This document shows positions 1-64,000 of a DNA stretch of 64,000 bases, piece after piece; within the stretch, counting starts at the first letter, position 1; each line of letters starts with the position of its first letter. Source of the DNA: Novosphingobium sp. IK01 (lineage in GTDB: Bacteria > Pseudomonadota > Alphaproteobacteria > Sphingomonadales > Sphingomonadaceae); assembly GCF_033242265.1 (NCBI RefSeq), contig NZ_BTFW01000002.1, positions 1 to 64,000 on the forward strand. The letters run 5' to 3'. The notes beneath the pieces are model-generated. The model had not been told where the DNA came from. It saw only the letters and a program-made list of their open reading frames with translations, and did not search any database. A program made the translations under genes and the position numbers.

Positions 1-51
1 CCCACGGCTTCCAAAGATCTCCGCAGACGCGGACAGTTAGGGACAGAACCG

Positions 52-381
52 ATGAAACGGCTGATTTTCGTGGCGTTGAGCGCATCTGTGCTCAGCGGAT
101 GCACCGGGACTCACATAAAGCCGCCGCCCGTCTGCGACGGCAAGCATCGTCGCCCGGCCAATGTTTACGGCTCGATCCTGCCAAGCCTGCCATTGCCTGT
201 TCCGCCATCCCAGAGCGGGGGCCAATCGCTGGTCGCGCCACCTGTCGGCGATCCGCCTGCTGACGCCCCCGCGACAGCCCCGACCGTAAAGGGCGGACAT
301 AAGCACGGCGCGATGAACACCCCGCGCCCAACGCCCCGTACCTCCACGCGGGACATTGCGTTGTCCTACTCCCAATGTTGA
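52..381 (+). CDS. virB7: VirB7-like T4SS lipoprotein
   Basis: A 109-aa lipoprotein, probably the small outer-membrane component that stabilises VirB9 in the type IV secretion core. The N-terminus has a short signal peptide ending in a lipobox (LSGC, Cys17), followed by a proline-rich region with a CDGKHRRPAN stretch like those of TrwH/VirB7-type proteins. It is the first complete gene of the window and lies 16 nt upstream of virB8 in the same direction, so the operon probably continues from beyond the left edge. The family is called mainly from the lipobox, size and position, because VirB7 proteins are poorly conserved. The C-terminal 40 residues are low-complexity. Confidence 0.7.
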   Translation: MKRLIFVALSASVLSGCTGTHIKPPPVCDGKHRRPANVYGSILPSLPLPVPPSQSGGQSLVAPPVGDPPADAPATAPTVKGGHKHGAMNTPRPTPRTSTRDIALSYSQC

Positions 382-397
382 CGAAGGGATTTGAGCC

Positions 398-1075
398 ATG
401 AACGTGGTGAAGGCCGAGGACAAGGAACGCTATCTCGAAAGCGCCCGTAGCTGGGAATATGACCGGATGCGCGCGGCGGTCCAGTCGCGGCGCGTCGCCT
501 GGATGGTTGCGGGCGGCGCCTGCCTGCTGGCGGTTGTATCTGTCGGCGCGGTCGCCCTGCTGGCGCCGCTCAAGACCGTGGTGCCCTATGTCATCCGGGT
601 TGATCGAAGCACAGGCGAAACCGAGATCGTCACGGCGCTCAAAGGCCCTCAGCCCCGCTCTTATGACGATGCGGTCAACCGCTACTTCATCGCCCAATAT
701 GTCCGCCTGCGCGAAGGCTGGCTCAACAATGCCGCCCGCGAGAACGCCTATACTGTCATGCTCATGAGCGAACAGGCTGAAGCGGGGCGCTATCTGGCCT
801 CGGTGGAATCCGGCAACAAGAACGCGCCATCCAACGTCTATGGCGATGGCGGCTTTGTCTCGATCACAATCCGCTCGATCAGCTATCTGAGCCCGACCGT
901 GGCCCAAGTGCGCTTCAGCAAGATCATCACGATGGGCCAGAACGCAGCCGTAGCGCAGAACTGGAACGCCATCCTCACCTTCAAATACACCACCGCGCCC
1001 GAGCACGAGAAGGATCGTGTCATCAATCCGCTCGGCTTTCAGGTGGTGAACTACCGCAGCGATCCGGAGGCCTGA
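398..1075 (+). CDS. virB8: T4SS inner-membrane protein VirB8
   Basis: A 225-aa bitopic inner-membrane protein of the conjugation machine. VirB8 nucleates assembly and contacts VirB9 and VirB10. A short cytoplasmic head (about residues 1-32) is followed by one membrane segment (about 33-56, ending LLAPLKTVVPYVI) and a periplasmic NTF2-like domain containing the typical VDRSTGE and WLNNAARENAY stretches. Length is normal for the family. It is followed after 1 nt by virB9, so translation is probably coupled. The identification is firm; whether the gene is named VirB8, TrbF or TrwG is a matter of nomenclature. Confidence 0.93.
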   Translation: MNVVKAEDKERYLESARSWEYDRMRAAVQSRRVAWMVAGGACLLAVVSVGAVALLAPLKTVVPYVIRVDRSTGETEIVTALKGPQPRSYDDAVNRYFIAQYVRLREGWLNNAARENAYTVMLMSEQAEAGRYLASVESGNKNAPSNVYGDGGFVSITIRSISYLSPTVAQVRFSKIITMGQNAAVAQNWNAILTFKYTTAPEHEKDRVINPLGFQVVNYRSDPEA

Positions 1076-1076
1076 C

Positions 1077-2096
1077 ATGAGCAAGCTCCCCGAAACGGCC
1101 CCACCTGGCGATCAACCACAAGACACCAAGGTCATCCCTTTCCTCCCCGTCCTGCGCCGAAAACCGGAGCAGCGCCTCTCGCCCCCTGGCACCGCGCTGG
1201 CCGTGACCGAAGCCGGGGCCAAGAGCCGCCTGTGGCGTGGGCTGGGCGCGATCTGGCACAGGCTCGTCACCCTTTCTCTGGTCGGGACCATCGCAGTCAC
1301 CCTGGCGCCGCCCCCTGTCTTTGCGGCACAGACACCCTCCCCCGGCGCCAAGGATGCGCGGGTCCGCAATGTGGATTACGACCCCGATCAGGTCGTGTCG
1401 GTCGTCGGCCAGTTTCGCCACGCCATCGAAATTCAGTTCGGGCCGGGAGAAACCGTGACGCAGGCCGCGCTCGGCGACACGATCTCGTGGCAGATCGCCC
1501 CTGTCGGCAACATCGTATTTCTGAAGCCGCGCGAGAAGGCGGGAGGCACAAACCTCATCGTCGTCACCAACGCCAACGGAAGCCCGCGCACCTACCATTT
1601 CAACCTGGTGCTGGGCGGCGGTGCGGCCATGTATGGCATCCGCTTCCATTACCCCAAGGAAGAGCGGGCAGCCGCCGCGCTTCAGGCCCAAATGGCCACC
1701 GCGCAGGCCGCCAAGTCCGTTGAGAGCGGCATTGTCACTGCGGCTCTTGACCATGCCGTCATCGAGGGCGCCCGCAACATGAATTACACGGTGCAGGGCA
1801 ATGCAGCGCTTCAGCCCACCGAGATTTCGGACAATGGCGAGTTCACGGTCCTGCGCTATCCCGGCCATGCCGACATTCCATCGATCTTTGCCGTGGACGT
1901 GGACGGGACAGAGACGATCGTGCCCTATGATGTGCGCGAGGATTTCGTCGTCGTCCATGCCGTCTATCGCCAGCTCCGTCTGCGGCGCGGCAACATGGTC
2001 CTTTGCGTCTACAACGAAGGCGCTCCGCGCAACGATCGCGGCGACAGGACCGGCACCGTCTCCAATGTCGTCGAACGCAAAGTAAAGGGGCAATAA
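1077..2096 (+). CDS. virB9: T4SS outer-membrane core protein VirB9
   Basis: A 339-aa VirB9/TrbG-type protein that, with VirB7 and VirB10, forms the outer-membrane core complex. It has an unusually long N-terminal extension of about 60 residues before a hydrophobic export segment (about 61-85, ending FAAQ). The body has the family pattern RNVDYDPDQVVSVVG, and the C-terminal domain includes FTVLRYPG and a TPxx-like RLRRGNMVLCVYNEG end. The long leader may mean that the true start is further downstream, but there is no strong alternative Shine-Dalgarno site and the chosen ATG abuts the virB8 stop. It is followed by virB10 with 1 nt between them. Confidence 0.9.
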   Translation: MSKLPETAPPGDQPQDTKVIPFLPVLRRKPEQRLSPPGTALAVTEAGAKSRLWRGLGAIWHRLVTLSLVGTIAVTLAPPPVFAAQTPSPGAKDARVRNVDYDPDQVVSVVGQFRHAIEIQFGPGETVTQAALGDTISWQIAPVGNIVFLKPREKAGGTNLIVVTNANGSPRTYHFNLVLGGGAAMYGIRFHYPKEERAAAALQAQMATAQAAKSVESGIVTAALDHAVIEGARNMNYTVQGNAALQPTEISDNGEFTVLRYPGHADIPSIFAVDVDGTETIVPYDVREDFVVVHAVYRQLRLRRGNMVLCVYNEGAPRNDRGDRTGTVSNVVERKVKGQ

Positions 2097-2097
2097 C

Positions 2098-3372
2098 ATG
2101 GCCGAACCTATCCTCGACCGAGGTGGCAATGTCGGCGCCAGTCATGCCGACGGCGATGCGATCCGCTCGGCGCCTCTCGGCAGCGCCAGCGCCAAGGGTG
2201 GCGGATGGGGCAACATCGCCCTGCTGGGTGCCGGGGTCGCGCTTGTTGGCGCGATCGGCGGCATCACCATCGGCTACGCGACCTTCCACCACCCGGCCAG
2301 CTCGAAAGCGGCCGAGCAACCTGCGAAGGCCAGCGACCGGGCCGTGGCTGATGTCATGGCCTCTCCCAACGCGCAGCGCGCGGCGCTGGCCGGTCAGCTC
2401 GGACAACGCGGAGCCCCGGCGACCGACATCTTCGGCAGGCCCGTCGCCGCGACACCCGGCCAGCAGCCAACCGATGTGAATGGCAATCCGATCCCGACGA
2501 GCGGCCAGCAGACGCCAGCGCAAACGCGCGCGCAGCAGGCGCGCGCCATGGCGGATGCGGCACGCCGCTCGCCGATCATGGCTTTCGGCGGCAGCGGGAT
2601 TGCCTCTGGCGCAGCCCCGGTCGGAGCCGGACAGCCAGGAACGCAGCCGCAGGGCCAATCAGCGGTCGCCCCGCAGAATTTTGGCGCCAGCGGCTTCGGG
2701 CCGCCAAGCACCGATGCGGACGGCAAGCTGGCAGCAGGCAAAGGCCCCAGCGATTTCAGCGACCAGCTCGGCCACGCCACGATCCAGACTGTCCGCGCCA
2801 GCCTCATCCCTGATCGCAGTTTTCTGCTAAGCGCTGGCACAGTGATCCCCTGCACGCTTCAAACCGCGATTAACTCGACCCAGGCCGGTTATGTCTCCTG
2901 CGTCGTGAACCATGACGTGTTTTCGGAAAATGGCCGAGTGGTCCTGCTCGACAAGGGGACCAAGGTGCTGGGCCAATATTCGGGCGGCATCACACAGGGC
3001 CAAGCGCGCATGTTCGTGCTGTGGACGCGGGCGCTGACGCCGCGCGGGGTAGCCATCGATCTCGGCTCACCCGCCGCCGACAGCCTCGGCCGCGCAGGCG
3101 TCACCGGCGGCATCGACACGCAGTTCTGGGCGCGTTTTGGCGCTGCCCTCATGATGTCGGTGCTCGAAGACGCCTCAAACATCGCGGGCCGGGCGGTCGC
3201 GGGCCAGGGCACCTATACCACGCAGGTCCCCTCGACCATGGGCCAGACCATCCTTCAGAGCACCATGAGCATTCGCCCGATCCTCAAGAAAAATCAGGGC
3301 GACACCGCCGCGATCTTCGTCGCCAAGGACTTCGATTTCCGGTCGGTCTATGATGTGCAGCTCAGGCGGTAG
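2098..3372 (+). CDS. virB10: T4SS protein VirB10
   Basis: A 424-aa VirB10/TrbI protein, the energy-sensing component that spans both membranes. It has a cytoplasmic head, one TM segment (about residues 36-60), a long Ala/Gln/Pro-rich periplasmic linker (about 75-215), and a C-terminal barrel domain starting near LIPDRSFLLSAGTVIPC with the expected VLLDKGTKVLGQY and RARMFVLWTR-like motifs. The size is normal. It sits in the canonical order VirB8-VirB9-VirB10-VirB11 with almost no intergenic space, which supports one transcription unit. Confidence 0.93.
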   Translation: MAEPILDRGGNVGASHADGDAIRSAPLGSASAKGGGWGNIALLGAGVALVGAIGGITIGYATFHHPASSKAAEQPAKASDRAVADVMASPNAQRAALAGQLGQRGAPATDIFGRPVAATPGQQPTDVNGNPIPTSGQQTPAQTRAQQARAMADAARRSPIMAFGGSGIASGAAPVGAGQPGTQPQGQSAVAPQNFGASGFGPPSTDADGKLAAGKGPSDFSDQLGHATIQTVRASLIPDRSFLLSAGTVIPCTLQTAINSTQAGYVSCVVNHDVFSENGRVVLLDKGTKVLGQYSGGITQGQARMFVLWTRALTPRGVAIDLGSPAADSLGRAGVTGGIDTQFWARFGAALMMSVLEDASNIAGRAVAGQGTYTTQVPSTMGQTILQSTMSIRPILKKNQGDTAAIFVAKDFDFRSVYDVQLRR

Positions 3373-3375
3373 GCC

Positions 3376-4395
3376 ATGTCTAACGCAGGCACGACGATCT
3401 ATCAGCACAACGCCGCGCCGCTCGCGCCTTTCCTCGCCCGCGACGACGTAACCGAGCTGGTCATCAACGAGCCAGGCTGGATCGGGGTTGAAACGCGCAA
3501 GGGTTGGGAATGGCATGAGGCCCCCTCCCTCGATCACGCCTCCTTGATGACGCTTGCCAAACTGATCGCTGGCCTCACCAAACAGGACATCACGACAGAG
3601 TACCCCATCTGCTCCTCCGTCCTGCCCGGCGGCGAGCGCGCCCAGATCGTCATCCCGCCCGCCGTCGAGCGTGGTTTCGTGTCGATCACGATCCGCAAGG
3701 CTTCCGGTGTCACCATGGATATTGACGATTTTGACCGGGCGGGCCTGTTCAGCGAGGTGCGCGCCTATGGCGCCAGCGAGGAGGTCGATGCTGCGCTTCT
3801 GCGCCACCGCGATGCCGGCGACTGGAAAGCCTTCTTCCGCATCGCCGTTGAGGCCCGGAAAAACATTCTGATTTCCGGGGCTACGGGGTCGGGCAAGACG
3901 AGCCTTTCCAAGGGGCTCATCAAGCTGATCCCCGACTATGAGCGTATCCTGACGATTGAAGATACCCGCGAACTGGTCGTGCCCCAGCGCAACCACGTCC
4001 ACATGATGTATGCCAAGGACGGAAAGAGCTTGCAGAAGGCCGGGGCTAAGGAGCTGCTGGAATCCGCTCTGCGTATGCGCCCCGATCGCATTCTGTTGCA
4101 GGAACTGCGCGACGGCACGGCCTTCTTCTACCTTCGCAACGTCAACAGCGGTCATCCCGGCTCGATCACCACGGTCCACGCAAACAGCGCCGAGGGCGCG
4201 CTCGAACAGCTCACCCTCCTCGTCAAGGAATCCGAGGGCGGCAACGATCTCGACCGTCATGACATCCGCGCCCTGCTGCGCTCGCTGGTCGATATTGTCG
4301 TCCAGATGCACCGCCTTCCCCCCGGCGACGGGAAACCCGCCCGCTATCGCATGACCGAAGTGTGGTTCGATCCGGTCGGCAAGCCCCACGATTGA
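3376..4395 (+). CDS. virB11: T4SS ATPase VirB11
   Basis: A 339-aa hexameric AAA+ ATPase of the VirB11/PulE family that powers pilus assembly and substrate transfer from the cytoplasmic face. Walker A (ISGATGSGKTSL) lies near residue 168. It is followed by an Asp box (TIEDTREL), a Walker B region (PDRILLQELRDG) and the His box (GHPGSITTVHANS). Length and motif order are as expected for an intact enzyme. The start is 4 nt after the virB10 stop. Confidence 0.95.
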   Translation: MSNAGTTIYQHNAAPLAPFLARDDVTELVINEPGWIGVETRKGWEWHEAPSLDHASLMTLAKLIAGLTKQDITTEYPICSSVLPGGERAQIVIPPAVERGFVSITIRKASGVTMDIDDFDRAGLFSEVRAYGASEEVDAALLRHRDAGDWKAFFRIAVEARKNILISGATGSGKTSLSKGLIKLIPDYERILTIEDTRELVVPQRNHVHMMYAKDGKSLQKAGAKELLESALRMRPDRILLQELRDGTAFFYLRNVNSGHPGSITTVHANSAEGALEQLTLLVKESEGGNDLDRHDIRALLRSLVDIVVQMHRLPPGDGKPARYRMTEVWFDPVGKPHD

Positions 4396-4411
4396 CGGAG
4401 AAGTTCTCGAC

Positions 4412-6307
4412 ATGACCGGCAAGATGGTGCGCAATCCGGCAGCCTCGCAACCAGCAGCACTGGCCTTCCTCCTCCTCGTCGGCCTGATCGTCAGCATGGG
4501 CGTCGGCGCCCTTGCGGTGCTGTGGCAAGCGCATCTGCTCTCCGCCCACACGCCATGGGCGCGCGTGCCCGGCGCGCTATGGGCGTTGCGCACGGCGCCG
4601 ATCGTGTGGAAACCGTTTCTTGGCGGCTTCGCCCTCTCCTTCATGGTCAGCCTGGTCGGCATCACGTCCTCGATGTTCCGACAGCAAAAGCTCCACGGCG
4701 AGGCGCGATGGGCGCAGATCGGCGAGGTGCGCAAGGCCAAGCTGATGGAGGATGCCGGCATTCTGCTGGGCCGTATCTCGGGCCAGTTCCTCCGCTTTGG
4801 CGGAACCGAGCATGTCCTGCTCGAAGCCCCGACCCGTGCTGGCAAGGGCGTGGGCGTCGTCATCCCGAACCTGCTGCAATGGCCTGATTCAGTGGTCGTG
4901 CTCGACGTTAAGCAGGAAAACTGGGACGCCACCGCTGGCTTTCGGCTCAAAAATCTGCGGCAAACCACCCTGCTCTTCAACCCGCTCGACGCCGCCGGGC
5001 GCACCTGCCGTTACAACCCGTTCAGCCATATCGACCGCCGGGATGAGGTCGATGTCATCAACGAGCTTCAGAAGATCGGCGCCATGCTGTTTCCCCCGCC
5101 CCAGACCGGGGACAGCTTCTGGGCCGAAAGCGCGCGGACAGCATTTCTGGGTGTTGCGGCCTATGTCGCGGCAACCGCTGATGACGGGGATGATGCTCTC
5201 CCCTTCACTATGGGCGAGGTCTATCGCCAGTTTGCCGCCGGCGATGCCAAGCGACGATTTCCCCGCATCATCCGTCAGCGTGAGGCAGCGGGAAAACCAC
5301 TTTCGGGGGCGTGTGTTTCAGCGCTGCGCGACTGGTTCACGGCCTCGGACAACACGTTCACCTCGATCCGACAGTCCGTCACGGCCAAGATCAATCTCTG
5401 GCTCAACCCCTATGTCGATGCGGCGACGGCCGAGAGCGACTTTGATCTGCGCTCCTTCCGCGAAGAGCGGATCTCGCTCTATCTGGGCGTCTCCCCGGAC
5501 GATCTTGATCGCGTCGCCCCGATCTACAACCTCCTGTTCCAACAGCTCATCGACCTCAACGTGCGCGAGCTTCCCTCTGGCGATCGGCACCAGGTCCGCT
5601 TGCTGCTCCTGCTCGACGAATTTCCGCGTCTTGGCCGCGCCTCGGTCATTGCCAACGGCTTCAGCTATGTGGCGGGCTACGGCATCCGGCTCCTCCCCGT
5701 CATCCAGAACGGTGCGCAGCTCGAAAACGTCTATGGCCCTAAAGTCGCCACCGAAATCGAGGCCAACTGCGGTGTCCAGATGGTGATGCGGCCCGCCACC
5801 ACTGCCGATGCACGCGAGATTTCCGAAAGGCTCGGCACCTATACCTTTCGCGCAAGATCGCGCTCAATGGGAACTTGGGGGCGCGGCGGCGGATCTGTTT
5901 CAGATTCCGACCAGCGGCGCCCTCTCCTGCTGCCGCAGGAACTGATGCAACTGCCGGAAAAGGACATGATCGTCCTGCGCCTCGGGATTCCGCCGGTCTA
6001 TGGGCGCAAGATCCGCTTCTACGAGGAAAAGGACATGGTGGCGCTGACCCAAATCGCCGCCCCCACCATGCCGACCATCCGTCCCGATCCGACAGCCGCC
6101 ACGAACAGCCTGCGCGTCATCGCAGCGGCCGAGGGAGAAGATAGTGTCGATAGCGCCCCCGGATCACCGACGACCTCAACAAGCACGACCATCAAACACA
6201 GGCTGAACAGGGCGGCGATCGACGCCGCCCTGGCACTGCCCGCCGAACAGAGGGCGGCAACCTTGTTCGGTTACACGGTCGACGCGCATCCGTCGGACGG
6301 GAAATAA
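4412..6307 (+). CDS. virD4: Coupling protein VirD4
   Basis: A 631-aa type IV coupling protein that brings the relaxase-DNA complex to the transfer channel. Two N-terminal TM segments (about residues 10-35 and 65-85) precede the nucleotide-binding domain with Walker A (APTRAGKGVGVV) and Walker B (LLLLDEFPRLG). The all-alpha-domain region is also present. The last residues run into an IS3-family remnant immediately downstream, so the extreme C-terminus may have been altered, although the length is normal. It is the last transfer gene in this operon here; the relaxase is about 13 kb away, beyond the defence island. Confidence 0.94.
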   Translation: MTGKMVRNPAASQPAALAFLLLVGLIVSMGVGALAVLWQAHLLSAHTPWARVPGALWALRTAPIVWKPFLGGFALSFMVSLVGITSSMFRQQKLHGEARWAQIGEVRKAKLMEDAGILLGRISGQFLRFGGTEHVLLEAPTRAGKGVGVVIPNLLQWPDSVVVLDVKQENWDATAGFRLKNLRQTTLLFNPLDAAGRTCRYNPFSHIDRRDEVDVINELQKIGAMLFPPPQTGDSFWAESARTAFLGVAAYVAATADDGDDALPFTMGEVYRQFAAGDAKRRFPRIIRQREAAGKPLSGACVSALRDWFTASDNTFTSIRQSVTAKINLWLNPYVDAATAESDFDLRSFREERISLYLGVSPDDLDRVAPIYNLLFQQLIDLNVRELPSGDRHQVRLLLLLDEFPRLGRASVIANGFSYVAGYGIRLLPVIQNGAQLENVYGPKVATEIEANCGVQMVMRPATTADAREISERLGTYTFRARSRSMGTWGRGGGSVSDSDQRRPLLLPQELMQLPEKDMIVLRLGIPPVYGRKIRFYEEKDMVALTQIAAPTMPTIRPDPTAATNSLRVIAAAEGEDSVDSAPGSPTTSTSTTIKHRLNRAAIDAALALPAEQRAATLFGYTVDAHPSDGK

Positions 6308-6477
6308 ATCCTATCCGCCTTCCAGCCTACCTCCAGGCCGCCATGCTTGGCCTTCCAGTTATAGATCATCGCTTCCGATACACCGTGGCGCCGAGCCAGG
6401 TCGACGGTCTTCGCTCCCGCCTCCTGTTCTTTCAGCACACCGATGATCTGCTCTTCCGTGAAGCTTGCTTGCTTCAT
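6308..6477 (-). pseudogene. IS3-family transposase OrfA fragment
   Basis: This is the N-terminal part of an IS3-family helix-turn-helix protein. From the ATG at 6477 it reads MKQASFTEEQIIGVLKEQEA, then a Cro-like HTH with VSEAMIYNWKAKHGGLEV. Homology to OrfA stops near 6333, and the rest of the frame runs into DNA flanking virD4. No OrfB is present and only the 5' side of the element remains (to about 6540), so it is a scar. It marks the junction between the T4SS operon and the defence island, and suggests that the island arrived by, or was trimmed by, IS-mediated rearrangement. Confidence 0.8.
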
Positions 6478-6633
6478 TCGTCGGCCCTTCCATTGGGCGG
6501 ACTCCAATCAAGCTTGGTGGAAAATCAGAGGGCCACGTCACCACCCTTCTATTTGTCTGAGGCAAGAATCCTAATTTTCCGCATATTGACTTCTAATTAT
6601 CACCCGAGATAGACCTGTGGGATAGGAGCAGGT

Positions 6634-7854
6634 ATGTACGCGCGTTTTGTGGAAAATCGGGTCAAAGAAGCCTTGTCGGATACCCCTGTGGTTTTAGTCA
6701 CTGGACCTCGACGTGCCGGGAAAACAACTCTCGTCAGAAAAATGGGCGAGGCTGAGCGCACCTACATCACCCTCGATGATCAGACGGCCCTGGAAGCTGC
6801 CCGCATCGATCCCAGTGGCTTCATTCGCGGGCTTGATAAAGCGATTATCGATGAGGTCCAGCGCGCACCTGACCTTCTCCTTGCCATCAAAAAATCTATC
6901 GACGATGACTACCGTCCCGGCCGCTTCCTGCTCACTGGTTCAGCTAACGTTCTGACCCTTCCGCGAGTCGCCGACAGTTTGGCCGGTCGCATGGAAACTC
7001 TGCACATGCTTCCGCTTTCCAGAGCGGAGATCGAACGTACCCAATCGACCTTCCTTGAGCGTTTGTTTGAAGGCAAACTGCAAAGCGATCGACACGCCAT
7101 TGTGGGCAACGATCTTGTACATCTCGCGCTGCTCGGCGGGTATCCCGAGGCGATTGCGCGCGAGAGCGAACGCCGCCGTCAAGATTGGTCTCGTTCCTAT
7201 CTGACATCGGTTCTGACCCGGGATTTACGGGACATCGCCGAGATCGAAAAAATCGCGGAGTTGCCGAAATTTGTCCGACTGCTGGCTGAGCATTCAGGGC
7301 AGTTGATCAACTTTTCGCAACTCGGTTCCAGCATCAACGTCAGCTACAAAACTGGTCAGCGATATGTCGCCCTGCTCGAGCAGGTGTTCCTCGTTGCGAC
7401 ACTGCAACCTTGGTACACCAATGCCTTGAAGCGCATCGTCAAAACGCCGAAACTGCATTTCCTTGACCCAGGCCTACTGGCAACAGCACGAGGGTTGAAT
7501 TTTGATCGAGTCAAGGCAAGCCGCGAGGTCTTTGGCTCGCTGCTAGAGAGCTTCGTGTTCGCCGAAGTCATGAAATTGATGACGGTATCGGATCTGAGAC
7601 TGACACCATACCACTTCCGCGACCAGCAAATGCGGGAGGTGGATATAGTCCTCGAACGCGATGACGGCATGATCGTGGGGATCGAGATCAAAGCCTCGGC
7701 CACGGTCAAGGCGACTGATTTTGGTGGCCTGCGGACACTGGCAGAAGCGTGCAAGGATCGTTTTGCCTATGGAGTCGTGCTTTATGATAGCACCGACGTA
7801 GTACCGTTTGGCGACCGACTTGCCGCTGCACCGCTTTCTTGTTTGTGGGGCTGA
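6634..7854 (+). CDS. AAA ATPase of the DUF4143 type
   Basis: A 406-aa ATPase with an N-terminal P-loop (TGPRRAGKTTL, residues 24-34) and Walker B-like IIDEVQRAP, followed by the arginine-finger region TGSANVLTLP. The C-terminal part matches the DUF4143 nuclease-like fold, with ending elements REVDIVLERDD and VGIEIKAS typical of a PD-(D/E)XK-like domain. Proteins of this kind are common in mobile elements, with roles proposed in defence or toxin-antitoxin systems. Its stop lies 1 nt before the ATG of the next gene, so it is the first gene of the defence operon. Specific function unknown. Confidence 0.8.
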   Translation: MYARFVENRVKEALSDTPVVLVTGPRRAGKTTLVRKMGEAERTYITLDDQTALEAARIDPSGFIRGLDKAIIDEVQRAPDLLLAIKKSIDDDYRPGRFLLTGSANVLTLPRVADSLAGRMETLHMLPLSRAEIERTQSTFLERLFEGKLQSDRHAIVGNDLVHLALLGGYPEAIARESERRRQDWSRSYLTSVLTRDLRDIAEIEKIAELPKFVRLLAEHSGQLINFSQLGSSINVSYKTGQRYVALLEQVFLVATLQPWYTNALKRIVKTPKLHFLDPGLLATARGLNFDRVKASREVFGSLLESFVFAEVMKLMTVSDLRLTPYHFRDQQMREVDIVLERDDGMIVGIEIKASATVKATDFGGLRTLAEACKDRFAYGVVLYDSTDVVPFGDRLAAAPLSCLWG

Positions 7855-7855
7855 G

Positions 7856-10800
7856 ATGAAAATTATAGACAATACATCGCAGCTGCTCGGTGACGATCTC
7901 AAGGCAACGCTTGGGAAAGGTGCACGGCTCAAGATCGCCGCGTCCTGCTTTTCGATTTACGCATTTGAGGCCTTGCGATCAGAGCTCTCCAAGGTAGACA
8001 GCATCCAGTTCATTTTCACCTCGCCGACGTTTGTGCCAACAGAGGTCACCGACCGGTTGCGCAAGGAGCGCCGAGAGTTTTTCATCCCGAAGGCGACCGG
8101 TGAGGCCAGCCTGTACGGGACGGAATTCGAGATTCAGCTCCGCAACAAGCTGACCCAGCGCGCCATAGCGCGGGAATGTGCGGATTGGATCAGGAAGAAG
8201 GCACGATTCAAGTCGAATTCGACCAGCGCCGCCATGCAGCAGTTCGTGCATGCTAGCGTCGACGGCGGTGGGGTCGCCTACATGCCAATCAGTGGCTTCA
8301 CGGCCGTCGACCTCGGCTATCAAAAGGGCAGCGCGGTTTCCAACCTGGTTACCCGAGTTGACGATCCCAGTCACACGGATGTCTATCTCCAGCTCTTCAA
8401 CCAAATCTGGAATGACGCGGAAAAGGTGAAGGACGTCACGTCCGCAATCTGCGACCATATCGAGTCCGTCTATCAGGAAAACTCGCCTGAGCGCTTGTAT
8501 TTTCAGATACTGTATAACATTTTCAATGACTTCCTTGAGGATTTAGATCAGGATGCGCTGCCGAATGATCTGACTGGCTACAAGGACAGCCAAGTCTGGA
8601 ATAAGCTATTCAACTACCAGCGCGATGCCGTGACTGGCATCATCAACAAGCTGGAAACGCACAATGGCTGCATTCTCGCCGACAGCGTCGGATTGGGCAA
8701 AACCTTCACCGCTCTTGCAGTCATAAAATACTACGAACTGCGCAATCGATCTGTCCTGGTGCTATGTCCCAAGAAGCTGGCAGACAACTGGCGCAACTAC
8801 AACACTAACCTCAAGACCAATATTTTTGCAAAGGACCGGCTCAACTACGATGTACTTTGCCACACCGATCTCTCCCGAACCTCAGGAGAGTCGTTCGGCA
8901 TCCCGCTCAATCGGGTGAATTGGGGCAACTATGATTTGGTCGTGATCGACGAATCCCATAATTTCCGGAACAACGACGTCTATAAGGATCGGGAAACCCG
9001 CTATCAGAAGCTGATGAACAAGGTGATCCGTGATGGCGTGAAAACCAAGGTTCTCATGCTGTCTGCGACCCCGGTCAACAACCGCTTCAACGACCTGCGT
9101 AATCAGCTTGCCCTTGCCTACGAGGGGGAATCGGAATCGCTCAGCCGCAATCTGAAATCGAACACGGGGGTCGAGGAGATTTTTCGGCGCGCGCAAAAGG
9201 CCTTCAACGCCTGGAGTGAGTTGCCGGCCGAGGAGCGGACAGCGGCCGCCATCCTCAAGGCGCTGGATTTTGACTTTTTCGAGTTGCTTGATGCGGTGAC
9301 GATCGCCCGCTCACGCAAGCATATCGAGACCTTCTACGACACCAAAGACATCGGCAAGTTTCCGCAGCGGCGCAAGCCGGATTCGTACCAGTGCCCGATC
9401 ACCCATCGATCAGATGTGCTGGGCCTCAATGACATCTTTGCTCGGCTTTCGGTGCTTAAGCTCGCCGTGTACGCGCCGATCGGTTACATTTTGCCGAGCC
9501 GCCTCGCGAAATACGAAGAGATATACGACACCCAGGTCGAAGGTGGCCGCGGCAAGCTCCGTCAGGCCGACCGCGAGCGCAGCTTGCAGGCACTGATGAC
9601 GACCAACCTGCTGAAGCGGCTTGAAAGCTCCGTCGAGGCGTTCCGCCTCACGCTGCGCGCCCTCAGCAGCAACATCATCCGAACCCTGGATGCCATTGCC
9701 GAATTTGAGCGATCTGGCGGCTCTCAAACGGTCAGCGACTATCTGGCCGATGTTTCAATGGACGACGAGGACGATGACATCGGCGGTGTCGGCGAGTTCA
9801 CGGTCGGCAAAAAGGTGCAAATCAGCTTGGCAGACATGGACGTGCCTTCATGGAAGCACGACCTGGAAGCCGACCTGTTCCTCATCCGTGAACTCACCGC
9901 TTCGATGGAACTAGTCGGTCCCGGCGATGACGCCAAGCTCCAGCATTTGAAGGGCATCATCGCCAAGAAACTCGCCGAGCCGCTCAATCCAGGTAACCGG
10001 AAGGTCATCATTTTCACGGCCTTCGCCGACACGGCCAACTACCTCTATGCCAATTTGGCGCCAGCTCTGTTGAAGTCCAACGGCATCCACACGGGCAAGG
10101 TAACCGGGTCAGACGCACCGAAAACTACGTTGAAGAAGGCCTATGACTTCCAGTCCGTGCTCACGCTGTTTTCGCCAAGGTCCAAGGAGAAGCACCTGAT
10201 CCTGCCGGAAGAACCGGAAGAACTCGACATCTTGATCGGCACAGACTGCATTTCGGAAGGCCAGAACCTTCAGGATTGCGACTACTTGGTAAATTACGAC
10301 ATTCACTGGAACCCGGTGCGGATCATCCAGCGCTTTGGTCGCATCGACCGCATCGGCTCGCCAAACAGCCAGATTCAGTTGGTCAATTATTGGCCGGACA
10401 TTTCGCTGGATGAATACATCAATCTGAAAGAGCGTGTTGAAAATCGCATGATGATCGCTGATGTCACCGCCACCGGCGACGACAACGTCTTGACGGCCAA
10501 AAGCAGCGACATCGCATATCGCAAAGAGCAGCTTCAGCGCCTTCAGGACGAAGTGATCGAGCTCGAGGATGTGCGGACCGGCATCTCCATCACCGACCTC
10601 GGGCTCAATGATTTCCGGATGGATTTGCTGAACTACATCAAAGTCAATGGCGATCTGGATAACTTACCGAATGGCATGCACGCCGTCGTGCCGGCCAATG
10701 CCAAACTTGGCCTGATCCCAGGCGTGATGTTTGCACTGCGGAACATCCATGACAGCGTGAACGTCAATCAGCAGAACCGGCTGCACCCCTACTATCTCGT

Positions 10801-11128
10801 CTATATCGGCAACGATGGCGAGATTGTCGTCGACCACACGCAGGTGAAACGCCTGCTCGATCTGATCCGGATGAGCTGCAAGGGCCTTTCTGAACCAGTG
10901 GCCAAGGTATGCCGACTGTTCAACGAACGGACGCAGGATGGTCGCAAGATGGACCAGCATTCAAACCTGTTGAGTACCGCAATCCGATCCATGATCGACG
11001 TGAAAGAGGAAAAAGACCTCGACAGCCTGTTCAGCGGCGGTCGGACCTCCGCCCTGGTCCACACCATCGCGGGCCTTGATGACTTTGAGCTGATCTCCTT
11101 CCTTGTGATCGAAGAGGCCACCGAATGA
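7856..11128 (+). CDS. PLD-SNF2 type helicase of a defence operon
   Basis: A 1090-aa superfamily 2 ATPase. The N-terminal 180 residues resemble a phospholipase D-like domain (LKIAASCFSIYAFEAL, then IQFIFTSPTF). The motor follows: Walker A ADSVGLGKTF near residue 278, DESH box (VVIDESHNF) near 365, LSATPVNN motif III, and the C-terminal lobe with GTDCISEGQNL and motif VI QRFGRIDRIG near 825. An SNF2/RapA-like helicase next to a type III Mod/Res pair suggests a role in phage or foreign-DNA defence, as a translocase or anti-phage effector. I chose the ATG at 7856 because it directly follows the upstream stop. It overlaps the next gene by 4 nt (ATGA). Confidence 0.88.
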   Translation: MKIIDNTSQLLGDDLKATLGKGARLKIAASCFSIYAFEALRSELSKVDSIQFIFTSPTFVPTEVTDRLRKERREFFIPKATGEASLYGTEFEIQLRNKLTQRAIARECADWIRKKARFKSNSTSAAMQQFVHASVDGGGVAYMPISGFTAVDLGYQKGSAVSNLVTRVDDPSHTDVYLQLFNQIWNDAEKVKDVTSAICDHIESVYQENSPERLYFQILYNIFNDFLEDLDQDALPNDLTGYKDSQVWNKLFNYQRDAVTGIINKLETHNGCILADSVGLGKTFTALAVIKYYELRNRSVLVLCPKKLADNWRNYNTNLKTNIFAKDRLNYDVLCHTDLSRTSGESFGIPLNRVNWGNYDLVVIDESHNFRNNDVYKDRETRYQKLMNKVIRDGVKTKVLMLSATPVNNRFNDLRNQLALAYEGESESLSRNLKSNTGVEEIFRRAQKAFNAWSELPAEERTAAAILKALDFDFFELLDAVTIARSRKHIETFYDTKDIGKFPQRRKPDSYQCPITHRSDVLGLNDIFARLSVLKLAVYAPIGYILPSRLAKYEEIYDTQVEGGRGKLRQADRERSLQALMTTNLLKRLESSVEAFRLTLRALSSNIIRTLDAIAEFERSGGSQTVSDYLADVSMDDEDDDIGGVGEFTVGKKVQISLADMDVPSWKHDLEADLFLIRELTASMELVGPGDDAKLQHLKGIIAKKLAEPLNPGNRKVIIFTAFADTANYLYANLAPALLKSNGIHTGKVTGSDAPKTTLKKAYDFQSVLTLFSPRSKEKHLILPEEPEELDILIGTDCISEGQNLQDCDYLVNYDIHWNPVRIIQRFGRIDRIGSPNSQIQLVNYWPDISLDEYINLKERVENRMMIADVTATGDDNVLTAKSSDIAYRKEQLQRLQDEVIELEDVRTGISITDLGLNDFRMDLLNYIKVNGDLDNLPNGMHAVVPANAKLGLIPGVMFALRNIHDSVNVNQQNRLHPYYLVYIGNDGEIVVDHTQVKRLLDLIRMSCKGLSEPVAKVCRLFNERTQDGRKMDQHSNLLSTAIRSMIDVKEEKDLDSLFSGGRTSALVHTIAGLDDFELISFLVIEEATE

Positions 11129-11832
11129 CGGCCCTCTTCGATTACCCCAAGGGGGCGGCATTCGGCCGTGTTGTACCCAAAAACAAGATCTACGAACACG
11201 CGGGCGCTAGCACTGCTCTGAAAGACCTGTTCATCACGCAGGTCGACCAGATCGTGTGGAAGTTCAAGCTCGCACCCGAGACCATCAATCTAGCCGCCAA
11301 TCGCTCGGTGTCGGAAATCCAGGTCTTCAGCATCAGCTTGCGAAAAGCCGAGCTGGATTTGGACGTTCTGCGCGCCATTGATCGTGCCATTCCGTTCCCC
11401 CTGATTTTTGAGCTGAGTTGGTCTGGTAGGAGCAAAGTGGTCGCGGCGTTCAAGCGGCCAAGCGAGGCAGACTCCACCAAATGGGTGCTAAGCGAGTATT
11501 TCGAGACCGTGTGGATGGATGATGGGCCCCTTCGCCAGCCTCTGCCGATCGCACTGAATCTCGCCAGCCTTTATGAGCAAATCCTTACCTCACTGATGCC
11601 GGCTCAGGTCGCCTCTGACGAGGGCATTCAGGCCCGAGTGGCTAGGATGGAGGCGATCCGCGCGAAGACGCGCGAGGTCGAGCGCATCACCCTTCGCCTC
11701 AATCGGGAGAAGCAGTTTAACAAGCGCGTGGCGATCAACGCCGAGCTGCGCGCGGCCAGACTACAACTGGCCGAACTCAAGCAGGAAAAGCTCGCTGTCG
11801 CGGACGACCGCCAATCGGCTGCGAGCGAGTAA
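11125..11832 (+). CDS. DUF4391-like protein of the defence operon
   Basis: A 235-aa protein resembling the DUF4391 family. It has an N-terminal globular domain (start TALFDYPKGAAFGRVVPK) and a charged C-terminal coiled coil (about 165-230, rich in Arg/Glu/Lys). No catalytic motif can be seen. It is translationally coupled to the helicase (ATGA overlap) and followed 12 nt later by mod. In genomes I recall, this family sits beside the same helicase and type III RM pair, so it is likely a structural or adaptor subunit. That role is inference. Confidence 0.75.
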   Translation: MTALFDYPKGAAFGRVVPKNKIYEHAGASTALKDLFITQVDQIVWKFKLAPETINLAANRSVSEIQVFSISLRKAELDLDVLRAIDRAIPFPLIFELSWSGRSKVVAAFKRPSEADSTKWVLSEYFETVWMDDGPLRQPLPIALNLASLYEQILTSLMPAQVASDEGIQARVARMEAIRAKTREVERITLRLNREKQFNKRVAINAELRAARLQLAELKQEKLAVADDRQSAASE

Positions 11833-11844
11833 GAGGAAGTAACG

Positions 11845-13710
11845 ATGGATAAGCTGAAGATGCACAGCCCTGACCTGAGCCAAGAGAACATTGCAAAACT
11901 ACGCGACCTGTTTCCTGGGTGCGTCACTGAGACGCGCAATGAAACTACTGGACATGTGCGTCTACAAGTGGACTTCGATCAGTTACGCCAAGAGTTGAGC
12001 GATCATGTCGTTGATGGGCCGCAAGAACGATATCGGTTGGAGTGGCCAGGAAAGAGAGAGGCATTGGCGCTGGTAAACGCACCAATCGCTAGAACCCTAC
12101 GTCCCTCAAGGGGGGAGAGTGTCAATTTTGATGACACGAAGAATTTATTTATCGAAGGCGATAATTTAGATGCATTGAAGCTTCTTCAAGAAAATTATCT
12201 CGGCGGCATCAAGATGATTTACATTGACCCTCCATACAACACGGGAAATGATTTCATCTATGAAGACAATTTTTCACAAACTTCTATAGAATATTTAGAA
12301 AAATCCAATCAGCACGACAGTTATGGCAATCGTCTTGTAGCAAATACCTCAGTAAATGGAAGATTTCATTCAGATTGGCTGACTCTAATGTATCCTAGGC
12401 TTAGGATTGCTAGAAATCTTCTGTCTGAGGATGGAGCCATTTTTATAAATATTGATGATTCCGAGTTGGGAAATCTCAAGAAAATTTGCGATGAAATTTT
12501 CGGAGAATCAAATTTCATTGCTAATGTTGCATGGAAACATACGCAACAAAGCAAGAATGACGAGAGGTACTTCGCTAGGGTTTATAATTCTTTGCTTATT
12601 TACCGCAAATCAGACGCTCTATTGAAATTTCGCTTCCCCCGAACTGAGGAAGATAACAAAAATTATTCGAATCAAGACAATGATCCGAAGGGACGTTGGC
12701 GCGCCGGTGATGTTCGAAGTCCAAACTACCGAAAAACGCTTTGCTTTGACATTGTCACGCCGTCAGGGAAAAAAATTCCTCCACCCGAAAATGGCTGGCG
12801 CTGGTCAGAAGAGACGGTGAGGGAAAAAATTAAATCTGGGGAGATCGTATTTAACTCTGATGAAACAAAAATTGTCCGGAAAATTTATCTCCAGAATCAA
12901 GAGGGACGAACACCTGAAAATCTTTGGGATGGCGATGCTGCGGGGACATCTAGGCAAGCAAATGCTGAATTGAAGGAGCTTTTCGATGGAACCGCAACAT
13001 TTGACACACCAAAGCCGACAGCGCTAATTAAGCGTATTGCTCAGCTTTTTTACAATGAGGACAATTATATAGCATTAGACTTTTTTGCAGGTTCCGGGAC
13101 TACGGCCGCGGCCTTGATGCAACTGAATGCTGAAGATGGCGGAAGCCGTAAAGCGATCGTAGTTCAGATACCAGAACCTTGTGGCGAGGGTTCGGATGCA
13201 CTCAAGGCAGGCTACAAGACCATTGCAGACATCGCAAAGGAACGCATCCGGCGCGCCGGCAAAAAGATTATCGAAGGCAAATGCCACGAGGGTTGGAATC
13301 GTGATGTTGGCTTTCGGGTTCTGAAGGTCGACACGTCGAATATGCAGGATGTTTACTACAGGCCTGACCAGATAGGTCAGAAGGATCTGCTGCATGCTGT
13401 CGACAATATCAAGCCCGGTCGATCAGCTGAGGATCTTCTGTTTCAGGTGCTGGTGGACTGGGGCGTTGATCTGACCTTGCCCATCCGACACGAGACGGTG
13501 AGAGGAAAGACGGTGTTCTTCGTGGATAAAAACGCCTTAATCGCCTGCTTCGAGTCCGGTGTCACAGAGGAATTGGTCAAGGAACTGGCTGGCCGTGAGC
13601 CATTGCGCGTGGTCTTCCGTGACAATGGTTTTGTGTCCGACGCCGTAAAGATCAATGTTGATCAGATCTTTCGGCAGCTGTCGCCAGGAACTGATGTGAA
13701 AGCGATCTGA
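11845..13710 (+). CDS. mod: Type III DNA methyltransferase (Mod)
   Basis: A 621-aa beta-class N6-adenine methyltransferase. The catalytic DPPY motif ([12 protein letters not shown]) is at residues 128-131 and precedes the SAM-binding FAGSG motif ([13 protein letters not shown]) near 414, the order typical of type III Mod subunits. The specificity (TRD) region lies between them. That middle part (about 12120-13100) is clearly AT-richer than the ends and than neighbouring genes, which suggests the recognition domain was exchanged by recombination. The gene pairs with res downstream. Mod alone methylates; Mod plus Res restricts. Confidence 0.92.
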
Positions 13711-13720
13711 GGAAATGGCC

Positions 13721-16700
13721 ATGAAGCTCAAATTCAAGGTTCAGCCTTATCAGACCCGGGCGGTAGAGTCGGTTGTCGATTGCTTCGCAGGCCAACCTTT
13801 GGTGACCGGCATCAGCTATCGGATCGATCCCGGCCGGAAGGCTCAGGTCAGCGCCTTCGAGGATGGTTTCAAAAATTCTGATCTTGTATTGTCGGACGCG
13901 CAGGTGCTTGCAAACATTCGTGACGTGCAAAAGTGCCAGAACCTGCCGCTGTCAGAAAAACTAGCAGTGAGTGCTGGATGCAAGTTCAATCTCGACGTCG
14001 AGATGGAGACCGGCACAGGCAAAACCTACTGCTACATCAAGACGATTTTCGAAATGAACAAGCGGTTTGGCTGGTCGAAGTTTATCATCATGGTACCATC
14101 GATCGCAATTCGTGAAGGGGTTTACAAATCCCTAGAGATAACTGCTGATCACTTCACAGAAACCTATGGAAAAAAAGCGCGATTCTTCATTTACAACTCA
14201 AAGCGCCTTCACGATCTTGAGAGCTTTTCCTCGGACGCTGGCATCAACGTTATGGTGATCAATATCCAGGCGTTCAATGCCAAGGGGGCCGACAACCGCA
14301 GAATCTATGGCATGGCAAGGACTCTCGCCAACGGGCAAGTTGTTTACGAAGGCTTGGATGACTTCCAATCTCGTAAACCCATTGACATCATTTCGTCCAA
14401 CCGGCCGATTCTGATCCTTGACGAGCCTCAGAAGATGGAAGGCAAGGCCACGATGGAGGCCCTGCCGAAGTTCAAGCCGCTGATGATCCTGCGCTATTCA
14501 GCCACGCACAAAACGCAGCACAACCGCGTTCACCGGCTGGACGCGCTCGATGCCTACAACCAGAAGCTAGTCAAGAAAATCGCTGTGCGCGGGATCCAGA
14601 CTCGTGGCTTGGCGGGCACCAATGCCTACCTGTACCTAGAAAGCATCGAGATTTCGAAGAAGGCACCTGTCGCCCGCCTTGAGCTGGAGGTGCGCTTGAA
14701 ATCCGGCGAGATCAAGCGGCAGATTCAGCGTCGCGAGTTCGGGGATGATCTGTTCTCAAAGTCCGGCGAGCTAGACCAGTACCGCGATGGCTTTACCATT
14801 TCCCAGATCGACTACAACACTGACACAGTCGAGTTTACCAACGGCATCGTACTGAAGGCCGGCGAGGCCGTTGGTGATGTGTCCGAACGCGATATTCGCC
14901 GCATCCAGATCCGTGAGACGATTAAGGCCCATCTCGACAAGGAAAGGCAGCTTTTCGCTCAAGGCATCAAGGTGCTCTCGCTGTTTTTCATCGATGAGGT
15001 CGTCAAATATCGAGACTACGGCCAAGCTGACGAAAAGGGCGAATATGCTCGGATATTCGAGGAGGAATATGACCTCCTCAAGGCCGAATATCTGCTGGAA
15101 CTGCCGCTTGAGAACAACAAGTATCGGGCGTTCCTGGAGCGCGACCTAGTAACTAGGGTCCACGAAGGCTATTTCGCGATCGACAAGCAGAAGAGGCTGG
15201 TCGATCCGGATATCAAGAAGACCGGCGAGGACAAAGGCCTATCGGATGACGCCGATGCCTATGACCTCATTTTGAAAAACAAGGAGCGCTTGCTCTCGCA
15301 GGCCGAGCCGGTGCGTTTCATCTTCTCCCACTCGGCACTTCGGGAGGGGTGGGACAACCCCAATGTGTTTGTCATGTGCATGCTCAAACACAGTGAGAAT
15401 TCGATCTCGCGCCGTCAGGAGGTGGGGCGTGGGTTGCGCCTGTCCGTCAACCAGCAGGGCGACCGGATGGATCAGCCTGCTATTGTGCACGATATCAACG
15501 TGCTGACAGTGGTGGCCAGCGAAAGCTACAAGGACTTTGTCGCCGGCCTGCAGAAGGAGATCGCGGAAACGCTGTCGTCCAGGCCGAGGAAAGCGACCGA
15601 AGCCTTCTTTGCGGGCAAGACCATGGCGACCGACACCGGGCCGATCGAGGTTACCCCGGCGCTGGCCAAGCAGATCTATCGCTATCTAGTGAAGAACGAT
15701 TACACGGATGACAGCGATCAAGTCGCGTCAGCCTATCACGAGGCCAAGTCGGCGGGAACGCTTGCGCCCCTGCCAGATGACCTGAAACCCTATACCGATC
15801 AGGTTTTTCAGCTCATCGACAGTGTGTTCAGCGATGCCCAACTGCCCAAGATTGACGACGGGCGTAAGCCGAAAACCAATCCCCTGAACGCGAACTTTGA
15901 AAAGAAGGAGTTTCAGGCGCTGTGGTCCAGGATCAACCAGAAAGCTGTCTACCGAGTTGAGTTCGAGGCAGACGAACTGGTTCGCAAATGCGTCAGCGCG
16001 TTGGACAGCCAGCTCAGGGTCACACCGCTCCAGTACACGGTACAAATTGGCATTCAGGCCGATGAAATCGACGATGAGCAGCTCAAGGCGGGCGATGGTT
16101 TTGCAGTCACCGGCACCTCGACCGAACGCGGTGGCTCGGTCTATTCGCTTGTGAAATATGACCTGCTTGGAAAGCTCGGTGAGCTGGTTCAGCTTACACG
16201 CGCAACGGTCGCGGAGATCCTTACCGGGATTGAGCCCTCCGTGTTCGGGCAATTCAAGGAAAACCCGGAACACTTCATCTCTGAGGCCTCCAGGATCATC
16301 GCTGAGCAGAAGGCAACGATGGTAATAGAGCGCCTGACCTATGACGGTCTGACCGAACGGTACGATGTCGACATTTTCACGGCCAACCAGACAGGTCAGG
16401 ATTTTTCAAAGGCCAGCGGGAAGCTGAAGAACCATATCTACGACTATGTGGTGACAGATTCCGATGTAGAGAGACGCTTTGTGGCGGAACTGGACACTAG
16501 CGATGAGGTGATCGTCTATGCCAAGCTCCCCCGCGGATTCCTGATCCCGACCCCGGTCGGAGATTACAACCCGGACTGGGCCATCTCCTTCAAAGAAGGA
16601 AGCGTCCGCCACATCTATTTTGTGGCGGAAACCAAGGGCACCATGTCATCCATGAAGCTGCGCGAGATCGAGAATACAAAGATTGCCTGCGCGCGAAAAT

Positions 16701-16801
16701 TCTTCGATGAGATCGGCCGCAAGGTAGCGGATGACAGGGTCAAATATGACGTCGTGACCGATTATGCGAAGCTCATGGACATTGTGAGCCGAGCAGCCTG
16801 A
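13721..16801 (+). CDS. res: Type III restriction enzyme subunit (Res)
   Basis: A 1026-aa DEAD/DEAH helicase-nuclease. Walker A ([13 protein letters not shown]) is near residue 96, the DEAD-like box reads ILDEPQ near 233, and motif III is RYSATH. The C-terminal PD-(D/E)XK endonuclease shows NPDWAI followed by VAETKG near 970. All elements of an active enzyme are present. Two ATGs are possible; the one at 13721 has a GAGGA ribosome-binding site 8 nt upstream, whereas 13715 is too close to it. The gene ends just before a strong hairpin terminator. Confidence 0.92.
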
Positions 16802-16812
16802 GAATGCGCGCG

Positions 16813-16848
16813 GCTGCCATCCCCAGGCTCCAGCCAGGGGATGGCAGC
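16813..16848 (+). terminator. Hairpin terminator after res
   Basis: A perfect 12-bp inverted repeat (GCTGCCATCCCC / GGGGATGGCAGC) with a 12-nt loop sits 12 nt after the res stop. No long U-run follows. It closes the defence operon and separates it from the convergent PLD gene. Confidence 0.65.
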
Positions 16849-16974
16849 ACCGTTATTCCAAACCCGTTGATTAGAACCCATGCGCCCATTGGCAGAAGTC
16901 GATGGACATGATGCGCCATGATTCATCGATGTGTCTGTTCGAGGCGGGGCAGCAATGGTCGACATCCGGGTTTC

Positions 16975-18063
16975 TCAGACGTACATCCCCCATCGCCGTG
17001 ACCCTTTCCGAGTCTGCTGCGTACATTTGCTGGTCAGGGTCGCTTCGTACATGTTTGGCGGGATGAACCGGGTCTTGAACACGTCCTTGTCCGTTCGCTC
17101 GAAATGGATGATTGCTGGCCTCGTGACCGAGAAGATTGGATCGAGGCGGACCTGATGGGTACTGTTGGAGTTATGAATCACGTTGGCGGTGATGGTCTCA
17201 TCAAGAAATTTAAAAGTCATGGTCCTGCTCTCCCCAGAGCTCAAGCCGAAGTAGGCACCTAGTGTCGCCGTCGGGAGCTGAATGGCGGAGCCTGGCTTGC
17301 CCTTCTGCCCTCCGGTCTCGCGCTCGAAGATCTGGAGATAGAGGTGCTTTGGCAGCTCGGTGATTGAGCCCATAGCACCGAGGAGTTGTCCCTTGATCCA
17401 ACCGCTCGCTCCGGAAAGGCCTAGTACTTTGACAAAAAGCGGCTTTGGCGCCACCTTCGCTGGCACTTTCAGGTAGGGTTTGTGGGACTTCGGCAATTCC
17501 GACTCGCGTTCCCGCCCTGATCCTTCAGACCGAGCCAAACGTTCGACCTCTTCGGCAGTAACCTTGACTGCGGTCGTTTGAACCCAGCTCCAAAGCTTGG
17601 CAAAATCCGCAGCCAACTGGCTCCCTCGCGGCACGACAAGCTCGATCATCGTCTCACCGTTCCGCGCGAGACCGCCGCCAGTCAAATTAGCTGACCCGAC
17701 AAGCGCCACCTCGCAGTCCGGAAAGCGGAACATACATACCTTGGGATGAAAAAGCGCATTGGCGTATTCGTTTTCGATGAAACCGGCATATGTGCGCCCA
17801 GGATAGCGTGCTTCCAGTATCAATCCGTAAAGCAGGGCATCAGGGCTTGTCACCCCGTTTCCGGCACCATAGACGGATTCGAATTGACCACCTCGCCCTA
17901 AGAAATCTTCTAGGTGATGCGATATCAAGCCCAGCCCATCCCACCGGGCGAACGCGAAAGAAAAGCGGACTCTGCTAAGGCCTTCGGCCTGGAGCAGCTC
18001 GCTCAGCCTATGGTGCAGCTGCTTCTGACCACCGCTTATCTGGTGATGGAGGCTAGCGGTCAT
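16975..18063 (-). CDS. Phospholipase D-like nuclease-family protein
   Basis: A 362-aa protein with one PLD-type HxK motif (LFHPKVCMF, near residue 100) followed by GSANLTGGG, the pattern of PLD-superfamily nucleases such as BfiI/NgoFVII-like enzymes. One motif per chain suggests a homodimer forms the active site. The C-terminal 150 residues have no recognisable domain. It is convergent with the RM operon and likely part of the same defence island, as a stand-alone nuclease or a restriction enzyme of another specificity. No methylase partner of its own is seen. Confidence 0.75.
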   Translation of the reverse strand: MTASLHHQISGGQKQLHHRLSELLQAEGLSRVRFSFAFARWDGLGLISHHLEDFLGRGGQFESVYGAGNGVTSPDALLYGLILEARYPGRTYAGFIENEYANALFHPKVCMFRFPDCEVALVGSANLTGGGLARNGETMIELVVPRGSQLAADFAKLWSWVQTTAVKVTAEEVERLARSEGSGRERESELPKSHKPYLKVPAKVAPKPLFVKVLGLSGASGWIKGQLLGAMGSITELPKHLYLQIFERETGGQKGKPGSAIQLPTATLGAYFGLSSGESRTMTFKFLDETITANVIHNSNSTHQVRLDPIFSVTRPAIIHFERTDKDVFKTRFIPPNMYEATLTSKCTQQTRKGSRRWGMYV

Positions 18064-18577
18064 CGCGAGCGCTTAGCCTATGAAGCCAAACTGATTGGCT
18101 GCCATAATATTTATTTTCGGCGATTATGACGCTCGTCCCCAATGCCCTCATCCCCCTGATATTCCCATGCGATTAGTACTTTGCTCGTCAGTTTACCAGT
18201 GGGAACAAAAGTGAAAAATCGGTTTGCGATTGCGCCAGAGCTGAGGTGCTTGGGAAGCAATTTACATATTCAACGACGAGCGCACCCAAGATAAAGTGTA
18301 AGCGTCCGTCCTTTGCCGTGGAGGAATCAAAGGAGGTGGCAAACGTCCCTATAGTGGGCGTACTCATTATTTCTGGGTATCTCGGTTGTTTGCTGCTGCT
18401 GAGGGTTTGACAATGTAACCCGTGGGCGTGGAGATAAGGTTTTCTGCGGGCGGGATCCCCCACAGTTACACCACCAATGCGATTAGGGAAGCCGAGGGAC
18501 ACGACCCCAGCAGAGACAAACTGAGCCCGGAGGAGACTTTCCCGCTTACCCAACCTTACCAGCCCAGTTCGCCCCGC
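18064..18577. other. Intergenic stretch without a convincing gene
   Basis: About 500 bases between the PLD-like gene and the mobilisation operon. A minus-strand frame at 18188-18553 (121 codons) exists but has no domain, unconvincing composition and no clear ribosome-binding site, so I do not call it. The segment around 18100-18420 is less GC-rich than its neighbours and may be the border of the defence island. Confidence 0.5.
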
Positions 18578-19444
18578 TCAACGTGACTTTCCCAAAACAG
18601 GGTCCTTCGCCCTCACCGCAACGTTCCGCATGCCACCGATCCGAGAAACAACTTCCCCTCTCTCGATCGCATCACCAATCTGCCAGTGAAGCTGGGCCAA
18701 TTTTGCCGGCAATGCGCCTTCCTCCCCGCTGTCTTGCGCCTGGGTAAACAGATCAACCGCACCAGCCAGTTCGGCCTCAGCAAACAATGCAGGGCCAGCA
18801 CCCGCCCGCCAAAGATCGGCAAGCTCACCAGCACGACGCTGCCGAGCTTCAGCAGATTGATCTTCCACGTCGGTACGGCGCGGCACGGGCGGCAGATCCG
18901 CGCCCCTCTGTGCCAACTCGTCACGCGTGATCGCGGCCAAGCGATATCTCAAGACGCGGGTTTCCGGGGTATCGGTAGGGGATGGCTGGTACTGGCGCGC
19001 CAGGATCATCACCAACTCGGCCGTGCCCGCACTGGCCACGGTTTCCCGCCATGCGATCAAGGCCCTGTCCGGCGTCACCATATCGGCAGGTTGGTTGACC
19101 GAGAAGCGCTCAAGCAACGGGTCATCGGCCACATTCACGGGAAGAGGCGCGCCATTTCCGATAGCCGCTGCATGAGCTAACGCCGCGACCTCTGCAACCC
19201 GTTCGATGCCGTCGCGCTGGATGGCCCGATCATCGATCATACGCGCGAGCATCGTCTCAAGGATGGGCACCAGATCAGTCACCCCCCCCTGTCCGGCATC
19301 GATCGTGTCGAGCCGATGGAGGATTTCGGCGTGCGACTGCTCGATCCTGGCGTTGCTCTTCGCAAGCCTATCAAGCTGCCCCTGCATCAGGGTCAGGGAA
19401 TCCAGAATGGCTGCCAGGGCGACATGCGATGGATCATCTGTCAT
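18578..19444 (-). CDS. Unknown mobilisation-operon protein
   Basis: A 288-aa protein of unknown function, encoded directly after the relaxase (4-nt ATGA overlap). The N-terminal 70 residues are predicted coiled coil (LDSLTLMQGQLDRLAKSNARI and onward), the rest is helical and Ala/Glu-rich, and no TM segment or catalytic motif is visible. Tight coupling to the relaxase implies a role in relaxosome assembly or DNA transfer. That is inference from position only. Confidence 0.75.
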   Translation of the reverse strand: MTDDPSHVALAAILDSLTLMQGQLDRLAKSNARIEQSHAEILHRLDTIDAGQGGVTDLVPILETMLARMIDDRAIQRDGIERVAEVAALAHAAAIGNGAPLPVNVADDPLLERFSVNQPADMVTPDRALIAWRETVASAGTAELVMILARQYQPSPTDTPETRVLRYRLAAITRDELAQRGADLPPVPRRTDVEDQSAEARQRRAGELADLWRAGAGPALFAEAELAGAVDLFTQAQDSGEEGALPAKLAQLHWQIGDAIERGEVVSRIGGMRNVAVRAKDPVLGKSR

Positions 19445-20865
19445 CGTTCTGGCCCATCCCGATTTCGCGAGCGGTCACGCTGCTCTCTGTCACGCTCCTG
19501 CACCCGGCGAAGCATTTCCTCTGCCGGTTTGCCGGCCACTTGATCGGGCGGCTGATTGGCCTGCTCCATCAAAGCCCGCAGCCTTTCAAGATCGGGTCCG
19601 GCGTGGCGCTTACGATCCGCCGGGTTTGGATCATCTGCCGAGGCCGAGGCTTCCTCTGATCTGATTCCCGCCCGCATGTCACGCGAACGAGCCAGCGCCG
19701 CCGACAACGGGTCAAGCGTATCGACTTCAGAACCTGATCGCGATAGCGCCAGCGATCGGACGTGTGGATCTGCCCCCATATCTCCAAGCCGCGCCGCTCG
19801 CGCCGAATTTGCTTCAGGCGCCGGCATCGTCGAGATGAACTTTTCCAGACTTCGTGCGATCACCTGATCGGCAAGCGACGGAGAGGCAGACAGCTCCTCG
19901 ATCGAGCGCTCATAGGCCCGACGAACAATGGCCTGCTGGGACGCCAGCACGGCATCGACAGGATCGCCAACACCGCTTTCGTGCAGCCGCTGGGCACGCT
20001 CGGCGCGGCTCTTGTCAACGCGGGGAACCTGGCCCTTCCCGCGAACCTTGATCGCCGCGATGGGCTCATGCTTGGGGTCAATCCCCCTTGCCCGAGCTGG
20101 CGTGGCATTCGCCTCAATGCCACGGTCACGCAGCTTTTCCGCGAAGCGCTGCCGGTAACGAAAAAAGTCGTCCCGGTTCGGGTGGAAGCGCCGGCCGTCA
20201 TGGTCGCGCCGTGCGATGGTGAGGTGAACATGGGGGTGATCGCGATCGACATGCAGCGCCGCCACCCACGACCGATTGGCAAATTCTTCGCGCGCGAAAT
20301 CCAAGGCAGAATCACGCAACCGCTCAGGGTCCGTCCCCGCAGGCATCGAAAGGATCATCGAAATGGAAGTGGCCCCCTTGCGACGGGCATCGCCACCCAT
20401 CTCCCATTCCTGCCAGTCCTGCGCGAGGATCTGCATGTCTCGGGCATCATGCAGCACCTCCTCATCGCTGGTGTAGAGCGCGACCTGTTTGCCCTCCCCA
20501 TGCCCCAGACGGCTGATGTAGGAAAAGTTAGCAAGGACATGACCGCCACCATGCTGGCGCCCAGTCGCCCGCACTATCACCTCCGGCACACGCCGCGCTG
20601 TTCGCTCCATTGCCGCGATGGCGTGCCCGCTGACGACAGCATGAGAGCCCCCTCCAAATGCGTGCTTCACCTGCCGGTCGGAGCGAAGCCTGACGGCAAT
20701 GGGCGCCGTTCTCGGGGCCATCGCTGCCGCCATGACTGACACAATAGCGCCGCTCGATTGGGGACGTTTCCCCTTCCCTCCCCCCGTCCCAGGCCGATAC
20801 CGCTTAGGGGGCGCAAAGACCCCTGCCATGGAGTCAAGCGTGCCGGATGAAAGGCGGAAACTCAT
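19441..20865 (-). CDS. Conjugative relaxase (MOBP/VirD2-type)
   Basis: A 474-aa relaxase/mobilisation nuclease that would nick oriT and pilot the transferred strand. The three-His metal motif is visible as HVDRDHPHVHL, about 210 residues in. The candidate catalytic Tyr is upstream, in the region of FSYISRLG. The C-terminal half is Arg/Ala-rich and disordered-looking, suitable as a secretion signal. I chose the ATG at 20865 because it overlaps the mobC stop (ATGA); an upstream extension is possible but would overlap mobC more. The candidate oriT lies about 630 nt upstream. Confidence 0.88.
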   Translation of the reverse strand: MSFRLSSGTLDSMAGVFAPPKRYRPGTGGGKGKRPQSSGAIVSVMAAAMAPRTAPIAVRLRSDRQVKHAFGGGSHAVVSGHAIAAMERTARRVPEVIVRATGRQHGGGHVLANFSYISRLGHGEGKQVALYTSDEEVLHDARDMQILAQDWQEWEMGGDARRKGATSISMILSMPAGTDPERLRDSALDFAREEFANRSWVAALHVDRDHPHVHLTIARRDHDGRRFHPNRDDFFRYRQRFAEKLRDRGIEANATPARARGIDPKHEPIAAIKVRGKGQVPRVDKSRAERAQRLHESGVGDPVDAVLASQQAIVRRAYERSIEELSASPSLADQVIARSLEKFISTMPAPEANSARAARLGDMGADPHVRSLALSRSGSEVDTLDPLSAALARSRDMRAGIRSEEASASADDPNPADRKRHAGPDLERLRALMEQANQPPDQVAGKPAEEMLRRVQERDREQRDRSRNRDGPER

Positions 20866-21443
20866 CGCGGACGATCCCTGAATGCGTCCACCCAATAACC
20901 GACCTCACCACCGACATAGGACGAGATAGCCCGCCGCGTCTCCATCAACAGCGCCTTCAGATCTCCGCAGGTTTCGAGGAATGGCGCCGCGATACGCGCG
21001 ACCTCAAGCGTACTGCCCGGTTGATTGGCGGCATTCATCGCATGAACCGCCTGGTTGATGTTTCGACCGATGGCGAGCACCTGCTTGCGCAACTTCCCCA
21101 ACTCGACTTGGCTGACGGGGGCTAGGCGCAACGCGCCCGCTCGATCCCAAAGCTGCCACCGTAAGGTGCGCTTAATCCACTCATTCCGCGACAGCCCCAA
21201 AGGGGCGCCGGCGGCGTCAATCGCATCCACTTCACTGCGATGAAGGCGGACAGTGACGCGAACTTGATCGTCAGGATGTCCCCTGCCCTGCTGCTCGGGG
21301 ATCGGCAGGCTATCATTCGCTGGCTCCAATACGGAACGAGCCAACGTGCGCGCGATCCAAGCGCTGCGCGTCTGACCATGCGCCGACGCTACCCGATCGA
21401 TCTCGGCGATCAGCTCATCTTTCAGTCGCAGGCTTACCATCAT
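20862..21443 (-). CDS. mobC: MobC-like relaxosome accessory protein
   Basis: A 193-aa protein with an N-terminal ribbon-helix-helix-like segment (MVSLRLKDELIAEIDRVASA) and a second RHH-like stretch (VRVTVRLHRSEVDAID, then LSRNEWIKRTL). A MobC-type segment (AIGRNINQAVHAMNAANQ) follows. Proteins of this type bind oriT and assist relaxase nicking. The gene starts 50 nt from the palindrome/nic candidate and is coupled to the relaxase. The start is uncertain between 21443 and 21440. Confidence 0.85.
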   Translation of the reverse strand: MMVSLRLKDELIAEIDRVASAHGQTRSAWIARTLARSVLEPANDSLPIPEQQGRGHPDDQVRVTVRLHRSEVDAIDAAGAPLGLSRNEWIKRTLRWQLWDRAGALRLAPVSQVELGKLRKQVLAIGRNINQAVHAMNAANQPGSTLEVARIAAPFLETCGDLKALLMETRRAISSYVGGEVGYWVDAFRDRPR

Positions 21444-21492
21444 CTCAACAGCCCCGAGCAGCGGCGCCGATTGGATCAATGTATTACATTGG

Positions 21493-21512
21493 TGCCAATT
21501 GGCATATCCTGC
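21493..21512 (+). other. oriT: Candidate origin of transfer (oriT)
   Basis: A perfect 12-bp palindrome (TGCCAATTGGCA, 21493-21504) is followed immediately by TATCCTGC (21505-21512). This matches the IncP-type nic consensus YATCCTG^Y and would put the nick between 21511 and 21512 on the plus strand. Its position just upstream of mobC and the MOBP-type relaxase is where such an oriT is expected. The functional assignment is inference. Confidence 0.7.
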
Positions 21513-21779
21513 CATACCTTCACATCTCACATTTCCTACTCCATAAACCCTCCCCATTCAAGCAGGTCACGACAATAACGTGGAAGAGGGGGATGATCGT
21601 AATGGGCCTCAAACGGCGAAACGGCACCGCTTGGCTGTGCCGCTGATGAGCATCAACAGAGCCAAATTGCGGTCGAACGTTTTTGCGACACGATCAATGA
21701 TCTGGCGCGCAGATGGCCACGCCACAATCATGGTAGCATCATGCCAACACGTAGCAGCGATCATTTACGGGGAGGCATT

Positions 21780-22049
21780 ATGCGTCGGAAAGCCATTGCT
21801 GGAGATGATTTGGCGGCCATCCACGCCAGGCGCGAAGCACTCCGGTCAGAATTGGCTGAACTCGATCAGCGGGCGAAGGAAGCCGAACTGGCTGCACGCG
21901 ACGCTGGCCGCCCCACTCTCACCGCTGCGCTGGATAAAGTCCGCATTCCCGCAATGGATAAGACCGATGCGAAGGCTATAGCCGCTGCAATCGCACATCA
22001 TGGTGGCAAGATTGTTGCCAACCATCTTGCCACCATGCCAGCCACCTAA
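21780..22049 (+). CDS. Small coiled-coil protein, TraC/TraD-like
   Basis: An 89-aa protein starting MRRKAIAGDDLAAIHARREA. It is almost entirely charged helix with a Leu/Glu heptad pattern up to residue 45, followed by an Ala-rich tail. It lies downstream of oriT on the opposite strand to mobC. Small coiled-coil proteins in this place are often annotated as conjugal transfer TraD/TraC-like, but sequence alone does not establish a function. A GGGGAGGCATT stretch provides a ribosome-binding site. Confidence 0.55.
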   Translation: MRRKAIAGDDLAAIHARREALRSELAELDQRAKEAELAARDAGRPTLTAALDKVRIPAMDKTDAKAIAAAIAHHGGKIVANHLATMPAT

Positions 22050-22190
22050 CTGACAGAGTATCCCAGCGCAGTTTCCTCCAGCCCATCTCAATGTTAGGCT
22101 TGAGGCGTGAGGCCAAGCTGGCGTTGAGCATAACATTCGACGTTAAATGCCATTCGGCACATGACGGCTTCAAATTGCAAAAGGGGCGCT

Positions 22191-22970
22191 ATGCCGGATC
22201 TCGAAAGGCGGATAGTCAGGCTCAAATCACAGCGCGCTTTGGGTCATATCAAAGAGAACCCGCACATGGCTGTCTCGGTCGGCCTGTTCTGCTGCGGCGG
22301 CGTATCCCTGTGGCTGAAGATTGCGCCGCTGGCAGGCTCCCTGTTTGGGGCCGGCGGTGCGCTCCTAGGCGCCTGGATCACTGAACTGAACAAACGGCGG
22401 GCGGATGCTGTGGATAAGAAGAACAGGGAAGCGAACGCTGTCGCCGCTCTCGCACCGGAGCTACAGCGCACGATCGAGCGGGTACGTTTTATCCTCGATC
22501 GCAGCGTGGTGAACTTCGCCTGTGAATCAGCGCTCGACGAAACGAAGCCCAATGACCTTCAAACAGACTTCCGACCTTACTTGCCGACACTCTATCCAAA
22601 CGCACCGCAGGTGAGAGACTTACCCGGCGCGAAAGCCCTCGCTCTCATCCGCTACTATGATTCCTTGAACGAGATTTCCCAACACGTCGATGACTGGTGG
22701 GAACGAGAGGGTCAACTCGCCGTCAACATCTTCAACGGGATCAAGCACGCCGCCGAGAAGAGCCTACGGCTAGCCATGATCTGCATCAGTGAGTTCGATC
22801 TGGAAGAGCGTTTCCCACCACCTTACGAATCCTGGGGCTCGCTGACATCGAGGATCGAACGGTCTCTCGACAGTTCAGGCAGGGCATCACAGTACCATTT
22901 GGACCGGGCGGAAAAGCACCGCTTAGACCCAGTGAAGTCGCAGCAGCCGACGCCCTACCGTCAATACTAG
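22191..22970 (+). CDS. Unknown membrane protein
   Basis: A 259-aa protein of unknown family. A hydrophobic Gly-rich hairpin (about residues 25-58, containing VGLFCCGGVSLWL and GGALLGAWI) precedes a cytosolic helical domain. The start at 22191 has an AGGGG ribosome-binding site 5 nt upstream. It stands alone between the mobilisation and partition genes. Similar one-gene membrane proteins occur as plasmid accessory genes; no function can be assigned. Confidence 0.6.
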   Translation: MPDLERRIVRLKSQRALGHIKENPHMAVSVGLFCCGGVSLWLKIAPLAGSLFGAGGALLGAWITELNKRRADAVDKKNREANAVAALAPELQRTIERVRFILDRSVVNFACESALDETKPNDLQTDFRPYLPTLYPNAPQVRDLPGAKALALIRYYDSLNEISQHVDDWWEREGQLAVNIFNGIKHAAEKSLRLAMICISEFDLEERFPPPYESWGSLTSRIERSLDSSGRASQYHLDRAEKHRLDPVKSQQPTPYRQY

Positions 22971-23041
22971 GAAGAGGCGCCAGCGCGCAGGGCCACAAAA
23001 ATCAATAGCGATCGCTAGAGCTTGCCCGATCGAATCCCTGC

Positions 23042-23380
23042 CTATCGCCCCTCGACCATCGCCCGGAAGTCCTCAATCGCCTTCCAGTATGCCGAATGCC
23101 CCTTGCTCTCGGTATAGTGAATGAACCACTCGATCAGTTCCTCCGGCCCCTTCACGTAAACGGTTGCTGTGGGCTGGGCGACGCGCTTGCGGCGAACGAT
23201 CCCCCTCCCTTGCCCCCGGTCGGTAAAGCCGACACGCTCTGCACGTTCCATCGCGTCGCGCTCGCGCATCCGGTCGTTTTCAATGGGGCCATTCGGCATT
23301 CCCCCAAGATCCAGCTTAGTGGGCGCCGCCGCCTCTGCTTTGGGCTTAGCTCCACCCTTCCCGAAACCGAAGTCCGTCAT
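23042..23380 (-). CDS. Small ParA-partner protein (ParB/VirC2-like)
   Basis: A 112-aa basic protein encoded directly after the ParA-like ATPase with an ATGA overlap. The N-terminus is disordered and Lys/Ala-rich, and the C-terminal half (ATVYVKGPEELIEWFIHYTES) looks like a ribbon-helix-helix DNA-binding fold. Two readings fit: the centromere-binding partner of a type Ib partition system, or VirC2 beside VirC1 acting at oriT. The nearby palindrome at 24178-24214 is the obvious candidate binding site. Confidence 0.6.
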   Translation of the reverse strand: MTDFGFGKGGAKPKAEAAAPTKLDLGGMPNGPIENDRMRERDAMERAERVGFTDRGQGRGIVRRKRVAQPTATVYVKGPEELIEWFIHYTESKGHSAYWKAIEDFRAMVEGR

Positions 23381-24060
23381 CCCGGATACTCCTCCCGCAT
23401 GGCATTCACGACAGCCTGCGCAAGCTCGGCCGCATTGGTGATGGCATTTTGCACGCCGGATGTTGTCGCGTTGTCCAGCTCGGACAGCAGCATCCCAAAC
23501 TCAAAAATATCCCGGTAGGCAGCGCGTTCGACCAATGCCGTGTTCAGAAGCGGCAACTCTGCCGCCTTGATCGCGTCAACGATGCGCTTTGCCGTCTTCG
23601 TTTCGATCGCCGCGTTGGTCCTGCTCCTGACAAGCCGGAAGGGAATGCGGCGCTCAAGCGCCTCCTCTTCCTCCTGGATCGCCCTCACCGCTTGAGCTGC
23701 CAATTCAGCGTCGATGGGAGATAGATTGAAAGGGACGAGGACCATGTGCGAGCGCGCCAAGGCGCGCGATGTCATGCGCGATGCCGACCCCTCCAGATCG
23801 ATGATGACAAACTGATCTTCCTTCGAAATGCGGTCGATGGTGCCGATCATCTCGGATTCCGTTGGCCTCGGAATCACGCGATAAGGCAACTCTTTGCCCG
23901 CCGCCACTCGCTTCGCCGCCCACTTTTCGATGATCGCATTAGGGTCGGCATCGACAACACTGACACGAGCGCCGTTTGAAGCAAGTGTATCCGCCAGGAC
24001 GAGTGCCAGCGTCGTTTTTCCGGCCCCACCCTTTGGGTTGCCTATCGAGATTACCGCCAT
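23377..24060 (-). CDS. parA: ParA/VirC1-family ATPase
   Basis: A 227-aa MinD/ParA-family ATPase with the deviant Walker A GNPKGGAGKTTLAL (residues 7-20), DADPN and Walker B-like FVIIDLEG. It lacks an N-terminal HTH, so it is a small (type Ib-like) ParA or a VirC1 homologue. It is co-transcribed with the small gene downstream. Its role is segregation of the element or spatial organisation of the relaxosome. The start lies about 120 nt from a 37-bp palindrome that may be its operator or centromere. Confidence 0.85.
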   Translation of the reverse strand: MAVISIGNPKGGAGKTTLALVLADTLASNGARVSVVDADPNAIIEKWAAKRVAAGKELPYRVIPRPTESEMIGTIDRISKEDQFVIIDLEGSASRMTSRALARSHMVLVPFNLSPIDAELAAQAVRAIQEEEEALERRIPFRLVRSRTNAAIETKTAKRIVDAIKAAELPLLNTALVERAAYRDIFEFGMLLSELDNATTSGVQNAITNAAELAQAVVNAMREEYPG

Positions 24061-24177
24061 TTCAGCCCCTTCGCCTCACTGTGAATTATCAAGCAATCCG
24101 CCCGCAATCCAAAGGCTTTCGATATAATTGCGAATCTCTTTCTATAGGCAATTGCAATCCATGTCCATTGCCTTTCG

Positions 24178-24214
24178 CTAGACTTGCGATTGCGCAAGCC
24201 TTTCGCAAGTCTAG
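24178..24214. repeat. 37-bp palindromic site upstream of parA
   Basis: Perfect 11-bp arms CTAGACTTGCG and CGCAAGTCTAG flank a 15-nt centre that contains a further TTGCGCAA. The surrounding 24090-24262 region is studded with GATTGC/GCAATC hexamers on both strands, at least seven by eye. The layout is that of a centromere (parS-like) or an operator for the ParA system. An iteron-type origin is a less likely alternative, since no rep gene is adjacent. Confidence 0.6.
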
Positions 24215-24307
24215 CTAGTGGCTGTCGATTGCCTTGCGATTGCTAAATGGCAATCCTTTTAGAAATCCGAAAGCGAGCGGGGCGACCAAAGTCGCCCCAC
24301 AACAAGC

Positions 24308-24643
24308 TTAATCATCGCGGCCGAAATCAGCCGGATCGCCATGCTGTGAAAGCGTCGCGAAACCATCAGCAATCAGGTCCACGCTATAGACCGTCTGCCC
24401 CTCGCGCTCATACTGCGTCTGGCGGACTCGGCCTACGATATGAATGAGGTCGCCACGCCCCAATGCCTCAACACGCTCCATAGCCTTACCGAAAACAGTC
24501 ACACGGTTCCAATGGGTGTCGCCCTCCCACTGCCCACCGATCTTGCGGCCATAGTTGGCGGCGACGTTGATGTAAGCCACCTTTTCCAGCACTTCTGTCC
24601 GGCCCACCCGACCAATGATGCGAAACTCTGCGAAATTCCTCAT
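24308..24643 (-). CDS. ssb: Single-stranded DNA-binding protein (SSB-like), copy 1
   Basis: A 111-aa OB-fold protein of the plasmid SSB type (FAEFRIIGRVGRTE, then HWNRVTVFGKAME and GDLIHIVGRVRQT). It ends in DPADFGRDD, so it lacks the acidic DDDIPF-type tip that recruits partner proteins in host SSB. It would protect single strands during conjugation or plasmid replication. A related paralogue is encoded at 41381-41701. Confidence 0.85.
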   Translation of the reverse strand: MRNFAEFRIIGRVGRTEVLEKVAYINVAANYGRKIGGQWEGDTHWNRVTVFGKAMERVEALGRGDLIHIVGRVRQTQYEREGQTVYSVDLIADGFATLSQHGDPADFGRDD

Positions 24644-24923
24644 GGCTCATCCCTTCATGCGTCGTTGCTGACGCACATCACCGGAACGGCCACCTGGCGC
24701 AGGCAAGCTGAAAAACGGAGGGTCCGTTTACGGAAACCGTAGTCGCACAGCGACGGTTATCCGCTTGGGGCGAAGCGCAAACACGCAAGGGCAGGGGAGG
24801 CGTTCAAGTGCGTCAGACAGCAACACGCCCATGAAGGAACGGGACAATGCCAGATCAGCATCACTCAGACGGATGCGAGCCTGAACAGTAGGGCGCGAAT
24901 AGACCGCGGAGACCTTTGCGCAA

Positions 24924-25535
24924 CTAACCGACCGGGCAGGGCAGGGGGCCTGTCTCGGAAGCGGATGCCTCTGTGGCCTGCTCGCGGCGGAGCCGCTTGT
25001 AGATAGCTTGGCGGCTCACCCCCAAAAGATCGGCGACGGACGCCACACTCATTTCAGCAGAGCCAGACATCAGCGCCTTAACCTGCTGCCATTGTGAATC
25101 GCTGATCGACGGAGGCCGCCCCAAACGTTTGCCAGCGCGCCGCGCCGCCTGGAGCCCGGCATTGGTACGCTCTCGGATCACATCCCGCTCAAACTGAGCA
25201 AAGGCTCCAACCATATGAAAGAACAGCCGGCCACCGGGCGTCACCGTTTCGATCTGCTCGGTCAAGGACCGAAAACCAAGATCAAGTTTGGCCAGCAACT
25301 CCAACTCGGTGATGAGGGAGGTAAGGGACCGGCCCAGTCGATCTAGCCGCCATACAATGATCTCATCGCCAGCCCTGGCGTGCCGCAGCATGTCCGCAAA
25401 GGCCGGTTTGAGAACCATCGAGCCGCTGACCCCCTTATCCTCGAAGATGCGCTCCACGCCCGCCGCGCGAAGTGCGTCAATTTGCAGAGCGAGGTTCTGC
25501 TCCCCCGTGCTGACGCGCGCATATCCAAGCTTCAT
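24924..25535 (-). CDS. Serine recombinase (resolvase/invertase)
   Basis: A 203-aa small serine recombinase. The catalytic Ser lies in GYARVSTGEQN (Ser9), with the Arg-containing motif VWRLDRLGRS, FAQFERDVIRERT and a C-terminal Hin-like HTH (SVASVADLLGVSRQAIYKRL). The size is complete. There is no transposase beside it, so it probably acts as a plasmid dimer-resolution or inversion enzyme. The ATG at 25535 overlaps the stop of the PIN gene upstream (ATGA), so it is expressed from the toxin-antitoxin promoter. Confidence 0.88.
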   Translation of the reverse strand: MKLGYARVSTGEQNLALQIDALRAAGVERIFEDKGVSGSMVLKPAFADMLRHARAGDEIIVWRLDRLGRSLTSLITELELLAKLDLGFRSLTEQIETVTPGGRLFFHMVGAFAQFERDVIRERTNAGLQAARRAGKRLGRPPSISDSQWQQVKALMSGSAEMSVASVADLLGVSRQAIYKRLRREQATEASASETGPLPCPVG

Positions 25536-25954
25536 TCCCCAGCCTCCCAAGGATTGATGACAGCCACACCGCCAGCCTCGAAGGGGACAACATCGCGCGT
25601 GGCAACAGCAAACCCCCTCGATGCAGCTATGGCGGCAATGTAGCCATCTGGTGTCGGAAAGCCCTTGCCGTTGCTCCGGGCCTCTACCGCCAGATCGGCA
25701 TAATGCTGCGCGGCATCGCTATCGAAAGGCAAAATGCGCCCGGCAAACAGAGGCTCAAGTCCGGTGAGCAAGGAAGCAAGGTTTTCCTTACGACGACCGG
25801 CCGGAAGCATGGCAATACCAAACAGCAGCTCGGCCTGGCTAACCGATGTGAGAAACAGAACCTCCGCTGGCTGATCGTCAAGCCAACGCCGCACACTCTC
25901 TGCGGGCTCAGGCTTCATCATTTCCGAAATGACGTTCGTACCCAGGACAATCAT
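25532..25954 (-). CDS. PIN-domain toxin of FitB/VapC type, first catalytic Asp missing
   Basis: A 140-aa PIN-domain protein. Other family elements are intact: Glu in SQAELLFGI, the Asp of FPTPDGYIAAIAA, and the ATRDVVPFE end. The N-terminus reads MIVLGTNVISE, where VapC/FitB proteins have MIVLDTNVISE; the codon is GGT (Gly5) instead of GAT or GAC. This is the first of the acidic metal ligands, so ribonuclease activity is probably lost or weakened. It overlaps the antitoxin stop (TGATG) and is coupled to the resolvase downstream. Toxins of this family cleave RNA. Confidence 0.88.
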   Translation of the reverse strand: MIVLGTNVISEMMKPEPAESVRRWLDDQPAEVLFLTSVSQAELLFGIAMLPAGRRKENLASLLTGLEPLFAGRILPFDSDAAQHYADLAVEARSNGKGFPTPDGYIAAIAASRGFAVATRDVVPFEAGGVAVINPWEAGE

Positions 25955-26208
25955 CAATCGAAGCTCAGCGGCTCAGCGGGCTTGCTGTCGCGGCAGGCTT
26001 CCATTGCAGCGATGTCGTCGTTGGTCAGCCCGACCTCACGACCAAGCTCCCAAAGAGCTTGCCCCATCTTCAGGCGCGACGCTGGCTTAACGGCTGCCGC
26101 GAGAATGGCACGCACTTCCGCTTCGGTGCTCTGGCCGTGGCTTGCAGCGAGGGCCTTGAGCCCCCGATGGACGTCCTCGGGTATATTGCGGATCGTCAAA
26201 GCTGGCAT
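25954..26208 (-). CDS. FitA-like antitoxin
   Basis: An 84-aa ribbon-helix-helix antitoxin (MPALTIRNIPEDVHRGLKAL, then STEAEVRAIL), with a C-terminal toxin-binding tail ending PLSFD. It would bind and inhibit the PIN protein encoded next and repress the operon through the inverted repeat upstream (26225-26250). First gene of the antitoxin-toxin-resolvase operon. Confidence 0.9.
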   Translation of the reverse strand: MPALTIRNIPEDVHRGLKALAASHGQSTEAEVRAILAAAVKPASRLKMGQALWELGREVGLTNDDIAAMEACRDSKPAEPLSFD

Positions 26209-26224
26209 AACGCCATCACTCCTG

Positions 26225-26250
26225 CTATCAGAATGGTCAAAGTGATAGCA
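26225..26250. promoter_or_regulatory. Inverted repeat in the fitAB promoter
   Basis: GCTATCA and TGATAGC arms (7 bp, perfect) are separated by 12 nt and centred about 30 nt upstream of the antitoxin ATG. FitA-type antitoxins repress their own promoter by binding such an inverted repeat, so this is the probable operator. Confidence 0.6.
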
Positions 26251-26262
26251 TTGATCAAAAAT

Positions 26263-26300
26263 GTCAACTTAATTTGAATTTTTTCTGATTAAGTTGACAG
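26263..26300. repeat. 12-bp perfect inverted repeat, AT-rich
   Basis: TGTCAACTTAAT and ATTAAGTTGACA are separated by 14 nt of AT-rich DNA. The right arm contains TTGACA, a possible -35 box on the plus strand, and the left arm contains the same hexamer for the minus strand, where it could serve fitAB. It may be a second operator or a divergent promoter pair. The stretch 26301-26526 that follows holds only a weaker hairpin (26395-26422) and no gene. Confidence 0.5.
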
Positions 26301-26526
26301 CGCCAAATTAGGCCACTTTGCTGCACTGCACAATCCGAAGAAACCTCGGCCATTCCCAAGGTCCGCACCGCGCGAGGTTGTCAGTCAACAAAACCACCCT
26401 TTTATTTACAAACAAAGGGGTGCCGGGATATGACAGGGCAGGTTCCCGCCACATGACAACCCGACCGCGCTAGCGTAGGGCTGGCGGCTACGTGTGTGCT
26501 GTATCGCAAAGGTCGTTCTGCCGATT

Positions 26527-27054
26527 ATGGATGAGATTGAGGTAGAAGGCGTTCTCAGGGACTTGCGGCACCTGCACAGCTTTGTCGTCACCGTGCCCGG
26601 CAAAGGACTGGGCAATGGCGACCTTCGCGTCCGCATATCGCTGGGCCTTCATACCATCTCGAAGAGTTGCGCTCGCGGCGAACATCATCTGGAGGACGAG
26701 AACGGCAAGCCGCGCGCGTTTTGCGAAGACCGCTATGCCTTTTCGCTTGGCCTTCCGGAATTAGCCCGGCGAATGATCGAGCAGAATTATTTCTGCTGGC
26801 AGTCGCTGGATCGAAACCGGGCCATGAACTATGCCGTCATCGATATCGCGCCAGGTCGGATCCGAGAGCTGGTTGATGGCGAACATCAGGTGATCTTCTT
26901 CTACCTCTATCCGTGCAGCCAGGACGTAGCTGACGTTAATCTGGTCGTGACGAGTTGCCATGCCCGCGAAGTTGCGTTCGGCCGGATCAAACGGCGTTTC
27001 AACATGCTCACAGTGCTGCGCACCTGCCTATTCCAGCAGAAAAGGGTGCCCTAA
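26527..27054 (+). CDS. Hypothetical protein
   Basis: A 175-aa protein that I do not recognise (start MDEIEVEGVLRDLRHLHSFV). It has balanced composition, three buried Cys, no TM segment and no signal peptide. It is divergent from the fitAB operon and is followed within 5 nt by a hairpin terminator, which supports it being a real transcription unit. The start is uncertain; upstream in-frame codons to 26494 are possible. Confidence 0.55.
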   Translation: MDEIEVEGVLRDLRHLHSFVVTVPGKGLGNGDLRVRISLGLHTISKSCARGEHHLEDENGKPRAFCEDRYAFSLGLPELARRMIEQNYFCWQSLDRNRAMNYAVIDIAPGRIRELVDGEHQVIFFYLYPCSQDVADVNLVVTSCHAREVAFGRIKRRFNMLTVLRTCLFQQKRVP

Positions 27055-27058
27055 CGGA

Positions 27059-27089
27059 AAAGGGCCTCCGCTTTAGGCGGAAGCCCTTT
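27059..27089 (+). terminator. Hairpin terminator
   Basis: The stem AAAGGGC-c-TCCGC pairs with GCGGA-a-GCCCTTT around a TTTAG loop, directly after the stop at 27054. It closes the preceding hypothetical gene. Confidence 0.75.
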
Positions 27090-27249
27090 AAAGAAGCGGG
27101 TGTGCCTTACCGTGGAGTACCGGCCTTAGAGGCGCACATGCTGCGGCGACCGTTTTACCGGAAGCCCCGCTGTCCGTAGCTGATTCTCTAATGCCCTAAA
27201 GTGGTAAAAGTTTCAATAAAAACTTGAACCGAGGGGTACGCGGGGGGGG

Positions 27250-27470
27250 CTACACACAGCGAAGCTTCCGACACTCATCTATCGCGATCCTGATCGTGGC
27301 GCGATGGGGCAACGGCGCGACGCTCATCCCGTTTTCATTCGGCCATAGAAGCACTGCCGCGAATACGGCAACCGCCATGATCCCGATGCCCAGTTAGGGC
27401 CAGAGCGGCGATCTTTTTTCTGAAAGCGCAGCGGGATGATATTCGAAGGCGGTCGTTTGGCTCGCCTCAT
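27250..27470 (-). pseudogene. Possible frameshifted small membrane protein
   Basis: From the ATG at 27470 a frame reads MRRAKRPPSNIIPLRFQKK. Near 27400 the coding potential passes to another frame with a hydrophobic segment (GIMAVAVFAAVLLWPNENG) and a tail ending at a TAG at 27250. A one-base slip would join them into a small bitopic protein of about 70 residues. It lies just downstream of the three proline-rich genes on the same strand. Low confidence. Confidence 0.3.
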
Positions 27471-27503
27471 AAGCGATTGCCTCGATGACAGCGCAGCACG
27501 CCT

Positions 27504-27644
27504 CTATTTATCCGACTTCGATTTACCCGGTGCCGGTTGGCTCTGCGGCTGCGGAGGCATCACTTTGGGCATAGGTGGTTTGATCTGGGTGATGGGCAGG
27601 ACAAAGCTTTCCTGCCCAACAAAATCACGGTCTTTATCAGCCAT
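27504..27644 (-). CDS. Small proline-rich protein, paralogue 3
   Basis: A 46-aa protein starting MADKDRDFVGQESF and containing VLPITQIKPPMPKVMPPQP, followed by a Ser/Lys tail. It is the third of three adjacent, clearly related tiny genes. The start codon ATG (27644) follows an AGGA ribosome-binding site 7 nt upstream, which itself overlaps the stop of paralogue 2. Function unknown. The proline-rich core suggests an extended ligand for a partner protein. Confidence 0.7.
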   Translation of the reverse strand: MADKDRDFVGQESFVLPITQIKPPMPKVMPPQPQSQPAPGKSKSDK

Positions 27645-27651
27645 GCTGTTC

Positions 27652-27783
27652 CTACTTCTTGATATCTGGCGCCGGTTTTGGCGGGGACACCGCTGGCATG
27701 GGAGGCTTCACTTGCGCTGTCGGAAGAACCTTGCCGTCCTGGGCCAAGATCCGGGGCGTGTTCGGTCGTTTGTCACTCGTCAT
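27652..27783 (-). CDS. Small proline-rich protein, paralogue 2
   Basis: A 43-aa protein starting MTSDKRPNTPRIL with the core VLPTAQVKPPMPAVSPPKP and a DIKK end. It shares the N-terminal TxDKRP pattern with paralogue 1 and the core with both neighbours. ATG at 27783; the AGGG ribosome-binding site partly overlaps the stop of paralogue 1. Ten nt separate it from the gene upstream, so all three are one transcription unit. Confidence 0.72.
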   Translation of the reverse strand: MTSDKRPNTPRILAQDGKVLPTAQVKPPMPAVSPPKPAPDIKK

Positions 27784-27793
27784 CGTCAGTCCC

Positions 27794-27928
27794 TTACTTT
27801 TTGGGCGGGGTATCCGGTTTAGGCGGGGATACCTTGGGCATGGGCGGCTTGAGTTGCGTAGTAGGCAGAACCCTGCCTTCGTTAAGGCTGGTTCTACCTT
27901 CGTCTTTTTGCGGTCGCTTGTCGGTCAC
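27794..27928 (-). CDS. Small proline-rich protein, paralogue 1
   Basis: A 44-aa protein starting at GTG (27928; GGGAG ribosome-binding site 8 nt upstream): MTDKRPQKDEGRTSLNEGR, then VLPTTQLKPPMPKVSPPKP and a DTPPKK end. It is the closest of the three to the two-TM gene, 70 nt downstream of its stop on the same strand. Conservation among the three copies is concentrated in the VLPxxQxKPPMPxV core, which argues for selection at the protein level. Confidence 0.72.
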   Translation of the reverse strand: MTDKRPQKDEGRTSLNEGRVLPTTQLKPPMPKVSPPKPDTPPKK

Positions 27929-27997
27929 AGGAAACTCCCATTCATTGATCCCGCGCAGATCGCCAGTGGCACGCGCATATAAATAGGCACTTTTGGC

Positions 27998-28513
27998 CTA
28001 AGTAGCATCGTCATCGCCAGCTATGGTTGCCATATAATCCGTGCTTTCAGACTGAGCGATGGACAACAATTTTACGTCTTCAGGTAGAGACATGCCTTTG
28101 AATGATTTTTTCTGAGCTAAGTTAACTTTCTTTTTCAGAGCCATTGTCTGAGTGTGGATTTCCTGATCGGTGAGGCGACCATGGCTGACAGCGAACCACA
28201 CCTCTTCGGCAGCAAGAGCCAGTCCATCCAATTCCGGTCCGAACAATGAAAGTGCGCGCAATCGTGCCTTATATGGAAGATACGGCTTTATGACAGAAAG
28301 CACCTGCGATGCAGCTATGATAAGTGTCCATACAAACCATAAATCTTTCCAAATCAACCAACCCGCAATTGAAGAGCTAGATGCAAGCGCCGAAAATATA
28401 TTTATATTTCTGTCAATAATTTCAACCTTGGCATGATAGCGGTTTATGTAGATGGCATTACGATTGATTGTCGCGAAGTTATACCAAAATTGTTTTTGCG
28501 CTTTACTCGCCAT
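27998..28513 (-). CDS. Two-TM membrane protein (SLATT-like)
   Basis: A 171-aa protein with a charged N-terminal helix, two adjacent membrane segments (about residues 38-57 and 60-80, containing FSALASSSSIAGWLIW and WTLIIAASQVLSVI), then a helical cytosolic domain. This arrangement resembles SLATT-type effectors, which are predicted pore formers in nucleotide-activated defence, but no nucleotide-sensor gene is adjacent, so that link is tentative. The ATG at 28513 follows a GGGAGG ribosome-binding site. The three proline-rich small genes follow it and probably share its transcript. The region is less GC-rich than its surroundings, suggesting transfer. Confidence 0.65.
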   Translation of the reverse strand: MASKAQKQFWYNFATINRNAIYINRYHAKVEIIDRNINIFSALASSSSIAGWLIWKDLWFVWTLIIAASQVLSVIKPYLPYKARLRALSLFGPELDGLALAAEEVWFAVSHGRLTDQEIHTQTMALKKKVNLAQKKSFKGMSLPEDVKLLSIAQSESTDYMATIAGDDDAT

Positions 28514-28538
28514 CAACCCTAGCCCTCCCGTCCGGTCA

Positions 28539-28955
28539 TCAGACCGAATAATGGGTGCGTTTTATCAGATATAAGACATAGGCGACAGCGGCCGCGCCGT
28601 GAGCGTGGAAAACATTCTTCACGATCTCCAGACCGATCGTGATAACCTCTGACATGGACGCCTTCATCAAGTGGTGCTTAAACAACCCCACTATGGCACA
28701 TTGATGCCCCCGGGGGAGGGCATCTACTCCATCAGGTATGTTCGAAACCCCGTCTTTCCGCAGCGCTACAGCCAACGTGAATTTACGGTGGGTTCGATCG
28801 CCGTACCGGACGCCCTGAACGTCTGGAGAGGCGGCGTGAGCCGACATTCCCAGCACCGCATCGGAACGGCTTAAGTTGCTCGGGTGCGAACGGTGGCCGA
28901 CAGGACGGAGGGAAACGCCGCTGTGCAAAATCAGCATACGTCTCCGCGCCCACAT
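28539..28955 (-). mobile_element. IS110-family remnant (5' end and start of transposase)
   Basis: From the ATG at 28655 the frame reads MSEVITIGLEIVKNVFHAHGA, matching the N-terminus of IS110-family DEDD transposases (usual form MSEVxTIGLDIAKxVFQxHG). Homology ends after about 21 residues and the frame stops at 28539. The DNA upstream of the ATG, to about 28950, looks like the non-coding left end of such elements, which in IS110 relatives encodes the bridge RNA. The catalytic domains are missing, so the element is dead. Confidence 0.65.
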
Positions 28956-28970
28956 GTTCACAATATGTTC
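28956..28970. promoter_or_regulatory. LexA (SOS) box of umuDC
   Basis: GTTC at 28956-28959 and GTTC at 28967-28970, separated by 7 nt (ACAATAT), exactly match the alphaproteobacterial LexA operator GTTC-N7-GTTC. It lies 41 nt upstream of the nearest umuD ATG, so umuDC should be SOS-induced. Confidence 0.9.
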
Positions 28971-29011
28971 TTTTTGTGGTACGAGCCGGGAACGAGATGG
29001 GGAATATGATC

Positions 29012-29449
29012 ATGAAGCTGCCAGTCGCGCAGCCGGTCCCGCTCGCCGACCTAGCGCCGGGCTTCCGGCTCCGGGCGATCGGCGTTGCAGGCGCCGGCTT
29101 TCCAAGCCCCGCCCAGGATTGGGAAGAGGATGCCATCAATCTATCGGAATTGCTGCGTCTCGATAGGGCTGGCAGCTTCGTGTTCCGCATTGATGGCAAC
29201 AGCATGGTCGATGCCGGTATTTCTGACGGCGATGTCGTCGTCGTTGATCGCGATGTCACCCCGCGCAGTGGCCATATCGTCATCGCGGTGATCGGCGGCG
29301 GCTTTGTATGCCGCCAGCTTACGCGGCGAGGGGGCGTACCTTACCTAGAGGCGCGCAACAGCCGACAGCGCTATCCAGAACAGATCGCCGACGATACGAC
29401 CGAGGTGTGGGGCGTCGTCCGTGCTGGCGTGCGCGATTTCCAGCGGTAG
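29012..29449 (+). CDS. umuD: UmuD-like S24 protein with Lys-to-Arg change at the dyad
   Basis: A 145-aa UmuD/LexA-fold protein, the accessory subunit of DNA polymerase V. The self-cleavage site is present (AGAGFPSPAQD, Ala28-Gly29) and the nucleophile Ser64 lies in DGNSMVDAGI. The catalytic Lys expected 37 residues later (E. coli Ser60/Lys97) is Arg101 here, in GGFVCRQL. UmuD is normally processed by RecA-stimulated autocleavage, so this copy may cleave poorly or not at all. The ATG at 29012 has a GGGGA site 8 nt upstream; ATGs at 28997 and 29006 are alternatives. umuC follows after 7 nt. Confidence 0.9.
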   Translation: MKLPVAQPVPLADLAPGFRLRAIGVAGAGFPSPAQDWEEDAINLSELLRLDRAGSFVFRIDGNSMVDAGISDGDVVVVDRDVTPRSGHIVIAVIGGGFVCRQLTRRGGVPYLEARNSRQRYPEQIADDTTEVWGVVRAGVRDFQR

Positions 29450-29456
29450 CCGCTCT

Positions 29457-30719
29457 ATGACGTGGGCGATCGTGGACATCGCTAATTTCTATGTCAGCGC
29501 CGAGCGGGTCTTTGATCCACGGCTGCGGCGGGTGCCCGTCATCGTCCTATCGAACAACGATGGTTGCGCGATTGCCCGCAGCGAGGAGGCCAAAGCGCTG
29601 CATATCAAGATGGGCGATCCGGTGTTCAAAATCCGTGATGTCATCAAGCGCCACGGGATCGAACTGCGATCGTCGAATTACGAACTCTATGCAGACATGA
29701 ATCGCCGGTTCAACGCGGTCATTGCCGAGCATAGCGACGTGGTGGAAATCTACTCGATCGATGAGAGCTTTTTCCGCCTCCCCGTCCTTGCCTGCGGCAA
29801 CGGCGATGTCGGGACGGCCGAGAAAGTAAGGGCAGCAATCGCCCGCGTGACCGGCCTGCCCACCCGTATAGGGTTGGGGCCGACCCGCACCCTTTCCAAG
29901 GTAGCCAACGCGCTGGCAAAGGCGACCGAAAAGGTCTGGGGCGGCGTGGTGGACCTGCACGACATTGCCCTGCGGACACGAATGCTGGCTCAATGGCCGG
30001 TGCAGGAAACCTGGGGTGTGGGGCCAGCACTGGCCGCGCGGCTGCGCCCGCTTGGTGTCCGCACCACAGGGGATCTGGCGGCCTTGCCGCCAGCAGTGGC
30101 CCGCGATGTGGGAACGGTCATCCTCGAACGCTTGGTCCGCGAGTTGAACGGGATCGAGTGCGAGGATTTCAAACCAGAGCCGGATGTGCGCAAGGCAACC
30201 GCTGTGACGCGGCAGTTTGGTGGCCCGGTTACGGATCTGGCCGAGCTGCGCGAGGCCATGGTGCGGCGCGCTGTGCGCGCCGCCGAAAAAATCCGCCATC
30301 AGGGCCTCGATGCCACGCGGCTCATCGCCTTTGCCCATGGCTCACGGTTCAAGGCCAACGCACCATCGGCAAGCCGCCAGACCCGCCTATCGCCACCCAG
30401 TAACGATCCGCGCGTGATCGCGAGCCTCGCAGGCAATATGATGGAGGCGATGTTTCAGCCTGGCGCGGTCTATACGAAATGCGGGGTGCTGCTGGAGGAG
30501 CTGATCCCAACGGGGACGGGGCAGAGAGATTTCTTTGCCGCAGAAGATCCGCGCGCGCCCTCGTTACTGGCGGCGATGGATGATCTCAATGGCCGGTACG
30601 GGCGCGGCACAATCCAACTCGCGGCGCAGGGCTTTGGCAGTCGGACCATCGACACGAAGCGGAGCCAGAAAAGCCCTTCGTGGACCACGAATTTCGCCGA
30701 AATTCCCGTAGCCCGGTGA
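29457..30719 (+). CDS. umuC: DNA polymerase V catalytic subunit UmuC
   Basis: A 420-aa Y-family polymerase for translesion synthesis. The start MTWAIVDIANFYVSAERVFDP carries the first metal-binding Asp, and IYSIDESFFRL carries the second acidic pair. A helix-hairpin-helix little-finger region follows (TWGVGPALAARLRPLGV). The C-terminal DUF4113-like segment ends near YGRGTIQLAAQG. The length matches UmuC. Plasmid umuDC operons raise mutagenesis and UV tolerance of the host. Transcribed with umuD under the LexA box. Confidence 0.95.
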   Translation: MTWAIVDIANFYVSAERVFDPRLRRVPVIVLSNNDGCAIARSEEAKALHIKMGDPVFKIRDVIKRHGIELRSSNYELYADMNRRFNAVIAEHSDVVEIYSIDESFFRLPVLACGNGDVGTAEKVRAAIARVTGLPTRIGLGPTRTLSKVANALAKATEKVWGGVVDLHDIALRTRMLAQWPVQETWGVGPALAARLRPLGVRTTGDLAALPPAVARDVGTVILERLVRELNGIECEDFKPEPDVRKATAVTRQFGGPVTDLAELREAMVRRAVRAAEKIRHQGLDATRLIAFAHGSRFKANAPSASRQTRLSPPSNDPRVIASLAGNMMEAMFQPGAVYTKCGVLLEELIPTGTGQRDFFAAEDPRAPSLLAAMDDLNGRYGRGTIQLAAQGFGSRTIDTKRSQKSPSWTTNFAEIPVAR

Positions 30720-30744
30720 CAGTGGCAATCCATGCCAGAAATGC

Positions 30745-30772
30745 GCCGGTGAGGCCGCAAGACCCCACCGGC
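30745..30772. terminator. Stem-loop between convergent umuC and parB-like genes
   Basis: GCCGGTGAGG pairs with CCCCACCGGC around an 8-nt loop between the stops of umuC (30719) and the ParB-like gene (30780). It is likely a bidirectional terminator. Confidence 0.6.
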
Positions 30773-30779
30773 AGCACCA

Positions 30780-32576
30780 TTATGCAGCCTTGGACATTTC
30801 GCCTTCGTCGTCGGGCTGCTCGGGAACGGAAGGCAGGGGATTGACCGGGGCAGGCATCCAACCTGCGGGCAGACGCTCGGCCACCGCCACCGCCAGATCG
30901 TTGCGCTTCATCTTAGCGCAGTTCTCAGCCGCATTCGGACCGCAAGCCTCGGTGAGGATAGCCAGCAAGGCTCCCTTCTTCATGCGGGTGAACACCTCAC
31001 ATCCCGGCGCCCAGACATCGGCCATATTGAGCCCGGCGGCTTCGGCATAAAGGTCAGCGGTGCGCAACCGGGTTTCATCCGCGTCCCCATTGTGCTGGGT
31101 CGCATCGATGGTGATCGCCACCAGTCCGGCAAGAAGCTCCATTTTCTCGGCAGGAGCCATATTCCGAATGGCTGTAAACCGCCCCTCTTCTGGTACAGCC
31201 GCAAAGCGCTGCGCCATGGCCGTTTCCACGCGCACGATGCTGCTACCACCCATCAGTTCGTCATCCACCTCCGGGGCGTGGCGAATGGGCGAAACCGATG
31301 CCGCGAGCCGATAGCTGTAAGTTCCATGCAGAAGCTGGGCCGCCATCGTGTCGAGAAGAATATCGAGGGCAAGGGCAGGATCGAAGGCAACGGCCTGCTG
31401 CAACGCCAGCGTCCGAATGCCGCTCAACTGTTCGATAAGCGCCTTGGAATAGGGGCCTTCCGCCGCCTTCGGCCTATCGCCCCGGTCACTATCGTCATCC
31501 GAACGCAGCCGGATATAGCGAACATCCAGAGCGCCGCGATAATCGATATAGGCAACGACACCGTGCTGCGCGCGAAGTTCGGGCGGATAGCTCTGCAAGG
31601 CGGTTTCCAGCGCGTCGAGGCGATCATGCAGGTCTGCAAGTTCCTCGCTCTCAGGGTCGCTTTCCGTGATTTCATCGATGCGCGCGGAAAGCTGTTCGAT
31701 TTCAGCCGCCTCGGCCTCACTCGCCTCCCGCTTCACCGGATGGAGCATAGGACGGCAATAGATGTCATCGGGGCGCGTGGTCGATGCCTCCACCGTCTTC
31801 CACCCCATATCGCGCAGTTCCGCGCCGATCTGCGCCATCTTGGCCTCGGCAAGCTGCTCAAGCAATTCGGGATCGTCGGCGTAACCCGATCCGTCCTTGC
31901 CGAACAAATCAGCGGTGATAGTTCCGCCCGCGGCCTCGTAAGCCTCGCGGCCCACAAAAATAAAGGTGCCGCAATCGGTGGCCACCTTCTCACTGGTAAG
32001 AGCCTGCCGAATGCGGTGGGCGTTGTCGCCATGCCGGTTGAACAATTCAACCTGCTGGGCTGGGTCGCTGGTGATGGTGAGCGCACGGGCCGTCTCGATG
32101 CTCAACCGGTCCTCACCCATTTCGTCGAGCAGCACCGAGGCCAGGCTGCCAAGGCTCAACAGCTTTTTCACATGGGCTTCGGAATAGCCGAAACGCACCG
32201 CGATGTCCGCCGCGCTCAATCCGCCCTGATCGCGCAAAGCGGCATAGGCCCTGACGGCATCAGCCGGATGCATTTCTTCCCTCTGGGCATTCTCGGCAAG
32301 CGACAGCTCGACCGCTTCCTCCTTGCTCCGCACCACCACGGCGACGGGATAGGTGCCGGTAATGGCTTTGCGCTTTTTCAGCAGTTCGAGCGCACGAAAA
32401 CGGCGCCCCCCGGCGAAGACATGATAGGCCCCATCTTCTTCGTAAGTGGCGAGGTTCTGGATCAGGCCATGGGCGGCGATGTCATCGGCCATGCTTTCGA
32501 TGGCGCTGGGCTTCACGCGGCGCACGTTGAGCGGGGAAAGGCGAAGCTGCGAGAATTTCACGGTCTGGATGGTCAT
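30780..32576 (-). CDS. ParB/KorB-type nuclease-fold protein of the leading region
   Basis: A 598-aa protein with an N-terminal ParB/Srx domain (start MTIQTVKFSQLRLSPLNVRR, then GLIQNLATYEED and VFAGGRRFRALELL), followed by a KorB-like HTH (LSAADIAVRFGYSEAHVKKLLSL). The C-terminal 350 residues are acidic and of unknown function. Large ParB-domain proteins of this kind are frequent in leading regions of conjugative plasmids; their role is unclear. The ATG at 32576 has an AAGGGAA site upstream, and a repeated hairpin element starts 96 nt upstream of it. Confidence 0.85.
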   Translation of the reverse strand: MTIQTVKFSQLRLSPLNVRRVKPSAIESMADDIAAHGLIQNLATYEEDGAYHVFAGGRRFRALELLKKRKAITGTYPVAVVVRSKEEAVELSLAENAQREEMHPADAVRAYAALRDQGGLSAADIAVRFGYSEAHVKKLLSLGSLASVLLDEMGEDRLSIETARALTITSDPAQQVELFNRHGDNAHRIRQALTSEKVATDCGTFIFVGREAYEAAGGTITADLFGKDGSGYADDPELLEQLAEAKMAQIGAELRDMGWKTVEASTTRPDDIYCRPMLHPVKREASEAEAAEIEQLSARIDEITESDPESEELADLHDRLDALETALQSYPPELRAQHGVVAYIDYRGALDVRYIRLRSDDDSDRGDRPKAAEGPYSKALIEQLSGIRTLALQQAVAFDPALALDILLDTMAAQLLHGTYSYRLAASVSPIRHAPEVDDELMGGSSIVRVETAMAQRFAAVPEEGRFTAIRNMAPAEKMELLAGLVAITIDATQHNGDADETRLRTADLYAEAAGLNMADVWAPGCEVFTRMKKGALLAILTEACGPNAAENCAKMKRNDLAVAVAERLPAGWMPAPVNPLPSVPEQPDDEGEMSKAA

Positions 32577-32671
32577 GTTTCTGTTTCCCTTGTTCTGAAT
32601 AGAGCCGAAGGCGATGGGCTCACCATCGACTTCTGGCCCTCGCCGAGAGCAGGGGTGAATGTGCGGGGACT

Positions 32672-32745
32672 GGTCGCGGGGGAGGGGGATCACCCGGCCT
32701 GCACCGGAGCGCAGCGCAGGGAAGGTTGGGGACACCCCCGCGACC
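32672..32745 (-). repeat. Hairpin element A, copy 1
   Basis: Arms GGTCGCGGGGG (32672-32682) and CCCCCGCGACC (32735-32745) are perfect, with inner complementary stretches (CACCC / GGTTGGGG region). Homology to the other two copies extends over about 200 nt (32610-32790). It ends 96 nt before the ParB-like ATG. Same strand and spacing as copies 2 (39707) and 3 (41094). Confidence 0.75.
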
Positions 32746-32890
32746 ACCAAGCACCGCCAAAGGCGGTGACGGCCTGGTCCTTGCACAGAGGGGGCAGCGC
32801 CCCTTCAAGACGGGCAACGACACGCCGCGCAGCGGCTCACTTTGTTGGATTGGCGCGCGGAGAAAACGAGCCCCCCCGCGCGCGCCCCAC

Positions 32891-34366
32891 CTATCCCGGC
32901 TTGCGGATCGCCAGAACAACCGTGTTGACGTTGGTGCCAGCGTGAGCGAATGAACCGGGAGGCAGGTCAAACCACTTATCTTTGCGTCCCCAGCGGCAAA
33001 CCGGTGCGGCCTGCTCGACAAGCCGGTGCAAGGCCAGATGGCGCTTGTCCTCGGCAAATTCGGCGCGCGCGGACATAATCGCCACCAGTACGCCCCCCGG
33101 CTTCAAAAACTGGTAGGCGTGGCGTACATGGTCGCAGTCGCGGCCGCGATCAAAGGGCGGGTTCATCACCACGCGGTCAAAAGGCGCAAAGTCTGCCGGG
33201 TTGAGGGCCAGAAAGTCGCCTTCTATCACGTCCGCAAAGCCGTGGAGAACGCCCAATTCGTGCGCGAGGCCGGGCTGAATTTCAACGCATGTGACCTCGG
33301 CGCCTGCATCACGGGCAGGCTTAGCCAGCGCCGCGCTTCCGGCGCTCGGCTCAAGGATGCGCTCGCCGGGCTGAATCTCGGCGCGCTCGATCACCATTTT
33401 CGCGATGTCCTCACAGGTGAAGAAGGCCCCAAAGTTCTTGGCCGGGGTAAGGTGGAAGCTGGGGGCATCCTCAGCCTCGGTGGTGTCGTAGCCGTCCCCG
33501 ATCACCTCGCCGTAATACTCGGCCAGGAGGAGATTCACGGCATTGAGAAGGTCTTTGTTTTCGAACCAGATATGCAGGTTGCCGTTCTTGAAAATCCGCA
33601 CCCGCCAGTAATCGCCGTGAATGACGGTCGGCAGGCTGGCACGGTAGCGGCCCGCGTCGGTGACAAGGCCCGCGATGCTCTGGCTTTCGGAAACAGGCGG
33701 CTTGCCGTCCAGTTCGCGAAAGACACGCTCAACATCGCGCAAGGTGTCGCGGCGCTCATAGCGATCCCATGAACCCCACTCGTTCAAGGCCCTGTCGATG
33801 ATGAGGCGCGATCCGATTTTGAAACCGTCGTGCGAGCGAAAGCGGCGGTCCAGCTTGGCAAAAACGTTCGCGATCCCGCGCAGATATAGTTCGCGCCGCT
33901 GGCCCCAGATATTGCCGAAAGTGGCCGAACAGTTTTCGGCGGTGAAGGCGGCGGGCGCATCGCGCAAACCGTCATGAAATTCCCGGCGCGCCTGCTCGTC
34001 CAGCAACTGATCGAAGCCGAGTTGATCCATCAGCGCGCGCCAGCATCGCCGGTCAACGGTCTGGGTCAGAACGGTTGTGAAGTTCTCACGCGCGGGAATC
34101 TCGGTGATCTTGCGGGTTTCCCGGTCGGCCTTCTGAAGCGGCTCGGCGGTGATGAAAGCCTTGGTCAGCTTGTCCTCGTAGCGGTCGCCGCTGGTCGAGA
34201 GCGCCAGCGTTCCGGCAATGGAGAGCCGCCCGGCGGCATCGCGGGTGGCGTGATAGTGGTCATAAAGATCAAGCCACATGGCAATGGTATGGTCGCGCCC
34301 CTTGCAAATGTCGGTGATCTGCTGCGGGGTCATGAGATCCTGACCTGTCGTCGGCTGCTCGAACAT
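32891..34366 (-). CDS. DUF4942-type SAM methyltransferase-like protein
   Basis: A 491-aa protein. The N-terminal two thirds match the DUF4942 type (containing FGNIWGQRRELYLRGIANVF and IWFENKDLLNAVNLLLAEYYG), and the C-terminal third is a class I methyltransferase with SAM motif ILEPSAGSAALAKPA and catalytic NPPF (VVMNPPFDRG). NPPF is typical of N6-adenine DNA methylation. In a leading region it could modify entering DNA to evade restriction; this is inference. It lies between hairpin element A copy 1 and repeat B copy 1, with an AGGAG ribosome-binding site. Confidence 0.85.
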   Translation of the reverse strand: MFEQPTTGQDLMTPQQITDICKGRDHTIAMWLDLYDHYHATRDAAGRLSIAGTLALSTSGDRYEDKLTKAFITAEPLQKADRETRKITEIPARENFTTVLTQTVDRRCWRALMDQLGFDQLLDEQARREFHDGLRDAPAAFTAENCSATFGNIWGQRRELYLRGIANVFAKLDRRFRSHDGFKIGSRLIIDRALNEWGSWDRYERRDTLRDVERVFRELDGKPPVSESQSIAGLVTDAGRYRASLPTVIHGDYWRVRIFKNGNLHIWFENKDLLNAVNLLLAEYYGEVIGDGYDTTEAEDAPSFHLTPAKNFGAFFTCEDIAKMVIERAEIQPGERILEPSAGSAALAKPARDAGAEVTCVEIQPGLAHELGVLHGFADVIEGDFLALNPADFAPFDRVVMNPPFDRGRDCDHVRHAYQFLKPGGVLVAIMSARAEFAEDKRHLALHRLVEQAAPVCRWGRKDKWFDLPPGSFAHAGTNVNTVVLAIRKPG

Positions 34367-34620
34367 GAACTTCGCTCCTCTTGGGCTGTGCCGTCTGCCT
34401 GTGGCTGCGGCTCTGACCTGCTGGCGAAGCGCGGGATGGGGAGGGAGAAGCGAAATCGACAGGAGTTGGTGCGGGCCGCAAGCCTAGAGAGGCCCGACGC
34501 GCCAGGCGCGCCGTCCTGGCCGATCTTGGCGGCAACCCGGTCATGTCTATTTTGCTTCGGGGAACGAAAGGGCAGGAGCCTTTGGTGTTCCCCCTTCACT
34601 AGAAGGTGGCGGCCGTGCCG

Positions 34621-34720
34621 CCTCGAAATTGAGCGAGGATCGTCACCCCATGGGACGAAACCGCATAGCGGGTTCGGTCGGAGCCTAGCGGAGATAGAGC
34701 CGTGCCGTTAGGTCGCTCCC
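34621..34720 (+). repeat. Intergenic repeat B, copy 1
   Basis: A roughly 100-nt conserved block with core GGGACGAAACCGC, a small hairpin (CGAAACCGC / GCGGGTTCG), GGTTCGGTCGGA and GGAGATAGAGCCGTGC, ending in CGCTCCC. Other copies are at 37012-37081 and 41269-41369, all in the same orientation. No coding frame is conserved. Copies 1 and 2 flank the interrupted plus-strand gene. The rest of 34367-34620 holds no gene. Confidence 0.7.
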
Positions 34721-34878
34721 CTGTTACCGACATTTCCATAGTGCAAATTGCATTTGGCTTCGTGGACGATATCCAGGACACATTGTATATTCACGGCATG
34801 ACAGAGCCTGCTTACCGCGAGAAATATGTCGCCTTCATCGACCTGCTCGGATTTTCAAACTTGGTCCAGCAATCGGCC

Positions 34879-36302
34879 GTTAGCGTCCGCGCTCGTGGTG
34901 TAATTTCCGGTTTAGATTGAGGCGATCGCATGGGGTGGGGCATGCCCCACCCCATGCGATTTCGATCTCGGTGGCCACCGGGCTCATCGGTAAGGTGGAG
35001 TTACCACACTTCACACGCCCACCGAGGAGTTGATCTCGATGACCGACGACAGACTACCGCTTGCCGAACTGATGGCGAAGACCGGGGATGGAGATTTTCT
35101 GCGCACAATCGCAGAGAGTGTTTTGCAGATCATCATGGAAGCCGACGTTGACGGCTTGGTCGGTGCTGGCCGCCATGAACGATCCGGCGACCGGACGACC
35201 TGGCGCAATGGCTACCGCGACCGCAGCCTCGATACCCGGCTCGGCACGCTCAACCTCAAGATCCCCAAGCTGCGGACCGGCGCTTACTTTCCGGGCTTTC
35301 TGGAACCGAGGAAGACCGTTGAGAAAGCGCTGGTCGCGGTGATCCAAGAGGCGTGGATTGCTGGCGTCAGCACCCGGCGCGTGGATGAACTGGTCCAGGC
35401 CATGGGTATGAGCGGCATCTCCAAGTCCTCGGTGTCCAAGCTGTGCAAGGACATCGATGAGCGCGTCCATGCCTTCCTGAAGCGCCCGCTCACCGGCGAT
35501 TGGCCCTACCTCTGGCTCGACGCTACCTACCTCAAGGTGCGCGAGGGCGGGCGGATCGTCAGCGTCGCCGCGATAATCGCCGTAGCCGTCAACACCGAGG
35601 GCAAGCGCGAGATTGTCGGCCTCCACATCGGCCCTTCCGAGGCTGAGGTGTTCTGGTCCGATTTCCTCAAGGACCTCGCACGGAGGGGGCTGACTGGCGT
35701 GAAGCTGGTGATCTCCGACGCCCACGAGGGCCTCAAGGCGGCGATCACCCGAGTGCTCAGCGCCACCTGGCAGCGTTGCCGCGTCCACTTCATGCGCAAT
35801 GCCCTGGCCTATGTGCCCAAGGGCCAGAACACTGTTGTTGCCGCCGCCATCCGCCAGGTCTTCCTCCAGCCCGATCACGCTGCCGCAACACAGGTCTGGC
35901 GCCAGGTCGCCGACCAGTTGCGCGCCCGCTGGCCGAAGCTCGGCGCCTGCATGGACGACGCCGAGCATGACGTGCTCGCCTACATGGCCTTCCCCGAGCA
36001 GCACCGGGTGAAGTTGCACAGCACCAACCCGCTGGAACGCCTGAACAAGGAAGTGAAGCGCCGTGCCGATGTCGTCGGCATCTTCCCGAACGAGGACAGC
36101 ATCATCCGCCTCGTCGGCGCCGTTCTGCTCGAGCAGAACGACGAATACCAACTCCAACACCGCTACATGCAGATTGAGGGCATGGCAGCCCTCGCCACAC
36201 CAATCATCGAGGAGGTTCAGCCGCTACAGATTACACCCAAGGCCGCCTGAAAATGCAGCCCGATGGCCACACCCGAATTTACACCACATTGACGGACGCG
36301 AC
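34879..36302 (+). mobile_element. IS256-family insertion sequence, complete
   Basis: A 1,424-bp element flanked by a perfect 9-bp direct repeat, CAATCGGCC (34870-34878 and 36303-36311). The ends are imperfect inverted repeats sharing GCGTCCG and GTGGTGTAA (left GTTAGCGTCCG..., right complement GTCGCGTCCG...). It carries one transposase gene. The intact target duplication indicates a recent, simple insertion. Confidence 0.92.
35039..36250 (+). CDS. IS256-family transposase
   Basis: A 403-aa mutator-type DDE transposase. It shows the N-terminal RTTWRNGYRDRSLDTRLGTL pattern, first Asp in YLWLDATYLKVR, second in LVISDAHEGLK, the signature WQRCRVHFMRNAL, and the final Glu in STNPLERLNKEVKRR. Complete and probably active. 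The ATG at 35039 is chosen over an upstream TTG. Confidence 0.95.
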   Translation: MTDDRLPLAELMAKTGDGDFLRTIAESVLQIIMEADVDGLVGAGRHERSGDRTTWRNGYRDRSLDTRLGTLNLKIPKLRTGAYFPGFLEPRKTVEKALVAVIQEAWIAGVSTRRVDELVQAMGMSGISKSSVSKLCKDIDERVHAFLKRPLTGDWPYLWLDATYLKVREGGRIVSVAAIIAVAVNTEGKREIVGLHIGPSEAEVFWSDFLKDLARRGLTGVKLVISDAHEGLKAAITRVLSATWQRCRVHFMRNALAYVPKGQNTVVAAAIRQVFLQPDHAAATQVWRQVADQLRARWPKLGACMDDAEHDVLAYMAFPEQHRVKLHSTNPLERLNKEVKRRADVVGIFPNEDSIIRLVGAVLLEQNDEYQLQHRYMQIEGMAALATPIIEEVQPLQITPKAA

Positions 36303-37011
36303 CAATCGGCCGATGACAAAATGGCTCTGAAGGCTGTTGTCGATGCCATCGACCGCCTCAAAAACACCGCCTGCGAAAATCCAGCAACGAACACTCTCAT
36401 CACTTATTTCAGCGATTGTCTGGTGCTTTCATGCGAACGCAGTCCTCGTGCATTAATGGGCATGTTGCAGAATCTAGTGACGATCGCGGAAAACCTGCTT
36501 GTCGTCGATGTGATGGTGCGTGGCGCCCTGACAGTCGGTCAAATTCATCACGACCGCCATTTCATGTTCGGGCCAGCCATGATCGAAGCTTATCGAATGG
36601 AGTGCAAAGAGGTCAGTCACCCGGCGATCATGTTCAGCCCCGCAATCAGCGCGGACATTGAGGCGTCTGATCTTCAGCCTTTGATGATGCACGACAACGC
36701 CGATCCAGAGCGAAAATATCTGCACTACCTGATCAATTTTGAAGCGTATGATCCTACGCCGCTAGCGGGAACCGTGATCCTCGATGGTCCCGCGCGGTTG
36801 GTACGGCACTACCTCGCCAAGAGAATTGCAGAACACAAAGACGAACGCCTACTTGCGAAGGCGATCTGGTTAGAACGCTATTGGAATGACACGGTGGGAA
36901 CTCGTGGAATTTTGGGAATGGTAGATCGGGACGCCGATCGCATTCCGCCAGATGCACGGCCATTCCGTAGTCAGCGCTTCATTGCGGGCTGAGAGCCAGA
37001 CCCAAAATCTC

Positions 37012-37081
37012 GGGGCTGAAACCGCAAAGCAGGTTCGGTCGAAGCGGAGCGGAGATAGAGCCGTGCCGCAAGGCCGCTCCC
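37012..37081 (+). repeat. Intergenic repeat B, copy 2
   Basis: A shorter copy of the repeat described at 34621, with core GAAACCGCAAAGCAGGTTCGG and GGAGATAGAGCCGTGCCGC, ending GCCGCTCCC. It lies between the stop of the interrupted gene and the stop of the Abi-like gene. Confidence 0.7.
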
Positions 37082-37094
37082 GGAAATACGAATG

Positions 37095-37808
37095 TCAGGG
37101 CTTTTGAGCGATCAGGGCCATGACGGTTTGCTTGCCATCCATCCAGGCCGCGGCGGTAGGGCTTCGCCAGGCAATCATGTCATGGATGCGCTGATAGTCG
37201 TCGGCCAGATTTCGGGTAAAGACTGGCTCATGATGGGCAATCCGGTTGCGCAGGTGCCGGATGGCCTGAAGATCGGCATAGGCTTGCGCCCGGCATAGGG
37301 GAATGGCCTGTGCGAGCGGATCCCAAGAAAAGAACGTCCGGAAATGCGCGTTCCAAAGTCGGCTATCCTGGCCGGCTGTGAAGATGTTTTCCCAGAAGGC
37401 AAATTTGAGTTCAGCAATGATCTTGCCGGTTGTGGGCAGCCTGTGCGCGCAGACCTGAAGATCATCGGCCGGATTGTAGCGAAATTTGCTCTTCGGGCGT
37501 GGCAAGCTGCGGATAAAACCGTTGTTCCACGGCCAGTTTGCACCATGGACAGCCTCGATCGCTTCAGCGATCCCGTTGCGCACCGCCACTTCGCAGACCT
37601 GGAGCGGCACGATCAGGGCCGAGGATATATCCAGATTCCACGCATAGAGTTCGAGCGCCATTTCCCGGTCATTGCCCATGGCCTGAAGGTAGGTGGCGAA
37701 ACGCGGGGCGGAGATGACGCCTGGCAGATCCTGAAGCTCGGCGGGAGAGAAAGGCAACGTCGCTATCCTGTCTGCGCACGGTATTGACGAACCCGTCAAC
37801 ACCACCAT
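37095..37808 (-). CDS. Abi-like HEPN protein
   Basis: A 237-aa protein of the Abi_2-like type. It contains LQVCEVAVRNGIAEAIE, a central FAFWENIF, and the HEPN-type RNase motif HLRNRIAHHEPVF near residue 187 (R-x4-H). HEPN Abi proteins are RNA-cleaving abortive-infection effectors or toxins. No antitoxin gene is adjacent, so it may act alone or be controlled in another way. The start is uncertain: the ATG at 37808 is used, but homology seems to begin about 20 residues later at FSPAELQDLPG. Confidence 0.78.
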   Translation of the reverse strand: MVVLTGSSIPCADRIATLPFSPAELQDLPGVISAPRFATYLQAMGNDREMALELYAWNLDISSALIVPLQVCEVAVRNGIAEAIEAVHGANWPWNNGFIRSLPRPKSKFRYNPADDLQVCAHRLPTTGKIIAELKFAFWENIFTAGQDSRLWNAHFRTFFSWDPLAQAIPLCRAQAYADLQAIRHLRNRIAHHEPVFTRNLADDYQRIHDMIAWRSPTAAAWMDGKQTVMALIAQKP

Positions 37809-37868
37809 ATAAGAGGCTCTCGGCTTTGAGAACGCGGGCTAACGCCCCCCCTCATCGTCTAAGGAAAT

Positions 37869-37896
37869 AAAAGGCCCGCCGAAAGGCGGGCCTTTT
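37869..37896. terminator. Strong bidirectional terminator
   Basis: AAAAGGCCCGCC pairs perfectly with GGCGGGCCTTTT around a GAAA tetraloop, with A-rich and T-rich flanks on either side. It ends the minus-strand operon 39605-38062 and isolates the Abi gene downstream. Confidence 0.9.
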
Positions 37897-37977
37897 ATTT
37901 TTCTGCGCAAACACCGCAAATTTCCACCATCATGGGCAAACCGATAGAGCGCCGCGCAGCGGCTCCCTCTTCATTCT

Positions 37978-38018
37978 GTCCTTGTGGCGGCGCGCGTAAC
38001 GCGCGCCGCCACAAGGAC
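37978..38018. repeat. Perfect 41-bp palindrome
   Basis: 20-bp arms starting GTCCTTGTGGCGGCGCGCGT (37978-37997) and its exact complement (37999-38018) flank a single central A. There is no T-run, and a separate conventional terminator lies 80 nt away. It could extrude as a cruciform or fold as a hairpin on the transferred strand. Confidence 0.9.
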
Positions 38019-38061
38019 GCGCCGCGCCCAGCGGCACAGCATGGGCGCGGCGTCTCCATCA

Positions 38062-38298
38062 TTATGGCGAAATCACTTCTATGATGCCGCGCCCCTCGCG
38101 GATGACGGGCCGCCCGAAATCATCGGTTTCCGGCTTGCGCCAGTGATAGGCAAAGCGGCCCGCCTCGCCCGCGATCGGCGTCACCGTGTAGGCGATCCGT
38201 TTGGATTGACCGGAAGTCCAGCCCTTGCCGATGATCTCGGCAAGGTGGCGCTTGTTGGTCGCGGTCAGGTGAAGGCCCTCGATCAGACAGATTTGCAT
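38062..38298 (-). CDS. Small unknown leading-region protein
   Basis: A 78-aa protein (start MQICLIEGLHLTATNKRHLA) with mixed alpha/beta character and no recognised motif; ends GRGIIEVISP. It is the last gene of the 39605-38062 minus-strand operon, 13 nt after its upstream neighbour. Small proteins of this kind are typical of plasmid leading regions. Function unknown. Confidence 0.65.
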   Translation of the reverse strand: MQICLIEGLHLTATNKRHLAEIIGKGWTSGQSKRIAYTVTPIAGEAGRFAYHWRKPETDDFGRPVIREGRGIIEVISP

Positions 38299-38311
38299 GG
38301 GTCCACCTCGA

Positions 38312-39100
38312 TCAAAACGCGAAAGCGGCTTGGCCGCTCACCTCGGTATAACTGGTGGCCGGTCCAGCGGTGAAGCGATCCCGGCCAAGCTGGGTCCATT
38401 GCAGGAATCCGGCCCGATCATGGGAAAACCAACCGTCCTCGATGCCGTGAATGATGGCCCAAGCCTGCTCTTCAGCGACGATTCCGGGGCCGATATTGAT
38501 GGGCCAAAATTCAGAGCCGCTGTCCTGCCTGCACAGGCTGGGCGCAGAAAACTGGCGGATGATGACCGCCCGGTCATCGGGTTCGCACGCGCCCAGCTCG
38601 CGCATGATATGGCGGGCTTGGCCAATGGTGATATAGCCCTTGCCCGCCCTGCTTTCGTGGTGCGAATGACGGCACCCATAAACGACAGCGCGAAAGATCG
38701 AAGCCGGATCGGTAAAGTGCTGCGTCTCGATCAGTTCGCCCACCAAGCCTTCGCAGATAAGATCCACGGCGTGAAACCATGCCCCTTTGCCCCGCTCGGT
38801 GTAACCGTATGCGTTGGTGATCCCTTCGTGCGCCACCTCGATCCCCAGCGCCTCGACGTGCTGCACGAAAGGATGCGCGGCAAGGCCGGGGTGCATCAAA
38901 CCAATTTTACGCGGCTCGCCCTTCTCCGGCCGGATGACTTCGAGCGGCCCCCGGAACAAGCGCGAAGGCAGATTCCACGGGGAAGGAAGGGGGAAGCCTT
39001 GGGGCACATGAAGCGCCCCGTTGATGTCCAAAAGAAAGCTGTTGGCGGCAAGGCCAGCGGCAACGATCTGGTCGCCCAGCGTGTCGGTCGCGGCGCTCAT
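38312..39100 (-). CDS. Unknown leading-region protein
   Basis: A 262-aa soluble protein, unrecognised. It contains a Cys/His cluster (RAVVYGCRHSHHESRAGKGY) that could bind metal, and a C-terminal IVAEEQAWAIIHGIEDGWFS segment. Coupled to the gene upstream by a 4-nt overlap (ATGA). No catalytic family can be assigned. Confidence 0.7.
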   Translation of the reverse strand: MSAATDTLGDQIVAAGLAANSFLLDINGALHVPQGFPLPSPWNLPSRLFRGPLEVIRPEKGEPRKIGLMHPGLAAHPFVQHVEALGIEVAHEGITNAYGYTERGKGAWFHAVDLICEGLVGELIETQHFTDPASIFRAVVYGCRHSHHESRAGKGYITIGQARHIMRELGACEPDDRAVIIRQFSAPSLCRQDSGSEFWPINIGPGIVAEEQAWAIIHGIEDGWFSHDRAGFLQWTQLGRDRFTAGPATSYTEVSGQAAFAF

Positions 39101-39360
39101 TGGCCTACCCCCGAAATGATCGCGCCGAAACCAAAACCCTCGGCAGCGTCCTCAATGGTGGTCTCAAGGCCGTCAAAATCTTCCTCCGGCCCCAAAAGGT
39201 CTGCAATCTCGATGACGGTGGCAAGATCCGCGCCGTGGTTCTCTGCCAAGTCTTTGATGTAACCGAAGCGGTCAAAATTGCCCTCCTCCTCATAGCGCGA
39301 AAGGTCGATGGTCCGTGCAGCGTTGAGCCGGAGAATGGTTGCGAGCGGGGTGCCGGTCAT
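39097..39360 (-). CDS. Small acidic protein of the leading region
   Basis: An 87-aa acidic protein (start MTGTPLATILRLNAARTIDL, Glu/Asp-rich C-terminal half). The high negative charge and small size recall DNA-mimic anti-restriction proteins, but no specific family is recognised. Overlaps both neighbours by 4 nt, so it is translationally coupled. Confidence 0.65.
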   Translation of the reverse strand: MTGTPLATILRLNAARTIDLSRYEEEGNFDRFGYIKDLAENHGADLATVIEIADLLGPEEDFDGLETTIEDAAEGFGFGAIISGVGQ

Positions 39361-39605
39361 GCGCTCAACTCCGCATAAGTGGCGCTGCATTCATAGCGGA
39401 TCGCATCGCCATCCCACATGGGGCCGATCAAGCCTGTGAATTTGGGCGCGCCTTGAAGCTCTTGTCGCTGGCTCGCATTGCTGTTGAAGCCCCGGCACCG
39501 AAAACCCTCGACGGCGGCGCGGGCGGCCACGATCTGCGCGCTGGCTCCCTCGATTTCGATCGTGCGGAAACCTTGCTGAGCGGTCTGATAAATGCGGATT
39601 TTCAT
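39357..39605 (-). CDS. Small unknown protein, first gene of its operon
   Basis: An 82-aa protein (start MKIRIYQTAQQGFRTIEIEG) with a beta-rich N-terminus; ends ECSATYAELSA. It opens a four-gene minus-strand operon and has hairpin element A copy 2 about 100 nt upstream, as the ParB-like and ArdC genes do. Function unknown. Confidence 0.68.
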   Translation of the reverse strand: MKIRIYQTAQQGFRTIEIEGASAQIVAARAAVEGFRCRGFNSNASQRQELQGAPKFTGLIGPMWDGDAIRYECSATYAELSA

Positions 39606-39706
39606 ACGCTTGTTTCCCTTTCTCTTTTGATGGAGCCGAAGGCGATGGCGTCCATCGACTTCTGCCCGCTGGCGAAGTGGGTCGGGGAATGGCGCAAACA
39701 CGGGCT

Positions 39707-39778
39707 GGTCGCGGGGGAGGGGGATCACCCATCCTGCACGGAGCGTAGCGAAGGAAGGATGGGGAAACCCCTGCGACC
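39707..39778 (-). repeat. Hairpin element A, copy 2
   Basis: GGTCGCGGGGG (39707-39717) and CCCCTGCGACC (39768-39778) pair with one wobble. It is homologous to copies 1 and 3 over about 200 nt (39632-39830), including GGCGATGG-GTCCATCG upstream and CCACCAAGCG downstream. It ends 102 nt before the ATG at 39605. The rest of 39606-40058 contains one more stem-loop (39923-39959) and no gene. Confidence 0.75.
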
Positions 39779-39922
39779 ACCAAGCGGAGCGCGGCACGCG
39801 CGCAGACGGCTTGGCCCTTGCGCCAGGGGGCCGGAACAGGCCCCGGAGCTTCACAAACAACGCGACGGAATAGCCGTCTCCGCTTGCGCTGGAGCCAAGG
39901 CGACGATTTACCATAGAGGCGG

Positions 39923-39959
39923 AATACGGCGGCGGGGGCAACGCTACCGCCGCCGTATT
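39923..39959. terminator. GC-rich stem-loop after ardC
   Basis: AATACGGCGGCGG pairs perfectly with CCGCCGCCGTATT around an 11-nt loop, about 100 nt past the ArdC stop. There is no U-run on the minus strand. A terminator or a structured element; the former fits its position. Confidence 0.5.
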
Positions 39960-40058
39960 ACGCCGGCAAATCACGATCTATGGGGCAATTGTGGTCATGG
40001 TTTTTGTCTTTCCCTCCTGATGAAAGGAGGGCGACAGGGGCCGCCCTCCGGGATGACG

Positions 40059-40997
40059 TCAGGCGGCAATGGCCTGCGCGGGCGTGTCTACGTGTGAAAG
40101 GATCAGCTCGCTTGCGGCTTGCGCAGCGGTTGCGGCGCGGAAAATGGCCCGCTTGTCGTTACGCAAGGCGGTCAACCAAGAGGCAACATAAGCGGCGTGA
40201 TCCTCACGCTCAGTCGGTTCCATCCCAAGTTGCGCGCAAAGCATGGCTGCGCCGACTTCGGCAATAAGCTCTTCCTCCGCCCTGATTTCTCGCGATTTCC
40301 CGTAATCGCGCAGGGTTTCGCGGGCGAGGCGCTTGGCGTGGCCGGTGCTATGCACGGCTTCGTGCGCAAGGGTCGCATAGAAGGCATTGCCGCTTTCAAA
40401 GTCAGCAAAGGCGGGCATCTGGATGTGGTCGGCAGCGGGGCTGTAATAGGCGCTCGATCCGCCCTCGGCGTAGGGCACGGGCCAGCGGGCAAATGCCGCA
40501 TCAAGATCAGCGTCCCGCTGATCGCGGTTCTTGATCTCGATCCGGGGCACGGGGTACTTGCTCATATCGAGACCATCGATTTGCTCGACGTTGAAAACGA
40601 CATACTTTTTCAGGAATTTACGGGTTGCTTCCTCGCCCTCGCTGGTGGTGACAGGCTCGCCGGTTTCCCCATCCTTGGGGGTGAAAGTTCCGGCATGAAC
40701 GACAAGATTGCCCTTCTCCCCCTTGCGAACCTGCCCGCCCAGCTCGGCGGCTTGGCGGTAGGTCATCCAATAGGGGTTAATGAAACCGCGCGTCATAGCG
40801 GCGGTCCAGAGCAAAAGGATATTGATACCGCGATAGGCGGTGCCCTCATGCCGCAAGGGCAGGGTTGCAGCGCCGGAAGCCCAACGGGGCGACCACGGGC
40901 GCGTGCCAGCTTCCAGCATGGCGATAATCTGGGCGGTGACTTCCTCGTAAACATCGGCGCGGGGGGCAGTGTTCTGGCGGGTGGTCTTGCGGGTCAT
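40059..40997 (-). CDS. ardC: Anti-restriction protein ArdC
   Basis: A 312-aa ArdC-type protein. The N-terminal ssDNA-binding domain (DUF1738-like, with RPWSPRW and YRGINILLLWTAA) precedes a zincin-like metallopeptidase domain with HEAVHSTGH (HExxH, about residue 213) and the downstream Glu in EELIAEVGAAML. ArdC protects incoming plasmid DNA from restriction and is characteristic of leading regions. Hairpin element A copy 3 lies 97 nt upstream of its ATG. Confidence 0.93.
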   Translation of the reverse strand: MTRKTTRQNTAPRADVYEEVTAQIIAMLEAGTRPWSPRWASGAATLPLRHEGTAYRGINILLLWTAAMTRGFINPYWMTYRQAAELGGQVRKGEKGNLVVHAGTFTPKDGETGEPVTTSEGEEATRKFLKKYVVFNVEQIDGLDMSKYPVPRIEIKNRDQRDADLDAAFARWPVPYAEGGSSAYYSPAADHIQMPAFADFESGNAFYATLAHEAVHSTGHAKRLARETLRDYGKSREIRAEEELIAEVGAAMLCAQLGMEPTEREDHAAYVASWLTALRNDKRAIFRAATAAQAASELILSHVDTPAQAIAA

Positions 40998-41093
40998 GTG
41001 CTTGTTTCCCTTCCTCGATGGAGCCCAAGGCGATGGCGTCCATCGGCTTCTGCCCGCTGGCGAAGCCGGGGGGGTTGAACCGGCATGAGGGCT

Positions 41094-41165
41094 GGTCGCG
41101 GGGGAGGGGGATCACCCGTCCTGCACGAAGCGCAGCAAAGGAAGGGTGGGGACACCCCCGCGACC
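41094..41165 (-). repeat. Hairpin element A, copy 3
   Basis: Perfect arms GGTCGCGGGGG (41094-41104) and CCCCCGCGACC (41155-41165) enclose an inner hairpin (ATCACCCGTCCT with AGGAAGGGTGGGGA). It lies 97 nt upstream of ardC. The conserved block spans 41018-41220. Confidence 0.78.
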
Positions 41166-41268
41166 ACCAAGCGAAGCGCGGCACGCGCGCAGACGGCCTG
41201 GCCCTTGCCGGGAAGGGGGGAGGCCGCCCCCCTTGATCTGGAAAAGGAAATGTGGCCGCCCTGGCGGC

Positions 41269-41369
41269 CTCAGCTTCGAGCGAGGATCGTTGCCCGCATG
41301 GGACGAAACCGCTCGGCGGGTTCGGTCGGAACGCAGTGGAGATAGAGCCGTGCTGCCAAGCCGCTCCCG
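41269..41369 (+). repeat. Intergenic repeat B, copy 3
   Basis: A full-length copy of the repeat at 34621, containing GAGCGAGGATCGT, GGGACGAAACCGC, GGGTTCGGTCGGA and GGAGATAGAGCCGTGC. It is located between the ssb stop (41381) and hairpin element A copy 3. Confidence 0.72.
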
Positions 41370-41380
41370 CTTGGGAAAAA

Positions 41381-41701
41381 TTACTGCTCGCCGCCTGCCT
41401 TTGCCAGGACAGAGAAGGTGTCAGCAATCAATTCCGTCCGATAGGCAATCTCGTTGCCCTCCCCGTGGCTGGTTTCGCGCATTCGTCCAGTGATGTGAAC
41501 CAGATCGCCTTTGTCAGCACCCTCAATCTGCTCACGGACATTCGAGAAGCCGACCACGCTGTTCCAATGAGGGTCGCTCTTCCACCCGTCGCCATCACGG
41601 CGGTTGTAATTGGCCGCGACGGTGACATAGATCACCTTGTCGCGCGGCGTGATCTTGCCGATCCGGCCGATGATCCGAAACTCAGCGATGTTCTGCGGCA
41701 T
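41381..41701 (-). CDS. ssb: Single-stranded DNA-binding protein (SSB-like), copy 2
   Basis: A 106-aa OB-fold protein (AEFRIIGRIGKITPRD, then HWNSVVGFSNVREQ and GDLVHITGRMRET). It is a paralogue of the SSB at 24308 but clearly diverged. It ends LAKAGGEQ, again without an acidic interaction tip. The Tn3 inverted repeat starts only 28 nt upstream of the ATG, so its native promoter has been displaced and expression probably depends on the transposon side. Confidence 0.85.
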   Translation of the reverse strand: MPQNIAEFRIIGRIGKITPRDKVIYVTVAANYNRRDGDGWKSDPHWNSVVGFSNVREQIEGADKGDLVHITGRMRETSHGEGNEIAYRTELIADTFSVLAKAGGEQ

Positions 41702-41728
41702 GGTCCACTCCCTTGGCTAATCCACGAT

Positions 41729-41766
41729 GGGGTGACTACACGAAAGTGACGTATCTGCACGGTAAG
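41729..41766 (+). repeat. Terminal inverted repeat of Tn3-family transposon 1
   Basis: 38 bp starting GGGGTGACTACACGAAAGTG and ending in the Tn3-typical CGGTAAG stretch, just outside the tnpA stop. No matching right-hand copy was found up to 48200, so the element seems to have lost that end. Confidence 0.65.
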
Positions 41767-41785
41767 GGCGAACGGATAGCGAACG

Positions 41786-44297
41786 TCACGCGGCGAGCAG
41801 GGATCGGACGGCGCGCAGCGGCCGCAAGGCATCCGGATCGGGCCGGTCTTCTACATTCCAGCTATAGTCGCCGGTCAGCGAGATATGCTCCCAGCCCAAC
41901 GGCGCGACGTGGCGCGCGATTTCGTCGGGCGTGCCGATGTCCGCCAGCGCCACTTCAAGATAGCGGGTGTTCCACAAGATGATGGCGGCGACGAGCAGGT
42001 TGAGGCCGGATGCGCGATAGGTCTGGTTCTCGAACCGCCGATCACGCAGCTCGCCGAGCTGGTTGAAGAAGATCGCGCGGGCGAGCGCGTTGCGGGCTTC
42101 GCCCTTATTGAGGCCCGCCTGGGTGCGCCGGCGCAGGTCGATGTCGCGCAACCAGTCGAGCATGAAGATCGAGCGTTCGAGACGGCCAAGCTCGCGCAAC
42201 GCGAGGGCTAGTCCATTCTGTCGCGGATAGGCGGACAGGCGGCGTAGCATCGCTGAAGCGGTGCCGGTGCCGGTGCGGATCGATGTGGCGAACCGCAGCA
42301 GTTCGTCCCAATGCGCTGCGACATGACCCAATGCGATCGGTTCGCCCGTCATGCCGGCGAGCAAGGGGCCTGCTTCCTGGCCGGGAAGCAGGTGCAAACG
42401 ACGTTCCTTGATGTCGCGCAGGCGTGGCGCGAAACGGTAGCCGAAGAAGGGCATGAGGCCGAACACATGGTCCGATGCCCCGCCTGTATCGGTGTAGTGC
42501 TCCTCGATTGTCAGGCCGGTCTGCTGATATAGCAAGCCATCCAGCACATAGGGAGCTTCGCCGGCGGTCGCCGCGATTACCCGGGTCGCGAAGGGGCCAT
42601 ATCGATCCGAGACATGGGTGTAGAAGGCAACGCCCGGTTCGTTGCCGCTGCGCGCGTTGATGTCGCCGATCGCGGCCCCGCGACCACCGGCATGAAATTG
42701 CTGTCCGTCGCTCGACGAGGTGGTGCCGTCTCCCCACAGCGCGGCGAGCGGCATGGCACGATGGGCGTCGATCAGCCTTCCCAGCGCTTCGCCATAGGCG
42801 GCCTCGCTGATGTGCCAGTCGTGGAGATGGGCGAGCTGACGCAGGCTTGCGCCCCGGCAGGTTTCCGCCATGCGCGTGAGGCCGAGATTGATGCCATCGG
42901 CAAGGATGACGGTGAGCAGCGCATTGCGGTCGTCGGCCTCCCGGCCCGAACGCCGATGGATGAAGCATTCGCTGAACCCGGTCCAGGCATCGACCTCAAG
43001 CAGGAGATCGGTGATCTTCACGCGCGGCAGTCGGTCGTAGGCAGCGCGACGGGCAATCTCGGTGGCGGGTGGCGTTGCCGCCTTCAGCGGCGAGATGATA
43101 AGGCCGCTTTCGTTAAGCCTGACCTGGGGCAGCTCGCCCTGTCGGGCGAGGACCGTCACCTGTTCGATCGCCGTGTCGAGCCTGGCGCGCCTTTCCTCGA
43201 TATGACGATCGAAGTCCGTTTCGATGGCGAGCGGCAACGGCCCCTTCTCGCGAAGCGCGTCGAAGGTGGCCGACGGGATGAGGTAGCTATCGAAATCGCG
43301 GAACTGGCGGCTTCCCGAGACCCATATGTCTCCCGCTCGCAACCGCTCCCGTAGCTGGGCCAAGGCGCATAGTTCATAGGCGGCGCGATCGACGATGCCG
43401 TCCCGCAGGACGAACGGCCGCCATGCGGAGGGCACAAAGCGCAGCGGCACGCGATCAGGCAAGCGCCGTTTGCCGGTCCGGTATAGCTCCGCGATGATGG
43501 TAAGCGCCGACAGGAGTCCCTGCACCGCACCGGCGCCGCGAAATTCGAAGGTGTTGAGAAAGGCACCGGCAAAGAGCTTCACCGTGCGATGCCGCTCGAT
43601 CAATTCGGAGGTGCGATCGACGGTTTCCGGTCGCCCGAGCACTTCGGCCTGCTCGACGGCCACGGCGAAGCGCTGCCAGTCCAGCGCCTCGATCTGCGCC
43701 AGAGAATCCACGCCCTTGCTGCGCGCGTCGATGAGGAGGCGGCAAGACCCCGTGAGCGTCCGGAGGTGGCCTTGCAACTCGCGCACCGTCTTGACGGCTT
43801 TGTCGCGGGTCCGGTTCTCGGCGCGGCGCGCCATGCTGCCCAACAGCTTGTCGAACATCGTCAGGGTGGCGTCGGTCAGGCTTTCCTCAAGGCGGATGCC
43901 GGTTGCCGCCAGCGTCGCATGGCGGCGCAGGGCATTGAGTTCGCCAAGGTGCTGGGGTGTGATGCGACTGCCTTCGTCCGCCAGCCTGTCAAAAGTCAAA
44001 GCCGGGATCATGTCGGCACGGGCGCGATCGAGGCCCAGCGCGCGGATATAGGCGAGCCGTTCGATCAGGCGCAGGATGTTGCGCGCTGCCGGCGATTGTG
44101 GCGCATTGCGCAGCCAGGATAGCCATGTCGCGGCCTGCCCCGTCCGTCGCGCCAGCAAATCGTCCAGACCCTGTAGCGTGTCGGGCCGCAGGCCGTTCGT
44201 CAGCACTTCATAGGTGAGCTGTTCGGCCTGTTGACGCGCCCGTCGCAGCACCGCTTCGAGAATCAATGGAGAAGGCAGGAAGATCTGCCGGCGCCGG
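41786..44297 (-). pseudogene. tnpA: Tn3-family transposase TnpA, 5' end lost
   Basis: About 835 codons remain of a DDE transposase that normally has about 970-1,000. The open frame runs back to the IS21 boundary at 44297 (RRRQIFLPSPLILEAVLRR). Catalytic elements are present: LWGDGTTSSSDGQQF, FATRVIAATAGEAPYVLDGL and the final RNALARAIFFNQLGELRDR region. The N-terminal DNA-binding domain is missing because the adjacent IS21-family insertion removed it, so transposition by this copy is unlikely. Confidence 0.9.
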
Positions 44298-44460
44298 TGT
44301 CAACACCGGGATAAAAACGGGCCAGGCACCGGTTTAAAAAGGGGCCAGTTGGGTTGAATAAAAAGCCCCATGGTTGAGGCTGGACAGCATCGGCAGCGGG
44401 GAAGCGGCTGTAGCGGAGCGGAAGCCGATTTCCCGCTGCCGATGGCCGCCTTTTGTCAGA

Positions 44461-45276
44461 TCATTTTGCCTCCCCCTTGTCCTTCTGGCGCTTGCGGCTG
44501 CTGGTGAGGCGGAAGCTGTCACCATTCATCTCGAGGATGTGCACGTGGTGGGTCAGGCGGTCGAGCAGGGCGCCAGTCAAGCGCTCGGACCCGAACACCG
44601 ATGTCCATTCATCGAAGGGCAGATTGCTGGTGATCAGCGTGCTGCCGCGTTCATACCGCTGGCTGAGCACCTCGAACAGCAATTCACCGCCCACTGCGGT
44701 GAAGGGCACATAGCCCAGCTCGTCGAGGATCAGCAGTTTCACCGAGGCCAGATGCTTTTGCAGGCTGCGCAGTCGCCGTTCGTCGCGCGCCTCCATCAAG
44801 TCATGGACCAGCGCCGCAGCGGTGGTGAAGGCCACGCTGTGCCCCTTCTGGCAAGCGGCCAGTCCCAGCGCGAGGGCGGTGTGGGTCTTGCCGGTACCGC
44901 TGGGGCCCAGCGCAATGACATTGCGCTGCCGCTCGATCCATTCTCCGCGCGCCAGTTCCAGCACCAGCGCCTTGTTCAGTGATGGCTGGGCTGCAAAGTC
45001 GAAGGTGTCAAAACTCTTGGTATGCGGGAACCTGGCCATGCGGATGCGACGCTCGACCATCCGGCGTTCACGGTCGATGCGCTCCAGTTCGCACAGGCGC
45101 AGCAGATAGCGCGGGTAATCGGCCCGATCCTGCGCGGCCTCAAACGCGACCTTCTCATATTCGCGCGCGAAGGATGGCAGCTTGAGTGCTTTGAGGTGGT
45201 TTGCCAGCAGCACGGCGGGCGGCACGCTGGTTGGTTCTGCCTCGATGACCGGCAGCGGCATCATGGGATCGCTCAT
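44461..45276 (-). CDS. istB: IS21 helper ATPase IstB
   Basis: A 271-aa AAA+ DnaA/DnaC-like ATPase that assists IS21 integration. Walker A is GPSGTGKTHTALAL and Walker B LLILDELGYVPF, followed by STLITSNLPFDEW (sensor 1). Length is normal. Overlaps the istA stop by 4 nt. Confidence 0.95.
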   Translation of the reverse strand: MSDPMMPLPVIEAEPTSVPPAVLLANHLKALKLPSFAREYEKVAFEAAQDRADYPRYLLRLCELERIDRERRMVERRIRMARFPHTKSFDTFDFAAQPSLNKALVLELARGEWIERQRNVIALGPSGTGKTHTALALGLAACQKGHSVAFTTAAALVHDLMEARDERRLRSLQKHLASVKLLILDELGYVPFTAVGGELLFEVLSQRYERGSTLITSNLPFDEWTSVFGSERLTGALLDRLTHHVHILEMNGDSFRLTSSRKRQKDKGEAK

Positions 45277-46793
45277 GCCGCCACTCCTGTCGCCGGGGTG
45301 CCGGACTGCGAGAGCAGGCCCATATAACTGCGCGGGTCAGTGCGCCCAACATGGGCGCGTGGCAAGTGCGGGTAAAATTGCAGATCGAGGCGTGGCACGC
45401 GCTGCTCAAGTCGGGCCAGCGCGATCATCTTGACTGCATCAAAGCTGATCGCCCCCATCTCCAGCGCGCGGGCCACCGCCCATTCCACCAAGGGTTGCTC
45501 AAAGCGCTCGCATAGCCGCAGCACCTGGATGAACTCGCGCCGTCCTTCCTTGCCACTGCGGGCCTCCATCAACCGGCGAATGCGATGCATCGGTTCGGCC
45601 AGCACCCAGCCATCGAGCGGCGCCGCCTGATCAAGGGCACGCGGCTTTTGCTCCAACAGCGCCAGATAATGCAGCGGGTTGGCGATGAAGTCCTCACGCT
45701 CATAACTGCGCGGGTGCACCGCGATCTGCTCCCCGCCGCAGATGATGGAAACCCGGTCGACATAGCCTTTGATCACAACCTCTTGGTGGGCATAGGCCGT
45801 TGGCACCGAGTAATCATTAGTGCGATAGCGCACCAGCGCCATCGACGAGGCCCGCCCCGTCACCATATGGCAGGGATCAAATGGCACCGTAGGCAGTGGC
45901 ATGAAGGCCGTCAGATCAGCCACCAGCCTGTCCCCGATGCTGTGCTCATGCCCACGCAAGATGGCCTGCCTGCGCTCCACGCATTGTTCGAGGAAGCGCG
46001 CGTTCAGCGCATCAAAGCTGGGCGCCTCCGGCCTTGGCACCATGAAATGGCGCCGGGAGTAGCCGACCAGCCCCTCAACCTTGCCTTTGTCATTGCCCTT
46101 TCCCGGGCGGCCAAACTTGTCCGCAAACAGGTAATGGCTTTGCAGCGTGGCGAACATCCGGCTGCGCTCGCGCGTCCCGTCGCCCAGGATCTGCGCCACC
46201 GCAAGCTTGGTGTTATCATACAGGATCGACTGCGGGACGCCGCCAAAGAAGGCGAAGGCGGCCACATGTCCTTCACAAAAGGCCTCGGCCACCTCGGCAG
46301 GATAGGCCTTGATGAACGGCGCATCGCTGTGCGGCAGATCCATGCAGAAATAGTGGAACCGCACCAGCTTGCCGTCGATGATCCCGTCCGCCTCGCCGAA
46401 ATCTACCTGTGCGTGCCCCGGCTTGTGGCTCAGGGGTATGAACACCTCGCGGCTGCGCAGCTTGGCCCCCGCCACATAATCGCGGACAATGGTGATGCCA
46501 CCGGTGAAACCATGCTCATCGCGCAAACGCTCGAAAATGCGGGCGGCAGTGTGTCGCTGCTTGCTGTGCACCTTGCGGTCATCCACCAGGATCTGGTCGA
46601 TGATCTCGGTATATTCCGCCAGCTTGCGGCTGTAGGTTTGCCCACTCCGGCCATGCGCCCCCGGTTCCGGGAAGCACAGCATCTTGTCTACGGTCTTGCG
46701 GTTGATCCCAAAATACCGGGCAGCAGCGCGACGGCTCATCCCGTCAATCAGCACGGCGCGGCGGACCTTCTGATAAAGCTCCACTCTCTTCAT
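45273..46793 (-). CDS. istA: IS21 transposase IstA
   Basis: A 506-aa DDE transposase. The N-terminal HTH reads MSRRAAARYFGINRKTVDKML. The catalytic core shows the first Asp in HAQVDFGEADGI, the second in QSILYDNTKLAV, and Glu in KVEGLVGYSRR. The ATG at 46793 is used. Both genes look intact, so the element may still be active. Confidence 0.94.
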   Translation of the reverse strand: MKRVELYQKVRRAVLIDGMSRRAAARYFGINRKTVDKMLCFPEPGAHGRSGQTYSRKLAEYTEIIDQILVDDRKVHSKQRHTAARIFERLRDEHGFTGGITIVRDYVAGAKLRSREVFIPLSHKPGHAQVDFGEADGIIDGKLVRFHYFCMDLPHSDAPFIKAYPAEVAEAFCEGHVAAFAFFGGVPQSILYDNTKLAVAQILGDGTRERSRMFATLQSHYLFADKFGRPGKGNDKGKVEGLVGYSRRHFMVPRPEAPSFDALNARFLEQCVERRQAILRGHEHSIGDRLVADLTAFMPLPTVPFDPCHMVTGRASSMALVRYRTNDYSVPTAYAHQEVVIKGYVDRVSIICGGEQIAVHPRSYEREDFIANPLHYLALLEQKPRALDQAAPLDGWVLAEPMHRIRRLMEARSGKEGRREFIQVLRLCERFEQPLVEWAVARALEMGAISFDAVKMIALARLEQRVPRLDLQFYPHLPRAHVGRTDPRSYMGLLSQSGTPATGVAA

Positions 46794-46893
46794 CCTCCAC
46801 CCCCGCACAAAAGCAGGGGTCTAGCAGGACTGGCCCATTTTTAATCCGGTGCTACCGGCCGATCCGTGGCCCCTTTTATTCCCGGTGTTCTCA

Positions 46894-46967
46894 ACCCGAT
46901 CCGCCCCGGGTTCATCGTTTAGAAGGCAGAGCAGGGCGGAGGCGTCGAGTACGACTTTGCTACTCAC
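46894..46967 (-). pseudogene. VapC-like PIN toxin fragment
   Basis: From a GTG at 46967, overlapping the antitoxin stop by 8 nt, the frame reads MSSKVVLDASALLCLLNDEP and is cut at the IS21 end after about 25 residues. The first PIN Asp is present (VVLDAS) but the rest of the domain is gone. The antitoxin gene is left without its toxin. Confidence 0.85.
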
Positions 46968-47208
46968 GCTCCGCCTCACGCCGACGCTCCGCGATAAGCT
47001 CGTCAGCCAAGCCGACGCCTTCGGGCACATACTTGCGCAGGATCGCGCGAGCACGCTCAAGTGCTTTAGGTACGGAACGTACTCGCAACTCGCCATCGTC
47101 CACATCGACGAGAACGGTGTCTCCCGTGGTGATCCCGAGCTCACGGCGCATTGCTGCCGGGATCACGAGCTTACCACCATCCACGATCTTGACCCTCTGT
47201 GCTTCCAT
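46960..47208 (-). CDS. AbrB/VapB-type antitoxin, orphaned
   Basis: An 82-aa protein with an AbrB swapped-hairpin domain (VKIVDGGKLVIPAAMRRELG, then GDTVLVDVDDGELRV) and a helical C-terminal tail. It is the antitoxin of a vapBC-like module placed between tnpA and tnpR, a known arrangement in Tn3-family transposons. The cognate toxin has been truncated by IS21. ATG at 47208. The 47209-47447 gap towards tnpR is where the res site would be expected. Confidence 0.87.
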   Translation of the reverse strand: MEAQRVKIVDGGKLVIPAAMRRELGITTGDTVLVDVDDGELRVRSVPKALERARAILRKYVPEGVGLADELIAERRREAERE

Positions 47209-47447
47209 CTGCACCAAACCCGCTGCTCTGACCTGTCCAACGGCCTTATACCGGAGAGCAAAGTCGGACGCCAGCGTGGAGGCAGGGAGCGATGAGCAGC
47301 CGATCACCGAAATAGCGTTCATCGACGATCGAGCAGCTACTTAGACCCGGATCGCTTAGCCAGGCTACGTAGGATCGGTAGTTGCCGCTCTGAGCCGATT
47401 ACTGCATGATTGGCTCACAAGGGTATACTCATGGGAGCCGGGGAACG

Positions 47448-48164
47448 ATGAGCGGCACCTCAAGACCGAACGTGATCCAGGCGGCACGCATCTACCTCCG
47501 GGTCAGCACCGAACAGCAGGACCTAGCCCGCCAGGAGGCGATCGTTGCCGGCGCCCGCGCCTCGGGCTTCTATGTGGCGGCGGTCTACCGGGAGAAGGCG
47601 TCGGGCGCGCGACCCGACCGACCGGAACTGCTACGCATGGTCGCCGACCTCCAGCCGGGCGAAGTGGTGATCGCGGAGAAAATTGACCGGATCAGCCGTC
47701 TGCCGCTCGCCGAAGCGGAGCTGTTAGTCGACGCAATAAGAGGGAAGGGGGCGCGGCTCGCCGTGCCGGGAATCGTGGACTTAACCGATCTCGTGGCTGA
47801 CAGTGCCGGGGTCGCCCGGATTGTGCTCGAAGCGGTGCAGGACATGCTACTGCGTTTAGCGCTGCAATCCGCACGCGACGATTACGAGACGCGCCGGGAG
47901 CGGCAGCGTGAAGGGATCGAGATCGCGAAGCGGGCAGGGCGGTACACCGGGCGAAAGCCAGACCTTGCGCATCACCGTCGCATTATCGCTCTTCGAGATG
48001 CTGGCATGAGCATCACTCGTACTGCCGAGCTAGCGGGATGTAGTATTGCTCAGGTTAAACGCGTGACAGCTTTGCACCGGGCGAAGTCTTCTATTCACGC
48101 GCCGTCAAAGGACAAACTGACCACTAATCAATTTGATCAACGGCAGAGAATCGTTGAAGGCTAA
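47448..48164 (+). CDS. tnpR: Tn3-type resolvase TnpR
   Basis: A 238-aa serine recombinase. The catalytic Ser is in IYLRVSTEQQDL, then AEKIDRISRLPLAEAE, a DDYETRRERQREGI helix and a C-terminal HTH (MSITRTAELAGCSIAQVKRV). It is divergent from the toxin-antitoxin module and belongs to the broken Tn3 element at 41729 onwards. The ATG at 47448 has a GGGGAA ribosome-binding site. Confidence 0.9.
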   Translation: MSGTSRPNVIQAARIYLRVSTEQQDLARQEAIVAGARASGFYVAAVYREKASGARPDRPELLRMVADLQPGEVVIAEKIDRISRLPLAEAELLVDAIRGKGARLAVPGIVDLTDLVADSAGVARIVLEAVQDMLLRLALQSARDDYETRRERQREGIEIAKRAGRYTGRKPDLAHHRRIIALRDAGMSITRTAELAGCSIAQVKRVTALHRAKSSIHAPSKDKLTTNQFDQRQRIVEG

Positions 48165-48165
48165 G

Positions 48166-48193
48166 CGGCCCCACGCCGCGAGACGTGGGGCCG
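48166..48193. terminator. Terminator between convergent tnpR and katE
   Basis: CGGCCCCACG pairs perfectly with CGTGGGGCCG around an 8-nt loop, starting 1 nt after the tnpR stop and ending 7 nt before the katE stop. Probably bidirectional. Confidence 0.85.
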
Positions 48194-48200
48194 TAATATT

Positions 48201-50273
48201 TCAGGCGAGAAGACGCACGTCCGGTTCACGGTCGTAGAAGCGCTTTGCCGCCGCGTTCAGGAAGGCGTGATCGATGTCGACGACGCCATCGTCCGGCTCG
48301 ACCCCCGCCTTCTCGAGCAACGGCCTCGCAGCCCCCGTCATGCCGATCGCCTTCAGATGCCCGAAGGCATCCATGACGAACTGAATGGCCGGCCCCTGCT
48401 TCAGTAGCGAAGCGCATCCCTCCTCGTTCACCAGGATTGCGACAGCATCGAATATCTGGCTTGGGGTGCCGGCCAGCTGGCCATCCGCCTTGCGCTTGCT
48501 GCCGTCGGACAAAGTGGTGCCGATCTTCGGCGCGACGATCACCGCCTTACCCTTCTCGGCCTCGATCGCAGCGACGAGCTTGGCCAGCGCGTCAGCATCC
48601 GTACCATCGGCGATCAGGATGCCGACGGCACGACCTTCGAGGAGCGGCTTCATGTTCTTGTGGATCGACAGCGCATTCGAAGGCGCCATATCGATCGTCG
48701 GCCGGGCAGCCGGCGTGGGCTCGGGAAGATCGATTCCCAGCCCATCAGCGACCCGGCGCGCCAGGTCCTCGTCGACGTTGCGCAGATTGGCGACCATCCG
48801 CACAGGCACCTTGTCGAGCAGACCCACCTTCGACAGCTCGAAGACATAGGCCGACGCGATATGCGCCTGCTCGCTTTCTGTTTGCGAGCGATAGAACAGA
48901 CGCGCCTGGCTATAGTGGTCCGCGAACAACTCGGCACGAACCCGAAGCTTGTCGCCCTCCTCGTCCGCGCCGGTCGCCGCGTTGGTCGTGACGAACCCAC
49001 GCTCCATGCTCGCGCGCGGGCCGCCCTCCTCGCCATGCTCCGCCAGACTGTTCGGCTCGTAATTCGCACGTCCCTTGGGCACCTGCGTCTGCATCAGGCC
49101 GTCGCGCTGGAAGTTCGCAAAGGGACACCGCGGCGCATTGATCGGGATCTGATGGAAGTTGGTCGTGCCGAGCCGCGACTTCTGCGTATCCAGATAGCTG
49201 AACAAACGCCCCTGCAGCAGCGGATCGTTGGTGAAGTCGATCCCCGGCACGATGTTCGTCGGCAGGAATGCGACCTGTTCGGTCTCGGCGAAGAAATTGT
49301 CAGGATTGCGGTTCAGGGTCAGCGTACCGATGACCCGGACGGGCACGTCCTCCTCGGGAATCAGCTTGGTCGCATCCAGCACGTCGTAGGGCTGGGCCTC
49401 GGCGAACGCCTGATCGAACACCTGGATGCCCAGATCCCACTGCGGAAAGGCGCCGGTGTCGATCGCTTCCCATAGGTCGCGCCTCTGAAAATCATTGTCC
49501 GCCGCCTGGAGCTTGTTTGCCTCGTCCCAGATCGTCGACTGAAGGCCCAGCCGTGGTTTCCAATGAAACTTGACGAAGCTCGATTGCCCTTCCGCGTTGA
49601 CGAGCCGGAAGGTATGGACGCCGAACCCCTCCATCATGCGGAACGAACGCGGCAGCACGCGATCCGACATCGCCCACATCAACATGTGGGTCGTCTCGGG
49701 CATCAGCGACGCCCAGTCCCAGAAGGTGTCATGAGCAGTCGCCGCCTGCGGATAGGCGCGATCGGCTTCCATCTTCACCGAATGGATCAGGTCGGGAAAC
49801 TTGATCGCGTCTTGGATGAAGAACACCGGAATGTTGTTGCCGACAAGGTCCCAATTGCCTTCGCGGGTGTAGAACTTGACCGCGAAGCCGCGAACGTCGC
49901 GAGGCGTGTCCACCGAACCGGCTCCACCCGTCACCGTCGAGAAGCGGACGAACACCTCGGTCTTCTCACCCTTGGTGAATACCGCAGCCCGTGAGAGGTC
50001 ACTGATGTCGTCCGTCGCTTCGAACACTCCATGGGCACCCGACCCTCGCGCGTGGACGATCCGCTCCGGAATACGCTCGTGATCGAAATGAAAGATCTTC
50101 TCGCGCAGCACGAAATCCTCGAGCAGCGTCGGACCCCGCTTTCCGGCTTTCAGGCTGTTCTGATTGTCGCTCACGGGAACGCCGTGGTTGGTAGTCAGCA
50201 CGTCATCCGCACCGAGCGGCTGCTGGTGCGGCTCGCCGCCGTTGCCGAATTTAGTCTGATGGACGTCCGTCAT
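48201..50273 (-). CDS. katE: Large-subunit catalase, HPII type
   Basis: A 690-aa clade II monofunctional haem catalase. The essential His lies in [12 protein letters not shown], the distal Asn in [17 protein letters not shown], and the proximal haem Tyr in [15 protein letters not shown]. The extra C-terminal DJ-1/PfpI-like domain (from about residue 535, [17 protein letters not shown]) marks the large-subunit type. It detoxifies hydrogen peroxide in the cytoplasm. First identifiable cargo gene to the right of the broken Tn3 element. Confidence 0.95.
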
Positions 50274-50373
50274 GAGAAACCTCGAATAGCTTGTTAGAGG
50301 GTAACGATATCAAATCCTTAGGGTTGCTCGCGAAGCCAGATAACGGCCGCGCTTTGCATGAGCATCGATTTGT

Positions 50374-50568
50374 TCACGCGTCCATGCGGACAGGACCTAT
50401 CTGATCCGACTGTCCCCGACGGGCGCTGTTGGGCGGAAGAATGCTCAGCTTGCCGCGGCGAATAACAGCACGAGAAGCGAACTCTGCCCTATAAAGCGTA
50501 GCCAACTGGAGATGCTCCGCGCGTTCGCGTCGTGGAGGACGTGCCCGCTCATCCTCGATGTCTTGCAT
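50374..50568 (-). CDS. Small Arg-rich hypothetical protein
   Basis: A 64-aa basic protein (start MQDIEDERARPPRRERAEHL) with no recognised domain. A strong GGAGGT ribosome-binding site 7 nt upstream of the ATG, and its position 4 nt after the mdh stop, support a real gene co-transcribed with mdh. Function unknown. Confidence 0.6.
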   Translation of the reverse strand: MQDIEDERARPPRRERAEHLQLATLYRAEFASRAVIRRGKLSILPPNSARRGQSDQIGPVRMDA

Positions 50569-50572
50569 GCGC

Positions 50573-51589
50573 CTACCTCCGATCAGCGCTGGAAACCGAC
50601 TGTTCCTTGAGGAGAAGTGAAACCGCGTCGCGCTCCTGCACGAGTTCGGCGACGCTGCGCTGGATCATCATATGCTGGAAGTCGTCGAGCCGAAGCCCGG
50701 ACACTCGCTCGACCGATCCGGGCGAGCAGATCGCAGGCACACCGCACATCAGCCCCTCCGGAATATCGTACTCGCCGGTCGAGGACAGGCCCATCGACAC
50801 CCATCGTCCGTCCGACCCAAGCAGCCAGTCCCGCATATGATCGAGCGCGGCATTGGCGGCGGACGCGGCCGAGGATGCGCCGCGCGCCTCGATGATCGCG
50901 GTGCCGCGCTGCGCCACCTGCGGGATCAACGTGTCGGTGCACCAGTCGGGGTCGCCGATCAGGCGGGGCAGGGGCTCGCCGCCGACGACGGCGTTCGTCC
51001 AGTCGGCATACATGGTGGGCGAATGGTTGCCCCAGACCGCGAGCCGCTCGATCTCGCCCACGTTGACGTTCGCCTGTGTCGCCAGCTGGCTGGCGGCGCG
51101 ATTGTGGTCGAGCCGGATCATCGAAGTGATGTTGTCGCGGGCGAAGCCGGGCGCGTGCTCGGCCAGCACCCAGGCGTTGGTATTGGCCGGGTTGCCGACA
51201 ACCAGCACCCTGGCTTCCCGCTTCGCGGCCCGGTCCAGAGCCTGGCCTTGCGTACGGAAGATGGCGGCATTGGCGGCGAGGAGGTCGCGGCGTTCCATGC
51301 CCTTCGAGCGAGGCCGGGATCCGACCAGGAACGCGGCGTCGATGTCGGCGAACGCGACGTGCGGATCGGCGGTGACGTCCACCCCTTCGAGCAGCGGGAA
51401 AGCGCAGTCCTCAAGCTCCATCACCACGCCCCAGACTGCCGGCAGCGCCTGCTCGAGGTCGAGGAGCTGAAGCCGGACCGGCTGGTCGGGGCCAAGTAGG
51501 TCGCCACACGCGATCCGGAATAGGAGCGCGTAGCAGATCTGGCCGGCGGCGCCGCTGATGGCGATGTGGACGGGAGGCTTGGCTGACAT
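50573..51589 (-). CDS. mdh: Malate dehydrogenase, cytosolic-type
   Basis: A 338-aa NAD-dependent malate dehydrogenase of the cytosolic/plant type. The nucleotide-binding loop is [12 protein letters not shown], the NAD-binding [11 protein letters not shown] follows, and the catalytic His is in [12 protein letters not shown]. It interconverts malate and oxaloacetate. Alphaproteobacteria usually have a chromosomal Mdh of the other (LDH-like) type, so this copy may be cargo. Forms a unit with the small gene downstream. Confidence 0.92.
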
Positions 51590-51726
51590 GGCGGAGGTCC
51601 TTGGGTGAAGCTTGGCTAGGAAGAGGGCGGGGGGAGCGGAGCGAGGATGGCGGCCCGCTCTCCGCCGTCAGGTTGTCTTGTCTCGGGAGGGGGCGCGTCG
51701 ACCTATGTAGACGGCTCTTCTCCCGC

Positions 51727-52407
51727 TTAGATCGCCGGAGCCGGATAGCCCGTCGGTTGTGGCATCGGCGGCGAACCGGTCGGACGCACAAGCGCCGCAT
51801 CATGGTAGGCAGGCAGCAACCAACCGAACAGCAGTGGTCGCCCACGTGCGATCCAATAGTCCAGGCTGAGAAACCGACCAGCGCCATAGAAGAGCAGGAC
51901 GGCCAGCATGATGACATAGGTCACGGTGAACTCGATCCCATTATTCAGGATGATCGGATCGCCAAGCTTGGTGATATAGTTGAAGCGGCCAGGGAAGTTC
52001 TGCGCAAGCCACTCCATGAAAGCCTGGAAGCGCAGGGTCGACTCCGCCGTCTTGCCCGCGATCGCAGCCCAGCCATGCGACCAATGAACCGACAGCCCGG
52101 CAACCGTCATGGTCACCATCAGCGGGATCGAGATCAGCCGCGTGAAGAGGCCAAGCGCGAGACAGATGCACCCGGCCGTTTCCGTCGCGGTGGCCAGCGT
52201 CGCCATGAGCAGCGGAGCCGGCATGTTGAGCCCGCCCTGGGCTGCGGGTGCCCCGAACCATTGTACCAGCGCGGAGAAGCCCGTCAGCTTGGCATGGGCA
52301 CCTTCGTAGAAGATCGGCAGCAGATAGATCCGGATCGCAAGCAGCGGCAGGAAATCGAGCAGCTGGACACGGCGGAACGCGGTATCCAGCCAGCGGAAAA
52401 TCATCAT
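51727..52407 (-). CDS. DoxX-family membrane protein of the MNIO cluster
   Basis: A 226-aa protein with about four TM segments (LPLLAIRIYLLPIFYEGAHA, LLMATLATATETAGCICLAL, and FTVTYVIMLAVLLFYG among them). This is the DoxX-like component often found last in HvfABC/bufferin-type clusters (HvfX/BufD). Its biochemical role is unclear; it may help handle copper or redox chemistry at the membrane. Overlaps the hvfC stop (ATGA). Confidence 0.85.
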   Translation of the reverse strand: MMIFRWLDTAFRRVQLLDFLPLLAIRIYLLPIFYEGAHAKLTGFSALVQWFGAPAAQGGLNMPAPLLMATLATATETAGCICLALGLFTRLISIPLMVTMTVAGLSVHWSHGWAAIAGKTAESTLRFQAFMEWLAQNFPGRFNYITKLGDPIILNNGIEFTVTYVIMLAVLLFYGAGRFLSLDYWIARGRPLLFGWLLPAYHDAALVRPTGSPPMPQPTGYPAPAI

Positions 52408-53114
52408 CGGAAAGTGTCCTTCTGATCGGCGAGAACAAGAAGCTGGTCGGCAAGGCCTTGTTCGACCCAGTCGGACACCAGCGGTGAGAGGGAGGGTTCG
52501 ACGGCTTCGGCCAGCGCTCGCGATGTCATCGTCTCTTCCTGCTCCAGGCGATCCAGCAGCAGGCAGTCGCTGACGGTCAGCGGGCGGGTAAGGACATGAT
52601 GCTCGCGCGTCCGGTACACCCCGTGCGGACGCAGTCGCGCGGGTGTGAGGCTGTCGTTCGCATCGATGAGCGCGGGATCGAACGGCAGCATGACCACGCG
52701 CAGCGTAGGATTGGCCGTGACCGGCCCAGCCGCGTCGGTGCTCCCTGCGGCATCGCCCGACAGCGCCGCCGGGTCGATTTCCACCTGGAGCAACACCCAT
52801 TCATATTCGACAAGGGGCATCAGCGCGGGCGGCAGCACCGGCTGCCCTTGCGCGAACAGCACGAATTCGGTGGCGATCTGGTGGAATTGCGGCCGGCTCG
52901 CGGGATGCGCGGCGACGAAGGCATCCGCCGCCGCGGCCACCACGACCTCGCCCGCCATGCGTGCCACGGCGGGGAAACTGCAACGGATGGCGTCGGCGAC
53001 GTTCTCGCGCAACAATTGCCCGTACAGGTCGCGGGGATCACGCCGCGCCCGGCCGGCAAGATCGGCGATCTCGATAAGCAGCCGGTCGGGCGCCGCCACG
53101 TCAGGCGAGCGCAT
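52404..53114 (-). CDS. hvfC: HvfC/BufC-like partner protein (DUF2063)
   Basis: A 236-aa protein matching the DUF2063/HvfC type: an N-terminal helical domain (DLYGQLLRENVADAIRCSFPAV, then FHQIATEFVLFA) that recognises the precursor peptide, and a beta-rich C-terminal domain. In studied systems HvfC binds the MNIO enzyme and delivers the precursor. The ATG at 53114 overlaps the end of hvfB by 14 nt. Identification rests on the N-terminal domain and on the context. Confidence 0.82.
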   Translation of the reverse strand: MRSPDVAAPDRLLIEIADLAGRARRDPRDLYGQLLRENVADAIRCSFPAVARMAGEVVVAAAADAFVAAHPASRPQFHQIATEFVLFAQGQPVLPPALMPLVEYEWVLLQVEIDPAALSGDAAGSTDAAGPVTANPTLRVVMLPFDPALIDANDSLTPARLRPHGVYRTREHHVLTRPLTVSDCLLLDRLEQEETMTSRALAEAVEPSLSPLVSDWVEQGLADQLLVLADQKDTFR

Positions 53115-53940
53115 GAGCCGGCTCCGCCATCGCGGCCTGCACCGCCGCCACCTCCTCCGCCAGCTCGTCGAGCGAGGGTACGAAATTATCGCGCTCCAGC
53201 AGCAGCGGCCGCGCCCCGTGATGCTGCCACACCGCCCGGCCAAGCGCGGTCACCGCATCGGCGACCGGCGTGCCGTGGGTGTCGAGCAACGTGCCGTCCT
53301 CCAGCTCCAGATGCCCGGCGATATGGTAATAAACGATCGCATCGGACGGCAGCGCGGTGACGAACGCCAGCGCATCCTCGTGATGGTTGTGCGCGTTCAC
53401 ATAAGCGTTGTTGATGTCCAGCAGGAGGCCACAGCCCGACCGTTCGACCAGCGCAGAGACGAACTCGGCCTCCGGCATCTGGTCCGGGAAGCCGTGATAA
53501 TAGGAAATGTTCTCCAGCACGAGCCGGCGCCCGGTCGCATCCTGCACCTGGTCGATGCGATCGGCCAGGTAATCGAGGTTGGACGCCCGCCGGGGCACCG
53601 GCAGCAGATCGTAGAGATAGCCGGTCTCGTCGCGCGACAGGCTGAGGTGATCGCTGTACAGGGCGATGCCGTAATCGTCGAGGAAACGCCGGACATCGGC
53701 GAGGAAATCCCGGTTCAGCTGTCGCGGATCCGCGATCGACAGGCTCAGCCCGTGCGCCACCAGCGGATAAAGGTCGGCGAGGCGGTCCAACTGGTCGCGC
53801 TTGCGCCCGCCGATCCCCAGCCAGTTCTCCGGCGCGATCTCCAGGAAATCGATGTCCCGCCGCCGGGGCTGGTCGCACAAGGGCGCGACCAGTTCCGGAC
53901 GAAGGCCCACGCCGCGGGCGGTGGCACTCAGCGGCCGCAT
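53101..53940 (-). CDS. hvfB: MNIO enzyme HvfB/BufB (DUF692)
   Basis: A 279-aa multinuclear non-haem iron oxidase with a TIM-barrel fold. Metal-ligand motifs are visible in order: DIDFLEIAPENW, ALYSDHLSLS, LVLENISYY, LLLDINNAYVNAHNH and YYHIAGH. Enzymes of this family convert Cys residues in a RiPP precursor to oxazolone-thioamide or thiooxazole groups that bind copper. The ATG at 53940 overlaps the precursor gene end by 13 nt. Confidence 0.9.
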   Translation of the reverse strand: MRPLSATARGVGLRPELVAPLCDQPRRRDIDFLEIAPENWLGIGGRKRDQLDRLADLYPLVAHGLSLSIADPRQLNRDFLADVRRFLDDYGIALYSDHLSLSRDETGYLYDLLPVPRRASNLDYLADRIDQVQDATGRRLVLENISYYHGFPDQMPEAEFVSALVERSGCGLLLDINNAYVNAHNHHEDALAFVTALPSDAIVYYHIAGHLELEDGTLLDTHGTPVADAVTALGRAVWQHHGARPLLLERDNFVPSLDELAEEVAAVQAAMAEPAHALA

Positions 53941-54224
53941 ACGCCCTCGGCCAGCCGGTCCTGGCTGGTCTGGGCGACCTTGTATCCCTTGCCGCTCAGG
54001 CCGCACTGGCCGTCGCGGGCGCGGACCAGCTGGCCGCTGGGATCCTGCTTCAGCTTGGTCTGGGCATAGATCTTTTCCGTGCCGCACTTGCCGCTGGCGC
54101 ATTTGCCGCCGCCGTGCGCCGCCGGGCTGGCGGTGGTGGTCGCGGCGGATGCGGCTTCTGCCGCCTGCGCCGCGCTGGCTGCCAGCGATGTGACGGCGAT
54201 GCCGAGGATCAGTTCACGCTTCAT
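53928..54224 (-). CDS. hvfA: HvfA-like RiPP precursor with degenerate Cys motifs
   Basis: A 98-aa secreted precursor. A signal peptide (MKRELILGIAVTSLAASAAQA) is followed by an Ala/Thr linker and a core with four Cys at 42, 47, 74 and 96 in the contexts GGKCA, SGKCG, DGQCG and EGVCG. Canonical HvfA proteins carry repeated EGKCG; here the repeats are spread out and varied, with a longer middle segment (KIYAQTKLKQDPSGQL). It is presumably modified by HvfB/HvfC and exported to buffer copper. It heads the operon. Confidence 0.82.
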   Translation of the reverse strand: MKRELILGIAVTSLAASAAQAAEAASAATTTASPAAHGGGKCASGKCGTEKIYAQTKLKQDPSGQLVRARDGQCGLSGKGYKVAQTSQDRLAEGVCGR

Positions 54225-54242
54225 GACAACAACTCCTTGGGG

Positions 54243-55178
54243 TCAGCGGGACAAGGGAAAACAGGACAGGTCGCGTCCCGCGGCGACCGGGCCGTGGTAG
54301 AAGCCGCGGATGATCTGGATGTTGTGATCCTTGTCGCGCAGCGACCGGCCCATGAAGTGGTCCAGCACCAGCATCCTGGGGTGCGTTGCCGCGGCGATCT
54401 TGCCCACCACGGTCGGCGGGGCGTGCAGGAAGCGCGAGGCGGCATCGGCATCGTCGTCGATCGCCGCCGGCATCATCAGGATGTCGGCACCGCGCGCGAA
54501 ATCGAGGAACTCGCGCCGGCTGCCGTTCTGGTCGGCGGACAGCACGATCACCCCCTTGGGCGTGGCGATGCGAAAGGCCAGCGCGGGGACGTCGCCGTGG
54601 GGAATGCCCAGGGCAGTGATGGTCACGCCATCACCCCGCCATACCAGCGTCGGCACCGGCTTGGCGACATTGACGTCAAATGCATGGACGTCGAGCTTCA
54701 ATCCCTCGCTGGCCGAGGACAGGCCCGACAGATAGGCGAACGAGCCATGACCCTTACCGAACTCGCGCTGGAAGAAGCCGGTCATGCTGGGGAAATTGGC
54801 GTTGCCCGTCGGGCCGACCAGCCTCACCGCATGGCTGTTCGCAAGGAAATAGCCGCCCTTCAGGATCGCGGGCAGATCGGCGCTGTGATCCGTGTGGAAA
54901 TGCGAGATGCCGATGAAGTCGAGGTCCTCCAGCCGCGCGCCCGACTGGCCGTAGCGCAGATAGGTACCGCCGCCGGCATCGATCAGGATGCGCGCCTTGC
55001 CGTTGATCCAGATGATCGCCCCGGACGAAGCGCGCGCATCGTCGGAGATCGGCCCGCCCGAGCCGAGCAGTTGCAGCGCAACACCGCTTGTGCCGCATTG
55101 CGGGACCTCCTGCGCCATCGACGGCGATGCCATGGCAAAGGCGGCAGCCATGGGCAGGCTACGCAAGAGCTTTTTCAT
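54243..55178 (-). CDS. Secreted MBL-fold hydrolase
   Basis: A 311-aa metallo-beta-lactamase-fold enzyme. A signal peptide (MKKLLRSLPMAAAFAMASPS, cut near AQ) is followed by the zinc motif SHFHTDHSADL (HxHxDH), and further ligands occur in IPHGDVPALAF, LSADQN and the LDHFMG end. This looks like the RNase Z/arylsulfatase-like MBL branch; the substrate is unknown. It lies upstream of hvfA on the same strand, 18 nt apart, so it may belong to the same operon. Confidence 0.85.
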   Translation of the reverse strand: MKKLLRSLPMAAAFAMASPSMAQEVPQCGTSGVALQLLGSGGPISDDARASSGAIIWINGKARILIDAGGGTYLRYGQSGARLEDLDFIGISHFHTDHSADLPAILKGGYFLANSHAVRLVGPTGNANFPSMTGFFQREFGKGHGSFAYLSGLSSASEGLKLDVHAFDVNVAKPVPTLVWRGDGVTITALGIPHGDVPALAFRIATPKGVIVLSADQNGSRREFLDFARGADILMMPAAIDDDADAASRFLHAPPTVVGKIAAATHPRMLVLDHFMGRSLRDKDHNIQIIRGFYHGPVAAGRDLSCFPLSR

Positions 55179-55381
55179 CAGAGGGATCCTTGATGCTCCG
55201 GGATTGGCATCGCCGAGCCGGGTTTTCACACCGGATACGGAGAGTTGCGCGGTCACGGCTGAGAGGGTTGAAACCATGACAAGGAGATGCCTCGGCCTAT
55301 CAAATCAATCCAACCGTTTGGTCTGATAGTTTTGATCTCGTATTGGGATCGATTGGAGCGCTTGGAGCGCTTGGCCACCGT

Positions 55382-55498
55382 TTAGGCTGAACCCATCAGC
55401 CACCACCGTAGCAGTCCGGCCACCAAGCCGAGTGCGGCGACGCTCGCCAGCCAGATCGCGCCCAGCCACGCGAGACGCTGCCAGAGCGGCGCCTGCAT
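55382..55498 (-). CDS. DUF2474 small subunit of bd oxidase
   Basis: A 38-aa single-TM protein (MQAPLWQRLAWLGAIWLASV, then a second half ending LLRWWLMGSA). It matches DUF2474, the CydX-like subunit found with cyanide-insensitive bd oxidases. Its ATG overlaps the TGA of cydB by one base. Since the transposon sits in cydB upstream, its expression from the cyd promoter is probably lost. Confidence 0.85.
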   Translation of the reverse strand: MQAPLWQRLAWLGAIWLASVAALGLVAGLLRWWLMGSA

Positions 55499-55694
55499 CA
55501 GTGATACCCCTCGGCGGCAACCTTGCCGCGGAACACCCAATAGGCCCAGCCAGTATAGGCCAAAATCGTGGGAATGATGACGGCGGCGCCGACGAGCATG
55601 AACACTTGGCTCTGCGCGGGCGCGGCGGCCTGCCAGATCGTCAGGCTCTGCGGCACGATGTAGGGGTTCTAAGCCAGAACCGCCGAAATTTCCG

Positions 55695-58600
55695 TCATCC
55701 CAGCTCCAGCCCCGCCACGAGCGCATCCAGGTCGATCATCTTGCCGTCGCTCTGGAAGGTGTAATGCCCGTTCAGCAGGATGTGCCGCCAGGCCGCCGGC
55801 GATATCTGGGTCAGGAGAGCGTGCGCCTTGGCGTTGCCGCTCGCCTCGTACTTCATCAGCAGCCGCGAGAGGATGGCCGAGTTGTAGAAGATGACCGCGT
55901 TGGCGATCAGCCTGGCGCACTGGTTGCTGATCTCAATTTCGATGTCGGTGCGCCCGGTCAATTCCTTCTTGCCGCCGACCTGGGCGATGGTTGAGCGTAG
56001 CTGGTGATAGGACTCGATGCGGTTCTGTGAGCGGTGAACGTTGCGCTCCAGTTGCGGATCGCGCAGGTAGCGCAGCGTGTAGATGCTGCGGATGAGCTTG
56101 TCGAACTCGAACACCGCGCGCCGCGTGGGGTTCGGCGCGGTGTAGGTGCATAGCTTGCGGATCAGCGTGCCCTGCGTCATCTCCTTCAGTCCGAGCGTGG
56201 CGACAATCTGGTCGAGGTTCGGCTTCTCGCTGACTATGAGATCGCGGTCGATTCTCCCGGCCGGCCGGATCAGGCACTGATCGTACAGCGCCGGATCGTC
56301 GGCACTGTAGAGTTCCTTCAACTGATCGCCAAGGTCGGTGAAGCGCGGCTCGAAACGCAGGCCGAACCAGTGCAGGATAGCGAAGTTGGCCTTGTTGACG
56401 CTGTGCATGTCGCCGGTGATCGCGGTCGGCACGATGTCCGACGTGTTGCGATACCAGATGTCGAACACGTGATGGGCCTCGTAATCGTGCGCGCCGATCA
56501 GGTAGCCGTTGAGCGGCACGTGGTTGCACAGCAGCGTGTAGGCGACCACGCCCTTGCCGCGCCCAAAGTATTTGCGCGAGTGGCGCGCTTTCACGGTCGG
56601 CCGCTCGACGCCGAATTTCTGACCATCGACGGCACCGTACAGTGCATCGAGGTCGAACGAGTAGTACGGGAAGATCGGCAGCGCGGCGATGGCGTTGCTG
56701 ATGCAGTCGTTGGCCGCGTGCAGCGTTGCGTGGCGCAGGTACTGTTGGTAGGCGCTCTCCAGCACGTGGTACGGGATGTCGCTGGTGCGTGCCATGACCT
56801 GGTTGCCGTGGTTCATCGCCTGCGCGATGATGACCGCCATCAGGCTGTCGGCGTCGGCGACCTTCTTCGCATAGCGCGGCTGCAAAGGCGTCAGCGCCGA
56901 CAGGAACTGGCACTGGCCGTTGACGAAGCGGAACACGTCGGCCACGTCGCAGAACGGCAGTTGCTCGTAGAACGCCTTCTCGCGCGCCTTCTGGTTCTCG
57001 CCCTTGGGCTTGCGCCATGTCAGCTTCTGCGTGTCCTTGTCGTATTCTAGGTGCGTCAGCTTGCCCTGCTTCAGCTCGCGGTTGAAGGCCAGCCACTGAG
57101 CGCGCAGCTCGGTCGCGAGCGCATCGAGCTGGGCATCGAGTGGCTGCCGCAGGAACGGGATGTCGATCTGCGCCAGCACGGCGGCCTTCTCATCCAGCGA
57201 AACCAGCTCGTCGGAAAAATGCCGGTGCTGCAAGCTGTCGTCGAGGTAGAGTTCACCCGACTGGAAGCGCTTCCTGACCTGGCGGTACAGCCAGAACTCG
57301 TAGCGGTCGGCATGCAGGTCCGTCGGCTTGCCATCGGCATCGAAGGTCAGCAGGTACGGTCGCAAGCGTTTCGGCAGCGTGGCCGCTGGACATTCGGCGA
57401 GCGGCCGTTGCGATAGGCGCTGCTGTTTGGCGAACACGTCCTTGGCCCAGGCCAGCGCCACGAGCCACGGGCTGCCCGGATCAGTGCCAGCGAGGTCGAG
57501 CGCGACATACAGCGGCCGAAGATGGCGGCGGATGCGCTCAGCCAGGCCGTCCACCGCCTGCCAGTGCAAAGCCAGCTTGCTCACCGGCTTCACGCTCATG
57601 CGCTGCGCGGTGGTTTGCAGCGTATCGCGGGGCATGATTTTGTAGGCGCGCTGGCGCACATCGCCGAACGGCGTGGGATCGGGCACGCTGTCGTCGATGT
57701 AAAGCGACAGCAGGCGGCCGACCTGCGGTGTGTCTTGCTGACGGCGCACCTGCTCGGCGACAAAGGATTGCTTTGCGCCCGCACTGCTTTCGTCCTCCAA
57801 CTGCTTCATGTGGTAGGCCATCGCATCGACCAGGTTGTCGGAAAGCTGCCGGTAGCGCACCCAGGCATAGCAAAGCAGGTAGAGGTAGGTCTGATCGGCC
57901 TTCAGGTTGCGTAGATCGTGGACGGTGTAGAAGTTCGCCAGGCTGGCGTAGTACAGCAGATTCTGCTGCGAGACGCCGAGCTTGGGCAGCAGCGCCTTGG
58001 CGATCCGGTGCAGCGGCTCCAGCGTGGCGCGCTTTTCGCGTTCGCGGGCCATCTGACGCCAGCCAAAGTCCTTGGCGTCCTGCTTGAGCGCCGCCAATTG
58101 CGACAGGGTGTCGTCACGCACTAGAAGCCGACCCAGCGCGGCCTTGGCCGATTCGTCCAACACTTCCGACAGCAGGCCAGCCAGCCGCCGACGCTCGGCG
58201 GACAGGGCTTCGCTCACCAGCTCTTGCAGGGTGGTATAGCCGGGCCGGATGATCTTGTGCTCGTTTAGCCAGACGATCAGCTCGGCGGCGATGAACCCCG
58301 GCATCACGTCGCGCCGCACGGTCTGCGCGGCCTGCTGCGCGAGCTGCGCCAGGAACTCGGCCGCCCACGGCCGGTAGCCGAACAGATCGGCAATCCACTC
58401 GCGCTGGGTGTAGTGCTCGTGCTTGGAGATTGGCTTGTGCTCGAAGGACTCGCCGTGGAAGTAGCGGCTCAGCACGAAGGCGCAATCGTGCTCGACCTCA
58501 CTCCAGTCGAAGCGGAAGAAGGCATGCTTGGCCTTGAAGTAACCGATCTGCAAGATGCAATAGACCTGGGCATGGAGACCAGGCCGGCTGCTGGCGAGCG

Positions 58601-58724
58601 CCAGTTCGGTTTCAGTCAACGCCAAGTATTCCAGCCGCTGGGCGTCGTCGAAGTCCGGCAGGCCGTACAGGGCTTCCTGCTCGGCGTCCGACAGGACGGT
58701 CAATCGTTCGCTCTTGGTCGTCAT
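55695..58724 (-). CDS. tnpA: Tn3-family transposase TnpA
   Basis: A 1,009-aa full-length Tn3-family DDE transposase (start MTTKSERLTVLSDAEQEALY). The C-terminal catalytic region includes LYGAVDGQKFGVERPT, TAITGDMHSVNKANFAILHW and NRIESYHQLRSTIAQ. The start at 58724 overlaps the resolvase stop (ATGA). With both inverted repeats and a target duplication in place, it is probably active. Confidence 0.96.
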   Translation of the reverse strand: MTTKSERLTVLSDAEQEALYGLPDFDDAQRLEYLALTETELALASSRPGLHAQVYCILQIGYFKAKHAFFRFDWSEVEHDCAFVLSRYFHGESFEHKPISKHEHYTQREWIADLFGYRPWAAEFLAQLAQQAAQTVRRDVMPGFIAAELIVWLNEHKIIRPGYTTLQELVSEALSAERRRLAGLLSEVLDESAKAALGRLLVRDDTLSQLAALKQDAKDFGWRQMAREREKRATLEPLHRIAKALLPKLGVSQQNLLYYASLANFYTVHDLRNLKADQTYLYLLCYAWVRYRQLSDNLVDAMAYHMKQLEDESSAGAKQSFVAEQVRRQQDTPQVGRLLSLYIDDSVPDPTPFGDVRQRAYKIMPRDTLQTTAQRMSVKPVSKLALHWQAVDGLAERIRRHLRPLYVALDLAGTDPGSPWLVALAWAKDVFAKQQRLSQRPLAECPAATLPKRLRPYLLTFDADGKPTDLHADRYEFWLYRQVRKRFQSGELYLDDSLQHRHFSDELVSLDEKAAVLAQIDIPFLRQPLDAQLDALATELRAQWLAFNRELKQGKLTHLEYDKDTQKLTWRKPKGENQKAREKAFYEQLPFCDVADVFRFVNGQCQFLSALTPLQPRYAKKVADADSLMAVIIAQAMNHGNQVMARTSDIPYHVLESAYQQYLRHATLHAANDCISNAIAALPIFPYYSFDLDALYGAVDGQKFGVERPTVKARHSRKYFGRGKGVVAYTLLCNHVPLNGYLIGAHDYEAHHVFDIWYRNTSDIVPTAITGDMHSVNKANFAILHWFGLRFEPRFTDLGDQLKELYSADDPALYDQCLIRPAGRIDRDLIVSEKPNLDQIVATLGLKEMTQGTLIRKLCTYTAPNPTRRAVFEFDKLIRSIYTLRYLRDPQLERNVHRSQNRIESYHQLRSTIAQVGGKKELTGRTDIEIEISNQCARLIANAVIFYNSAILSRLLMKYEASGNAKAHALLTQISPAAWRHILLNGHYTFQSDGKMIDLDALVAGLELG

Positions 58725-59314
58725 CGCGATGACGCTCCACGAGAGCCCGTCCAACCAACCCGTGCCAGGGTCTCGATCAGCGTGGTTCGCTTGACGCCGA
58801 AGTTGCGGCACACCGCCGCCTTGGACATGCCGCCATCGAGCGCAGCGACGATGGCCTCCAGCTTCTCGCCGGTGATCGCCTGCGGCCGGCCGCCGATCCG
58901 GCCGCGTTTGCGGGCGGCAGCCAGACCGGCGACGACACGTTCCTGGATCAAGGCGCGTTCGTACTGCGCGAGCGCGCCGAACACCTGGAACAGAAACTCG
59001 CCCGAGGGCGTCGTGGTATCCAGGTTCTCCGTCAGCGAGCGGAACGCCACCTGCTTTTTCTTGAGCGAGGTCACGATGGCGAGCAAGTGCGACAACGAAC
59101 GGCCGAGCCGGTCGAGCTTCCACACGACCAACACGTCGCCAGGGCGAACGAATTCGAGCGCCCGCGCCAGGCCCGCGCGGTCGTCCTTCGCGCCGGAAGC
59201 ATGATCCTCGAACAGATGCCGCGCATCGACGCCGACGGCGAGCAGCGCATCGCGCTGCAAGTTCGTGCTCTGGCGGTCGGAGTCCGACGACACGCGCATG
59301 TAACCTACCAACAT
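58721..59314 (-). CDS. tnpR: Resolvase of Tn3-family transposon 2
   Basis: A 197-aa serine recombinase (Ser in GYMRVSSDSDRQS, then VWKLDRLGRSLSHL and FAQYERALIQERV). It has a C-terminal HTH (MSKAAVCRNFGVKRTTLIETL). The ATG at 59314 is chosen; an upstream extension would have no family match. Encoded upstream of tnpA with a 4-nt overlap. Confidence 0.93.
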   Translation of the reverse strand: MLVGYMRVSSDSDRQSTNLQRDALLAVGVDARHLFEDHASGAKDDRAGLARALEFVRPGDVLVVWKLDRLGRSLSHLLAIVTSLKKKQVAFRSLTENLDTTTPSGEFLFQVFGALAQYERALIQERVVAGLAAARKRGRIGGRPQAITGEKLEAIVAALDGGMSKAAVCRNFGVKRTTLIETLARVGWTGSRGASSR

Positions 59315-59417
59315 AAGCGGAAAACCATTAAGACGAGGTTTCCGTATGGTAGCGTCTGGCGACAGAGTTTTCCGCACAATTTTGCGGCCACTCGGAGGTT
59401 GGTGCAGAGGACCGTTG

Positions 59418-59455
59418 AAGGCCTGTCGAAAAACAAATGTTTTCCGACAGGCCTT
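59418..59455. repeat. Inverted repeat in the tnpR/antitoxin intergenic region
   Basis: AAGGCCTGTCG and CGACAGGCCTT are perfect 11-bp arms, extended inward by AAAAC/GTTTT. The repeat lies between divergent tnpR and antitoxin genes, where res subsites and promoters are expected. Confidence 0.5.
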
Positions 59456-59515
59456 GGCCTAGCGCACGCCCGCCTTGCAGCGTTCTGTGAATAGCGCTTA
59501 GTAATGACGGCGTAT

Positions 59516-59530
59516 ATACTTTGTTAGTAT
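59516..59530. promoter_or_regulatory. Small inverted repeat upstream of the antitoxin
   Basis: ATACT-TTGTT-AGTAT, a perfect 5-bp repeat, lies 22 nt before the antitoxin ATG and overlaps the likely promoter (TATACT -10-like). Antitoxins of this type autorepress, so this is a plausible operator. Confidence 0.45.
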
Positions 59531-59552
59531 CAAGTGGCAGGAGGCCCCGATC

Positions 59553-59831
59553 ATGTCAAAACAAGCCGTTTTCACGATGAAGCTGGAGCCTGAGTTGCGC
59601 GCCGAGTTTATGGCCGAAGCCGAGGCGGCCCATCGCCCGGCGTCGCAAGTGCTGCGCGAGCTGATGCGCGAGTTCGTTCAGCGCCAGCGCGAGTCGCGCG
59701 AGTACGACGAGTTCCTGCGCCGCAAGGTCGAAGCCGGCCGGGCTTCGATGCGCGCTGGATTGGGGCGGTCGAACGATGAAGTTGAGGCCGAATTCGCCGC
59801 ACGGCGTGCCAGTGTGGCGAGCCAGGCGTGA
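59553..59831 (+). CDS. Antitoxin of a ParE/RelE-type pair
   Basis: A 92-aa antitoxin with an N-terminal ribbon-helix-helix (QAVFTMKLEPELRAEFMAEA, then PASQVLRELMREFV) and a charged C-terminal tail. An AGGAGG ribosome-binding site precedes the ATG. Overlaps the toxin start (GTGA). Such pairs stabilise Tn3-family transposons. Confidence 0.88.
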   Translation: MSKQAVFTMKLEPELRAEFMAEAEAAHRPASQVLRELMREFVQRQRESREYDEFLRRKVEAGRASMRAGLGRSNDEVEAEFAARRASVASQA

Positions 59832-60112
59832 GGGTTGTTTGGACGCCCGAAGCGCAGCAAGACCGTGCCGATGTGTGGGACTACATCGCAGCCGACAATC
59901 CGCGCGCGGCGGCCCGGATGGATGAGATTTTCAGCGACGCGGCCGCCCGCTTGATCCAGCACCCCATGCTGGGCAAGCCGGGAAAGATTCCCGGGACCCG
60001 CGAGTTGATCCCGCACGAAAGCTATCGCCTGGTGTATCAGATCGACGGCGAAACGGTGTGGATACTGACGCTGGTTCATACTGCCCGCCTGTTGCCGCCT
60101 GTGCGCGATTAA
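59828..60112 (+). CDS. ParE/RelE-family toxin
   Basis: A 94-aa toxin of the ParE/RelE superfamily, GTG start. Family features: VVWTPEAQQDRADVWDYIA at the start, then GKPGKIPGTRELIPHESYRL and ILTLVHTARLLPP at the end. The ParE branch (gyrase inhibitors) fits best; RelE-type mRNA cleavage cannot be excluded. Confidence 0.88.
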   Translation: MRVVWTPEAQQDRADVWDYIAADNPRAAARMDEIFSDAAARLIQHPMLGKPGKIPGTRELIPHESYRLVYQIDGETVWILTLVHTARLLPPVRD

Positions 60113-60282
60113 GATATGATCATGGCAACAATGAAACGGCGCGTTGACAGACTGCTTTCGAGCCAGACCGCGGTCGGCGGCAGGCGGCCAGTTGCGCGGA
60201 GGCGATGATGCACAAGCACGGGATCGGCAGATAGGTTCTTCGAAGCTGCAAGAGTTAAAACATTCACACATGAAAGATTGAA

Positions 60283-60843
60283 ATGGATACACGATTATTT
60301 GCTTTCGTCGGCGCAGACATTGGCCCTTGGCGGATTGTCAGGGCCGAAACGAGAGTTGGCGAGCCCCTGCCTGAAGCCAAAAGGCTCAACGTCGTATCCG
60401 CTTCAGAGTTGCAGTCTGAAACCAATGCACCCTGGATACTTCGTGGAATAACCAGCAATGAACGATATGTCATGCGCGCAGAGAAGAATGAAATTGTAGC
60501 GAAGCAGCAAGGTCTGGCGCGCCCAGAAGCAACGTGCGGTGCGCTAATACCGATCCGGAAGAACGCAGCTTGGTGGGAGCTCACGCAAGACGAACGCCGG
60601 AGCGTTTTCGAACAGTCGAAGCACGTCCAAATCGGGCTTCAGTATTTGCCTGCAGTAGCGCGCAAGCTCCACCACTGCCGCGACCTCTCAGAGAATGAAC
60701 CGTTCGATTTTCTGAATTGGTTCGAATACGCGCCAATTCATGAGGTTGAGTTCAACAGGCTGCTTTCCGAACTGCGTGCGTCAGAGGAATGGAAATACGT
60801 CGACCGAGAAGTCGATATTCGTCTTACGCAAGCACAGGTCTAA
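60283..60843 (+). CDS. Chlorite dismutase-family protein in a gene cassette
   Basis: A 186-aa protein with the family pattern PWILRGITSNERYVMRAEK, RPEATCGALIPIRKNAAWWEL, QYLPAVARKLHHCRDL and FDFLNWFEY. Members bind haem and either degrade chlorite or have unknown roles; activity cannot be judged here. Its stop codon (60841-60843) lies inside the first bases of an attC-like site, which is typical of integron cassettes. Confidence 0.75.
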   Translation: MDTRLFAFVGADIGPWRIVRAETRVGEPLPEAKRLNVVSASELQSETNAPWILRGITSNERYVMRAEKNEIVAKQQGLARPEATCGALIPIRKNAAWWELTQDERRSVFEQSKHVQIGLQYLPAVARKLHHCRDLSENEPFDFLNWFEYAPIHEVEFNRLLSELRASEEWKYVDREVDIRLTQAQV

Positions 60844-60918
60844 CCCGCCGATGAACACGGACCCCCAACAGCGGCGCGTTGCGCCGCCGTTTCGGGCCGG
60901 TTATCGGCAACGTAGAAC
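60838..60918 (+). other. attC: attC-like recombination site 1
   Basis: 81 bp from GTCTAAC (R'' core, 60838-60844) to GTAGAAC (60912-60918), with a central imperfect hairpin (GCGGCGCGTTGCGCCGCC). The first bases of the cassette near 60255 (GTTAAAAC) complement its R'' box, as expected for an inserted cassette. Confidence 0.65.
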
Positions 60919-60976
60919 TCTCGGATACAGTTGTTCTGTAATAACTTCTCAAGCCAAATTGATTTTTGGAGTGGAT

Positions 60977-61333
60977 ATGGAAATGGAATCAAGAATATTT
61001 TCGGTAACAGAATATATTCGTCCGTCTGACGGCGAACCAATTCGTTCAGTGGTTCTGGAAACCAAGGACTCAGCAGTTGTTGTTTGGCATGCCCATCCTG
61101 GGCAAGAAATAACCGCTCATGTTCACCCGGACGGCCAAGATACTTGGACGGTTATCTCTGGAGAGGCTGAGTATTACCAAGGAGGCGGCAAAGTCGCTCA
61201 TCTAAAGGCTGGAGATATTGCCATAGCAAAACCTGGCCAAGTGCATGGCGCTCTAAATACTAGTCCAGTGCCGTTTGTATTTGTCTCAGTGGTTGCATCT
61301 GGCAACGCGGGTTTTGCGTTGGCTGAAAAATAG
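60977..61333 (+). CDS. Cupin-domain protein in a gene cassette
   Basis: A 118-aa single-domain cupin. Motif 1 (WHAHPGQEITAHVHPDGQDTW, with HAH and HVH metal ligands) and motif 2 (KAGDIAIAKPGQVHGALN) are complete. Substrate unknown. A GGAG site precedes the ATG at 60977. Followed by attC-like site 2. Confidence 0.82.
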   Translation: MEMESRIFSVTEYIRPSDGEPIRSVVLETKDSAVVVWHAHPGQEITAHVHPDGQDTWTVISGEAEYYQGGGKVAHLKAGDIAIAKPGQVHGALNTSPVPFVFVSVVASGNAGFALAEK

Positions 61334-61359
61334 TCTTTCTCAAATGTGTGCCCCAGAGA

Positions 61360-61430
61360 GTTCTAACCCATCCATCAACACGGACGCTGCGCGATGAAGC
61401 CGCGCCGCGCCGGCTAACTCCACGTTGAGC
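61360..61430 (+). other. attC: attC-like recombination site 2
   Basis: 71 bp from GTTCTAAC (61360-61367) to GTTGAGC (61424-61430, a perfect GTTRRRY core). The interior contains CGGACGCTGCGCG and a CGCGCCGCGCCGG hairpin. The complement of its left core (GTTAGAAC) nearly matches the start of the cupin cassette (GTAGAAC at 60912), which supports cassette origin. Confidence 0.7.
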
Positions 61431-62632
61431 GTCAGCTTTCCATATGTCTGGGGGTCTGCAACGGGTCGGGTGCCGTCGCGTGCGCAGTGTCAAAGCTGAC
61501 ATGACTAATACATGAGATGGGCTGATGCTCGCCGTCCGGTCAGGCAGCTGCCCCCCTGCAGGACTCACAGCAGTTGTATGCCACCCGTCATCCGAGACGT
61601 CAGTCGGCCTCATCCAGACCGGAACAATCTGGACGTGACGTCCGGCTGGCATTGCCGTGATCGAAATGGCGGCTAGTGACACGACTGTTGGGTCTACCCC
61701 ATCGACCGGGCGCGGGACAAGCCACGTTGATCGGCTGACGGAATTTTCGGCGGTTCCGGCTTAGAACCCCATGTAAGGATACATGCTGACCCCGAGCCCG
61801 ACGAACCCGAGCAGGAATAGCCCGAGCGCGAGCAGGAATGGCAGGCGCTCGCCGCCACGTGCCAGCGAGCGGAAGAACAGCACGGCGGTGACGAGTACAA
61901 GCAGCGGCACCTGCGCCGTCACAAACACGCCGGGGACCGCGAACCAGCGCCGCCAGTAGGCATAGCTGAGGAAGGGCGTGGCGGCGCTCACTGCAGCGAG
62001 CGCGACCAGCATGGCGATCGCCAACCAGAACGCCATGCGCCGGGCATGTGCCTGACCCGACGCTTCCGTTTTCCACACCAGCCAGCATGCGCCGAGCAGC
62101 GCATAGCCGACGAGCAGCGACGCGCCGGTGAGCAGCGAAAACGGTGATAGCCAGTCGAGCCAGCCACCGGCATAGGTCCAACCGCCCGCAGCAGCATCGC
62201 TCCGCACCGAGATACCCTGAAGAATGGCGCCGAGCGCGATGCCCTGCGCTAGCGTCGCAACGACCGAGCCGATGGTGAACGCCGCGTCCCAGAGCGGGCG
62301 ATGCGGCGCGTGCCGCCAGCGGAACTCGAACGCCACGCCGCGGAACACCAGCCCGAGCAGCATGGCGATAATGAGCGGGTAGGTCGCGGGCAGGATGATC
62401 GAATAGGCCAGCGGGAACGCTGCCAGGAGCCCACCACCACCCAGCACCAGCCAGGTCTCGTTGCCATCCCAAACGGGCGCGATGCTGTTCATCGCCGCAT
62501 CCCGCTCCGGGCCGACCTTGAGAGTTGGAAACAGGATGCCGATGCCGAGATCAAACCCGTCCATCACCACGTAGGCGAAGATCGCGAAGGCGATGACGCA
62601 AGCCCAGGCGGTCGAGAGGTCGAGGTCGTAAC

Positions 62633-64000
62633 TCATGCGTGCACTTCCACCTTCGGCCCGTCGGCATCGACGCCAGGCGCCGGTGTGATCCCCGCGGCGC
62701 GCACCGGCATGTGAGCGGGCTCTGGCTCGCCCGCGTCGGGCGAGCGCGCCATCAGGCGCAGGATATACCAGGTGCCTGCGCCGAAGGCGGCGAAGTAGAC
62801 CAGCACGAAGGCGGTGAGTGAGGCGGCGACGGCCGGCGCGGCGAGCGGGGAGTGCGACTGGGCGGTGAGGAGATGGCCGTAGACCGTCCAGGGCTGCCGG
62901 CCGACCTCGGTCGTCACCCAGCCTGCCAGCACCGCGACGAAGCCCGAAGGCCCCATCAGGATCGCGGCGCGCTGCAACCAGCGGTTCTCGAACAGTGTCC
63001 CCCGCCAGCGCGCCCACAGGCTCCACAGGCCGAGGTCGAGCATTGCGAAGCCGAGCCCGACCATGAGGCGGAACGACCAGAACAGGATCGAGACCGGCGG
63101 CACGCGGTTCGCGGGGAAGGCGTCGAGCCCCGCCAGCGGCGCGTTCAGGTCGTGCTTGAGGATGAGCGAAGACAGCTTGGGCACCTCGATGGCATGATCC
63201 ATGCGGTGGCGTGCGGGATCGGGGATGCCGAACAGAACGAGCGGCGCGCCATGCGGATGGCTGTCGAAATGCCCTTCCATCGCCGCGATCTTCGCCGGCT
63301 CATACTGGAGGGTGTTGAGCCCCTGGGTGTCGCCCGCGAAGATCTGGACCGGTGCCACCAGCGCCGCCATCCACATCGCCATCGAGAACATCTTGCGCGC
63401 GTGCGCGTCACCGGCGTCGCGCAGCAGGTGCCAAGCTCCGACCGCGCCCACCACCAGCGAGGTGGTGAGATAGGCGCCGATGACGGTGTGGACGACGCGG
63501 TAGGGGAAGCTCGGGTTGAAAATGATCGGCCACCATGAGCCGGCCGGCACGAACTGGCCCTGCGCATTGATTGCGAACCCGGCAGGGGTGTGCATCCAGC
63601 TGTTGGCATCGACAATCCAAGTGGCCGAGATCAGCGTGCCGAGTGCCACCATCGCCGTTGCGAGCAGATGAAGGCGCGGGCCGACCTTCTTCATTCCGAA
63701 CAGCATGACGCCGAGGAAGCCGGCTTCGAGGAAGAAGGCGGTCAGGACCTCATAGGCCATGATCGGTCCGATCACCGGCCCGGCCTTGGCCGAGAACACC
63801 GACCAGTTGGTGCCAAACTGGTAGGACATGACGATGCCCGACACGACGCCCATCCCGAACGCCACCGCGAAGATCTTCACCCAATAGCGGAACAGGTCGA
63901 GATAGAGCTGCTTGCCCGTGCGCAGCCACAGGCTTTCCAGTACGAGCAAATAGCTCGCCAGTCCGATCGAGAAGGCCGGGAAGATGAAATGGAACGACAC
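62633..64000 (-). CDS. cydA: Cytochrome bd oxidase subunit I, 5' end outside window
   Basis: 455 residues of CydA are present, beginning inside the protein (VSFHFIFPAFSIGLASYLLV); about 15-20 N-terminal residues lie beyond 64000. Conserved elements include GMGVVSGIVMSYQFGTNWSVFS, AYEVLTAFFLEAGFLGVMLFG and EVGRQPWTVYG. The Q-loop is short, as in the cyanide-insensitive CioA type, and the DUF2474 partner agrees. It catalyses quinol oxidation and oxygen reduction in the inner membrane. cydB overlaps its stop (ATGA). Confidence 0.95.
   Translation of the reverse strand: MSFHFIFPAFSIGLASYLLVLESLWLRTGKQLYLDLFRYWVKIFAVAFGMGVVSGIVMSYQFGTNWSVFSAKAGPVIGPIMAYEVLTAFFLEAGFLGVMLFGMKKVGPRLHLLATAMVALGTLISATWIVDANSWMHTPAGFAINAQGQFVPAGSWWPIIFNPSFPYRVVHTVIGAYLTTSLVVGAVGAWHLLRDAGDAHARKMFSMAMWMAALVAPVQIFAGDTQGLNTLQYEPAKIAAMEGHFDSHPHGAPLVLFGIPDPARHRMDHAIEVPKLSSLILKHDLNAPLAGLDAFPANRVPPVSILFWSFRLMVGLGFAMLDLGLWSLWARWRGTLFENRWLQRAAILMGPSGFVAVLAGWVTTEVGRQPWTVYGHLLTAQSHSPLAAPAVAASLTAFVLVYFAAFGAGTWYILRLMARSPDAGEPEPAHMPVRAAGITPAPGVDADGPKVEVHA

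Follow-up and report, generated by a model that had tools for sequence, protein, structure and literature searches.

Here we show that three near-identical hairpins from a plasmid-borne stretch of Novosphingobium sp. IK01 belong to a large family of elements with invariant loops and covarying stems, which is found mostly in alphaproteobacteria and also in gammaproteobacteria, Bacteroidota, and Verrucomicrobiota. Taken together, the strand on which the elements fold, their fixed distance from start codons, the genes that stand behind them, and their repetition before operons fit an element that acts only as single-stranded DNA and starts the transcription of early genes. We propose, with a probability of roughly 0.6, that this cis-acting single-stranded DNA element lets leading genes be expressed before second-strand synthesis and then shuts off; protective genes would probably start working before the plasmid becomes double-stranded.

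The window (the whole 64,000-nucleotide stretch analysed) covers the first 64 kb of a contig of 100.8 kb. A repeat search and a covariance model (R1, described below) placed the three hairpins on its plus strand (Table 1), and repeat families D2-D5 confirmed the repeats at the places where the first-pass annotation had put them. The window contains three occurrences of the exact core and 100 shuffles contain none, and an R1 scan of the whole genome recovered three copies, all of them in the window. ATG codons stand 104, 110, and 105 nt from the GGAGGGGG core (92, 98, and 93 nt if measured from the 12-bp stem of the model); less 8 nt, the former values reproduce the hairpin-to-start spacings of 96, 102, and 97 nt that had been noted previously, which correspond to a stem starting 8 nt ahead of the core. 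Read 5' to 3' on the plus strand, the element consists of: (i) a first stem, up to 12 bp long, in which pairing is kept and the sequence is free, (ii) GGAGGGGGATC, (iii) a second stem of about 10 bp that includes CCC/GGG, (iv) TGCAC, a variable apical part, and GGAA, and (v) the closing strands. TGCAC and GGAA form the invariant parts of the apex, and the internal loop between the two stems is purine-rich (AGGGGGA opposite NA). According to predicted folds, the hairpins of the window are embedded in a longer structure whose outer stems vary from copy to copy with complementarity kept (TGTGC/GCACA, TGGCGCAA/TTGCGCCA, and CCGGCA/TGCCGG). Additional hairpins are visible in many copies between the element and the start codon; the one nearest the element, HP2, is only partly supported, being found in 76 of 96 stretches (at each of three positions, 51-52 of these 76 form the pair, some of them in a wrong register). 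A second 75-nt repeat (34646, 37007, and 41294) is a separate thing, which stands after stop codons.

Table 1. Element copies and surrounding features in the window, with the evidence on which each assignment rests.
Feature	Position	Strand	Evidence and remarks
Relaxase gene, MobA/VirD2 type	19441..20895	-	Pfam Relaxase 9.4e-14
RHH protein gene	20862-21557	-	Pfam RHH_1 5.6e-6
Predicted oriT	21460..21519	+	Candidate nic 21511/21512; transferred strand predicted rightwards
ParB-like protein gene	30780..32576	-	598 aa from ATG at 32576; Pfam HTH_ParB, ParB_N
Stretch before ParB-like gene corresponding to the further hairpins	32601..32655	+	Sequence, by eye
Element copy before ParB-like gene	32660..32787	+	Core 32669-32755; R1 76.5 bits; fold
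DUF4942 / N6-methylase-like gene	32891..34366	-	Pfam; without an element copy of its own
82-aa first gene of 39605 operon	39360..39605	-	Followed by ORFs 39097-39390 and 38312-39100
Further hairpins, element to 39605 start codon	39629..39686	+	Repeat family D5
Element copy before 39605 operon	39690..39825	+	Core 39704-39788; outer stem 39690-39697 / 39818-39825; R1 91.9 bits; fold
ardC (antirestriction)	40059..40997	-	ArdcN and zincin-like domain; Pfam 2.3e-37, 8.5e-41
Further hairpins, element to ardC start codon	41017..41074	+	Repeat family D5; similar layout elsewhere
Element copy before ardC	41080..41212	+	Core hairpin 41091-41175; outer stem 41080-41085 / 41207-41212; R1 91.1 bits; fold; sequence
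SSB gene	41381..41701	-	Pfam SSB 9.9e-7; without an element copy of its own

The genes that the first-pass annotation had named as typical of a leading region all lie on the minus strand, as it stated. The minus-strand block is broken by a plus-strand cargo ORF, itself split by an insertion (34.8-37.0 kb, by eye), and a Tn3 transposase gene stands immediately upstream of ssb. Searches against Pfam gave no match for the ORFs at 39357-39974, 39097-39390, and 38312-39100, and a promoter scan of 30.5-42.4 kb returned three sites, all on the plus strand, compared with 2.9 in shuffles. The candidate nic falls within TGGCATATCCTG|CCATA, in a 17-nt block that is identical in the window and in the sphingomonad plasmids pDE2 and PP1Y Spl; blastn homology of 17 plasmid records stops at 21515-21521, just past the candidate nic. 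The nic position and transfer geometry proposed earlier hold as far as sequence tells, and the oriT looks conserved.

Beyond the window, blastn matched the element in 77 plasmid records, and a scan for the exact core in one genome per species yielded at least 120 stretches; among the matches listed, 111 of 120 contained the whole hairpin and 102 of 120 were alphaproteobacterial by record title. Isolates of Thiothrix, Pseudomonas, Pseudoxanthomonas, Dokdonia (Bacteroidota), and Cerasicoccus (Verrucomicrobiota) also carry whole hairpins, and the earlier description of an alphaproteobacterial counterpart of known single-strand promoters was therefore too narrow. Whole hairpins were likewise present in metagenome bins titled Saprospiraceae, Bacteroidetes, Chlorobiaceae, and Nitrospina, for which misbinning is possible, and both halves were present in a Nitrosospira copy that failed the whole-hairpin parse. 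Matches in Mycobacterium and Opitutaceae (at least these two) look like chance, and a phage-associated repeat was set aside because viral contigs contributed a single stretch. Under strict filters, R1 detects the element in 12 of the 398 genomes scanned for the phylum and in 13 of the 385 scanned for the class, and its match scores range from 39 to 92 bits. The Ti-type rhizobial plasmids L149 and L150, which have similarly composed leading regions, gave no R1 match; a hairpin in L149 appears by eye to be distantly related to the element.

Loci L001-L129 and the window together hold 156 exact-core matches, of which 142 parse as whole hairpins and 131 are distinct; near-duplicate thinning reduced these to 102, 81 of them with short loops, and R1 comprises 70 aligned copies. 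In this alignment 92.6% of cells are paired, compared with 73.2% in shuffles, and 301 cells carry double changes, compared with 94 in shuffles and at most 88 in slid controls. As the copies are related, these counts and those given below overstate significance. Pairs that show a double change at all number 14, compared with 12.4 in shuffles (32 of 500 shuffles reach 14), which is not distinctive. Covariation, which the first-pass annotation had suggested as a check on the hairpin, is thus present, and together with the shuffles of the core it rules out a chance repeat. A double-stranded operator of a plasmid repressor, relieved once the plasmid reaches a cell that lacks the repressor, as in p576, would require neither compensatory stem changes nor the strand asymmetry reported below. 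We regard such an operator as extremely improbable, although the core is nearly invariant in the aligned copies (partly through the choice of an exact search pattern) and repressor-controlled establishment genes are described for p576 (PMC8708921).

Sufficient flanking sequence was available for 123 of the 131 distinct copies, and in 107 of these 123 a start codon preceded by a ribosome-site motif lies on the expected strand at a distance of 85-115 nt, counted where a ribosome-site-like motif was combined with at least 60 opened codons or an ORF running off the locus. The same rule gives 3 of 117 on the opposite side and 872 of 20000 at random positions. The association with start codons, on which the first-pass annotation had made its reading depend, is therefore a property of the family. 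The 16 copies lacking a start codon at 85-115 nt include four from Paracoccus, four from Caulobacter, and three from Bacteroidota, and two of the last three have an ATG with a ribosome-site-like motif at 74-77 nt. First ORFs behind the 107 copies were grouped by blastp cluster, with one member per larger cluster scanned against Pfam; they encode ParB-like (33), ArdC (22), DUF932 (15), ArdA (6), DUF3768 (5), methylase (4), RadC (1), and DUF2958 (1) proteins, the rest being without Pfam match or unscanned. ArdA stands behind the element also in Pseudomonas veronii, and plasmids carry up to four copies.

A fixed distance to the ribosome site would equally be expected of an mRNA leader, whether riboswitch-like or an attenuator, that is made from an ordinary upstream promoter, for which there is space in most cases measured (a co-directional upstream ORF was found for 74 of 131 copies, and the median gap of 248 nt leaves room for an ordinary promoter). 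The composition of the stems argues against such a leader. Among the 131 distinct copies, positions 4-7 of stem 2 comprise 426 Watson-Crick, 80 G.T, 4 A.C, and 14 other cells, and positions 3-10 of stem 1 comprise 887 Watson-Crick, 45 G.T, 9 A.C, and 107 other cells; the G.T excess stems from two positions in stem 2 (53 and 27) and is spread over all eight in stem 1. Since what forms a G.T pair on one strand reads as an A.C mismatch on its complement, pairing seems to have been selected on the strand complementary to the mRNA, and the G.T:A.C ratios of 80:4 and 45:9 indicate that the folded strand is the template strand and not the mRNA. We rejected the mRNA leader on this asymmetry, and the outcome of the Rfam searches also counts against it: no match was obtained on the copies in 20-45 kb of the window (E up to 1) or on those of seven further loci (gathering score), and a known Rfam family was rejected for the copies tested. 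A leader is consequently very unlikely. In an energy comparison that took in 96 copies (predicted with RNA parameters), the element was lower in energy on the template strand in 72 and on the mRNA strand in 17, and the stretch from element to gene was lower on the template strand in 75 and on the mRNA strand in 10; G.T pairs in the predicted element fold are about equal between strands (1.69 and 1.74).

The strand asymmetry fits single-stranded DNA or RNA of the same sense alike and cannot tell the two apart. The folded sense is also that of an antisense RNA which would be transcribed from the gene side outward, fold, and repress the leading genes in established cells, and antisense RNAs that have several stem-loops and cover a leader are common on plasmids. 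We nevertheless consider an antisense RNA distinctly unlikely, as an antisense sigma70-like site was found in 0 of 72 copies (a weak test), and an antisense RNA would not by itself predict the bias towards the transferred strand.

This bias was measured relative to relaxase genes. According to PMC11541004, the relaxase gene typically lies in the lagging region, and the element is therefore expected on the strand opposite the relaxase coding strand. For the strand count, 40 loci with longer contigs were chosen (L071 excluded), providing 93 copies, 50 of which have a relaxase match within 50 kb; relaxases were the listed PF03432 matches and three PF03389 matches on copy-bearing contigs, of the MobA/VirD2 or MobA/MobL type, with MOBF (TrwC-type) left out. 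The predicted transferred strand, as judged from relaxase gene direction, carries the element in 43 of 50 copies and on 30 of 34 contigs. Relative to the nearest relaxase gene, 43 of 50 copies likewise lie on the leading side, and 41 of these 43 agree with the predicted transferred strand. When seven plasmids, including that of the window, were read by hand, 21 of 24 copies were on the predicted transferred strand (in W03 and W07 mobC indicated the relaxase direction; W02 and W06 were left out). The earlier proposal that the entering strand serves directly as template is supported both by the folding of the template strand and by the position of most copies on the predicted transferred strand. 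The remaining seven of 50 copies are on the opposite strand; inverted copies adjoin mobilisation genes in Caulobacter, Phenylobacterium, and Paracoccus and lie beyond the relaxase gene in pDE2.

Under the preferred reading, that of single-strand transcription, the transferred strand would enter the recipient 5' end first and each copy would fold on it. The folded DNA would recruit a polymerase, namely host RNA polymerase, possibly with another factor, and RNA synthesis would proceed in the leftward direction on the transferred strand and enter the gene, which stands about 95 nt from the element. Genes for ParB-like, ArdC, DUF932, ArdA, and methylase proteins would be expressed ahead of the second strand, and conversion to double-stranded DNA would remove the fold and shut expression off. 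A sigma70-like site was found on neither strand in any of the 72 copies scanned, and the same rule is equally blank for the 490 bases that precede F ssb, the reported location of Frpo2. Promoters of Bacteroidota differ, and the presence of the element in this phylum suggests recognition other than by sigma70 boxes. We tentatively raise the possibility, more doubtful than probable, that the element represents a second, unrelated route to single-strand transcription, which would lack sigma70 boxes, be recognised by its shape and invariant purine loops, have passed between elements of Pseudomonadota, Bacteroidota, and Verrucomicrobiota, and therefore not depend on a particular host sigma factor, perhaps with the help of a plasmid protein such as the ParB-like product, the one most often encoded behind it. 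On this reading, the inverted copies next to mobilisation genes might serve to sense the loss of a strand in the donor.

The strongest rival of a single-strand promoter is a single-strand initiation site, at which primase or RNA polymerase would prime the complementary strand, with the genes being expressed from double-stranded DNA. Strand and direction would be the same as a promoter needs, the title of the 1997 Frpo paper reportedly assigns both promoter and priming roles to Frpo, and the lack of promoter boxes in the 72 copies (in a scan likewise blank upstream of F ssb) would suit a priming site. Priming, however, needs neither a fixed position about 95 nt before genes nor up to four copies per plasmid, and we hold it to be unlikely.

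Single-strand promoters with experimental support are described for F and ColIb-P9 in enteric bacteria (PMC9849209, PMC11541004); in F, deletion of Frpo1 or Frpo2 abolished the rise of downstream fusions in transconjugants (PMC9849209). The Frpo/ssi sites of F and ColIb-P9 resemble the element in lying in the leading region, in using the transferred strand as template, in forming stem-loops, and in occurring in more than one copy, each heading an operon; the annotated cargo of F is also similar (SSB, ParB-like, methylase, antirestriction, and DUF932). The comparison with Frpo made in the first-pass annotation thus stands with respect to leading region, template strand, and stem-loop, and does not extend to the covariance model, as R1 found no match in the leading region of F (at best 15.2 bits when filters were off, 11.3 bits in the other run). 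Frpo is reported to rebuild -35/-10 boxes in its stem, whereas these were found in 0 of 72 copies here by a scan that is also blank upstream of F ssb, and the most stable 140-base fold in the tested stretch of F ends about 325 nt before ssb, compared with about 95 nt for the element.

EGeRS1 of the pLS20 family (Bacillus; 420-751 bp) is a look-alike of the element with opposite strand logic. According to PMC8708921, it shares with the element repeated structured regions before establishment operons, including ardC, and the one tested had no strong ordinary promoter; its transferred strand is the non-template strand, whereas the element lies on the predicted transferred strand, which is the template (43 of 50 copies). 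R1 had no match on pLS20. The leading-region operons of RP4 resemble the genes behind the element in being induced in the recipient and in their location, and their authors state that they identified no single-strand promoter for them (PMC7314908). Rfam RNA families resemble the element in having a covarying multi-part fold and invariant loops and differ from it in that the strand which folds in the element is the one complementary to the mRNA. A survey from 2026 searched PLSDB plasmids for Frpo, using BLAST and 18 sequences that were either known or putative (PMC12826799), and a literature search of titles and abstract starts (bioRxiv and most subscription papers being outside its scope) returned no report of the element, which is apparently undescribed so far. 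The element would work like Frpo and, by the tests made here (Rfam, and R1 on F and pLS20), is a member of no known family. It is a candidate whose loops, stems, and spacing are precisely defined. R1 provides a search model with which leading regions and new anti-defence genes may be located where plasmids lack annotation, and the element allows a direct test of whether transcription from single strands depends on sigma70 boxes at all.

Besides the covarying hairpin element, a second repeat of 75 nt is present in the window; two of its copies lie 12-13 nt beyond the stop codons of the minus-strand ssb and Abi-like genes. A 161-nt query around one copy matched 114 plasmid records (58 from Agrobacterium), and the repeat follows traG in the Ti-type rhizobial plasmids L149 and L150. 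Copies also flank, on both sides, a plus-strand ORF judged by eye to be interrupted by an insertion, within which lies a 406-aa ORF of transposase-like appearance.

Positions of the features discussed, by locus or contig
Feature	Position	Strand	Setting
Second 75-nt repeat	window 34646-34720, 37007-37081, 41294-41368
Split ORF	window 34799-36992	+
406-aa ORF	window 35030-36250		within insertion
Strong hairpin, A and T runs at its sides	window 37861-37900		between Abi-like gene and next operon
Tn3-family transposase gene	window 41786-44266		directly upstream of ssb
UmuC-like polymerase gene	window 29421-30719 (within 28976-30719)	opposite to leading block	adjoins block
Inverted element copy	L003 10328-10410	+
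Inverted element copy	L008 19992-20076	+
Inverted element copy	G405:C3:63607-63689
Inverted element copy	G418:C40:33801-33889
Inverted element copy	NZ_CP013266.1 28351-28435

The strong hairpin that separates the Abi-like gene from the next operon has the appearance of a bidirectional terminator. Because a transposase gene adjoins ssb, the sequence upstream of ssb may have been displaced or lost. The UmuC-like gene adjoins the leading block; a passage of PMC11541004 reports umu-like operons beside many anti-defence islands.

Elsewhere, five loci each carry, near mobilisation genes, a single inverted element copy on the predicted non-transferred strand; in L008 an inverted copy precedes a gene annotated as a MerR-type regulator.

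In Ti-type plasmids, DUF736 and ardC-like genes are preceded by different hairpins (L149 9700-10030 and 12200-12660; by eye). One L149 hairpin contains TGCAC and GAAGTGGAGG, resembling by eye the apical part of the element family, and perhaps represents a distant class.
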